Positions 1 through 44,295 of a stretch of 44,295 bases of DNA are shown one piece after another. The position numbers and the translations under genes were made by a program. Location: the NCBI GenBank assembly GCA_030066085.1, contig JASJCI010000004.1, positions 1-44,295 on the forward strand. The letters are read 5' to 3'. Numbering within the stretch: position 1 is the stretch's first letter; every line of letters begins with the position of its first letter. The notes beneath the pieces are model-generated. The model made no database searches and was not told the origin of the DNA. It saw only the letters and a list, made by a program, of their open reading frames with translations. This DNA is from Gammaproteobacteria bacterium (GTDB lineage Bacteria; Pseudomonadota; Gammaproteobacteria; GCA-001735895).

Positions 1-20
1 GGTCGAGCCGCGGGATGACA
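1..20. repeat. Partial GTCAT-type palindromic repeat at window edge
   Basis: The first bases match the right half of the palindrome seen complete near 43824, 44042 and 44260 (core GTCAAGCCGCGGGATGAC, here GTCGAGCCGCGGGATGAC). The left half lies outside the window. The stretch from 20 to 170 has no gene that I can see. A second half-element ending GCGCGGGGATGACGAT sits near 130-145. Confidence 0.6.
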
Positions 21-170
21 ACTCAAGAGGTAGAGAATTAAGTCGGAGTACGGCTTTAGCGTACCAAAACATCGTTTTTAAAAGTGTTTTTGATCAGGCG
101 TTTAAAATATCCCGGACAGCAGTGCGCCTGCGCGGGGATGACGATGAGTCGGTAGCGTCATTCGGGGCAT

Positions 171-213
171 AATTCGGGGTACGTTCCCATTTTGGGGGGT
201 ACGTCCCCGAATT
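171..213. repeat. Imperfect hairpin element (GGGGTACGT type) after the secretin gene
   Basis: AATTCGGGG (171-179) and CCCCGAATT (205-213) form perfect 9-bp outer arms. Inside, ACGT pairs with ACGT and CCC with GGG, with one bulge and one mismatch. The element begins 20 bases past the stop of the secretin gene, so it could end or stabilise the 3' end of the pilus transcript. There is no T-run on the minus strand, so a classical intrinsic terminator is not shown. Confidence 0.45.
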
Positions 214-232
214 TCGGATTTGGAATTGGGGA

Positions 233-1594
233 TTAGCGGCGGTCGGGGGTTTCGGTGGGGCCGTTGGTCGCGCCGTCGAAGACCTGTTCCATGTTGGCCT
301 CGGTGTCGGCCAGCTCATCGTCGAGGATGCGGTTGATGATCTCGACGCGCCGCACGTCGCCCGCCGCAGGGATCGGGTCGCCGTAGTCATAGTCGACGAT
401 AGTCGGCGTAATCAGCACGACGATCTCGGTCGAGGTCACGCTTTGCGCGCGGTTCGAGAACAGGCCGCCGACGAGCGGGATGTCGCCGAGCCCCGGCACA
501 CCCTCGCGCGTGTTGTTGACCTGGTGCTTGATCAGGCCGCCGAGGAATACGGTCCTGCCGTCGGGCACCAGCATGCGGGTGGAAACCTTGGTGGTGGACT
601 TGGCCGGGAGGCCGTCGTCCGACACCGCGCCGGTGCTGACCTCGGGAAAGATGTCGAGCATGATGCGCCCGTCACGGTCGACGCTCGGGTTGACCTTGAG
701 AATCACGCCGGACTCGAGAAACTCGATGCTCTCGCTGGTGACCTGGTTGATGGTCGTGGTCACGCGATAGCCGATCTCGGTACCGACAATGGTCTCCGCC
801 TCGAGCCCCTCCATCGCCAGCAGCTTGGGTGTCGAGATCGTGCGCAGGCGGCCGCGCTCCTTGAGCGCGTTGAGTACCAGGGTCACGTTGCTGTTGGTGT
901 ACTGCGCGAACAGCCCGGCCGAGGTCGGATTGGCCAGGCCCTGCACGCCGATGCTGCCGCTGCCGTCGGAAATGTCGAACAGTTTCGACCAGTCGAGGCC
1001 GTAGGACTGGTTGTCGGTCAGCGAAATCTCGAGAATCTTGGCCTCGATCATGATCTGCTTGGGCTGGCGGTCGATCGCCTCGAGAATCACTTCCATCTTG
1101 TCGAGAAACGGCGGCATGTCCTCGATGATGAGGATATCGGTGTCCTCGATTGCCTTGGCATTGCCGAACTCGGACAGGTATTCCTCGAGCACCGACAGTG
1201 CGTCGGAGGCGGACGCGTACTGCATCTTGAACGAACGTACGTCGAGCATCGGGCTCTGGTGAAACTTGCCGGCATCGTCGCGTTCGATGACAAAGTAGCT
1301 GCCGTTACGCTGCTCGACGACGAAACCGGCCGACTGCGCAATCATGTCGACGGCCTGGCTGGTTTCCATGTCGTAGAGATTGACCGAAACGTCACCGCTT
1401 ATGCCGTCGGCGACGAAGATGTTGATGCGCTGCTCGCGCGACAGCATCTGCATGACTTCGCGGATATCGAGCTCCTGGATCGACAGCGTGATCTTGCCGC
1501 CGAACGCTACCGGCGCGACGAACAGCAACGCCAGCAGCAGGCAGCCGCGCACAGCTGCCCCGGTTTTCGTCAATATCGAGCGCAAACAGGTCAT
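233..1594 (-). CDS. mshL: Secretin, MshL/PilQ type (outer-membrane pilus pore)
   Basis: This 453-residue protein is the likely outer-membrane pore through which the pilus is extruded. A hydrophobic signal peptide (about residues 12-32, ending AFG) is followed by an STN/N0 domain (about 34-105), an N1-like domain (about 118-175) and the secretin C-domain (about 180-405). Typical secretin signatures are seen: STPKLLAMEG, VPDGRTVFLGGLI and VPGLGDIPLVGGLF. It is shorter than PilQ and has no AMIN domains, which fits MshL. The ATG at 1594 lies five bases after the stop of the MshK/PilP-like gene, so it is the last cistron of the alignment block. The acidic C-terminal tail (about 415-453) is of unknown role. 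Being a secretin is certain; MshL rather than another T4P secretin is inferred from the locus. Confidence 0.9.
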   Translation of the reverse strand: MTCLRSILTKTGAAVRGCLLLALLFVAPVAFGGKITLSIQELDIREVMQMLSREQRINIFVADGISGDVSVNLYDMETSQAVDMIAQSAGFVVEQRNGSYFVIERDDAGKFHQSPMLDVRSFKMQYASASDALSVLEEYLSEFGNAKAIEDTDILIIEDMPPFLDKMEVILEAIDRQPKQIMIEAKILEISLTDNQSYGLDWSKLFDISDGSGSIGVQGLANPTSAGLFAQYTNSNVTLVLNALKERGRLRTISTPKLLAMEGLEAETIVGTEIGYRVTTTINQVTSESIEFLESGVILKVNPSVDRDGRIMLDIFPEVSTGAVSDDGLPAKSTTKVSTRMLVPDGRTVFLGGLIKHQVNNTREGVPGLGDIPLVGGLFSNRAQSVTSTEIVVLITPTIVDYDYGDPIPAAGDVRRVEIINRILDDELADTEANMEQVFDGATNGPTETPDRR

Positions 1595-1599
1595 GTTCC

Positions 1600-1953
1600 T
1601 TATCTCGGCAACAACTGCTTTAACTCAAACGTGAATTTGCGCCCATCGCGTTCGAAGGTCGCGCGGCCCTCGGCAACCGCGACCAGGCGCAGGCCGTCGA
1701 TATCCTCGCCGATCTCGAGCAGTTCGCCATTGACCACCACCATCGGCGCAACCTTCGATACCAGGGTTGCCGACAGCTCGAGCTCGGGCTCTTCGCTGAC
1801 GGTGACGGGCGGCGGCGGCGGGGGCGGCGGCTCGTTGACGATCTCGGGCCGGCTGAACGGATTGTGCCGCAGCTGCTGCAGCTCGGCGGCATCGGCGGCG
1901 GTCGCGGTCGCGAGCAGCAGGCAAAACACTGGCCAGGCGCAACTAGGACGCAC
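1600..1953 (-). CDS. Small periplasmic pilus protein, MshK/PilP-like
   Basis: This 117-residue protein has an N-terminal signal sequence (about 1-22, ending DAA), a linker with eight consecutive prolines (about 42-49), and a compact C-terminal beta domain (LVSKVAPMVVVNGELLEIGE...). That layout is found in MshK and in the PilP/GspC homology region, which link the inner-membrane alignment complex to the secretin. It overlaps the PilO-like gene by 11 bp and ends five bases before the secretin start, so the three are probably translated together. Homology is weak at the sequence level and the assignment rests on layout and position. Confidence 0.7.
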   Translation of the reverse strand: MRPSCAWPVFCLLLATATAADAAELQQLRHNPFSRPEIVNEPPPPPPPPVTVSEEPELELSATLVSKVAPMVVVNGELLEIGEDIDGLRLVAVAEGRATFERDGRKFTFELKQLLPR

Positions 1954-2518
1954 GACCAGCCTCCTCCATGCGGTAGGACACCAGCGTCAGCGACAGGCTC
2001 AGCAGCGGATCGTCCGTGTCGTCGGCACTGCCGGCATCGATATCGAATTTCTTGACCACGATGTAGCCGAGCTCATCGTTGACCATCTGCAGCCATTCGA
2101 AGAAGTCGTGGTAATGCGCATTCAGACGAACCTCGAACAGGCTTTCGCGAAAGTTCTGCACCTGCCTGCCGCTGCCCGGCTGTACGCTGACCAGCTCGAC
2201 GTCGGTCGCCCACGACACCTTTTGCAGGCGGCCGATGACGAAGGATTCCATCTGTTTTGCCGGCAGGCGCGCCATGTCGCCGTGCAGTTCGCGCGACAGC
2301 TTCTGTACCTCGCCGTCGATGTGCGCGAGCTGCAAAGTCAGCGAATCGCTACTGGATACGGTCTGCTCCAGCAGCTGGTGACTGGCATTGAGGGCACGAT
2401 AAGTCTTGAGCTGCGGCCACAGCAGGTAGGTGATTTCGACCACCCCGACCAGCAGCACGATGCCGATCAGCATCATCGCTACCACCCGCGGCTGCGCATT
2501 GTCGAAGAAGTCCTGCAT
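1943..2518 (-). CDS. Pilus alignment protein, PilO/MshJ-like
   Basis: This 191-residue bitopic inner-membrane protein has a short cytoplasmic N-terminus, one membrane segment (about 13-34, VVAMMLIGIVLLVGVVEITY), a periplasmic helix (about 40-90), and a ferredoxin-like domain. The segment around HYHDFFEWLQMVNDELGYIV is typical of PilO/MshJ. Its ATG overlaps the stop of the PilN-like gene by one base (TGATG), indicating translational coupling. With its PilN-like partner it would form the heterodimer linking the cytoplasmic PilM-like ring to the secretin. The family is confident; PilO or MshJ naming is a matter of nomenclature. Confidence 0.82.
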   Translation of the reverse strand: MQDFFDNAQPRVVAMMLIGIVLLVGVVEITYLLWPQLKTYRALNASHQLLEQTVSSSDSLTLQLAHIDGEVQKLSRELHGDMARLPAKQMESFVIGRLQKVSWATDVELVSVQPGSGRQVQNFRESLFEVRLNAHYHDFFEWLQMVNDELGYIVVKKFDIDAGSADDTDDPLLSLSLTLVSYRMEEAGRAS

Positions 2519-3174
2519 CAGCCCCTCCGGCCGCGGGTGCTGACGACGACATCGAGACTGAAATCGACCAGCTTGGCCGCGTCCGACTCGTTCATTCGCG
2601 TATTGACGATACGCACGTTTTCGATCTCGGGCTGTTGCGTCAGGTTGAGCACGAACTTCGACATCGCGACGTGATCGAGCGCCTGGCCCTGGATCGTCAT
2701 CGTGGTATCGATTTTCCAGGTTTCCTCGGCCTGGTTCGGACTGTCCGAAGTGATGACGATGAAATACCCGGTGTTGACCGCTTGCTCGCGGTTTTCGACC
2801 GGCGTACCGGCGCGGCGGAATTTCCAGTTGGTCAGCCAGACGTCGGGGCCGGGCAGCGCGCGGTCGATCATGACGAACATCTGCTCCGCCGACGCACCGC
2901 TACGCAGTCCGCTGAGCAGGTCGAGCTGCTGGCGCAGATCCTTTTTCTGCCGGGTCAGCTTTTCCAGTTCGCGCCGATTGGCGTTGGTAATTTCACGCTG
3001 CGATTGAAAGTCGGTGATTTCCGCATCGATGCGCGCATTGGCCTCGCGCAGCGCGACGAAAGCGCCCACGAACAGCAGCGTCATCAGCAGCAGCGCGACG
3101 CCGGCCTGCTTGAGCCAGCGCGTGAACAGCAGCTTGCGCCGCAGGTCGTCGGGAAACAGGTCGATTTCACTCAT
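2518..3174 (-). CDS. Pilus alignment protein, PilN-like
   Basis: The protein is about 218 residues when started at the ATG at 3174, whose product begins MSEIDLFPDDLRRK. The frame is open much further upstream, but that part only shadows the PilM-like gene. An N-terminal cytoplasmic segment (the PilM-binding region in PilN) is followed by a membrane helix (about 21-42, VALLLMTLLFVGAFVAL), a coiled coil (about 45-90) and a periplasmic domain. The start overlaps the PilM-like stop by 8 bp and the stop overlaps the PilO-like start by one base. In MSHA loci this position is filled by the second part of MshI or by MshI2. Family assignment is good; pairing with its neighbours is inferred from position. 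Confidence 0.8.
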   Translation of the reverse strand: MSEIDLFPDDLRRKLLFTRWLKQAGVALLLMTLLFVGAFVALREANARIDAEITDFQSQREITNANRRELEKLTRQKKDLRQQLDLLSGLRSGASAEQMFVMIDRALPGPDVWLTNWKFRRAGTPVENREQAVNTGYFIVITSDSPNQAEETWKIDTTMTIQGQALDHVAMSKFVLNLTQQPEIENVRIVNTRMNESDAAKLVDFSLDVVVSTRGRRG

Positions 3175-4300
3175 GCCCGATCTGTCCCCTGAGCGCCAGC
3201 CCCATCGCGATCGAGATATCGGCAAACAGCCCGTGCCACGGGATACGCGTGTCCTCGTTTTCGTCGCGAAAGATCTGGGTAAACTCGGTCTGGCCGTCGG
3301 GCGCGTCGAAGTCGAGCAGCGACAGCAGGGTCTGCTGCGCGCCGGGCCAGTGCGAAATCGCGCCCAGCAGGCAGATCCGGCTGACCGGTACACCGTGGGT
3401 CTCGGCCGCGGTGAACACCAGCACGCGGTTGATTTCGTTGACCAGCTCGAGGAAGTGCGGCTTGACGATTTCGAGCAGGGTCGCCGACACATCGCCGGCA
3501 TCCTCGGCACCCATCGCGCGCAGCAGCGGCTGCTTGTCGAAGCCGTGATCGACCACCAGCGCCCTCGCCGATGCCAGCGAAACGTCGAGCTCGCGCGCGA
3601 TACGCTCGAGCAGCATGGTTTCGCCGAAGGCGACTGACTGGTTGAACAGCAGGCGACGACCCGAGATCACCGTCAGGTAGGATTCCTGCGGGTAGGTATT
3701 GATCATCAGCACGTTGTCGGCGGCTTCGCCGGTATAGAGTGCGCCGACCACGCGCCTGAGCGCGGTGGGCGCGACATCGAGCGAATCGATCTCGAGCCCG
3801 CAGCCGATCAGCGTATTGAGCAGCCGGTCGACGCTTTTCCGCGACGCCACCGTGGCCACCACCATGTGCTCCTCGTCGCCCGGCTTGGCGCGCACCGGCA
3901 CGTAATCGACGACGTAGTTATCGATCGGCTCCTCGACCCGGCTGGCCAGCATGCGCACAACCTCGGCGTCGACGTCGCTGACGCTTGACTTGTAGGTCAG
4001 CGGGATGATGCGCACGTCTTCCCAGGGCATCAACGCGGCTACCCGCCGGCCCTTGAAACCTTTTTTCCTGAGCGCATCGTTGAGCATGCGTTTCAGCCGG
4101 CGGGGATCCTCGAGCAGCGCCTTGCGACCGCCGTCGTAGTCGATCGAGGCCTTGGCCACGATCGAGTAAAGCCCGTGTTCCAGCGGCCGGATCTGGCACA
4201 GATGTATCTGGCGCTCGCCCAGGTCAAGGCCGATCAGCCCGGGGCCCGAGGCCTTCGCCGGCGACGGAATTCGGTTCTTGAATTTCTGCAGTATCGACAT
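3167..4300 (-). CDS. Actin-like cytoplasmic pilus protein, PilM/MshI-like
   Basis: This 377-residue protein has the FtsA/PilM fold. A basic N-terminus leads to GLIGLDLGERQIHLCQI (about 21-37), the first phosphate-binding strand-turn. Later come LIGCGLEIDSLDVAPTALRR (about 168-187), a nucleotide-pocket strand (VLMINTYPQESYLTV) and ICLLGAISHWPG near the C-terminus. PilM forms a cytoplasmic ring that binds the PilN N-terminus and joins the ATPase to the envelope complex. It is the first gene of the alignment block. About 295 bp upstream contain a composite palindrome rather than a gene, so this block may have its own promoter, although I could not identify one. Confidence 0.82.
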   Translation of the reverse strand: MSILQKFKNRIPSPAKASGPGLIGLDLGERQIHLCQIRPLEHGLYSIVAKASIDYDGGRKALLEDPRRLKRMLNDALRKKGFKGRRVAALMPWEDVRIIPLTYKSSVSDVDAEVVRMLASRVEEPIDNYVVDYVPVRAKPGDEEHMVVATVASRKSVDRLLNTLIGCGLEIDSLDVAPTALRRVVGALYTGEAADNVLMINTYPQESYLTVISGRRLLFNQSVAFGETMLLERIARELDVSLASARALVVDHGFDKQPLLRAMGAEDAGDVSATLLEIVKPHFLELVNEINRVLVFTAAETHGVPVSRICLLGAISHWPGAQQTLLSLLDFDAPDGQTEFTQIFRDENEDTRIPWHGLFADISIAMGLALRGQIGHE

Positions 4301-4444
4301 GCGCGCTGGTTTCGAAACCCGGTTTCGGGATTACGTAAGGTATCGGCCGAGCGCGGCCAAAATTAAGCGTTTCTGAACTGCATTGACGGATGGTTGTGGC
4401 GTGTCATCAGCCGGAGGTCCCGTAATCATCAATCGAGGACTCAT

Positions 4445-4552
4445 CGTCATCCCCGCGCAAGCGGGGATCTCCGGACATTGACGTGTTACATGTTTCCTGA
4501 CTCTTCGGATGGGTGCCACCACCACAAGATCCCCGCTTACGCGGGGATGACG
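4445..4552. repeat. Composite palindromic (BIME-like) element
   Basis: Two hairpins face each other: ATCCCCGC-GCAA-GCGGGGAT at 4449-4468 and ATCCCCGC-TTAC-GCGGGGAT at 4529-4548. The outer ends are CGTCAT and ATGACG, giving an inverted pair with about 60 bp between the hairpins. The same composite, with a shorter centre, is at 43622-43693. It lies in the 295-bp gap between the HDOD and PilM-like genes. The rest of that gap holds no gene that I can recognise. Confidence 0.8.
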
Positions 4553-4595
4553 ATGTGGCGATTGCTGGGGTGTGCGTGCTTCCGGCTTGCGGTGC

Positions 4596-5459
4596 TTACG
4601 AAGCCTTGCGCTGCAGCTTCGGGAACAGCGTGGCGACGACGCTGTTGAGCTGCTCGCCGACGGTGGCGTCGATCGCGGCGCAGCGCTCGGCGTCGAGCCC
4701 GGTCAGCGCCCAGGCCGCCGGGTTCGCCTGCGCCAGCAGTTCGTCCAGGGTACCGTCGTCGGCAAAAGCATCACCGAACAGTGCCGCGATGTGCATCACC
4801 GCGGCCTCGAGCGCGTAATTATCCTGTGGATTCGGCTCGAGGTAATGCTCGACGATCGACACCAGGCTCTCCGGCAGTTTCCAGTTCTTCATCAGGCTGG
4901 CGGCCACACGCGCGTGATCGAAGCCGATGACATCGCGCTCGGCATGATGCAGGCGCTTGCCGGTCTCGCGCGATTCGCGGCTCGCCTGCTGCATCAGCAC
5001 CGGCACCGACTGGTACATGATCAGGTGGCCGATGTCCGACAGCAGGCCGGCGACGAACATGCGCTCGCTGTCGATCAGGTTGCACTCGTTGGCCAGATTG
5101 CGCGCGGCGATCGCGCGGTAGACGCTGCGCAGCCAGAACTGCTTGACGTCGAGCTGCTCGCACTCGTAGTCACCGAGCGCATCGGCGATCGAGGTCGCGA
5201 GCACCAGTTCCTCGATCTCGCGCACGCCGAGGATCGACACCGCGTGCTGCACGGTTTCGATCTGCGCGGCGAAACCGAAGTAGGCGCTGTTGACCAGGTG
5301 CAGCAGGCGGGTGGTCAGGCTCGGGTCATAGGTAATCAGCCCGGCCACTTCGCTCATCGAGTAGTCCCGCCGGGCAAGCAATTCCTTGAGCCGCCAGTAG
5401 ATATCCGGCAGCGTAATCATGCGGGCTTCGGTCGAAACCCTGTACCAGTTGTCGCTCAT
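4596..5459 (-). CDS. HDOD-domain signalling protein
   Basis: This 287-residue soluble protein consists almost entirely of an HDOD domain (about 15-215). Typical segments are ITYDPSLTTRLLHLVNSAYF, IETVQHAVSILGVREIEELV and GLLSDIGHLIMYQ, followed by a helical C-terminal region. HDOD domains are non-catalytic relatives of HD phosphohydrolases and often act as partners in bacterial signalling, including in pilus and c-di-GMP pathways. No EAL or GGDEF domain is attached. It starts 29 bases after the membrane GGDEF gene and probably shares its transcript. A partnership with that cyclase or with the pilus is inferred from position only. Confidence 0.85.
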   Translation of the reverse strand: MSDNWYRVSTEARMITLPDIYWRLKELLARRDYSMSEVAGLITYDPSLTTRLLHLVNSAYFGFAAQIETVQHAVSILGVREIEELVLATSIADALGDYECEQLDVKQFWLRSVYRAIAARNLANECNLIDSERMFVAGLLSDIGHLIMYQSVPVLMQQASRESRETGKRLHHAERDVIGFDHARVAASLMKNWKLPESLVSIVEHYLEPNPQDNYALEAAVMHIAALFGDAFADDGTLDELLAQANPAAWALTGLDAERCAAIDATVGEQLNSVVATLFPKLQRKAS

Positions 5460-5488
5460 GGCCGTTACCAGGTTGCGCGTGTAATCGC

Positions 5489-6757
5489 TTATTCGGCAGG
5501 CGGATCGGAATCCTTAACGATCGACACCACTTTCCCGCTGGCATTCACCAGGCGACCGCCCTTGTTCCACAGGGTCTGGGTGCTGACCAGCACATCATCG
5601 GGGTCCTGCAATTCGCTGACGACGATGTTGGGCTGCGCCGGGTTGGCGTCCTTGAGGCTCTTGGCGCGGTAGAGCGCGAGGTCGGCCTGCTTGTACAGCT
5701 GGCGGTAGCCGACCTCGAAATCCGGCGGCACGCTGGCGACGCCGATACTCAGGCTGGCGTCGACGATTTCGGGGCACTTGCCGTCAGCGTTCAGTTCTCG
5801 GAACAGCTTGGTCGCGCGCGTGGCGACAACCTTCGGATCGAGATCGGCGAAAATCACCGCGAACTCGTCGCCGCCCATGCGCACCAGGCGAGCGTTATCG
5901 TCGAGCACGCCGGTGAAAGCGCGGCCGATGCGCTGCAGGATACGGTCGCCGTCCTCGTGCCCGCAGACGTCGTTGATCACCTTGAAGTCGTCGATGTCGA
6001 GCAGCATGAACTGGACCTGGTGCTGGTTTTTTCGGCAGCGGGCGAGAAACTCGTCGAACTCGAGGTCGAAGTAACGCCGGTTCCAGGCGCCGGTCAGCGG
6101 ATCGCGGTTGGAAAGATCGAGGATGCGGTCGTGCGCAACCACCAGCTCGTGCTGGGCCGAGATGTCGTGTTTGCGCAGCTTGACGTTGCGCCCGACCAGC
6201 AGCAGGCTGACCATGCCCGCGCCGACCATCAGGAACTGCAGCGTCCACAGGCTTTGCTCGGTAAAATCGAAGCGCGCATCGACGGTCGAATAGGTGAACA
6301 TCAGGTAGATCAGCAGCGTTACCGCGAGCGCTTCGCCGAGACCCCAGGACATCATCGGCACCACGATGAACAGCATCGCGACGCTGGCGAACAGCATCGG
6401 GTGAAACGCCTGCTGGTAGTGCGCGAGCAAAATAAACGCGCTGCCGGAGACCACCAGCAGCGTGATGCCGAGCAGGTGCAGCGCGTTTGGATCCTTCACC
6501 GCGCGCGACGAAAACACCATATTGAGCGCCAGCAGCACCAGCACCGCGCTGGTGTAGAGATACATCGGGTCGAGCGCAAAATGCACGTAGAACAGCGACT
6601 TGACCACCAGGATCGCCATGATCACGATGCTCATCGCAACCAGCCCGCGGCGCGCCTCGGTCACCGATTTCGGGCGCGCGAAGCGGGTCAGCTCGGGCGT
6701 ATCGTAGCGCGTGCTGGACCAGATCGTGCGAATCTGTGCTGGCAGGTTGAGGTTCAT
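5489..6757 (-). CDS. Membrane-bound diguanylate cyclase (GGDEF)
   Basis: This 422-residue protein has an N-terminal half with about six hydrophobic segments (about 38-200), a short helical linker, and a GGDEF domain (about 215-375). The domain shows DPLTGAWNRRYFD, FMLLDIDDFKVIND and an intact RMGGDEF active site, so cyclase activity is expected. The RxxD inhibitory site before the active loop is absent, so classical product inhibition is unlikely. A C-terminal tail of about 45 residues has no known domain. It sits between the adhesin-like gene and the HDOD gene inside the pilus locus. The ATPase encoded upstream carries c-di-GMP-binding motifs, so local signalling to the pilus is plausible but not shown. 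Confidence 0.88.
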   Translation of the reverse strand: MNLNLPAQIRTIWSSTRYDTPELTRFARPKSVTEARRGLVAMSIVIMAILVVKSLFYVHFALDPMYLYTSAVLVLLALNMVFSSRAVKDPNALHLLGITLLVVSGSAFILLAHYQQAFHPMLFASVAMLFIVVPMMSWGLGEALAVTLLIYLMFTYSTVDARFDFTEQSLWTLQFLMVGAGMVSLLLVGRNVKLRKHDISAQHELVVAHDRILDLSNRDPLTGAWNRRYFDLEFDEFLARCRKNQHQVQFMLLDIDDFKVINDVCGHEDGDRILQRIGRAFTGVLDDNARLVRMGGDEFAVIFADLDPKVVATRATKLFRELNADGKCPEIVDASLSIGVASVPPDFEVGYRQLYKQADLALYRAKSLKDANPAQPNIVVSELQDPDDVLVSTQTLWNKGGRLVNASGKVVSIVKDSDPPAE

Positions 6758-6811
6758 GTTGTTATTCGTTTTCTCCGCTGTTCGTCACTATCGGCGCCGA
6801 TGCGTGATTCT

Positions 6812-7775
6812 TTAAGGCAATACCCACCAGCCGGCGAGGTAATAGCGGTGCGCGTCGCTGACGTCCTGGTGCATCCACTGGATCTGCGAACTGCCGTCCA
6901 CCGGTACGTGCATCGTAACCAGGTCTTCGCCGCCGTTTTCGGCCTCGTGGATGTCGATGTAGCGCGGCAGACCGTTGCCGACGCTGCGTACGCCCTGGCG
7001 GTTTTGCGCGCTGGCGAAGCGATTGGCCATCACGATTTGTGCCACCGAGTTCGGCGGCACGCCGAAGCCGCTCAGGTCGATCGTCTGCCAGTTGCTGTCC
7101 GCGGTCGGATTGCCGAGCACGGCGCGCGCCTCGGTGTAGGTACCGGGTGGCGTATCCCAGACGCCAACTACCTTGAACTCGATTTCGCCGTTGTTCTCCG
7201 CAAAGACCTCGATCGACGCGGCTGCGTCGCTACCGGCTTCGACGAACAGGGTCAGGAAATCCCGCCCGCCGGCCTCGGCCTCGTGCAGGTCGAAGGTTTC
7301 GCTGTTGCTCGATCCGCTGGCGCGCACCCCGGCGCGATACTCGTTACTGCCGTTGTTGTTCTGCGCCATGATCTCGACGATCTGCCCCGGCGCCACACCG
7401 TAGGCCGACAGGCTGCGCGTCTGCCAGCTGTTGCTGGCGCCGGCAGTAAACAACACGTCCCGGTCCGAGTAGCTGCCGGCGGTCCAGTAGCCCACCATGC
7501 GGAAGCGGATGTTGCCGGCGTTTTCGGCGAAGTGCTGGATTCGGCTGCTGGCGTCGGCCTGCACGTGCAGGGTCATCGCATCGACGCCGCCACCCTCGGC
7601 CTCCTGCAAATCGAAGCGGCGATCGAGCGCCGAGCCGACCGCGCGCACACCGCCTTCGCGCTGCGCAGTGGTGCTCGTATTTTCGACGACCACTTCGACG
7701 ATTGCGTTGGCCGGCACGCCGAATCCGGCGAGATCGACCGTCTGCCAGGCATTGCTGGTCGTCGCACTCCAGCTC
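6812..7775 (-). repeat. Three C-terminal protein repeats in the adhesin-like gene
   Basis: Three units of about 107-112 residues share the pattern WQT-x-x-L-x-x-[FY]GV, then [EQ]IV, then GVR-[AS]-x-G, then D-[LI]-[QH]EAE-x-GG-x-D-x-[LMV]T. The conserved WQT tryptophan codons are at 7745-7747, 7424-7426 and 7088-7090, so the periods are 321 and 336 bp. I do not recognise the domain family. The pattern suggests a beta-sandwich binding module. Confidence 0.8.
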
Positions 7776-10700
7776 TGGTTGGCCTCGACATAGCCACCGC
7801 CAGCACCGCCACCACCGGCGGTGTCGTCATAAACCTGCTGGATTTCACTGGCATCCAGCACGCGGGGGTAGATGCGCGCATCGTCGAGCCGACCACTCAG
7901 GAATTCGCTGGTCAGCGCTGAGCGGCCGAGCCAGAGGTTGCCGTTGTTGGTCAGGGGTTCGAGCGTGCTGGCCCAGGTCTGTACCAGCGAACCGTTACGA
8001 TAGATGCGCACCTCGTTGGCCGCATTGTCGAAACTCGCCGCGATATGATCCCAGCTGCCGGTCGACAGGTTGACCCCGCTGGTATAGTAGCCCTGCCAGT
8101 TATCGGTCGCGGTGGAAAAACCGAACACGATTTCGTCGTACCAGGTGCCGAGAAAGTAATTGATATCGGCGCCCGACGACGCCTTGTCGATCGCGGTGTC
8201 GTAACCGGTCAGGTTCGCCTTGCTGACCCAGGCCATCAGCGTCAGCCCGCGCGTCAGGCTCAGGGTATCGTCATGCGGTGCCGCACCGGCCTCGTTCAGC
8301 GACAACACGCGGATTGCACCGCCGTCCTGGCCCGGATCCCAGACCGGGTTGGTAATGGTGGCGTCGTGCCCGCCCACTTCGTCGACCGCGATGTTGCCGC
8401 TGCCCTCATCGAATCGCCAGTGCGCCATCGGCCCGGGACGCTCCGCGAGTTCGACAATTTCGGTCGGGTCGAGCGCGCGCGGGTAAATGCGCACGTCGTC
8501 GAGTTCGCCATCCCAGTCGGCACCGTCCTCGCTGCTGCCGACGTACAGGTCGTGCGTGGTCGCCGAGGGTTCGTACGTGGTCGTCGTCGCCAGCACCTCG
8601 ACACCGTTGTGATACAGCCGCACGCGATTGGACGCGTTGTCGAAGGTGGCGGCCAGGTGATGCCAGGTATCGGTGGCCAGGTTCAGGTTCGGCGTAACAA
8701 ATTCGCGATAACTTCCGCCGGCGGAGAAGCCGAATATGATTTCGTCGTTCAGCGCGCCGAAATAATAGGCATACGACGTCGCCACGGTGCCCTTGCTGAC
8801 GACCAGGTCGTACGGGCCGTCGACACCGAAAGCGTTGCTTTTGACCCAGGCGGTGAAGGTCATCGCCTCGGTCAGCGACAGCGTGTCGGTGTGCGGCACG
8901 ATGATGGCGTCGTCGATTCCGTCGTAGGCGAGGCCGCCCTCGAGCATGCCGGCGGACCACTCCGGGCCGTTGGTCAGGGTGCCATCGTGCCCGCCCGCGG
9001 AATCGACCGCGATGCTGCCGCCGGGCTCGTCGAGTTTCCAGTGCGCCAGCGGGCTGAAATCGAGGTCAGAGCCATTGGCCCATTCGAGCGAGCGTTGCAG
9101 TATCGTGCGTCCGTCGTCGTTCAGGTGATTGATGTCCATGTTGTTGCCGCCCCAGGGCACGATGACGCGGCGGCCGGCAGCGTTGCCACCGCCGTTAAGC
9201 GCCGCACCGTTATCGAGCGCGGCGAGCGACGGACCGACGCCGTTAAAACCGATCAACTGAATGTCGGGCGCCTGGTTGCCGGTCAGGTTCGACAGTGATT
9301 CCGCAGTGGTCAGGATCGTGCCCGCACCCGTCGGCAGCGTGCTGGTGATGTAGTGCGACGTAACCAGCTTGAGATCCGTACCCGATCCCCAGTTGATGCC
9401 GTCGGCAAAACCGAATTCGTCCGCGAGGTTATTCTCTTCGATCACGACACCGATGGTGGCGTTAACCAGCTTGTTGCCAAGATCGCTGGCAACTATGTCC
9501 TCGCCGACGTAAACCACGTCGTTGGCCGCGGTGGCAGCATCGAAACTGCCCTGGTTGTCGCCCGAGTCGATGACGCTGACCGCCCAGCCCCAGGAATCGA
9601 ACAGCGATCGCTTTGCAATCTCCTGGGTGGTCAGACTGCTGTCGTTGTTGACCACCAGCAGCAGGTTGCCGATGGATGGCAGGGAACCGCCGCCCATGGC
9701 CCACTCGATCGAGCGCTGCACGAGCAGGCGACCGTTGGCATTGAGGTAATTCCAGTTGAAATCGCTGTTGGTGTCGCGGCCGAGCGGCAGCGTCACGCGC
9801 TTGCCGGCTGCGGGGCCAGCGAGGCTGGTGGCGCCGTCGTCGAGGATCGTCAGGCTGCCGTCACCGCCGTCTTCAACCAGGATTTGCAGGTCTTGTGCGA
9901 TCGGCGCAACCACGGTCAGGATTTCCATCGGCCGGTCGTAGATCTGCAAGGCGCCCAGTGCAAACGGCGCGGTAATATAGTGGCTGTTGTCGACCACGTC
10001 GACGTTGAAGCCGGTACCCTGGTCGTCCTCGTTGGACAGGTTGAAATCGTCCCAGGCATTGCCCTGCTCGATCACAGCGCCGATCGAACGGAAATCGAGC
10101 TGACCCTGGATCGCCGCGCTCGACGCGGTTTCGGAGACGTACACCAGGTCGTAGTTGTTGAAGTTGATCGTCCAGATGGAATTGTCGTCGGCATGGTCGA
10201 TCTGGTAACCCCAGGATTCGATAATCGCCTCCTTTTCCAGGTCGCGCGAATCGGGCAGCGATCCCGGCCAGTTGCCGATCATGACGATACGCCCGCCGCT
10301 GCCCTGTGGCGGCTGGCATACCCTGCCGCAGCTGCAACGGTAGGTCACGCGCAGGCGCGGGCGCTCGCCGGCGACGGTATGTTCGCTGCTGCGAAAGCCG
10401 ACATCGGTGCCGGGAGATTCCGGCGTCAGAATCAGGCCGAAATTGGGATAGCTGCCGTCGACCCAGCCCTGCACCAGTCCGGTAATGTCCCACGACACCG
10501 GACCTGTCGTGTTCGATGGAATCGAGGTCGTACTGATCGCCAGGCCATCGAAATCGCCACCGGGGCTGCCCCAGTTCGAACCGTCCTGGTAGCGATTCCA
10601 GGTGACACCGCTGCCCGGCGCATCGTCGTTGACGCCTTCGATGAAATACTGTCGCAGGCGATGGACACCGACCTCACTGGCCGGGTTGGTGGCGTAGAAC

Positions 10701-11905
10701 TGGTGCAGCTCGAGCGATGCCTCTACCACCTCGGCACCGTAGGGAATCACGCCCATGTTGAACCAGATGACGCTGTTGTCGTCGTTGACACCGGCCGCAT
10801 CCTGCACCCACAGCGTCGGTCCGGCGCCGAAGTTGTTGTCGGGCTTGTTCTGATTCATCGACGCATCGAAACCGCCGGCACCGTCGGGCTGCAGCTCGTA
10901 AAAAGCCGGTGCGGGCTGGCGCAGCGTAACGTCGCGCAGCAGCGTGCGGCTGGTGCCGTTGGACAGACTGCCGACCGATTTGAGTTTTGCCAGCGGTGAC
11001 GGCGGGGTACCGGCAATCACCTCGAGATAAGGCGGAAACGACGACTCGCGGCTCAGGTATTCGCCGTGCGCGCCGTCACCGCGCGAGTTCAGCGTGATGC
11101 CGAAATTGGGAACACCGTTGACCCAGGCCTGCACCTGCGGCGACAGGTTGACCGCCACCCAGAGTCCCGCGTTCGGCTGGGTCGGGATGCGCGCGAGAAC
11201 CTCACTGCCCATCGCGTCGCCGAGCTGGTCCCAGCTGGCGTTGGTTTCGGTCCAGTCGCTGGTCAGCGCGCGAATTTCGATCGGGCCCTCGGGGTGCTCC
11301 TTGTTGAGGTAAAACCACGCCACCGCGGACAGGATCGGCGTCTGCGCCGGAATCGACGACAGGTCGTAGCGGTAGACTGGACGTTCGGTCACGCCGTCGG
11401 AACGGAAATGAAGCCTTGTATCGGTGGCGTGAACCCGGGATGTGTCGTCGTCGCGTATCCAGCCGTCCTGGTCGACCGTGATCGTATACGGTGTCGTGCT
11501 GCCGAGATCGGTGGTCAGGCTGGTACCGTACTTGTCGTCACTGAACGGCACGTTGAACAGGTCGGTGTAGGGTCCGCATCCCTGCTGGGCGGCCAGCTGC
11601 AGGCCGTGCTGTAGGCCGGCCTGGGCAACGTAGTCGGCCCGCACAGCTTCGAATTCGCCGCTGGTGGCATTCACCTCGATTGCGCTCTCGCTCGCGATCA
11701 GGAACGCGAGCACGCCGATCAGCGCAATCGCGATCGCGACGGGCAATAGCACGTAACCACCCTGCTTCTCGCTTGTCATACCGCGGCTTGACCGCGGTAT
11801 CCAGTGAATCCCGAATTCGCCATGGACCCCGCGGTTTTTAGGCCCTTTGGGTCCAAGCCGCGGGGTGACAGGTGCCAGAAGGTTTGCGAGGAGCGCGGGC
11901 AGCAT
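6812..11905 (-). CDS. Giant pilus-associated adhesin-like protein at the MshP/MshQ position
   Basis: The protein has about 1,697 residues from the ATG at 11905, or 1,655 from the ATG at 11779. One N-terminal membrane helix follows KQGGYVLL and resembles PilX/MshP minor pilins. Next come two DNRLRE-type domains (about 11560-11000 and 10950-10340), two ~200-residue repeats of Rossmann-like appearance (about 10290-9690 and 9670-9070; RSIEWAMGGG and RSLEWANGSD close them), two LamG/concanavalin domains (about 9066-8440 and 8435-7830), a glycine-rich linker, and three ~110-residue C-terminal repeats. The ATG at 11905 shares one base with the preceding stop (TGATG), but a palindromic repeat lies between it and the helix and supplies the second ATG. 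By position it combines MshP and MshQ, and a tip adhesin role is inferred. Confidence 0.82.
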   Translation of the reverse strand: MLPALLANLLAPVTPRLGPKGPKNRGVHGEFGIHWIPRSSRGMTSEKQGGYVLLPVAIAIALIGVLAFLIASESAIEVNATSGEFEAVRADYVAQAGLQHGLQLAAQQGCGPYTDLFNVPFSDDKYGTSLTTDLGSTTPYTITVDQDGWIRDDDTSRVHATDTRLHFRSDGVTERPVYRYDLSSIPAQTPILSAVAWFYLNKEHPEGPIEIRALTSDWTETNASWDQLGDAMGSEVLARIPTQPNAGLWVAVNLSPQVQAWVNGVPNFGITLNSRGDGAHGEYLSRESSFPPYLEVIAGTPPSPLAKLKSVGSLSNGTSRTLLRDVTLRQPAPAFYELQPDGAGGFDASMNQNKPDNNFGAGPTLWVQDAAGVNDDNSVIWFNMGVIPYGAEVVEASLELHQFYATNPASEVGVHRLRQYFIEGVNDDAPGSGVTWNRYQDGSNWGSPGGDFDGLAISTTSIPSNTTGPVSWDITGLVQGWVDGSYPNFGLILTPESPGTDVGFRSSEHTVAGERPRLRVTYRCSCGRVCQPPQGSGGRIVMIGNWPGSLPDSRDLEKEAIIESWGYQIDHADDNSIWTINFNNYDLVYVSETASSAAIQGQLDFRSIGAVIEQGNAWDDFNLSNEDDQGTGFNVDVVDNSHYITAPFALGALQIYDRPMEILTVVAPIAQDLQILVEDGGDGSLTILDDGATSLAGPAAGKRVTLPLGRDTNSDFNWNYLNANGRLLVQRSIEWAMGGGSLPSIGNLLLVVNNDSSLTTQEIAKRSLFDSWGWAVSVIDSGDNQGSFDAATAANDVVYVGEDIVASDLGNKLVNATIGVVIEENNLADEFGFADGINWGSGTDLKLVTSHYITSTLPTGAGTILTTAESLSNLTGNQAPDIQLIGFNGVGPSLAALDNGAALNGGGNAAGRRVIVPWGGNNMDINHLNDDGRTILQRSLEWANGSDLDFSPLAHWKLDEPGGSIAVDSAGGHDGTLTNGPEWSAGMLEGGLAYDGIDDAIIVPHTDTLSLTEAMTFTAWVKSNAFGVDGPYDLVVSKGTVATSYAYYFGALNDEIIFGFSAGGSYREFVTPNLNLATDTWHHLAATFDNASNRVRLYHNGVEVLATTTTYEPSATTHDLYVGSSEDGADWDGELDDVRIYPRALDPTEIVELAERPGPMAHWRFDEGSGNIAVDEVGGHDATITNPVWDPGQDGGAIRVLSLNEAGAAPHDDTLSLTRGLTLMAWVSKANLTGYDTAIDKASSGADINYFLGTWYDEIVFGFSTATDNWQGYYTSGVNLSTGSWDHIAASFDNAANEVRIYRNGSLVQTWASTLEPLTNNGNLWLGRSALTSEFLSGRLDDARIYPRVLDASEIQQVYDDTAGGGGAGGGYVEANQSWSATTSNAWQTVDLAGFGVPANAIVEVVVENTSTTAQREGGVRAVGSALDRRFDLQEAEGGGVDAMTLHVQADASSRIQHFAENAGNIRFRMVGYWTAGSYSDRDVLFTAGASNSWQTRSLSAYGVAPGQIVEIMAQNNNGSNEYRAGVRASGSSNSETFDLHEAEAGGRDFLTLFVEAGSDAAASIEVFAENNGEIEFKVVGVWDTPPGTYTEARAVLGNPTADSNWQTIDLSGFGVPPNSVAQIVMANRFASAQNRQGVRSVGNGLPRYIDIHEAENGGEDLVTMHVPVDGSSQIQWMHQDVSDAHRYYLAGWWVLP
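11774..11872. repeat. Palindromic repeat inserted at the start of the adhesin-like gene
   Basis: Two hairpins, built on CCGCGGCTTGACCGCGG and on GGACCCCGCGG...CCAAGCCGCGGGGTGAC, belong to the GTCAT/ATGAC family seen elsewhere in the window. On the minus strand the element is open in frame and encodes about 33 residues (for example PRLGPKGPKN and HWIPRSSRGMTS) between the coupled ATG at 11905 and the pilin-like membrane helix. Its last bases create the alternative ATG at 11779. Confidence 0.75.
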
Positions 11906-12894
11906 CACAGGGCACCGCCGACGCGGACCTGGGTTTGCAGGCTGATCGATTCGCCGCTTTGCGGGTCGGTCAGCTCGAGTGTCAGGTCGACGAGATCGTA
12001 ACCACTGCCGGTATCGATGCGCTCGACGCGCAGGCGGGTGACGTGTTGCGCAATAGGCGATTCGACGAAATCGCGGCCGTCGACCGGGCCGTTGGGTACG
12101 CTGATGCCGTCGGTGTCCCAGCGCGCCGGCAGACGCTCGATGAGCGCGCTGCCGCTCAGGTAATAGACTACGGGATCGAGCGGATCCTCGAACTCCCCCG
12201 GGTTTTCGTCGTCGTTGTCGGCATTTCCGGTGCTGATGTTGCCACTGTTGTCGTCGTCGACGCCGCAAAGCCCCGGACAGCCGTCGGCGTTCATATCCGA
12301 CGCGGTATCCTCGTCGATACTGCCGTCGCCGTCGTTGTCGATGCCGTCGAGCGGATCCTCGTTTTCACTGCCGTCCTCGTCGTCGTCGTAGCCGTTACCC
12401 TCGTCCGTGTTGCCGTCGCCGTCGTCGTCGATGCCGACGATGCCGGGCGTAAAATCATGCTGGTTGTCGTTCGGAAAATCCTCGCCGAATAACCCGTCGC
12501 CATCATCGTCGGCATCCGGAGTGCCGTCCTGATCGAGGTCCATATCGTACGGCAGCTGAACCGCCAGCACCGCGCTGGCAAAGGTGCTGTCGCCGATCGG
12601 CGGCGAAGCCGGGATCGTCTGTTCCCGCAGGTTTTCGGGCCAGTTGGTATTCGGGTTATCGCGCAGCGGCAGCAGCAGGCGCGGCGAGCGACCCGTCATG
12701 TCGACCATGCGGTTTAGCGCGAAGCGCGCCTCTCGCACCAGCTCGTTGCGGACACGTGCAGAATCGCCGGCGTCGGTGGCGGTGCCGATCAGGCCCATCA
12801 GCGCGAGCATGATCAGGCCGGTGATGGTGACCGCGATCAACATCTCGACGTAGGTGAAACCGCGGGGTCGGCGAATAGCGCAGGCAAACGTCAT
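11905..12894 (-). CDS. Minor pilin with calcium-binding-like Asp-rich insert (GspJ/MshO-like)
   Basis: This 329-residue prepilin has a type III signal, RGFTYVEML, with cleavage after Gly-12 and Glu at +5, followed by the usual hydrophobic helix. The helical stalk (about 40-75) fits the GspJ/PilW/MshO family. The middle (about 115-240) is extremely rich in Asp and contains repeated DxDxDG loops such as LDQDGTPDADDDGDG and GIDDDGDGNTDEG, resembling thrombospondin type 3 or EF-hand-like calcium loops. The C-terminal beta part (about 240-329) resembles other GspJ proteins. It follows the MshD-like gene by 8 bp and overlaps the next start by one base. Calcium binding is inferred from the motif. 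Minor pilins of this class prime and cap the fibre. Confidence 0.83.
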   Translation of the reverse strand: MTFACAIRRPRGFTYVEMLIAVTITGLIMLALMGLIGTATDAGDSARVRNELVREARFALNRMVDMTGRSPRLLLPLRDNPNTNWPENLREQTIPASPPIGDSTFASAVLAVQLPYDMDLDQDGTPDADDDGDGLFGEDFPNDNQHDFTPGIVGIDDDGDGNTDEGNGYDDDEDGSENEDPLDGIDNDGDGSIDEDTASDMNADGCPGLCGVDDDNSGNISTGNADNDDENPGEFEDPLDPVVYYLSGSALIERLPARWDTDGISVPNGPVDGRDFVESPIAQHVTRLRVERIDTGSGYDLVDLTLELTDPQSGESISLQTQVRVGGAL

Positions 12895-12902
12895 GTCCGG
12901 CC

Positions 12903-13319
12903 TCAGTAGCGGCTGATCAGGGTCTGCAGTTCAGCCAGTCCGTTGACCGTGGCCACCCGCACCCACAGGATGTCGTCTTCGCCGCCAGTGAACGAATCGT
13001 CGTCGGCATCGGCGTTGTCGACGTCCCAGCGCCAGATGAATACCGCGTGCGGGACGCTCGCGGCCATGTCGGAGTAGGTCGTCGCTACCGTGAAATCACC
13101 CGCTGCCATGGCCGCATCGTCGAGATCATCGAAGGACTCGGCGAGCACCTGCTCGAGTTTGCCCTGCAGCATGAAGTTGACCTCGGCGCGATCGCTGTGG
13201 ATGCGCGAGCCCTGCAATCCGGGACCCAGCGCTTCCATCATCGGCACCAGCGCCACCGCGATCAGCAGGGTGGCGACCAGCACCTCGATATAGGAAAGGC
13301 CGGATTCGTGTGACTTCAC
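12903..13319 (-). CDS. Minor pilin, GspI/PilV/MshD-like
   Basis: This 138-residue prepilin starts with GTG at 13319, which overlaps the preceding stop by 4 bp (GTGA). The leader MKSHESG is cleaved before LSYIEVLVATLLIAVALVP, giving Glu at +5. Its small size and the sequence LQGKLEQVLAESF after the helix are typical of GspI/PilV/MshD proteins. The C-terminal part carries an acidic stretch (DVDNADADDD), recalling the Asp-rich loops of its downstream neighbour. It probably forms part of the tip complex with the flanking minor pilins. Confidence 0.8.
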   Translation of the reverse strand: MKSHESGLSYIEVLVATLLIAVALVPMMEALGPGLQGSRIHSDRAEVNFMLQGKLEQVLAESFDDLDDAAMAAGDFTVATTYSDMAASVPHAVFIWRWDVDNADADDDSFTGGEDDILWVRVATVNGLAELQTLISRY

Positions 13320-13885
13320 TGGATCGTCACCTTGCCGCTGAAGCCGTCGAGCGAGACGATGCGCGACTCCGAGCCCAGCGTCAGGGTGACTTCGTAGCGC
13401 TCGACGGGAACGGTTTCGGGATCGGCACAGCGCGCGATGCCGTTACTGTCGAAGTAGATGTTGCTGGGCTTGTTGCAGGTGCCGCGGAAATCCTTGACCG
13501 TGCTGACCGAGTCGGCCGCGGCAAACGGATGCTTGTCGAGGCGGATATCCCACAGTTTTTTGCTGACGGGATGATAAACGTCGTAAATGACCGTCCAGGG
13601 CGCGGTGCCGGTATCGAGATTGAAGACACGCATGCGTTTCTGGCCGTTCTGCTGGCGAAAGCCCATCGGTTCGCCACGGCGCATCGCTTCCGCGCGGGCG
13701 TAGCGCATCGCTTCCGCCTGGATCTCGGCGGCGAGATCGAGTTGAGCAGGCCTGCTGGAAAAAAAAGACGGGATCACGGCCGCGGCCATGATCCCGAGGA
13801 TGAGTACAACCAGAGTCAGCTCGAGCAGGCTGTAGCCGTGCCGGTTGCCCGGGTTCGTGCGAAGGGGGGATTCACGCGAATACAC
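13316..13885 (-). CDS. Minor pilin, GspH/FimT/MshC-like
   Basis: This 189-residue prepilin starts with GTG at 13885. The 17-residue leader ends HG, followed by YSLLELTLVVLILGIMAAAV with Glu at +5. The arrangement after the helix (RPAQLDLAAEIQAEAMRYAR) and the C-terminal beta domain match GspH/FimT/MshC. It begins 28 bp after the major pilin stop and overlaps the MshD-like gene by 4 bp. In type II and MSHA systems this pilin belongs to the minor-pilin tip. Two cysteines are present (about residues 143 and 159) and could form a disulfide. Confidence 0.83.
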   Translation of the reverse strand: MYSRESPLRTNPGNRHGYSLLELTLVVLILGIMAAAVIPSFFSSRPAQLDLAAEIQAEAMRYARAEAMRRGEPMGFRQQNGQKRMRVFNLDTGTAPWTVIYDVYHPVSKKLWDIRLDKHPFAAADSVSTVKDFRGTCNKPSNIYFDSNGIARCADPETVPVERYEVTLTLGSESRIVSLDGFSGKVTIQ

Positions 13886-13913
13886 ACTGCTTCAACCTGG
13901 CCCGCACGGGGGA

Positions 13914-14501
13914 TTAACGCTGGTCGTACGTTTCGGTTCCCGGGCCGGCACCGTCGATGTCGGTGGTGTCGTTGGCAATGAACTTGCCGGTCAGGACGTC
14001 GTATTTCCAGCCGCCATTGGCGCCATCGCCAGCCATCGCCAGGTCGCCGGCATTGACCACAACAAACTCGGCGAGGAGTTCACCGACATTGGTAATCGGG
14101 TTATCCGGCAGCGTACCCTTCTTCAGGTAGGGGCCGAATTCAAATGTCGCATCCTTAACGCTGCAGGCGCCGCCATTGGCATCGGTATACAGGCTCAACT
14201 GGTCGAGGAAAGCCTGGGCCCGGGTCGCGGCAGTGGTCGCGGTTCCGGTTCCGGCGGTTCCGGTACAACCCGCGCCGACCGCGGTCAGTTCACCGGGGTA
14301 TTCGCCGTGCTGCTGGTAATAAAGATCGATCGCGGCGCGCACGTTGGACAAGGTCGTATCCAGCGAGGCGAGCTTGGCGTCATCGGTGGACGATGCAAAC
14401 TGCGGCACCACGATGGCGGCCAGCAGCGCCAGAATGATGACCACGATCAACAGTTCCACCAGGGTAAAACCTTTCTGAATTGTCTTGCGAAGCGGTTGCA
14501 T
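13914..14501 (-). CDS. Major pilin (GspG/MshA/PilA-like)
   Basis: This is a prepilin of about 195 residues when started at the ATG at 14501, which has GGGA eight bases upstream. In-frame ATGs at 14510 and about 14540 are alternatives. The 11-residue leader ends QKG, followed by FTLVELLIVVIILALLAAIV with Glu at +5 and a long alpha1 helix. The globular part contains a Gly/Thr/Ala-rich low-complexity loop (GCTGTAGTGTATTAAT) and a Cys pair. The layout (ATDDAKLASLDTTLSNVRAAIDLYY) is that of MshA/GspG fibre subunits. It is the first pilin gene, and about 120 AT-rich bases lie upstream, as expected for a strongly transcribed major pilin. Major-subunit status is inferred from order and AT-rich leader. 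Confidence 0.85.
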   Translation of the reverse strand: MQPLRKTIQKGFTLVELLIVVIILALLAAIVVPQFASSTDDAKLASLDTTLSNVRAAIDLYYQQHGEYPGELTAVGAGCTGTAGTGTATTAATRAQAFLDQLSLYTDANGGACSVKDATFEFGPYLKKGTLPDNPITNVGELLAEFVVVNAGDLAMAGDGANGGWKYDVLTGKFIANDTTDIDGAGPGTETYDQR

Positions 14502-14510
14502 TGTTCTCAT

Positions 14511-14621
14511 CCCGTTTTTATCAACAAAAACTAACTTCAAGTGTAGGCACGATCGTCCAAGTATTTGATAAATTTATGAAAAAACTTGATTCAATTAACA
14601 TTATTGATTCAATTTTTCCTG
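14511..14621 (-). promoter_or_regulatory. AT-rich leader upstream of the major pilin
   Basis: This 111-base gap is far richer in A+T than its surroundings (for example TTTATCAAATACTTGG and AAATTGAATCAATAATG on the minus strand). Such a leader would suit an independent promoter or a long 5' UTR for the abundant major pilin. I tested sigma-54 spacing (GG-N10-GC) and sigma-70 hexamers by eye and found no convincing match, so no exact promoter is given. Confidence 0.35.
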
Positions 14622-15752
14622 TCATCCGACCACGCGGGTCAACTTGAATATCGGCAAAATCAGCGAACTGACGATCAATCCCACGACCCCGCCCATAACC
14701 AGCAACATCACTGGTTCTGCGAGTCTCGACAGGGTCTGTAACTTGCTCGAAAGCTCGCCTTCAAAGTAATCGGCGAGGCGGCTCATAACTTTAGGCAGAT
14801 TTCCGGTTTCTTCGCCGGTACTGATCATCTGTTCGACGATCGGTGGGATGAAGTTCACATTTTTGAAGCCGGCGGCGACGCCGTTACCGGTTTCGACCTC
14901 GTGTTCGACCCGGCCAATGAATTCCTGGAACAGCCCGTTGTTGACCACGTGCTTGCTCGCGGCGAGCGAATCCATCATGCCGACGCCGTTGCCGAGCGAC
15001 AGGCTCAGCACCCTCAAGGCATTGACCAGGTACATCTGGGTATACACCGGGCGCAGCAGCGGCAGGTTCAGGCGCGCCCAGTCGAGCCGGCGCAGGCCGC
15101 TGTCGGTCGCGGCCCACAGCTTGAATCCCACCACGACCAGCGCGGTGCCCACACAGAGTTCGATCCAGTGATGCTGCAGGACATTGCTGCCGGCCATCAG
15201 GAACTTCGTGCTCGCCGGCAGCTGGTCCGCGATCTGCGAGAACAGGTCGGCGAACTTGGGAAAAACCACCACCAGTACGAACACCACCACCGCCATGGCG
15301 AACACCATAAGGAACACGGGGTAGGTCAGCGCCGACACCATGGTTTTTTTCAGCTGTTCGCGCTTTTCGTCGAGCGCGAGCAGCTGCGCCAGCACCTCGT
15401 GCATGAAACCGCCGTCCTCGGAGGCTGCCACCAGGTTGGTATAAGTGGTCGAAAACACTGCGGGATGGCGGGCGAGCGCGGCCGAGAACTGGCGGCCCTG
15501 GCCGATTTCCTCGATCAGGTCGTCGATGAGCTCCACCATCTTCGGATTGTCCAGCTGCTTGCGCAGCGCCTGCAGGCTCTGCAGCAGCGGCGTGCCGGTT
15601 TCGAGCAGCAGCGCCATCTGCTCGGTAAAAAACTTGCGGTCGCTGTCACCGACGCCGCCCCCGCCGAAACTCAGCTTCGGCATTTCGAACGAACGCGCGG
15701 TCGGCTTTTCCGCCGGGGCCGGACGTGCCTGGGCGCGCGTGTTAATCGCCAT
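14622..15752 (-). CDS. Pilus inner-membrane platform protein, PilC/GspF/MshG-like
   Basis: The protein has about 376 residues from the ATG at 15752, which has a clear ribosome-binding site (GAGGTG, five bases upstream). Two GspF domains (about 50-175 and 250-370) each hold the family pattern: FFTEQMALLLETGTPLLQSL and LVNALRVLSLSLGNGVGMMDSL. Three membrane segments are visible (about 155-180, 205-225 and 350-372). The N-terminal ~45 residues are basic and Gly-rich. This protein sits in the inner membrane above the assembly ATPase and transmits its motion to pilin subunits. It follows the ATPase gene across a 234-bp gap that holds a palindromic repeat. Confidence 0.9.
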   Translation of the reverse strand: MAINTRAQARPAPAEKPTARSFEMPKLSFGGGGVGDSDRKFFTEQMALLLETGTPLLQSLQALRKQLDNPKMVELIDDLIEEIGQGRQFSAALARHPAVFSTTYTNLVAASEDGGFMHEVLAQLLALDEKREQLKKTMVSALTYPVFLMVFAMAVVVFVLVVVFPKFADLFSQIADQLPASTKFLMAGSNVLQHHWIELCVGTALVVVGFKLWAATDSGLRRLDWARLNLPLLRPVYTQMYLVNALRVLSLSLGNGVGMMDSLAASKHVVNNGLFQEFIGRVEHEVETGNGVAAGFKNVNFIPPIVEQMISTGEETGNLPKVMSRLADYFEGELSSKLQTLSRLAEPVMLLVMGGVVGLIVSSLILPIFKLTRVVG

Positions 15753-15802
15753 GACGGCACCTCGGTGGAGTCCCAATACCCGTCATCGCGAATCCACTAT
15801 TA

Positions 15803-15915
15803 CTCGTCATTGCGAGCGTAGCGAAGCAATCTCGCGAAATCCGCGAATAAAGACCGAGATTGCTTCGTCGCTTCGCTCCTCGCAATGACGAGTAGTAGGA
15901 GGCGCGCAATGACGA
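15803..15915. repeat. Long inverted repeat of the CATTGCGAG family
   Basis: The left arm (15803-15834, containing CTCGTCATTGCGAGCG) and right arm (15855-15893, containing CTCGCAATGACGAG) are near-perfect inverted copies around a ~20-base centre. A further partial copy (GCGCAATGACGAGG) follows at about 15903-15916. This family is widespread between genes of proteobacteria. It lies between the ATPase and platform genes and could give a strong hairpin within the transcript. Confidence 0.85.
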
Positions 15916-15986
15916 GGGGTGATGAACTCGTATCGAGGTTGGAATTTTGTCGAAACTGAGGGTCATGGATTCGTTCCGGCTGCTTC

Positions 15987-18074
15987 CTAGCTGTTGACCA
16001 CGCGCCAGATCTCCTCGATCGTGGTCTGGCCCTCGAGCACGCGATCGATGCCGTCGTCGAACAGCAGCCTGATGTCATGGCTGCCGAGGTAGTCGGTCAG
16101 CTCGTCGCGCGACGCGTTGGCGATGATCAGGCGCTGCAGGTCGGGATCGGTCTCGATGATTTCGTGGATGCCGAGACGGCCGCGGTAACCCGAGTCGTAA
16201 CACTCGGCGCAGCCGCGGCCCTTCGACAGGCGAACCTTGCCCTTATCCTGCCAGCCGTAGCGTTCAACGATCTCCGGGCTGGCGAGGTACTCGGTCTTGC
16301 AGTTGGGGCAGATCGCGCGCACCAGTCGCTGCGCGACCACGCCGATCATCGCCGACGACAGCAGGTAGGGCTCGACCCCCATGTCGATCATGCGCGTGAC
16401 CGCGCCGATGCTATCGTTGGTGTGCAGGGTCGACAGCACGAGGTGACCGGTCAACGCCGCCTGCACCGCGATCTCGGCGGTTTCGCGCTCGCGGATCTCG
16501 CCGACCATGACCACGTCCGGGTCCTGGCGCAGCACGTGTTTCAGCATCTTGGCGAAGCTGAGGCCGATGTTTTCCCGCACCGGGTTCTGGTTGACGATAT
16601 CGAGCTGGTATTCGACCGGGTCCTCGATCGTGACGATGTTCTTTTCCAGGCTGTTGAGGTAGTTGATCGCCGAGTACAGGCTGGTGGTTTTACCGGAACC
16701 GGTGGGTCCCGTGACCAGGATCAGGCCGTAGCTGCGATCCAGCAGCCGCTTGTAGGCGTTGACGTTGTCCGCCTGCATACCGAGCTGGTCGATGTCCAGT
16801 ATCGACTGGTTGCGGTCGAGCACGCGCAGCACGACCTTTTCGCCGTGCAGGCCGGGCAGCGAGCTGAAGCGCAGGTCGACCGCGCGTCCCTGGGTATGCA
16901 CCTGGATGCGACCGTCCTGCGGCATGCGCCGCTCGGCGATATCGAGGTTGGCCATGACCTTGAGACGCGATACCAGCGCCGGGTGCAGCTCCATGCGTGG
17001 CGTCATGACCTCGTACAGCAGGCCGTCGATGCGGAAGCGCACGCGGCATTTTTTCTGCGACGGTTCGATGTGAATATCGCTGACCTTGTCGTGCACCGCG
17101 CGCTGGATGATCGAGTTGACCATGTTGATCACCGGGCTCTCGGCGGCCATCTCGTCGATACCGGTGTAGTCGTCCGGCAGCGCACCGTCGATATGCTCGA
17201 AGTCCTCGTCGAGCTCCTCGAGCATTTCCACGCCGTAGAGCGCATCGCTGCCGGTATCGCTGAGCGTCTTGACGATGTCGCTCTTGCGCATCAGCACCGG
17301 GCGAATCTTGCACTCCAGCCGTTCCTCGATTTCGCGGAAACCGGTAATCGCCTGCGGATCGGCGGTCGCGAGCGCAAGTTCGCCGTGCACGCAAAACATC
17401 GGTACAACTTTGAGCCGTTGCGCAACCTCCGCATCGAGACGGACGAACACGTCGGGATCCACCAGTCCCTGGCGCATCACGACGAAGGGAATACCAAGCT
17501 GTTCGCCGAGCGTGTCGAGGAACACGTCTTCCGACACCCAGCCCTTGCTGATGATGATCTGGCCGAGGCGTTTACCGCTTTTTTTCTGTAATTCGATTGC
17601 CTGTTCGATCTTGTCCGGTTCGATCAGGCCACGCTCGACCAGCAGGTCGCCGACGCGCAGCGATTCGTTGCGCACCGGCGCCTTTTCCACTTCGGGGCGG
17701 TCGATGTTGAAACTGTTGACGATGTCGATGACCTGGTCGAGCCCGGTAACGCGAAAGATGTCGCGTACCAGCGGCTTGGCGTTGGTGACCTTGAGCCAGC
17801 CGCCGTGCCTGACCAGCTGCTGGCGCAAGTCGAACAGGGTTTCGAGGCCGCGGCTGTTGACCTGTCCCACGCTGACCAGGTCGACGATGAGCTGGAACTC
17901 GTGCGCGGTGATCGACTCGTCGACCGCCTGTACCAGCGCTTCCAGCGCTTCGTCGTTGGTCAGGTTGCCGCGCGGGAACAGGTGCGTCATCGCACCGACG
18001 CGGTTGCGCGTGATCGCGGCCGGGGTCAGGCCGTCTTCGATGTTTACCGCAGCGGGAGTAGACACGGGCGTCAC
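15987..18074 (-). CDS. STAS-MshE type pilus assembly ATPase fusion
   Basis: The protein has about 695 residues from a GTG at 18074; a GTG at 18065 with GGTGA upstream is an alternative. Residues about 15-120 form a STAS-like domain (PRGNLTNDEALEALVQ, FQLIVDLVSVGQVNSRGLE). Residues 140-192 are an MshEN domain: two 24-residue motifs, beginning RVGDLLVERG and RLGQIIISKG, each ending in Gln and separated by exactly five residues (KKSGK). This is the c-di-GMP site known from MshE. The GspE ATPase follows, with Walker A GPTGSGKTTS, Asp box, Walker B DPDVVMVGEIRE, His box LSTLHTND and a CxxC...CxxC zinc site (CPNCK, CAECY). It energises pilus extension. STAS at the N-terminus is unusual for this family. 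Confidence 0.9.
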   Translation of the reverse strand: MTPVSTPAAVNIEDGLTPAAITRNRVGAMTHLFPRGNLTNDEALEALVQAVDESITAHEFQLIVDLVSVGQVNSRGLETLFDLRQQLVRHGGWLKVTNAKPLVRDIFRVTGLDQVIDIVNSFNIDRPEVEKAPVRNESLRVGDLLVERGLIEPDKIEQAIELQKKSGKRLGQIIISKGWVSEDVFLDTLGEQLGIPFVVMRQGLVDPDVFVRLDAEVAQRLKVVPMFCVHGELALATADPQAITGFREIEERLECKIRPVLMRKSDIVKTLSDTGSDALYGVEMLEELDEDFEHIDGALPDDYTGIDEMAAESPVINMVNSIIQRAVHDKVSDIHIEPSQKKCRVRFRIDGLLYEVMTPRMELHPALVSRLKVMANLDIAERRMPQDGRIQVHTQGRAVDLRFSSLPGLHGEKVVLRVLDRNQSILDIDQLGMQADNVNAYKRLLDRSYGLILVTGPTGSGKTTSLYSAINYLNSLEKNIVTIEDPVEYQLDIVNQNPVRENIGLSFAKMLKHVLRQDPDVVMVGEIRERETAEIAVQAALTGHLVLSTLHTNDSIGAVTRMIDMGVEPYLLSSAMIGVVAQRLVRAICPNCKTEYLASPEIVERYGWQDKGKVRLSKGRGCAECYDSGYRGRLGIHEIIETDPDLQRLIIANASRDELTDYLGSHDIRLLFDDGIDRVLEGQTTIEEIWRVVNS

Positions 18075-18084
18075 CAGCCGCGCG

Positions 18085-20286
18085 TCAGGCGGACTTGACG
18101 CTGCGCGCCTGCAGCGACGCGAACGGCGCCGGTTTGCCGAGGCCGAATCCCTGGCCGTAATCGACCCCGATGCGCGCGAGCTTGCCGCGGATCGCGTCGT
18201 TTTCGACAAACTCGGCAACGGTTTTCAGCTGCATGGCATGGCCGACCTGGTTGATCGCGGCCACCATGCTCTCGCTGACCGGATCCTTGAGGATATCGCG
18301 CACGAAACTGCCGTCGATCTTGAGGTAGTTGACCTTCAGGTTCTTGAGGTAGGCGAACGAACTGAGCCCGGTTCCGAAGTCGTCGAGCGAGAATTCACAG
18401 CCAAACGCGCGCAGCTGCTCGATGAAAATGCGCGCGTCGTCGATGTTGGCGATCGCGGCCGACTCGGTGATTTCGAAACAGACGTCACCGGGCGTAACCC
18501 CGTGCTCCTCGAAACGGTTCTCGATGTAGGCGGCAAAGGACACCGGGTCCACCAGCGTCTGTCCCGACAGGTTGATCGAGATCCGGCAGCCGCCCTTCTC
18601 CTGGTCGACCTGCGCCAGCTCCTGCAGTGCGCGGTCGATGACCCAGTAGTCGATACTCGACATCAGGTAAAAGTTCTCGGCCGCACCGAGAAACTTGCCG
18701 GGCGGAATCTCGCCCCCGTCGCCGAGCATGCGCAGCAGGATCTCGTAGTGCGGCTTGTCCCCGTCGGGTTTGAGCGGCACGATCGGCTGCGCGTAGAGCA
18801 CGAAACGGTCGTCGCGCAGGGCCGACTGGATCTGCGTCACCCAGCGAATCTGTTCCTTGCGCTGCAGCAGGTCCGAGTCCTCGAGATCGAGCACGTGGAT
18901 CGTGTTACGCCCGCGCTCCTTGCTGACGTTGCGCGCGGTTTCGGCTGCATTCAGCAGACCCGTGACCGACTGCGCCTGCGCCGTGATCGGTGCGATACCG
19001 ACGCTGACGCTGACCTCGTGCGTACGGCCTTCCCATTCGAGGTCGATCGCCGACACCGCGTGGGATATCTTTTTCATCACGATCTTCGCCGTCGGCAGGT
19101 CACAGTTTTCCAGCAGCACGCCGAACTTGTCGCTGCCGATGCGCGCGACCACGTCGCGCGAGCGCACCATGCCGGCGAGGGTTTGCCCCACCTTGCGGAT
19201 CAGCTCGTCACCCGCCTCGCGGCCGCTGATATCGTTGACCACCGCCATGCGGTCGATATCGACGTTGGCGATCGCGTGCGTGACCTCGCTGCCCCAGGTC
19301 TGCTTGAGCAATTCCTTCAGGATCAGCTCGAAACTGTTGCTGTTTTCCAGCCCGGTCAGCGCATCGAAGTGGGATTGCGCAATCTTGGAGGCCTTGCGCG
19401 CCATCACGTCGAGCAGGTTGCGGTCGCTGTTGGAAAAGTCGACCGCGAAGTTCTGGCTAGCCATCGTCAGCGAACCGATAACCTTGCTGTCACCGTCATA
19501 AACGGGGCTGCTGACCAGCTTGAACGCCAGGTCCTGGTCGATGGCACGGGTACTGGCTTCATCCGGATTATTGATGACGATGGCGGTGCCCGCGCTCGCG
19601 ACCGCCGGCTGCACCTGCGCACGTATGCAGGCGAACAGCTTGTCTGCCTCGAACACGGGATTGTCGTTGCGAAAGCGATGCATCGCGATGTTCTTGCCGA
19701 CGATGTAGAGGTAGATGACGTCGACGTTGAGAAAACGGGCCGTGTTCTGCACCAGCTGGCGCAGCAGTTCGCGCCCGTGGTAGATGTTCATCGCCTGGTC
19801 TTCGGCCTTGTACACCAGGTTGAGTTCTTCGTAGCGGCGCGTGAGCTCGTCGGTCATGTGGTTGAGTTCGTCTTCCTTCGACGCCAGCGCCAGCCCCTGT
19901 TCATACTCTGTCAGTAAAAGCTCGTTCAACAGCTGCAGGTGACGGCAGTCGCCAAAAGGCCTGGGCTCCTCGCCCTCTTCGCCGCTGAGCGCAAACACGA
20001 GCTGCAGCACCACGTCGCCGGCAGCGTTTACCAGCGGCACAAGCTCGAGCCAGTCGCTGTCCTCGAGCGCAACCAGGTGCCGCTCCGCCGAGGCAACCGT
20101 GCTCAACGCGCGGGTCGCGGCTTCGAGTTCGGGTGCGGTCAGACCCTCGACCCACAGCGGCTCGGGATTGGGCGCAAATACCGCCAGGCCGTGGATGGCC
20201 GGGTGGAACTCGCGCATCAGGCCGAGGTAGTTGGCGAATCCCGCGGCAGCGGTGGCCATATCGTTATTGACCGACGACATCGTCAT
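18085..20286 (-). CDS. GAF, degenerate GGDEF and EAL protein (likely c-di-GMP phosphodiesterase)
   Basis: This 733-residue protein has no membrane segment. The N-terminal ~150 residues are unassigned and are followed by a coiled coil (about 135-165), a GAF-like domain (about 170-310), a GGDEF domain (about 325-480) and an EAL domain (about 495-725). The GGDEF signature is degraded to RIGSDKF, so cyclase activity is not expected. The EAL domain reads EIL but keeps the metal and catalytic residues in INLSG, FEITES, LDDFGTG, YLKIDG and AEFVE, so hydrolysis is likely. The ATG at 20286 lies inside the receiver gene (23-bp overlap), and the stop is about 10 bases before the ATPase start. This places a predicted c-di-GMP phosphodiesterase immediately before a predicted c-di-GMP-binding motor. 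Confidence 0.88.
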   Translation of the reverse strand: MTMSSVNNDMATAAAGFANYLGLMREFHPAIHGLAVFAPNPEPLWVEGLTAPELEAATRALSTVASAERHLVALEDSDWLELVPLVNAAGDVVLQLVFALSGEEGEEPRPFGDCRHLQLLNELLLTEYEQGLALASKEDELNHMTDELTRRYEELNLVYKAEDQAMNIYHGRELLRQLVQNTARFLNVDVIYLYIVGKNIAMHRFRNDNPVFEADKLFACIRAQVQPAVASAGTAIVINNPDEASTRAIDQDLAFKLVSSPVYDGDSKVIGSLTMASQNFAVDFSNSDRNLLDVMARKASKIAQSHFDALTGLENSNSFELILKELLKQTWGSEVTHAIANVDIDRMAVVNDISGREAGDELIRKVGQTLAGMVRSRDVVARIGSDKFGVLLENCDLPTAKIVMKKISHAVSAIDLEWEGRTHEVSVSVGIAPITAQAQSVTGLLNAAETARNVSKERGRNTIHVLDLEDSDLLQRKEQIRWVTQIQSALRDDRFVLYAQPIVPLKPDGDKPHYEILLRMLGDGGEIPPGKFLGAAENFYLMSSIDYWVIDRALQELAQVDQEKGGCRISINLSGQTLVDPVSFAAYIENRFEEHGVTPGDVCFEITESAAIANIDDARIFIEQLRAFGCEFSLDDFGTGLSSFAYLKNLKVNYLKIDGSFVRDILKDPVSESMVAAINQVGHAMQLKTVAEFVENDAIRGKLARIGVDYGQGFGLGKPAPFASLQARSVKSA

Positions 20287-20668
20287 GTTTCCAGCTATCG
20301 GTGTTACCGGCGAAGTAGGCGTCGAGCTTCTCCACCAGGTTGCGGATACTGACCGGTTTTTCGAGAAACAGCAGGTTGGGAATATCGCGCGACCACTCGC
20401 GGTGCTCGATCTCGGTACGCGAGGTCAGCACGAAGATCAGGAACCGGCGACTCGGCATGAATTCCTGGATATGGCGACACAACTGTTCACCGGTCATCTG
20501 CGGCATCTGGATGTCGGTGATCAGCACGTCGGGCTCCTCGACTGACAGGCGCGCCAGCGCCTCCTTGCCGTTGGCGCTGGTATCGACCGCGTAGCCCTCT
20601 CGTTCGAGCGACATCTTGAGCACGCGCAGTACGTGGGGCTCGTCATCAGCAATCAGTATTTTCTTCAT
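20264..20668 (-). CDS. Single-domain response regulator
   Basis: This 134-residue protein is a lone receiver domain. It starts MKKILIADDEP with the acidic pair, the phospho-acceptor Asp is in LITDIQMPQMTG, and LFLEKPVS carries the conserved Lys. No output domain is attached, so it must act by protein contact. Its ATG overlaps the kinase stop by four bases (ATGA), and it overlaps the GAF/GGDEF/EAL gene by 23 bp. The natural reading is that the kinase phosphorylates it and it then controls the adjacent EAL protein or the pilus motor. Confidence 0.9.
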   Translation of the reverse strand: MKKILIADDEPHVLRVLKMSLEREGYAVDTSANGKEALARLSVEEPDVLITDIQMPQMTGEQLCRHIQEFMPSRRFLIFVLTSRTEIEHREWSRDIPNLLFLEKPVSIRNLVEKLDAYFAGNTDSWKHDDVVGQ

Positions 20669-22542
20669 GAGGCCGCGTCCAGTATCTGGGTTGAAACCTT
20701 CTCCAGTCGAATCGTGAAACAGCTGCCCCTGCCGAGCTCGCTGGTGAAACTCAGGTCGCCGTGATGCATCAGGACGATCTGTCTTGCCAGTGACAGGCCT
20801 AGCCCGTGACCGGCCTGTTTCCTTATCTTGTCGTCCGACGCGCGGAAAAACTTATTAAAAATCTGCTTCTGGTCCTGCCTGGCGATGCCGTAGCCCTCGT
20901 CGGTGACGGAAATCTCGATGCTGTCTTCCGTCTCGCTGGCGCTCATGCTGACCTTGCCGCCGGGCTCGCTGTACTTGATCGCGTTGGTCAGCAGGTTATT
21001 GACCGCGATACGGAACAGGTCCTTGTCGATGTAGACCATGCTCATCTCGCGCGGAATATCGAGCTCGAACTCGAGGCGCTTGTCGGCGCGCGACTGGGTC
21101 ACGTTGTTGAACACGTCCTCGAGAAACTCGTGCATGCGCACGTGGTTACGCTGCGCCACCACGCCGCCGAGTTCGTACTGGTTGATCGCCAGCAGGTTGT
21201 TGATCAGCGTCGACAGGCGTTCGACCTCGTCGTGAATCACGTTGACCGCCTCGGTGCGATAAGCCGGATCATCGGCCGAGTCACCGAGCAGGGACTCGCT
21301 GTACATCGCGAGCACGTTGAGCGGTGTCTTGAGCTCGTGCGAGACGTGCGACACGAATTCGTTTTGCCGCTGGCGCATCAGGTGGGTTTCGCTGACGTCG
21401 CGGATAACCACAAGGCGGCCGAGAATCTGGCTGTCGGCGGCGGGCGCAAATAGCGGGTAGACGCTGAACTGCAGGGTCTTTTCGCTGTGGTCGTCGAGGC
21501 GTAACTCGATCGTGTCCTGATTGGCCTGCAGCCCGCTCTTGACGTCGCTGAAGGTCAGCAGCGGCAACAGCTTCGGATCCTGGCACCACTCGTGCGTCTT
21601 TTTGCCGATGATGTCGTCGGCGCTGATACCGAGCAGGCGCTCGATCTTGCCGTTGGCGTAGTTGATTTCGCCGGCTTCGTCGATCACCAGGATCGCATCG
21701 GGGAAGTTTTGCAGGATCGAGTCGATCCGGTTGCTGCGGTAGGTCAGCAGCTTGCCCGACATTTCGAGTTCGTCGCGTTCGCGGTTCAGGTTTTCGATGC
21801 GGGCCTGGGTCGCCTCGATGTAGTTGCTGAACTGCTGCATGAAATCGGACAGCGCCTGGCTCGGCTGCAGTTCTACCGCTTGCGGGCCGGTATCGTCGGC
21901 AATTTTATCGAGCCGGTTGCTCAGCTGTCGCAGGGGCTGAAATTCGCGTCGCAGCAGGAAGTAAAACAGCGGCGCCAGCAGGAAAATCGGTAGCAGCAGC
22001 GAGGCCATGAACGGCATGTCGGCGTAAGCGGGCGCGATCCGCGGCTGGTGGTAGCCGAGGCGCACGAAGCCGGCGTGACGACTGTCGTCGAACACCGGTG
22101 CATGCGATTCGATGAAGCGGGCGGCGCCGTTGGCCTGGTCGACCAGGCGCTGACCGAGCCAGGTCGCCGGCTCGTCGCCGAGCCGGGCGACGGGCACGAT
22201 CACGCCCGGGCGAGTGACCTCGACCACGATGCGGCCGCTGGTGTCGACCAGTGCGCCGTAAGCGAAATCGGGGTTACCCTGCCCGCGCCGCAGCAGTTCG
22301 AGCACTCCCTGGCTGCCGCGCCGGGGAGCGAGTTCCTGCCACTGCATGCCGCCGAGCAGGCGCGCGAGATCGAGCCCCTGGGCGCGTGCCAGCGCCTCGC
22401 GGTTGGTCCGCTGGTAGTCGAACAGCAGGTAGGCGGTGGCACCCATGACGAGCAGGGTGGCGAGGATCATGATCAGGCCGAAACGCTGGTTGGATAACAT
22501 CTTTTTGTAATAACTTTTATCTATCGCTTGCGGGTTGCCCAT
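20665..22542 (-). CDS. Membrane sensor histidine kinase with PAS domain
   Basis: The protein has about 625 residues from the ATG at 22542, or 611 from the ATG at 22500, which lies just before the first membrane segment (FGLIMILATLLVMGATAYLL). A periplasmic sensor (about 150 residues) follows, then a second membrane segment (MASLLLPIFLLAPLFYFLL), a HAMP-like linker, a PAS domain (ILVIDEAGEINYANGKIERL), HisKA with SHELKTPLN, and an HATPase domain with NNLLTNAIKYSEPGG and GHGLGLSLARQIV. It is coupled to the receiver gene by a 4-bp overlap and heads the pilus locus. The signal is unknown. Neither candidate start has a clear ribosome-binding site. Confidence 0.88.
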   Translation of the reverse strand: MGNPQAIDKSYYKKMLSNQRFGLIMILATLLVMGATAYLLFDYQRTNREALARAQGLDLARLLGGMQWQELAPRRGSQGVLELLRRGQGNPDFAYGALVDTSGRIVVEVTRPGVIVPVARLGDEPATWLGQRLVDQANGAARFIESHAPVFDDSRHAGFVRLGYHQPRIAPAYADMPFMASLLLPIFLLAPLFYFLLRREFQPLRQLSNRLDKIADDTGPQAVELQPSQALSDFMQQFSNYIEATQARIENLNRERDELEMSGKLLTYRSNRIDSILQNFPDAILVIDEAGEINYANGKIERLLGISADDIIGKKTHEWCQDPKLLPLLTFSDVKSGLQANQDTIELRLDDHSEKTLQFSVYPLFAPAADSQILGRLVVIRDVSETHLMRQRQNEFVSHVSHELKTPLNVLAMYSESLLGDSADDPAYRTEAVNVIHDEVERLSTLINNLLAINQYELGGVVAQRNHVRMHEFLEDVFNNVTQSRADKRLEFELDIPREMSMVYIDKDLFRIAVNNLLTNAIKYSEPGGKVSMSASETEDSIEISVTDEGYGIARQDQKQIFNKFFRASDDKIRKQAGHGLGLSLARQIVLMHHGDLSFTSELGRGSCFTIRLEKVSTQILDAAS

Positions 22543-22675
22543 AAGCCGGGGCGATAACGCCGCGGTGCTCCCGCTGGTTATCGGCAGCACAACCCGAAAA
22601 TTGAGCGAAATCGATGGCAAAAATAGCTATCGAAACGTGCCGCGCATCACATTGCCGGCGATCTCGCGGCTGACC

Positions 22676-22912
22676 GGACCGCGCCGGCCGCGAGATCCAG
22701 TCAGAATCAGCCCGCGAGGACGATCCTGGATCCCGCGGTCGGGGCCGCGGGATGACGAGGTAATTGTTGTCATCCCGCGGTTCAACCGGACCGCGCAGAC
22801 CGCGAGATCCAGTCAGAATCAGCCCGCGAGGACGATCCTGGATCCCGCGGTCGGGGCCGCGGGATGACGAGGTAATTGTTGTCATCCCGCGACTTGATCG
22901 CGGGATCCAGGG
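22676..22912. repeat. 112-bp tandem duplication of palindromic elements
   Basis: Two nearly identical units begin with GAGATCCAGTCAGAATCAGC at 22692 and 22804, giving a period of 112 bp. Each contains the hairpin GGATCCCGCGGTC-GGGGCC-GCGGGATGAC and the spacer GAGGTAATTGTTGTCATCCC. A final half unit ends in GCGACTTGATCGCGGGATCC. The array fills the gap between the kinase gene and the methionine-synthase-like gene. I see no gene from 22543 to 22990. Confidence 0.85.
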
Positions 22913-22990
22913 GTTATCTGCGGAAAAAAGAGCCCAAATTCGCTTAAAATGCAGGTAAATTACGCGATTTTCGGCGAAGTTAGCCTTTAA

Positions 22991-24046
22991 TCACCCCAGC
23001 GAGTGGGCTGCCTGACACATGTTCCTGAGCTTGGCCATGGCGAGATCGCGGCCGAGCAGGCCGAGGCCGCAATCCGGCGCCGCGACCAGGCGCTCGGCGT
23101 CGATGTGCTGCAGCGCCTGTTCGAGGCGGGCGCGAATCTGCTCCACGCTCTCGACCTCGCTGCGCGCGATCGCGACCACGCCGAAGATCACGCTGGTGGT
23201 TTGCAGGCGCTCGAGCAGCGACAGGTCGTTATGCCGGTGCGCGTCCTCGAACGATACCGCGTCGATGCTGGAATACTCGATCGCGTCGGCGATATCGAGA
23301 TAGGCGTTGCGGTCAGCCTTGGGGTAATCGTCGCGGTCGAGCCGGTCCGGGTAGCCGCAGCACATGTGTACCGTGCGGCGCGACGTCCGCGGACAGCCGT
23401 GAAACGCGCGCTCGAGGTTCTCGAAGCCGTAGTCGAGCGCGGCCGCCGGTTTGCGCGCGAACAGCGGTTCGTCGATCTGGATGTGCACGCAGCCGGCCTC
23501 GGCCAGCGCGCGTACCTCGACGTTGAGCGCGTCGGCGATATCGGCGCCGAGACGTTGCGGATCGTGGTAGTGAGCATCATGGTTAGTGTCCGAAATGGTC
23601 ATCGGACCGGGCATCGTGATCTTGACCGGCACACTGGTGTTGGCCTGCGCGCGCTTCCAGTCGGCGACGAGGAATTGATCGCGCACCGATACCGGGCCAT
23701 TGATCGTCGGCAGCGCGGCCTCGTAAGTGCCGCCGCGCACTTCCTTGCGCGTGAGATGCTTGAAATCGAAACCGAGCAGGTGGCGGCAGTGGTAGTGGAT
23801 GTAGTTTTCACGCGAGATTTCGCCGTCGGTCGGAATATCGATGCCGCACTCGAGCTGATCGGCGATCGCCTGCGCGACGCCGCGCGCGATGATACCTTCC
23901 GCGTCGGGACCGAGATCGGCCATCGCCTTTTCCCACAGCGCGGTCGGATCCGCGGTATCGGGCCCGTCGGGATGATTGAACCAGTCCGGCAGCGTGACGA
24001 AATCGGGCTTCGGATAGGCGCCGATGCAGGTGGTCTGAAGTGCCAT
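22991..24046 (-). CDS. Short MetE-type (cobalamin-independent methionine synthase family) methyltransferase
   Basis: The protein has about 351 residues from the ATG at 24046. It aligns only with the C-terminal catalytic barrel of MetE, so it is about half the length of classical MetE (~750). The four zinc ligands expected from the family are visible: His and Cys in VHMCCGY, Glu in AVSFEDAHRH, and Cys in AAPDCGLGLL. GYPDRLDRDD and MPGPMTISDTN are other family segments. Short MetE proteins take methyl groups from a donor other than folyl-polyglutamate in some organisms. The donor and acceptor here are unknown. The gene is transcribed away from the plus-strand cassette. It could serve methionine synthesis or breakdown of methylated osmolytes, as a dimethylglycine dehydrogenase-type gene lies 17 kb away. 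Confidence 0.85.
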   Translation of the reverse strand: MALQTTCIGAYPKPDFVTLPDWFNHPDGPDTADPTALWEKAMADLGPDAEGIIARGVAQAIADQLECGIDIPTDGEISRENYIHYHCRHLLGFDFKHLTRKEVRGGTYEAALPTINGPVSVRDQFLVADWKRAQANTSVPVKITMPGPMTISDTNHDAHYHDPQRLGADIADALNVEVRALAEAGCVHIQIDEPLFARKPAAALDYGFENLERAFHGCPRTSRRTVHMCCGYPDRLDRDDYPKADRNAYLDIADAIEYSSIDAVSFEDAHRHNDLSLLERLQTTSVIFGVVAIARSEVESVEQIRARLEQALQHIDAERLVAAPDCGLGLLGRDLAMAKLRNMCQAAHSLG

Positions 24047-24456
24047 GGGCAAGCGCTCGTCAAGGGTTGCAAACGGGTGATCCCGTGGCCGCGGGGCGGC
24101 CGGTCTCGCTGCGGGTCTCGACCCGGTGACAATACTAGCAATTCAGGCCGCGGAATTGGAACGGGTAAATCGATGCGACCGGCAACCGGTGCAACGGCAC
24201 CGGCGCCGAAACCACGCTGCCGGCGACGACGATCGCGCGTACACCGATAACGGCAGTCGCTCCCGGGCCTTGCCGCTGCAAGCGGCTCAGCTTTTTACCC
24301 TTCCTGCCGATGAAATTAGCCATCGGTGTCGGTTGATTTCGCGGGCAACACCGGTAACTCCGGGCGCCATCGGCCAGCAGCGCCCCGGGGTGCTTCCGCA
24401 TGATGATCTCGCTTCGGCGGGTTGCGAACCGGGAATAGCTTCTCTGCAGCAGACAA
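24047..24456. promoter_or_regulatory. Divergent intergenic region between MetE-like gene and the surface-protein cassette
   Basis: These 410 bases must hold promoters for both directions. On the minus strand, TGCTAGTAT (hexamer at 24132-24137) resembles an extended -10 about 85 bases before the MetE-like start, but its -35 match is poor. On the plus strand I find no convincing promoter or ribosome-binding site before the ATG at 24457. Open frames across the region lack protein-like composition and I do not call a gene. Confidence 0.35.
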
Positions 24457-25716
24457 ATGACGACTAACGAATCAGCATTACTGGAGCACTGGCTGGGATT
24501 GCTGTGCCGGATGATCCCGGGCCTGGGCCAGGCAGTGCTGCTGCCGGACAGTGCGGAGGAAGACGGTCGCATGAGCCGCTGGCCGGCCGGCTGCGAACCC
24601 CGCGAGGAAACGATTTCCACCGCCCGCCTGGCCGCGGGCCAGCAAAAGACCGTGACCACCACGCTTGCGGCGAGCCCGGGCAACGACGCGCCCGTCGACA
24701 TGATCATCGCCCTGCCCCTGGCGAGGACCGTTGGCGAGCGCGCCGGCCTCGCGGTGATGGTCAAGGTCAAGCCGTCACAACAGGCCGCGGTTAGCCAGAT
24801 CCTGCAGTGGGGCGAGGACTGGCTGGAACTGTTGATGAACCATCAGCAAACGCCAGGCCCGCCATCCGCCGAGCTGCCCGCAACGCCAGCGGGCAAATCC
24901 TGGTTCGCCCATCCCCTGCGCCTGGCCCTGCTCGGCCTCGCGCTCCTGCTGGGCGTAGCGGCGGTTACTCCCGGGACCTACCGGGTCACGTCCCCCGCCA
25001 ACATCGAAGGCAAGGTGCAGCGCGCGGTGGTCGCGCCGTTCGACGGTTACATCGCGGCCGCTTACGCGCGCGCCGGCGAGATCGTCGCCGCCGGTGACAT
25101 CATCGCGGAGCTCGATATCGAGGAACTGCGCCTGCAACAGCAACGCCATAGCGCCGAAAGGGGCGAATACGACCGCCAGTACCGCAAGGCGCTCGCGGCC
25201 CGCGATCAGACCCAGGCGCATATTTACAAATCACAGGTCAAACAGGCCGAGGCCCAGCTCGACCTGATCGCGCAAAAGATCGCGCGCGCCGGACTGACAT
25301 CGACGCTCGACGGCGTGATTATTTCCGGCGACCTGAGCCGCTCGCTGGGCGCACCGGTGACGACCGGCGACGTACTGTTCGAGGTTGCCCCGCTGGACGA
25401 ATATCGCCTGATCGTCCAGGTCGATCAGAAGCAGGTAGCCGATGTCGCCGAGGGCCAGCACGGCGAACTGCATCTCAGGGCGCTGCCCGGTAACGGGCTG
25501 CCGTTTGTCGTGCACAAGGTTTCGCCGGTTTACGAAGCGGCCGCGGATGGCATCACCTACCGCGTCGAAGCGCAACTCACTACGCACGAACCGGCACTGC
25601 GGCCGGGCATGGAGGGTTTTGCCAGGATAGAAATCGGCGCGCGCAGCCTGCTATGGATCTATACGCACGAACTGCTCGACCTGTTGCGCCTGTGGGCATG
25701 GCGATGGCTGCCGTAA
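24457..25716 (+). CDS. HlyD-family membrane fusion protein with N-terminal GAF-like domain
   Basis: This 419-residue protein has an N-terminal cytoplasmic domain (about 1-130) of GAF-like layout ending ILQWGEDWLELLM. One membrane segment follows (about 152-172, LRLALLGLALLLGVAAV), then a lipoyl/barrel-sandwich hybrid (VVAPFDGYIAAAYARAGEIVAAGDIIAELD), a short coiled-coil hairpin (about 225-275), the second lipoyl half (TSTLDGVIISGDLSRSLGAPV) and a beta-barrel domain. Such adaptors bridge inner-membrane transporters and outer-membrane channels. Its stop lies within the start of the next gene (about 19-bp overlap), and it opens the plus-strand cassette. A sensory domain on an export adaptor is unusual. 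No ABC transporter is encoded nearby. Confidence 0.85.
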   Translation: MTTNESALLEHWLGLLCRMIPGLGQAVLLPDSAEEDGRMSRWPAGCEPREETISTARLAAGQQKTVTTTLAASPGNDAPVDMIIALPLARTVGERAGLAVMVKVKPSQQAAVSQILQWGEDWLELLMNHQQTPGPPSAELPATPAGKSWFAHPLRLALLGLALLLGVAAVTPGTYRVTSPANIEGKVQRAVVAPFDGYIAAAYARAGEIVAAGDIIAELDIEELRLQQQRHSAERGEYDRQYRKALAARDQTQAHIYKSQVKQAEAQLDLIAQKIARAGLTSTLDGVIISGDLSRSLGAPVTTGDVLFEVAPLDEYRLIVQVDQKQVADVAEGQHGELHLRALPGNGLPFVVHKVSPVYEAAADGITYRVEAQLTTHEPALRPGMEGFARIEIGARSLLWIYTHELLDLLRLWAWRWLP

Positions 25717-27845
25717 GCGCAAGCGCGGAATCGACGCAGGTCGACGAAGCCTGGCACAGCATCGCCGAGCTGAAGCCGAGCCCGTCACCCTCGGTCAGCT
25801 TTTTCCAGCACCACTACCGCGGCCAACCCTGGCTGATCATCGCCGACGAGCACAGTCAAAACTACTTTCGCTGCAGTAACGATGCCGGGCAATTTCTGGC
25901 CCTGCTCGACGGCACGACCAGCATCGCGCAGGCGCTGGAGCAGGCGCGGCAATCGGGTTCGCCGAACCTGCAGCGGCAGGATGTCGTGATGCTGCTGGCC
26001 AACCTCAAGTCCGCGGGCCTGCTGCGCGACGACGCGGCCGCCAACGACGAAGCCGTATCGGTACCACCCGCGACGGGCGCGAACCGCTGGCTCAGCCCTT
26101 TTTCGATCCGCTTCAGGCTGTTCGACCCCGACCGACTGTTACAGAAGACGCTGCACCTGTACCGGCCGCTGTTCACGACGCCTGTTCTGCTGCTGTGGTG
26201 CGGGCTGGTGGTACTGGCGCTGGCGACGGCCATGCTGAACTGGTCCGCGCTCGGCGAGCACGCCGGCGCGAGATTTTCCGATCCGCGCAACCTGCTCTGG
26301 TACTGGCTGCTGTATCCCGTGATCAAGGGCCTGCACGAGCTGGGTCACGCCTGCGCCACCCGCCGCTGGGGCGGCGCGGTACACGACATGGGCATCATGC
26401 TGCTGGTTTTCTTCCCGGTACCCTACGTCGACAGTTCCGCGGCCAATCGCTTCGGCGACCGCGGCCAACGTATCGTGGTGTGCGCCGCGGGGATCATGGT
26501 CGAGGTATTTCTCGCCGCCGGCGCCCTGCTGGTGTGGGCGAACACGGATCATGGCCTGCTGCACGACCTTGCCTTCGACGTGGTGATCATCGCGGGAGTA
26601 TCGACCCTGCTGTTCAATGCCAATCCGCTGCTGCGCTTCGACGGCTATTATCTCCTGGGCGAGCTGATCCAGATACCGAATCTCGGCACGCGCTCGGACC
26701 AGTACCTGGCCTACCTGGGCAAACATTACCTGCTGCGCCTGCCCGACACGGCCAGCCCGGTAACCGCCGTCGGCGAGGAAAAATGGCTCATAAGTTTCGG
26801 TATCTGCTCGCGCATCTACCGGGTCCTGCTGACCTTCGTCATCGCGCTGTGGGTGGCCGCGGAGTTCCTGGTCATCGGCGCGTTGCTGGCCCTGTGGGCG
26901 GTCATCGGCCAGGTCGTTTATCCCCTGCTGCGCGCTTGCGCGCGGCTGTTACCGCAGGTTGTACAGGCCGGCAAAACGGGTCGCCTGCTGGCGGTAGTTG
27001 CACTGCTCTCGGCCGTGGTTTTCGCCGGCCTGACGGTTCCGGTCGGCCACAGCACCTACGCCGAGGGGGTCGTCAGCCTGCCCGAGAACGCCCTGATCCG
27101 CGCCGGCGCCGATGGCATCGTTACGCGCGTGCTGGCGGCCGACGGCAACCCGGTCGAGCGCGGCGAAGTTGTCATTCAGCTCGAAAACCTGTCGCTGGAA
27201 GCACGGCGGAACAGCCTGCTGGCGCGCCTCGAGGAGACCCGTGCGCGCCAGCGACAGGTGTTCCTGCAGGACCGCACCCAGGCCGATATTTTGCGGGCTA
27301 AAGTATCGGCGATCGAGGCCGATATAGCGGAAGTACAGGAGCAACTGGAGAGCCTGGCGGTTGTCAGCGCAACGGGTGGCATATTGTCGCTGCCGCGCGC
27401 GCGGGACCTGCCGGGCCGATATATCAGCAGGGGTGACGTGATTGGTTACGCGGCCGGCAGCGGTCGAACCAGCGCCCTGGTCGTCATCCCGCAACAAGAC
27501 ATCGATCTGGTGAGAAGTAACATGCAATCGATAGAAGTCAGGATGAGCGCCCGCCCCGCCGAGACCTACCACGCCGAATTCCTGCGCGAGCTGCCGCAGG
27601 GCACCGACCGCCTGCCCGACCGCATGCTGGGTTCGTCCGGCCAGGTGACCGTCGATGCGCGCGATGCCAGCGGCACGCAGTTGCTGTCGAATGTCTTCCT
27701 GGTCGAAATTGCCATGCCCGGGGATTTGTCCGGGAATTACCTCGGACAACGACTGCACGTGCGCTTCGTGCATCCGGCCGAGTCGCTCGGCAACCGGCTG
27801 CTGCGCAGGCTCGAGCAGTTCAGGCAACAGGCGCCGTTCGCGTAA
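25698..27845 (+). CDS. PqqD-like / M50 site-2 protease / HlyD fusion
   Basis: The protein has about 715 residues from the ATG at 25698 (25704 is also possible). The N-terminal ~110 residues resemble a PqqD-type winged helix (YFRCSNDAGQFLALLDGTTS...LLANLKSAGLL). A polytopic M50 domain follows (about 140-440), with the zinc motif HELGH and the third-ligand segment NPLLRFDGYY, so an active metalloprotease is expected. About seven membrane segments are visible. After the last (LLAVVALLSAVVFAGLTVPV), the C-terminal ~250 residues are periplasmic and HlyD-like, with lipoyl halves and a short coiled coil. Similar fusions occur next to HlyD genes. Here it lies two genes before a giant protein with a C-terminal membrane segment, a possible substrate. 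That link is inference. Confidence 0.85.
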   Translation: MAMAAVSASAESTQVDEAWHSIAELKPSPSPSVSFFQHHYRGQPWLIIADEHSQNYFRCSNDAGQFLALLDGTTSIAQALEQARQSGSPNLQRQDVVMLLANLKSAGLLRDDAAANDEAVSVPPATGANRWLSPFSIRFRLFDPDRLLQKTLHLYRPLFTTPVLLLWCGLVVLALATAMLNWSALGEHAGARFSDPRNLLWYWLLYPVIKGLHELGHACATRRWGGAVHDMGIMLLVFFPVPYVDSSAANRFGDRGQRIVVCAAGIMVEVFLAAGALLVWANTDHGLLHDLAFDVVIIAGVSTLLFNANPLLRFDGYYLLGELIQIPNLGTRSDQYLAYLGKHYLLRLPDTASPVTAVGEEKWLISFGICSRIYRVLLTFVIALWVAAEFLVIGALLALWAVIGQVVYPLLRACARLLPQVVQAGKTGRLLAVVALLSAVVFAGLTVPVGHSTYAEGVVSLPENALIRAGADGIVTRVLAADGNPVERGEVVIQLENLSLEARRNSLLARLEETRARQRQVFLQDRTQADILRAKVSAIEADIAEVQEQLESLAVVSATGGILSLPRARDLPGRYISRGDVIGYAAGSGRTSALVVIPQQDIDLVRSNMQSIEVRMSARPAETYHAEFLRELPQGTDRLPDRMLGSSGQVTVDARDASGTQLLSNVFLVEIAMPGDLSGNYLGQRLHVRFVHPAESLGNRLLRRLEQFRQQAPFA

Positions 27846-27857
27846 CCCGGGTCGAGC

Positions 27858-29324
27858 ATGAATAAAGCGCATTCAGAATTACAGCAACCGCGGCAAGCCC
27901 CCTGCCAGATCGATCGCGTGCAACTTTTACCGTCAAACCGGGCCCAGCGGACCAGGCGGGTGCTTGCGGGACTGCTGCTTTGCGGCGCCGTGCACGCCTC
28001 GGGTCAGCCGCTGGCCGCCGCGGAGACCCGTGCGTACAGCCCGATCCCGGCGGTCGACTGCGTGATCAATCCCTACCGCGTGGTCGATATCGCCAGCCCG
28101 GTGGCAGGCGTCATCGAGAACGTCTATGTCGAGCGCAGCCAGCAGGTAGCCGCCGGCGAGGTGCTGGCGCAGCTCGAGGCCAGCGTCGAGCGCGCCAATG
28201 TCGAGCTGGCCCGGTATCGTGCCGGCATCCGCTCCGAGATCGGTCTCGGTGAAGTCAACATCAGCTTCGATCGCCAGCGCAAGAAACGGATCGACGTGCT
28301 GCTCGAGGAACAGAATATCTCGCTCGACAACGCCGACCAGATCGAGCGCGAGGTGCAGCTGTCGAAGTGGAAACTGAAGCAGGCCCGCGAACTGGCCGAT
28401 ATCCGCCAGCTCGAGCTGCGCAGGGCCGAGGAACAACTGCGGCAAAAGTCGATCCCGGCACCGTTCGACGGTTTCGTGCTGGATACCTTCAAGTACCGCG
28501 GAGAATATGTCGAAGACCAGGCGATCCTGCGCCTGGCCCAGCTCGATCCGCTGGTGATCGAGGCGATCGTGCCGATGGAGAATTTCGGCGAGATCCAGCC
28601 CGGCATGCAGGCGGAGATACTGGCCGAGGTCCTGCTCAAGGACAGGCTGCAGGGTGAAGTCATCGCGGTCGACCGCATCGGCGACACCGCGAGCAATACC
28701 TTCGGCGTCAAGCTGCGCATGCCCAACCCGGACAACCGTATTCCCGCGGGCCTGAAATGCGTGGTCAAATTTCTCGCGATGACAGAAGCTCCGCCAGCCG
28801 CGGAAACCAGCGCGCAGGTGCCGGACGAGGAACCGGCAAACCGCATCATCAGGACCGCGCAGCCCTCGGCGCAACCGTCGAGCTTTGCGCTCATCTCGAC
28901 CGCCGGTGCCGCGGCCTTACCCGACGCGGACATATCCGCACCGACGGCAGCGCCCGCGGACGCACTCGCGGAGGTGTCCCCGGTGGAGATTGTCGACGAC
29001 ACGGCCGTCGGCCAGCAAACCTCCGCGCAAGCGGAGACTGCGGCAGCGGCGTCATCCGCCGAACCGCCACTGGCCGTGCTGACGGAGCAAATTCCGAGCA
29101 GCTACATGCTCCTGGTCGAGCAATCGTCGCGCGAGGACGGTACGCCCGACACCATCCAGCGCCTGCGTGACGCCGGCATCGACGATTTCATGCTGTTCGG
29201 CAGCGGCACCCACGCCGGTTACATCTCGCTGGGGGTATACGGCAAGCACGCCAACGCGGTCGCTCGCCAACAGGCGCTCGACCGACTCGGCTTCACTCCG
29301 TCTATCGTCGAACGTTTCGACTAG
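27858..29324 (+). CDS. HlyD/RND-type periplasmic adaptor with C-terminal SPOR-like domain
   Basis: This 488-residue protein has a basic N-terminus and a signal sequence (about 35-56, ending PLAAAETR). The adaptor body (about 60-310) has lipoyl halves (DIASPVAGVIENVYVERSQQ, IPAPFDGFVLDTFKYRGEYV) around a helical hairpin (about 115-195), then a beta-barrel. An Ala/Pro-rich linker (about 315-405) leads to a SPOR-like domain (about 415-488; YMLLVEQSS, GYISLGVYGKHANA, RLGFTPSIVERF). SPOR domains bind peptidoglycan lacking stem peptides, often at division sites. Fusion to an export adaptor is unusual and could anchor or localise the export site. It starts 12 bases after the M50 gene. No lipobox is seen. 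Confidence 0.85.
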   Translation: MNKAHSELQQPRQAPCQIDRVQLLPSNRAQRTRRVLAGLLLCGAVHASGQPLAAAETRAYSPIPAVDCVINPYRVVDIASPVAGVIENVYVERSQQVAAGEVLAQLEASVERANVELARYRAGIRSEIGLGEVNISFDRQRKKRIDVLLEEQNISLDNADQIEREVQLSKWKLKQARELADIRQLELRRAEEQLRQKSIPAPFDGFVLDTFKYRGEYVEDQAILRLAQLDPLVIEAIVPMENFGEIQPGMQAEILAEVLLKDRLQGEVIAVDRIGDTASNTFGVKLRMPNPDNRIPAGLKCVVKFLAMTEAPPAAETSAQVPDEEPANRIIRTAQPSAQPSSFALISTAGAAALPDADISAPTAAPADALAEVSPVEIVDDTAVGQQTSAQAETAAAASSAEPPLAVLTEQIPSSYMLLVEQSSREDGTPDTIQRLRDAGIDDFMLFGSGTHAGYISLGVYGKHANAVARQQALDRLGFTPSIVERFD

Positions 29325-29341
29325 GCCGCGGCCACCGATGG

Positions 29342-29412
29342 CTCCCGCGCACGCAATCCCGAACACGACGACCGGATCTTCCGGTACTCCCGCGCGCGCA
29401 ACCCGGACAATT
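29342..29412 (+). repeat. Short direct repeat and hairpin before the giant gene
   Basis: Two similar ~25-base units beginning CTCCCGCGC (29342 and 29387, period 45) flank a perfect small hairpin, ACCGGA-TCT-TCCGGT (29371-29385). They fill the 90-base gap between the adaptor and giant-protein genes. The hairpin could modulate expression of the giant protein relative to the adaptors, but nothing in the sequence proves this. Confidence 0.4.
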
Positions 29413-29414
29413 CG

Positions 29415-32400
29415 ATGCGCAAGCTAAAACCCGGCACACGCGGCGTCGCGCCTGCGCTCGCCAGGACCTCGCCGATATTCTTCGAGCGCATGGAGCCCCG
29501 CATCCTGCTGTCGGCCGATGCGCTGTCCGGGCTGGCACCGGCAGACCCGTTCGGTGACAACGACCCGGCGCGAAATGTGATGAATGCCGGCGAGAGTGCC
29601 GGTTACCTGCTGGAAATTTATGCCGCGAACGCAGGCGACCAGGATAACGAGCCGATCGCAATAGACCAGGCCGGGTTGCTCGATACGTTGCGGACAAACT
29701 TCGACGATATCGAGCCGGTTGCCGATAGCGCCAGTATGCTCGGCGCGCTGCTCGACAGCCAGCAGGTCGAAAACCGTCGCGAGGTCGTGTTCGTCGATGC
29801 CGCCACGCCGGATTACCAGCAGTTGCTCGCTGCGTTCGATACCGATACGCCCGGCACCGACTACCAGGTCTTCGTGCTCCAGTCCGATCGCGACGGCATC
29901 GAGCAAATCAGCGAAATCCTCGCCGGCTTTGATGGCATCGACGCACTGCACCTGGTCAGCCACGGCAATCAACAGGGCATCCAGCTCGGAACAGGCTGGC
30001 TCGACCAGGCATCAATCGATCGTTACGCGACAGCCATCGGCGGCTGGTCGGCCGCGCTGGATAAAGACGCCGATTTGCTGATTTACGGCTGCAACCTGGC
30101 CGCCGGTCCTTCCGGCCAACAGCTCGTTACCAGCCTCGCCGAACTGACCACCGCCGACGTCGCGGCGAGCGACGACCTGACGGGGGCCACGCGGCTCGGT
30201 GGCGACTGGGAGCTCGAATACGTCTATGGCGACATAGAGACTGCTGTCAGCTTCGCCGCGACAGCACAGCAGGCATGGTCCAACGTGCTGGCCGTGAGCA
30301 GCCTGAACCCTTCCCAGGACAGTTACATCGATATCAACTCGAGTACTTCGAATTACGGGTCGGCAACCAGCTTGATCATCGACCGATCAGGCGGTGACGA
30401 AGGCGACCAGAGAGCCCTGTTACAGTTCGACCTGTCCTTTATTGCATCCAGCTCGACGATCAACAGCGCCGACCTCGTGTTGGAAGCAACGGCCACCACC
30501 GGACCCTTCACCGTTTACGTCTACGAGGTTACCCAGGCCTGGAACGAGGGCACGGTCACCTGGGATACGGCGCCAACTTACGACAACTCCAGCGTCACGA
30601 CACTCACGCCAGCAGGTACGGGTCAGCACAGCTTCGACCTGACCGCGCTGGTACAGGACTGGGTCGATGGCAGCAAAACCAACTTCGGCATCATGCTGGG
30701 TAGTTCGGAACCGGGCACCACGACATTTACCTACGACAGCTACGAAGGCACGAATGCTCCTCGACTTGTGCTTGACTACACCAATGCGGCTCCCGTCGCG
30801 CAGGACGACAGCTACAGCACGCTCGAAGACGTCAACCTCGTCGTGAGTAGCGGCAACGACCTGCTCGACAACGACAGTGACGCTGACGGCAATACGCTGA
30901 CCGCCGAGGTCACCGATGGCCCGGATAACGGGACACTGGTGTTCGCTCCCGCCGGCCTCGGCAGCGACACCAACCTGACCAACGAGGTGGCCTTCGATCA
31001 TCACCCCCGCTGGTCGCCCGATGGCAGCAAGATCGCCTTCACCTCCGAGAGCGGCGCCGGTGGCGACCGCGATATCTATGTCATGAATGCCGACGGCACC
31101 GGCGTCACGGCGCTGACCACGGACGGGACTTTTACCGACGAACAGCCGGTGTGGTCACCGGACGGCAGCATGCTCGCGATCACGTCGAATCGCGACGGCG
31201 ACAACGAGATCTTCATCATCGATGCAACCGACGGCAGTGTCATCCGTCAGCTCACCAGCGACGCTGGCGCGGATCAGCGTCCGACCTGGTCCCCCGACGG
31301 CAGCCAGATCGCATGGACCTCGGACCGCGGCGGTGACTTCGATATCTGGGTTGCCAACGCCGACGGCTCGGGCGTACCGACCCGGCTGACCAGCGCTGGC
31401 GGGGATGACACGCAGCCGGTCTGGTCGCCGGACGGCAGCAAGATCCTGTTCACCTCGTTACGCGACGGCAATGAAAACATCTACGTGATGGACGCCGATG
31501 GCAATAATCAAAACCAGTTGACCAGCGACACTGGCAGCGATCGTATCGGCGGCTGGTCACCGGACGGCTCCAAGATATTCTTCACCTCGGACCGTTCCGG
31601 TAATTACGACATCTGGGTAATGGACGCCGACGGTTCCAACGAACGTGTCGTCGAAGCCACCGCCACCGATGAATTCTGGACCGAAGTGTCGCCCGACGGC
31701 ACGACGATGCTGACGATGCGCGGCTTCGAGATCTACAGCATGCCGCTGCAGTTCGACGGCACCTTCACCTACGTCCCGGACGCGGGCTTCTCGGGCGTGG
31801 ACAGTTTCTCCTACGTCGCAAACGACGGCAGCGAGAATTCCAACGTCGCGACGGCATCGATCACGGTTAATCCCGACATTCCGCCCATGGCGCAGGATGA
31901 CAGCTATACCACCGATGCAGATACGGTACTCACGCTGGCAGCACCCGGCGTACTGGCCAACGACAGCGCATCGATTGCGACCCCCGGCGCCACGCTCGAG
32001 TACATCGCGCAACAGGATACCGATGGCAATAACACCTGGGAGGACACGACCGGAGTCGCCGGCTACGACTTCGATTTCAGCGGTTCGGACGTGGTTCGCG
32101 ACGACAGCATCGGCGACGCGCAGGCGGGAATTTCGGCCGCCTACGTCTTCGGTTCGGGCGCCGCGGTGACGCCTAACCTGGGCTTGTCACCCGACCTGTT
32201 TGCCGACCTGCCGGGCAACCCGACCGACGCGGCCGCGAGTTTCGAATTCTGGATCCGGCCGACCGACGCGAGCGGTTCCGAGATCATCTTTGACGTCGGC
32301 AACGGTGTCGACAGTGCGGGTAACGAGGGCGCGTCGCTGCGCCTCAACGGATCGTTACTCGAGTGGGTCGTGTGGGACGACAATGGCAATGACATCGCCT

Positions 32401-35400
32401 TCGCGACCCGGGACATCAGCGCCGAAATCGCCTCCGGCAAGTTCATCCAGGTCGTCGCCACGATCGACCCGAACGATCCCGCCACCACGGTCTCGCTGTC
32501 GATCAACGGCGGCCCCTCGGATACCGACTACGATGGCGGAATCAATGACTGGGAGTCTCCGGGAGAATCGCCGTCGATTGGCGACAATGATGGCTTCACG
32601 CGGGTTTTGAACACTTCCCCCGATGCGGAATTCTTCCAGGGTGAAATCGCGGCTTTCCGCTTTTACGAGTCGGTTCTGAGTGCCGCCGAAATCCAGAAAA
32701 ACTTCGACTCCATGTATTTCAGCGTCGTCGGGCACGATGCGACCAGTACGCTCGGTGCCGCCGTGACAGTCAATGGTGACGGCAGTTTCAGCTACGACCC
32801 CGGCGCCCTGTTCGACGGCCTGGCCGCCGGTGCAACCGTCGTCGATACGTTCGACTACACGATCGAAGACACGGAAGGCAGCCAGGATACGGCCACCGTT
32901 TCCGTTACCGTGACCGGGGTTAACGATGCCCCGACCGCGACCAACCTCAGCAGCACCTCGGCTTATAACGAGGGTGACGCCAGCGTACCGATTACCGATA
33001 TCGTGGTCAGCGACGTCGACACGGGCGAGGTCATCACCGCAACCCTGACGCTGGTCGATACCGCCACCGGCAGCCTCAGCACCAACGACGGCGCGATCTA
33101 CACGCCCGGCACTGGCGTCTGGTCCATCACCGGCTCGGTGGCCCAGGTCAACACCGCGCTCGCCAACCTCGTTTTTAACCCCTTGGTCAATAACGATGTC
33201 GACACCACCATCGACGTCAGTATCGACGACGGCAACGAGGATGGCGGTAGTGCGCTCACCGGCACCATCAACCTGGATGTCACGCCGGCCAACGACGCAC
33301 CGACCGCGACCAACCTCAACAGTACTTCGGCCTACAATGAGGGTGACGCCAGCGTGGCGATCACCGATATCGTGGTCAGCGACGTCGACACCGGCGAGGT
33401 CATCACTGCCACGCTGACCCTGGTCGATACCGCCACCGGTAGCCTCAGCGCCAACGATGGTGCGACCTACACGCCGGGCACCGGTATCTGGACCATCACC
33501 GGCTCGGTCGCGCAGGTCAACACCGCGCTCGCCAATCTCGTTTTTAACCCGACGGTCAATAACGATATCGACACGACCATCGACGTCAGTATCGACGACG
33601 GCAGCGGGCCGCTGAGCGGCACCATCAACCTGGATGTCACGCCGGTCAACAACGCACCGACCGCGACCAACCTGAACAGCACTTCGGCCTACAACGAGGG
33701 GGATGCCAGCGTCGCGATCACCGACATCGTCGTCAGCGATGTCGATACCGGCGAGGTGATCACCGCCACGCTGACGCTCACCAATACCGCCACCGGCATC
33801 CTGAGCACCAACGACGGCGCGATCTACACGCCCGGCACTGGCGTGTGGTCCATCACCGGCAGTGTCGCCCAGGTCAACACCGCGCTCGCCAACCTGGTTT
33901 TTTTCCCGGCGCTCAATAACGATGCCGACACCACCATCGACGTCGACATCGACGACGGCAACGAGGATGGCGGTGGTGCGCTCACCGGCACCATCAACCT
34001 GGATGTCACGCCGGTGAACGACCCGCCGACCGCGACCAACCTCAGCAGCACCTCGGTCTACACCGAAGGTGATGCCAGCGTCGCGATCACCGACATCGTC
34101 GTCAGCGACGTCGATACCGGCGAAGTCATCACCGCCACGCTGACGCTGGCCGATACCGCCACCGGCAGCCTCTCTGCCAACGACGGCGCGATCTACACGC
34201 CCGGCACCGGCGTGTGGTCCATCACCGGCAGTGTCGCCCAGGTCAACACCGCGCTCGCCAACCTGGTTTTTTTCCCGGCGCTCAATAACGATGTCGATAC
34301 CACCATCGACGTCGACATCGACGACGGCAGCGGACCATTGACCGGCACCATCGACCTGGATGTCACGCCGGTGAACGATGCACCGACCGCGACCAACCTC
34401 AACAGTACCTCGGCCTATACCGAGGGCGCCGCCAGCGTCGCAATTACCGACATCGTCGTCAGCGACGTCGATACCGGCGAAGTCATCACCGCCACGCTGA
34501 CCCTGGTCGACACCGCCACCGGCAGCCTCAGCGCCAACGATGGTGCGACCTACACGCCGGGCACCGGGGTCTGGAGCATCACTGGCAGTGTCACCCAGGT
34601 CAATACCGCGCTCGCCAACCTGGTTTTTAACCCGTTGGTCAATAACACTGTCGACACGACCATCGACGTCGATATCGACGACGGCAGCGGACCGCTGAGC
34701 GGCACCATCAACCTGGATGTCTCGCCGGCGAACGACGCGCCGACCGCGACCGGCCTCAACAGCACCTCGGCCTACGACGAGGGTGATGCCAGCGTGGCCC
34801 TGAACGACATCGTCATCACCGACACGGATGCCGGCGATATCGTCACCGCCACGCTGACGCTGGTCGACACCGCCACCGGCAGTCTCAGCGCCAACGACGG
34901 CGCCAGCTACGATGCCGCTACCGGCGTCTGGAGCATCACCGGCACGGTGGCGCAGGTCAACACCGCGCTGGCCAACCTGGCGTTCATTCCCAACCCCGGC
35001 AACAACGTCGACAGCAGTATTGCGGTCAGCATCGACGACGGCGACGAGGACGGCAGCGGACCGTTGCTCGGGGTCATGAACATTACCCTGAATCCGCTGC
35101 TCGGTGTCACCGCCATCACGCCGACCCCGCTGCCGGATACCGAGCCGCCGGAGACCGCCCCCCCGACGAATGATCCGGTCGAGCCGCCGGCCGCCAGCGA
35201 GGAGGAGGCAGGGCCGGACGTGGCGGAGAGCGTACTCGAAACCCCGGTGAGCGAGCCACCACCGACCGTCGATACCGATCCCAACGTGGTCGCACAGATC
35301 CGGCAGCCCGACCGGACCTTGCCACCGACCAGCGATGCGAACAGCGAGGATCCACCGACACGCACCGACAACCGGGATGAAACCCGCGCCGCCGACAGGC

Positions 35401-35813
35401 CCGGGCCGACGGGTGCCGAAAGCCTGCTGCTCAGGCTGCGCGAGCAAATCGAATTCTACAACGACCCGCTGCAGCTGATCGGCGCCGACACCTTCATCAC
35501 CCGCCTGAACGACATGCGCGAAGAACTGATCTCGGAGACCGCGAACACGGAAAAAGTCGTCGGCAGCAGCCTGACGGTCACGGCCGGTCTATCGGTCGGT
35601 TACGTGGTCTGGCTGGCGCGCAGTGGCGTGTTGCTCAGCAGCGCATTGTCGTCGCTGCCCGCCTGGCGCTTCATCGATCCCCTGCCCGTGCTGGCCGGGA
35701 TGCAGACCAACCGGGCCGATGACGACGAGGAATCGCTCGAATCGCTGGTCGCCGACAATGCGGACGAAGCACGGCAACCGGAGACCGGACGCGAGGACAA
35801 AAGCGATGCGTAG
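29415..35813 (+). CDS. Giant LEPR-XLL / DUF4347 surface protein with beta-propeller, LamG and tandem Ig-like repeats
   Basis: This is a 2,132-residue protein. Residues 26-36 (MEPRILLSADA) form an LEPR-XLL-type motif, and no classical signal peptide is seen. DUF4347 spans about 120-293, with LVSHG (His-183) and YGCNLAAG (Cys-226). A DNRLRE domain follows (about 297-455). A cadherin-like domain (from about 457) is interrupted by six TolB-like WSPDGS blades (about 514-780) and resumes at FDGTFTYVPDAGFSG. A second cadherin/VCBS-like domain is interrupted by a LamG domain (about 865-1100). Six ~120-residue repeats (1170-1893), a Pro/Glu-rich linker, and a C-terminal hydrophobic segment (about 2055-2095) with an acidic tail end it. 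RTX nonapeptides are absent. Adhesion or ligand binding at the surface is likely. The export route is inferred from the adaptors upstream. Confidence 0.88.
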   Translation: MRKLKPGTRGVAPALARTSPIFFERMEPRILLSADALSGLAPADPFGDNDPARNVMNAGESAGYLLEIYAANAGDQDNEPIAIDQAGLLDTLRTNFDDIEPVADSASMLGALLDSQQVENRREVVFVDAATPDYQQLLAAFDTDTPGTDYQVFVLQSDRDGIEQISEILAGFDGIDALHLVSHGNQQGIQLGTGWLDQASIDRYATAIGGWSAALDKDADLLIYGCNLAAGPSGQQLVTSLAELTTADVAASDDLTGATRLGGDWELEYVYGDIETAVSFAATAQQAWSNVLAVSSLNPSQDSYIDINSSTSNYGSATSLIIDRSGGDEGDQRALLQFDLSFIASSSTINSADLVLEATATTGPFTVYVYEVTQAWNEGTVTWDTAPTYDNSSVTTLTPAGTGQHSFDLTALVQDWVDGSKTNFGIMLGSSEPGTTTFTYDSYEGTNAPRLVLDYTNAAPVAQDDSYSTLEDVNLVVSSGNDLLDNDSDADGNTLTAEVTDGPDNGTLVFAPAGLGSDTNLTNEVAFDHHPRWSPDGSKIAFTSESGAGGDRDIYVMNADGTGVTALTTDGTFTDEQPVWSPDGSMLAITSNRDGDNEIFIIDATDGSVIRQLTSDAGADQRPTWSPDGSQIAWTSDRGGDFDIWVANADGSGVPTRLTSAGGDDTQPVWSPDGSKILFTSLRDGNENIYVMDADGNNQNQLTSDTGSDRIGGWSPDGSKIFFTSDRSGNYDIWVMDADGSNERVVEATATDEFWTEVSPDGTTMLTMRGFEIYSMPLQFDGTFTYVPDAGFSGVDSFSYVANDGSENSNVATASITVNPDIPPMAQDDSYTTDADTVLTLAAPGVLANDSASIATPGATLEYIAQQDTDGNNTWEDTTGVAGYDFDFSGSDVVRDDSIGDAQAGISAAYVFGSGAAVTPNLGLSPDLFADLPGNPTDAAASFEFWIRPTDASGSEIIFDVGNGVDSAGNEGASLRLNGSLLEWVVWDDNGNDIAFATRDISAEIASGKFIQVVATIDPNDPATTVSLSINGGPSDTDYDGGINDWESPGESPSIGDNDGFTRVLNTSPDAEFFQGEIAAFRFYESVLSAAEIQKNFDSMYFSVVGHDATSTLGAAVTVNGDGSFSYDPGALFDGLAAGATVVDTFDYTIEDTEGSQDTATVSVTVTGVNDAPTATNLSSTSAYNEGDASVPITDIVVSDVDTGEVITATLTLVDTATGSLSTNDGAIYTPGTGVWSITGSVAQVNTALANLVFNPLVNNDVDTTIDVSIDDGNEDGGSALTGTINLDVTPANDAPTATNLNSTSAYNEGDASVAITDIVVSDVDTGEVITATLTLVDTATGSLSANDGATYTPGTGIWTITGSVAQVNTALANLVFNPTVNNDIDTTIDVSIDDGSGPLSGTINLDVTPVNNAPTATNLNSTSAYNEGDASVAITDIVVSDVDTGEVITATLTLTNTATGILSTNDGAIYTPGTGVWSITGSVAQVNTALANLVFFPALNNDADTTIDVDIDDGNEDGGGALTGTINLDVTPVNDPPTATNLSSTSVYTEGDASVAITDIVVSDVDTGEVITATLTLADTATGSLSANDGAIYTPGTGVWSITGSVAQVNTALANLVFFPALNNDVDTTIDVDIDDGSGPLTGTIDLDVTPVNDAPTATNLNSTSAYTEGAASVAITDIVVSDVDTGEVITATLTLVDTATGSLSANDGATYTPGTGVWSITGSVTQVNTALANLVFNPLVNNTVDTTIDVDIDDGSGPLSGTINLDVSPANDAPTATGLNSTSAYDEGDASVALNDIVITDTDAGDIVTATLTLVDTATGSLSANDGASYDAATGVWSITGTVAQVNTALANLAFIPNPGNNVDSSIAVSIDDGDEDGSGPLLGVMNITLNPLLGVTAITPTPLPDTEPPETAPPTNDPVEPPAASEEEAGPDVAESVLETPVSEPPPTVDTDPNVVAQIRQPDRTLPPTSDANSEDPPTRTDNRDETRAADRPGPTGAESLLLRLREQIEFYNDPLQLIGADTFITRLNDMREELISETANTEKVVGSSLTVTAGLSVGYVVWLARSGVLLSSALSSLPAWRFIDPLPVLAGMQTNRADDDEESLESLVADNADEARQPETGREDKSDA
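32922..35094 (+). repeat. Six tandem Ig/cadherin-like repeats in the giant gene
   Basis: Units start (N of NDAPTA) at 32922, 33291, 33648, 34017, 34374 and 34731. Periods are 369, 357, 369, 357 and 357 bp. The difference is a four-residue extension (DGNEDGGxALTG against DGSGPLxG). Units 1-5 are very similar even at DNA level, and unit 6 is the most diverged. They contain DIVVSDVDTGEVITATLTL and VWSITGSVAQVNTALANLVF. The number of units is likely to vary between strains. Confidence 0.92.
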
Positions 35814-35845
35814 ACCTGTCGCCCCGGATTACAGGATCGAGCGCC

Positions 35846-39106
<3,261 letters not shown>

Positions 39107-39219
39107 AGGTAGCGGATCCAGCGACGCCCCGGCAGTAATAGTTTTTATCAATTAATGGATGTTTCATTCCTGACGACACTATCAGCACGGGACAAATAAT
39201 TATTACCGGGAGAGTTATT

Positions 39220-40992
39220 CTGAGCTCGGAGCATTCACAGGCAACGAATCTGAAAACATCGACCATCATGATGGTCGACGACGAACCCGTGATGCTGGAA
39301 ATCGTGCAGGTTCTGCTCGAGGAAGAAGGTTACCGGCATTTCGTCTCGGTCGACGACTCGACCCGGGCCATCGACCAGCTGGTCCAATCCAATCCCGATA
39401 TCCTGTTGCTGGACCTCGACATGCCGGAGGTCGACGGCTTCGAGGTGCTGTCGCGGGTGCGCAAGCTCGAGGACTACCAGTACCTGCCGGTTATTATCCT
39501 GACCGCGTCGGAGAACCCCGTGAACAAGCTCCGGGCCCTCGAACTGGGCGCCACCGATTTCCTGTCCAAGCCGGTCGACCCCAGTGAACTGGCGCTGCGG
39601 ATTCGCAATACCCTGGCGGCCAAGGCTTACCAGGATCAGCTCACCTACTACGACAACCTGACCGGCTTGCCCAACCGCAAGTTATTCACCAGCCATCTCG
39701 GCAAGGCGATTGCCCAGGCTCAGCAAGACAATCGCAACCTGGTACTGCTGGAAATCGGCCTCGATTATTTTCAGAACATCAACGAAACCCTCGGCGTGCA
39801 GGGTGGGGACCGGATCCTGCGCAGCGTCGCCGAACGACTGCTCGGCGTGATCCGTGGTAACGATATCGTCGGCCGCAGCAGCCTGTCGTTGCCGATAGAA
39901 AACACGGCGCGAACCGGCGGTGACGAGTTTTCGGTCGCGCTGTACGGCAACGACAGTGTCGAGAATGCCTCGGTGGTCTGTAACCGGCTGCTGGCAGCGA
40001 TCAGGAACCCCTTCGACCTCGACGGTGAAAACGTCCACCTGACCGCCAGCATCGGCATCGCCGTGTACCCCGACGACGGCGAAGAAGCCGACGCGCTGAT
40101 CAAGCATGCCGCTTCGGCGCAGGATTTCGCCAAGAAACAGGGCCGTGACCGCTTCCAGTTCTACTCCAGCGAAATGGAGGCGCATTCCAGGGCGCTGATC
40201 AAGATGATGGCGGATCTGAAAACGGCGCTGCAGGAAGAGCAGTTCGAACTCCATTACCAGCCGCAGATCGATGTCGCCAGCGGCGCCATTACCGGCATGG
40301 AAAGCCTGATCCGCTGGATTCATCCGCAGGATGGACTGATTCCGCCGCTGAAATTCATCCCGGTGGCCGAGGAGATCGGGCTGATCAGTGAAATCGGCGA
40401 GTGGGTTATGCACGAAGCCTGCTGCAGCGCCAGCGAGTGGAACGCGGCGGGTTATAGCGATCTCAGGGTGTCGGTCAATGTCTCGGCCAGGCAGTTTGCC
40501 GATGCGAAATTCAAGGCCTCGGTCGAATCCGCGCTGCGCAGCAGCGGCCTGGACCCGCGCAACCTGGTGCTGGAAATCACCGAGAGCATGCTGGTCGGCG
40601 ACACCGATCAGCTGGCAGTCCTGCTGCACGACATCCGTGATCTCGGCGTATCTTTTTCGCTCGACGATTTCGGCACGGGCTACTCGTCCCTGAGCTACCT
40701 GAAAAAATTCCCCATCGACGAACTGAAGATCGACCGCTCGTTCATGCTCGGCGTACCGGCCAATCCGGACGACAACTCGCTGGTCCGGGCAATCATCGCG
40801 ATGGCGCACAGCCTCGGGCAGCAGGTGGTCGCGGAAGGTGTCGAGGAAGCCGCGCAGATGGAATATCTCGGGCAGCACGGCTGCAATACCGTGCAGGGAT
40901 ATTATTACAGCAAACCGCTGTGTGCGACCGATTTCGGCGACTACCTGGCGGCCCGGGTCGAGCACCCTGGAGCGCGCCGCTCAGGCACCTAG
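39220..40992 (+). CDS. Response regulator with GGDEF and EAL domains (c-di-GMP turnover)
   Basis: The protein has about 590 residues if started at the CTG at 39220, or 574 from the ATG at 39268. The CTG is preferred because GGGAG lies seven bases upstream and because the ATG would remove most of the receiver's first strand (STIMMVDDEP). The receiver has its acceptor Asp in LLLDLDMPEVDG and Lys in LSKPVD. The GGDEF domain has an intact RTGGDEF, preceded by an insertion of about a dozen residues. The EAL domain reads ESL but keeps VNVSARQ, LEITESML, LDDFGTGYSS, LKIDRSF and VAEGVE. Both activities are therefore possible. It is last in the cassette and the likely partner of the hybrid kinase. About 110 non-coding bases precede it. 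Confidence 0.9.
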   Translation: MSSEHSQATNLKTSTIMMVDDEPVMLEIVQVLLEEEGYRHFVSVDDSTRAIDQLVQSNPDILLLDLDMPEVDGFEVLSRVRKLEDYQYLPVIILTASENPVNKLRALELGATDFLSKPVDPSELALRIRNTLAAKAYQDQLTYYDNLTGLPNRKLFTSHLGKAIAQAQQDNRNLVLLEIGLDYFQNINETLGVQGGDRILRSVAERLLGVIRGNDIVGRSSLSLPIENTARTGGDEFSVALYGNDSVENASVVCNRLLAAIRNPFDLDGENVHLTASIGIAVYPDDGEEADALIKHAASAQDFAKKQGRDRFQFYSSEMEAHSRALIKMMADLKTALQEEQFELHYQPQIDVASGAITGMESLIRWIHPQDGLIPPLKFIPVAEEIGLISEIGEWVMHEACCSASEWNAAGYSDLRVSVNVSARQFADAKFKASVESALRSSGLDPRNLVLEITESMLVGDTDQLAVLLHDIRDLGVSFSLDDFGTGYSSLSYLKKFPIDELKIDRSFMLGVPANPDDNSLVRAIIAMAHSLGQQVVAEGVEEAAQMEYLGQHGCNTVQGYYYSKPLCATDFGDYLAARVEHPGARRSGT

Positions 40993-41011
40993 TCCCGCCA
41001 CAGCCGCGCTA

Positions 41012-41029
41012 CCCGGGGGAGTCCCCGGG
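41012..41029. terminator. Possible bidirectional terminator hairpin
   Basis: CCCGGGG-GAGT-CCCCGGG is a perfect 7-bp GC stem with a 4-base loop. It lies in the 55-base gap between the convergent stops of the GGDEF-EAL gene (40992) and the dehydrogenase gene (41048). No T-run follows on either strand, so the hairpin is certain but its role as terminator is inferred from position. Confidence 0.5.
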
Positions 41030-41047
41030 AAGAAGCAGCAATCATTG

Positions 41048-43507
41048 TCAGCCGCGCATGCGCTCCGCTTTCGGATCGTACATTGCACCGAGCGACGCCT
41101 TCGCCGGGATGCGTTCGCCGCCGACATCGATTTCGAAACTGCCGGCCTCGATGTATTCGCGGGTGACTTCTTCCTCGACCTCGACGTAACCCAGGCCGAC
41201 CGCGCCACCGAGCGTATGACCGTAATCACCCGAGGTCAGGTGACCGACGATTTCGCCGTCGCGCACGATCGGCTCGTGGTGATACAGCGTGACCTCGGGG
41301 TCTTCGAGCAGGAACTGCACGAGGCGTTTGCGCATGAAGCCGCGGTCTTCCTTCTGCTTCAGGATCGCGTCGCGACCCTTGAAAGCTATGTCCTTGTCGA
41401 AGTTGCAGACGAATCCCATGCCGCATTCGAGCGGGGTATCGTGATCGGCGACGTCGTGACCGTAGTGAACAAATTTCTTTTCCAGCCGGCAGGAGTTCAG
41501 CGCGTGCATGCCGGCCAGGCGCAGGCCGTAGCCCTCGCCTTTTTCCCACAGGTAATCGAAGCAGTGGCGCGCCTGGTCGACCGGCACGTACAGTTCCCAG
41601 CCTAGTTCGCCGACGTAGGAGACACGACCGGCATAAGCGCGCGCCATGCCGAGCTCGACGGCCTGGAAGTCACCGAAGGGAAAGCTCGCGGTAGTCATGT
41701 CATGCCCCAGCGCATCGGTCAGCAGCGCGCGGCTGTCCGGGCCCATGACGCCGAGCATCGCCCAGCCGTTGGTCATGTCGCTGACGCAGCAGAACTCGTC
41801 CTCGCCGATGTTCGCCTGCAGCCAGTGCAGGTCCTTGATCGTCTGCGCCGCGCCACTGATGACCCAGAACTCGTTTTCGGCGATGCGGGTCACGGTGAGA
41901 TCCGCCTCGATACCGCCGTGATCGTTGAGCCAGTGGGTGTAGACCATGCGCCCGGGTTCGACGTCGACGTTGGCGCTGGATACGCGCTGCAGGACTTTTA
42001 CCGCGTCGCGGCCCTGCACCAGGTACTTGGAGAAGCTGCTCTGGTCGAACAGCACGACCTTTTCGCGCGCGGCACGGTGTTCGTCGGCGCTGTATTCGAA
42101 CCAGTTCTGCTTGCCGAAGCTGTACTCGTATTTCGGCTCGACGCCATCCGGTGCAAACCAGTTGGGTCGCTCCCAGCCGGCGGCTTCGCCGAAACAGGCG
42201 TTGCGCTCGAGCAGGCGTTCATGCAGTGGCGAATGCCGCAGGTTGCGCGAGGTTACCATCTGCTTGTACGGGTAGTGGTTGTCGTACAGCAGGCCGAGGG
42301 TTTCGGTCACCCGTTGCTGGATGTACTTCTGCGTCGACTGGAACGGGAACATGCGACGGATATCGTTGCCCCACAGGTCCATCGGCGCCTTGCCTTCGTG
42401 CATCCAGTCGGCGAGCGCGCGGCCGAGGCCGCCGGAGGTCTGGATACCCACGGAGTTCAGGCCGCAGGCGACGTAGAAACCCTTGAGCTCGGGCGCTTCG
42501 CCCATGTGGAACTGGTCGTCCGGGGTGAAGCTTTCCGGGCCGCAGAAGAAACTGCGCCAGCCGCATTCGGCCAGCATCGGCACGCGCTCCATCGCGGCTT
42601 CGAGCACCGGCATGAACTGCTCGTCCATGTGGCCCTCGAGCTCCTCGAAAGCGAAGTCGAGCGGTACGCCGTCCATGCCCCAGGGCACGGCGTTGGGTTC
42701 GAAGGCGCCGACCAGCAAGCTACCGGCGTCTTCGCGGTAGTACGCGCACTTGTCGTGGTCGCGCAGGACCGGCAGGTCGGACGGCAGGCCGTCGAGCTTC
42801 TCGGTATGCGCGTAGTAGTGTTCGCAGGCGTGCAGCGGCACGCTGACACCGGCCATGGCGCCGATTTCGCGACCCCACAGGCCGCCGCAGTTGACGACGA
42901 AGTCGGCGGCGATTTCGCCATCGGTGGTCTCCACGCCGGTAACGCGCCCGTTGGCCTGCTTGATGCCCGTAACGCGAACACCTTCCAGGCACTTCGCGCC
43001 GCGCGCCCGCGCACCCTTGACGAAAGCCTGGGTCACATCGACCGGGCTCGCGGTACCGTCCTGCGCCACCCAGCTGCCGCCGAGCAGGTCGCCGGTTTCG
43101 ACAAACGGGTAGATTTCCTTGATTTCCGACGGCGTGATGATATCGACCTGGGTCACGCCGAAGGCGTTGTTCATCGCCGCGACGCGCTTGAGTTCCTCGA
43201 AGCGCGCCTCGCTGTGCGCGATCGACAGCGAGCCGACCTGCTTGAAACCCGTGGACTGGCCGGTCTCGGCCTCGAGTTCGGTCAGCACCGACATCGAGTA
43301 TTCGCACAGGCGCGCGTGCGAATCGTTGGCGCGCATGGTGCCGACCAGGCCGGCCGCGTGCCAGGTCGTGCCGCAGCTGAACTGGTTGCGCTCGAGCAGG
43401 ACCACGTCGGTCCAGCCGAGCCTGGCCAGGTGGTAGGCGACACTGGAGCCGATGACGCCGCCGCCGATGACGACTGCGCTGGCACGTTCGGGAATCTGCT
43501 CGGGCAT
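41048..43507 (-). CDS. Dimethylglycine/sarcosine dehydrogenase-family flavoprotein
   Basis: This 819-residue protein has an N-terminal FAD oxidoreductase domain (about 10-380) with VVIGGGVIGSSVAYHLARLG and CGTTWHAAGL, where the His matches the covalent FAD site of this family. A linker (FAO_M) domain and a GcvT-like folate-binding region (about 430-810; LNDHGGIEADLTVTRI, SYVGELGWELYVP) follow. The family oxidises the N-methyl group of dimethylglycine or sarcosine and passes the one-carbon unit to tetrahydrofolate, a step in glycine betaine breakdown. The two substrates cannot be told apart here. GAGG lies upstream of the ATG at 43507. It is convergent with the cassette and a lone gene in the window. 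No electron-transfer flavoprotein gene is visible. Confidence 0.9.
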   Translation of the reverse strand: MPEQIPERASAVVIGGGVIGSSVAYHLARLGWTDVVLLERNQFSCGTTWHAAGLVGTMRANDSHARLCEYSMSVLTELEAETGQSTGFKQVGSLSIAHSEARFEELKRVAAMNNAFGVTQVDIITPSEIKEIYPFVETGDLLGGSWVAQDGTASPVDVTQAFVKGARARGAKCLEGVRVTGIKQANGRVTGVETTDGEIAADFVVNCGGLWGREIGAMAGVSVPLHACEHYYAHTEKLDGLPSDLPVLRDHDKCAYYREDAGSLLVGAFEPNAVPWGMDGVPLDFAFEELEGHMDEQFMPVLEAAMERVPMLAECGWRSFFCGPESFTPDDQFHMGEAPELKGFYVACGLNSVGIQTSGGLGRALADWMHEGKAPMDLWGNDIRRMFPFQSTQKYIQQRVTETLGLLYDNHYPYKQMVTSRNLRHSPLHERLLERNACFGEAAGWERPNWFAPDGVEPKYEYSFGKQNWFEYSADEHRAAREKVVLFDQSSFSKYLVQGRDAVKVLQRVSSANVDVEPGRMVYTHWLNDHGGIEADLTVTRIAENEFWVISGAAQTIKDLHWLQANIGEDEFCCVSDMTNGWAMLGVMGPDSRALLTDALGHDMTTASFPFGDFQAVELGMARAYAGRVSYVGELGWELYVPVDQARHCFDYLWEKGEGYGLRLAGMHALNSCRLEKKFVHYGHDVADHDTPLECGMGFVCNFDKDIAFKGRDAILKQKEDRGFMRKRLVQFLLEDPEVTLYHHEPIVRDGEIVGHLTSGDYGHTLGGAVGLGYVEVEEEVTREYIEAGSFEIDVGGERIPAKASLGAMYDPKAERMRG

Positions 43508-43621
43508 GACAACAAACCTCGGGGTTGTGTGAATCCGGAACGCGCTATTCTGCTATACCTGCTTCCGCCATAGCAATCGGAATCGACCACCGCAAGCCAT
43601 AATCAAGTAACTACACCCCAT

Positions 43622-43693
43622 CGTCATCCCCGCGCAAGCGGGGATCTCCAGCGGTGCGTTCGTAACAAGATCCCCGCTTGCGCGGGGACGACG
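43622..43693. repeat. Composite palindromic (BIME-like) element, second copy
   Basis: This is the same inverted pair of ATCCCCGC hairpins as at 4445-4552, with outer ends CGTCATCCCC and GGGGACGACG and a shorter centre. Its right hairpin is also the first element of the following tandem array. The gap from 43508 to 43621 should contain the dehydrogenase promoter. A weak candidate (TTGCTA, 18 bases, CAGAAT on the minus strand) is not strong enough to call. Confidence 0.8.
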
Positions 43694-44295
43694 ATGAGCC
43701 GATAGCGGATAACGGCGCGTGCGTCACAAGGCCCCCGCCGGTCCGCCGAAGCGGGATGAGAAACGCCGGTTGTTGTCGCCCCGCGACTTGATCGTGGGGC
43801 CCAGCAGCGAGTTGATATCACTGGATCCCGCGGTCAAGCCGCGGGATGACGATGTGGCGGTAGCAGAAACCGGTGCATGCTTCACGAGATCCCCGCTTGC
43901 GCGGGGACGACGATGAGCCGATAGCGGATAACGGCGCGTGCGTCAGAATGCCCCCGCCGGTCCGCCGAAGCGGGATGAAAACGCCGGTTGTTGTCGCCCC
44001 GCGACTTGATCGTGGGGCCCAGCAGCGAGTTGATATCACTGGATCCCGCGGTTAAACCGCGGGATGACGATGTGGCGGTAGCAGAAACCGGTGCATGCTT
44101 CAAGAGATCCCCGCTTGCGCGGGGACGACGATGTGGCGGTAGCGGATAACGGTGCGTGCGTCACAAGCCCCCCGCCGGTCCGCCGAAGCGGGATGAGAAA
44201 CGCCGGTTGTTGTCGCCCCGCGACTTGATCGCGGGGCCCAGCAGCGAGTTGATATCACTGGATCCCGCGGTCAAGCCGCGGGATGACGATGTGGC
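43669..44295. repeat. Tandem array of a ~218-bp unit rich in hairpins, running off the window
   Basis: Units start with GATCCCCGCTTGCGCGGGGA at 43669, 43888 and 44106 (periods 219 and 218). The third is cut by the window end after 190 bases. Each unit has four hairpin elements: the ATCCCCGC hairpin, a CCGCCGG...CCGG segment, GCCCCGCGACTTGATCG(T/C)GGGGC, and GGATCCCGCGGTCAAGCCGC followed by GGGATGACGATG. No gene is present from 43508 to the end. Short frames across the array only translate the repeat. Confidence 0.92.

Follow-up and report, generated by a model that had tools for sequence, protein, structure and literature searches.

One gene in the window, by which we mean the whole stretch of DNA analysed here (44,295 nucleotides of contig JASJCI010000004.1 from a Gammaproteobacteria bacterium), encodes a genuine fusion of a STAS domain to a pilus motor. 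The gene lies on the minus strand at 15987..18065 (GTG start at 18065, stop included), and its 692-aa product carries, in order, a STAS domain, an MshEN domain (a predicted c-di-GMP sensor) and a pilus/secretion ATPase. The fused ATPases form a single clade. Searches of open-licence papers turned up no account of a pilus or secretion ATPase fused to STAS; the one paper that came up tabulates the expression of STAS-domain proteins and names gspE in a list of genes, with no fusion.

Known inputs to extension motors, such as PilZ, FimX and c-di-GMP acting on MshEN, have been studied in few model species, and the routes by which signals reach these motors are, to our knowledge, an open question. 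The fusion is inherited alongside genes for a sensor kinase, a response regulator and a c-di-GMP enzyme, and the four would make up a compact system leading from an outside signal to the motor.

The STAS domain and the start of the gene

A STAS-like domain ahead of the ATPase had been proposed by the first-pass annotation, which made it depend on a PF01740 search and on the predicted fold, and both bear the proposal out. The domain spans residues about 16-118 (17712..18020, minus strand), as delimited by PF01740/PF13466, AlphaFold2, Foldseek and VIA-align 2. PF01740 matched the window fusion at an E-value of 3.8e-8 with 33.5 bits, above the curated Pfam cut-off of 22.6, STAS_2 (PF13466) matched it at 5.9e-8, and PF01740 matched 33 of 33 family members at E<=0.001. 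An AlphaFold2 model of residues 1-292, built on a 33-row alignment, had a mean pLDDT of 83.6, and its blocks within residues 21-110 reached means of 92-97. Foldseek returned STAS structures for this model (1thn_B at E 2e-6), and VIA-align 2 aligned it to 3f43 (Z 16.6, rmsd 3.1, 115 aligned) and to 1thn_B (Z 16.1, rmsd 2.6, 111 aligned); the matches of the two programs are to SpoIIAA/TM1442/TM1081, that is, to SpoIIAA-type domains. A profile search of the PDB found TM1442 and SpoIIAA by sequence at E about 1e-5; the PDB search with the single sequence gave no STAS chains at E 0.01.

Some STAS domains have been proposed to bind small ligands, and the fold is widely used, including in transporters on the structure match list. 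Two residues of the domain, G24 and G89, are invariant in the 33 rows, as would suit a pocket for a nucleotide, lipid or anion that made STAS a second metabolite sensor. The gene's neighbourhood, however, points to protein signalling, and we hold ligand sensing to be very unlikely.

The minus-strand open frame in the ORF listing spans 15987-18218, within which the first-pass annotation had placed the gene at 15987-18074. That frame stands, but its start probably does not: relatives begin at the position aligned with the second GTG, at 18065, and in several of them a stop lies only a few codons 5' of it, so the first GTG (18074) is unlikely to be the true start, and the real one probably lies 9 bases later. 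A TTG at 18218 was ruled out as the start by absent conservation and by stops in relatives. The frame of the upstream gene ends at 18085, and a GGTGA 5 bases before the GTG at 18065 is a modest signal. Either GTG leaves the STAS domain inside the frame, and in relatives with upstream sequence the start codons precede STAS; therefore the case in which the start falls after the domain, raised by the first-pass annotation, does not arise. An annotation artefact, in which the STAS region is not translated or the gene starts only after it, could draw on the modest GGTGA before a GTG and on the lack of an ATG ahead of STAS. Against this, the STAS frame is open and conserved in 33 members, with starts ahead of it where upstream DNA exists, and we give the artefact almost no weight.

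The motor and its pilus system

The motor part is a T2SSE ATPase domain (15996..17168, minus strand; PF00437, 6.3e-137) with the features of type IV pilus and type II secretion assembly ATPases, namely Walker A (GPTGSGKT, residue 453), GEIR (522), HTND (548) and two CxxC pairs (CPNC at 586, CAEC at 619). Walker A, GEIR, HTND and the four Cys are invariant across 13 rows, the window included. The same strand encodes a PilC/GspF inner-membrane platform protein (14622..15776; T2SSF 2.8e-51) and four pilin-like genes (11905..14540): a GspG-like pilin (13914-14540), a GspH-like pilin (13316-13885), a weakly PilV-like gene whose match falls below its cut-off (12903-13319) and a pilin-like gene with a prepilin motif (11905-12894). 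Further genes of the same system stand in a minus-strand block at 233..4300, which holds PilM (3167-4300), PilN (2518-3510), PilO (1943-2518) and a secretin (233-1594). The PilM-N-O order is common to the window and four other fusion loci (L093, L097, L105 and L188).

By referring to other MSHA loci, the first-pass annotation had treated this locus as MSHA. This identity was rejected on three grounds. The window secretin scored 150.6 bits on the MshL model (TIGR02519) against a cut-off of 250.2; the fusion ATPase falls outside the canonical MshE clade in a quick tree of 93 ATPases; and an MSHA locus separate from this one stands on contig C33 of the same genome, with a secretin that scored 268.6 bits on the MshL model and, a little further along, a 586-aa MshEN ATPase without STAS. 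PilB (C11) and TfpB (C64) are also present in this genome, both above their cut-offs. The fusion is best explained as an extension ATPase that serves a type IV pilus-like system distinct from MSHA. In the tree, in which several long rows (PilB, TfpB, HofB) are placed unsurely, the 30 STAS rows make up one side of a branch with an SH-aLRT of 100, and a 50-row clade holding the genome's own MshE stands apart from them. The contig-cut fusions L076, L091 and L099 were left out of the tree, as was L188.

The MshEN domain and its paired motif

The predicted c-di-GMP-binding MshEN domain covers residues about 136-272 (17250..17660, minus strand), as placed by NF053729, PF05157 and the 5HTL alignment. 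PF05157 matched it at E 2.7e-11, and NF053729, the NCBIfam model of the MshE c-di-GMP motif, gave 63.9 bits, its cut-off being 38. The paired motifs described earlier, each of 24 residues and set 5 residues apart, are indeed seen, at residues 137-189 (17499-17657, minus strand), with motif I, spacer and motif II reading RVGDLLVERGLIEPDKIEQAIELQ-KKSGK-RLGQIIISKGWVSEDVFLDTLGEQ. The pair is not perfect, as had been claimed. The published pattern (PMC5013675) defines 11 positions per motif, and the window motif agrees with it at 17 of 22; the best score among 2000 shuffles of the same protein was 13 of 22. The departures lie at positions 2 (V), 17 (I) and 21 (I) of motif I and at positions 11 (W) and 17 (F) of motif II, which amounts to V or I for L three times, F for L once, and a W at motif II position 11, where V. 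cholerae MshE has F in the 5HTL alignment. The four motif Gly (11, 18, 40, 47), both Arg, both Gln and the equivalent of Asp108 (V. cholerae MshE numbering) are kept, and VIA-align 2 matched the MshEN model to 5htl_B with a Z of 18.3. Because the motif, the key residues and the predicted fold are kept, c-di-GMP binding by the window MshEN is likely.

The motif is kept less evenly across the family. All four glycines are present in 20 of 33 members, and the glycines together with the Arg/Gln set in 18; in row L096, motif I has a gap and the sequence begins cut off, eight residues before the likely ATG. Since 13 of the 33 lack at least one motif glycine, c-di-GMP reading may have been lost in part of the fusion family. 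Where c-di-GMP is read, dependence of the motor on it need not appear as an ATPase rate, because in vitro c-di-GMP shifted V. cholerae MshE's ATPase activity by less than 10% (PMC5013675). According to PMC7096442, c-di-GMP with MshE promotes extension.

The window fusion shares with V. cholerae MshE an MshEN domain with paired 24-residue motifs, a T2SSE motor and the Arg, Gly, Gln and Asp108-equivalent residues. It differs in the STAS domain added in front, and its locus differs in having no MshL-type secretin above the cut-off and a two-component/GGDEF-EAL cassette upstream. Unlike the canonical MshE rows, among which V. cholerae MshE is not knowingly included, the fusions are a separate clade, and the window genome keeps its own STAS-less MshE besides the fusion. 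Thermus thermophilus PilF, also a pilus ATPase, likewise carries several regulatory domains at its N-terminus, one of them a GSPII-B domain that binds c-di-GMP, but its matched extra domains are further GSPII copies rather than STAS.

A signalling cassette upstream of the fusion

Upstream of the fusion on the minus strand lie genes for a GAF-GGDEF-EAL protein (18085..20286; Pfam GAF, GGDEF and EAL), a single-domain response regulator with phosphoacceptor D52 (20264..20668) and a sensor histidine kinase with PAS, HisKA and HATPase_c domains and H428 (20665..22620). The response regulator two genes upstream, from which a signal to the motor had been suspected, proved to be a stable neighbour. 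We counted 34 distinct fusions (the window, 32 others and L188), of which L084 has no upstream DNA and was left out. In 31 of the remaining 33, including one from another class, the kinase, regulator and GGDEF/EAL genes stand directly upstream, the kinase gene being cut at a contig end in a few of them. One more (L093) has only the kinase and regulator upstream; there the double-GAF part belongs to another kinase-like protein, encoded about 3 kb farther away on the upstream side. The L082 locus (Thiotrichaceae UBA5859) has no histidine kinase, response regulator or GGDEF-EAL gene and keeps its STAS domain. The cassette was found in none of 40 STAS-less MshEN ATPase loci, a non-random sample in which some may be PilB or GspE instead of MshE and four (L114, L120, L127 and L128, about 0.6 to 2.1 kb upstream) hold little upstream DNA. 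These controls were the 32 best STAS-less MshEN matches by rank plus eight picked lower down with others skipped (G118, G321, G190, G247, G151, G262, G096 and G232).

The cassette residues that we take to be catalytic are strictly conserved. Asp52, Asp8, Asp9 and Lys104 of the regulator are kept in 31 of 31 rows, His428 of the kinase in 30 of 30, and E515, N572, E605, E608, D635, D636, K656, E692 and Q712 of the EAL domain in 30 of 30; judged from its residues, the response regulator is competent. In the window the GGDEF motif is degenerate (GSDKF) and the EAL residues are intact, and across 30 rows the motif reads GGDEF in six and SGDEF in two and deviates in the rest. On this pattern the GAF-GGDEF-EAL protein is best explained as a phosphodiesterase or a c-di-GMP binder. 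A model of its N-terminus (pLDDT 86.6, pTM 0.58) has two domains linked by a long helix, and tandem-GAF structures lead its Foldseek matches, with low whole-length TM-scores; a second, N-terminal GAF is thus predicted. Of the 369 class genomes, 20 have this N-terminus of the GGDEF-EAL family, and 15 of those carry the fusion. In G240 and G248, kinase and regulator genes adjoin it, and the contig ends within the GGDEF-EAL gene, before the expected place of the ATPase; in G057, G204 and G308 it has no other cassette genes beside it. The sole fusion carrier of the class sample without it is G045, the genome of L082. A GGDEF-EAL-type gene also adjoins the ATPase of one control locus (L108), on the other strand and with neither kinase nor regulator.

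A candidate phosphoserine in the STAS domain

HsbA of Pseudomonas aeruginosa is a STAS protein, and the fused motor might be a partner-switch client of the same kind. An RsbW/HsbR-type kinase would then phosphorylate the candidate phosphoserine S71 (17853-17855, minus strand), and a SpoIIE-type phosphatase would reverse the step. HsbA itself works in this way; it binds a diguanylate cyclase, and its interaction with HsbD needs Ser56, according to PMC5085249. The serine is kept in 31 of 33 members, and a 585-aa HsbR-like frame that matches both SpoIIE and HATPase_c_2 lies elsewhere in the window's genome (C44:107621-108733). However, neither a SpoIIE-type phosphatase nor a stand-alone RsbW-type kinase was found among the window genes scanned, and the residue before the serine varies (N, D, H, S, Y), with no conserved Asp. 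The serine is also kept in G224, which has no SpoIIE match, and in G161 and G180, which have weak ones, whereas G218 has strong RsbW- and SpoIIE-like matches yet a Gly at the serine site. HATPase_c_2, which also matches histidine kinases, has matches in 20 of 20 carriers, mostly in frames of histidine-kinase size, among the matches listed; RsbW-like here means a match over nearly the whole profile, as in at least 5 of the 20.

The partner-switch input suggested by the first-pass annotation therefore keeps its serine but loses its generality: because the serine does not track RsbW- or SpoIIE-like genes in the carriers searched, partner switching is no convincing general rule, and serine phosphorylation is not supported as a general mechanism. 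Phosphoserine control may operate in the organism of the window, and the serine may instead be kept as a helix cap; overall we regard partner switching of the motor as decidedly unlikely. The HsbA-HsbD pair (PMC5085249) resembles the present case in that an anti-anti-sigma protein is coupled to a c-di-GMP enzyme. HsbA is free-standing and HsbR-regulated, whereas the STAS domain here belongs to a motor, and the window yielded no HsbR-like gene.

How signals may reach the motor

We propose that the motor takes two inputs, c-di-GMP through MshEN and the state of the cassette through STAS as a docking port, a reading that could go either way. MshEN would read c-di-GMP as V. cholerae MshE does, going by motif, fold and literature. 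The STAS domain would be a protein-docking port receiving the state of the conserved cassette, which would run from the sensor kinase to the response regulator, with the GAF-GGDEF-EAL protein as a further part. Full motor activity would need both bound c-di-GMP and a permissive STAS port. Each half has published support, in the promotion of extension by c-di-GMP with MshE, in PilZ/FimX at the PilB N-terminus and in the binding of HsbA to a diguanylate cyclase. We infer the contact between cassette and STAS from the conserved neighbourhood, which is no proof of docking because the pilus locus is passed on in its entirety as one unit. The L082 locus keeps STAS with no cassette, and the change of less than 10% in MshE ATPase activity in vitro speaks against a simple two-input version. 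A mirror-tree test with the ATPase signal removed singled out no partner of STAS, the pilin control being as high and the response regulator lowest. The partial rank correlations with STAS were 0.33 for the catalytic part of the kinase, 0.30 for the pilG control, 0.30 for the kinase sensor part, 0.29 for the double-GAF part, 0.27 for MshEN, 0.18 for PilC, 0.14 for pilX, 0.10 for EAL and 0.09 for the response regulator.

The proposed control would resemble that of PilZ/FimX on the PilB N-terminus, with the adaptor fused to the motor. As described in PMC8389850, PilZ/FimX act at the PilB N-terminus, where the adaptor bridges to a GGDEF-EAL protein. The likeness to PilB-PilZ-FimX of Xanthomonas citri, an extension ATPase N-terminus coupled to a GGDEF-EAL protein, is by analogy only, and the adaptor here would be STAS. 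FimX (REC-PAS-GGDEF-EAL) carries its own receiver domain, whereas in the window the response regulator is a separate protein and the EAL residues of the GGDEF-EAL protein are intact.

Control could also be directly two-component, with the phosphorylated response regulator docking on STAS while MshEN reads a local c-di-GMP level set by the cassette's EAL phosphodiesterase, a tentative reading that we doubt more than we credit. If true, this would make the motor a gate with two inputs and STAS a receiver-domain acceptor, a role for which we know of no precedent. A purely structural STAS domain, which would serve oligomerisation (hexamer assembly or PilM/PilC binding) and take no signal, would account for its retention in L082 and where the c-di-GMP motif is eroded. 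Canonical MshE, GspE and PilB tree rows, however, do without STAS, and the cassette upstream goes with the STAS clade; we consider a structural role unlikely. Of these readings, the two-input motor is the best.

Distribution of the fusion

Among the matches listed, at least 13 of the 57 nearest genomes (own included in both counts) have the full fusion, and one further genome (G006) has a contig-cut copy. By kinship, again among the matches listed, it occurs in 8 plus the cut copy of 30 genomes of the same genus, in 3 of 5 other family members and in 1 of 21 further out. In the class sample it was found in at least 16 of 369 genomes, at 17 places, and in the phylum sample of 398 genomes in the own genome and in G525, of another class, in both cases among the matches listed. 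A motor-only search of the 369 class genomes gave 15 places in 14 genomes, all known fusion carriers; the two carriers absent from it, G229 and G335, have contig-cut copies. Because all 15 places fall in fusion carriers, no STAS-less clade member was seen in this search, in which four candidates were scored per genome. The class, phylum and motor-only searches scored the best 4 to 8 candidates per genome, so weak family members could be missed.

Across the 33 members, a set collected with STAS-including profiles, conservation of STAS is stricter than that of the c-di-GMP motif. This stricter conservation, with the lack of a STAS-less member in the motor-only search, suggests that STAS is not a mere accessory.

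A plasmid search with the fusion, numbered from 18074, returned at least 15 records covering 80% or more of the query. Among the best 10, the match to Allomeiothermus silvanus (H9, 35% identity) begins at residue 78, and those to the remaining nine begin at residue 118 or later. The 17 loci of named records are all from Gammaproteobacteria, nearly all MAGs, and include Olavius algarvensis Gamma 3, endosymbionts of Escarpia and Lamellibrachia, a Thiotrichaceae and Woeseiaceae bacteria. Olavius, Escarpia and Lamellibrachia are marine worms, and attachment could matter for symbiosis in the symbionts of Olavius algarvensis, Escarpia and Lamellibrachia.

Other predicted c-di-GMP genes in the window

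Two further genes within the pilus locus (window 4596-6757, minus strand) encode an HDOD protein and a GGDEF protein, the latter with its GGDEF motif intact, and both are also present in L100 and L101, two fusion loci of relatives. The GGDEF protein is a possible local source of c-di-GMP opposing the EAL protein. Further along, on the plus strand, a hybrid kinase with three Hpt stretches is followed by a REC-GGDEF-EAL protein (window 35846-40992) whose GGDEF motif is likewise intact; this pair is a predicted second c-di-GMP pathway in the window.

Variation of the motor and its cassette

In L096, a relative's fusion locus placed among the Woeseiaceae rows of the tree, the fusion gene (9342-11699, minus strand) is missing about eleven residues from MshEN motif I, and one half of the putative c-di-GMP site therefore looks lost. 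The fusion locus of L093 itself is without a GGDEF-EAL gene; upstream of it, a histidine-kinase-like C-terminus follows the double-GAF sensor part known from the GGDEF-EAL family in one protein (15670-17787), a predicted swap of output. In genome G298, the entire HK-RR-GGDEF/EAL-STAS-ATPase locus is present twice (L087 on C102 and L088 on C34).

The window's own genome carries a separate MSHA locus (L146, C33:8000-27000, positions 6452-8152 and 10457-12214) with MshL over the cut-off and an MshEN ATPase without STAS, and a further MshEN ATPase of 582 aa is encoded about 14 kb away in L147.

Large multidomain proteins

Adjoining the pilins is a gene for an 1818-aa protein with LamG and CBM96/DNRLRE domain stretches (window 6812-12268, minus strand), which is adhesin-like and varies greatly in size and similarity from locus to locus. 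A 2132-aa protein (window 29415-35813, plus strand) combines DUF4347 and CBM96 with a PD40 propeller as well as LamG and cadherin-like domains; beside it lie three genes with HlyD-type matches (window 24457-29324).
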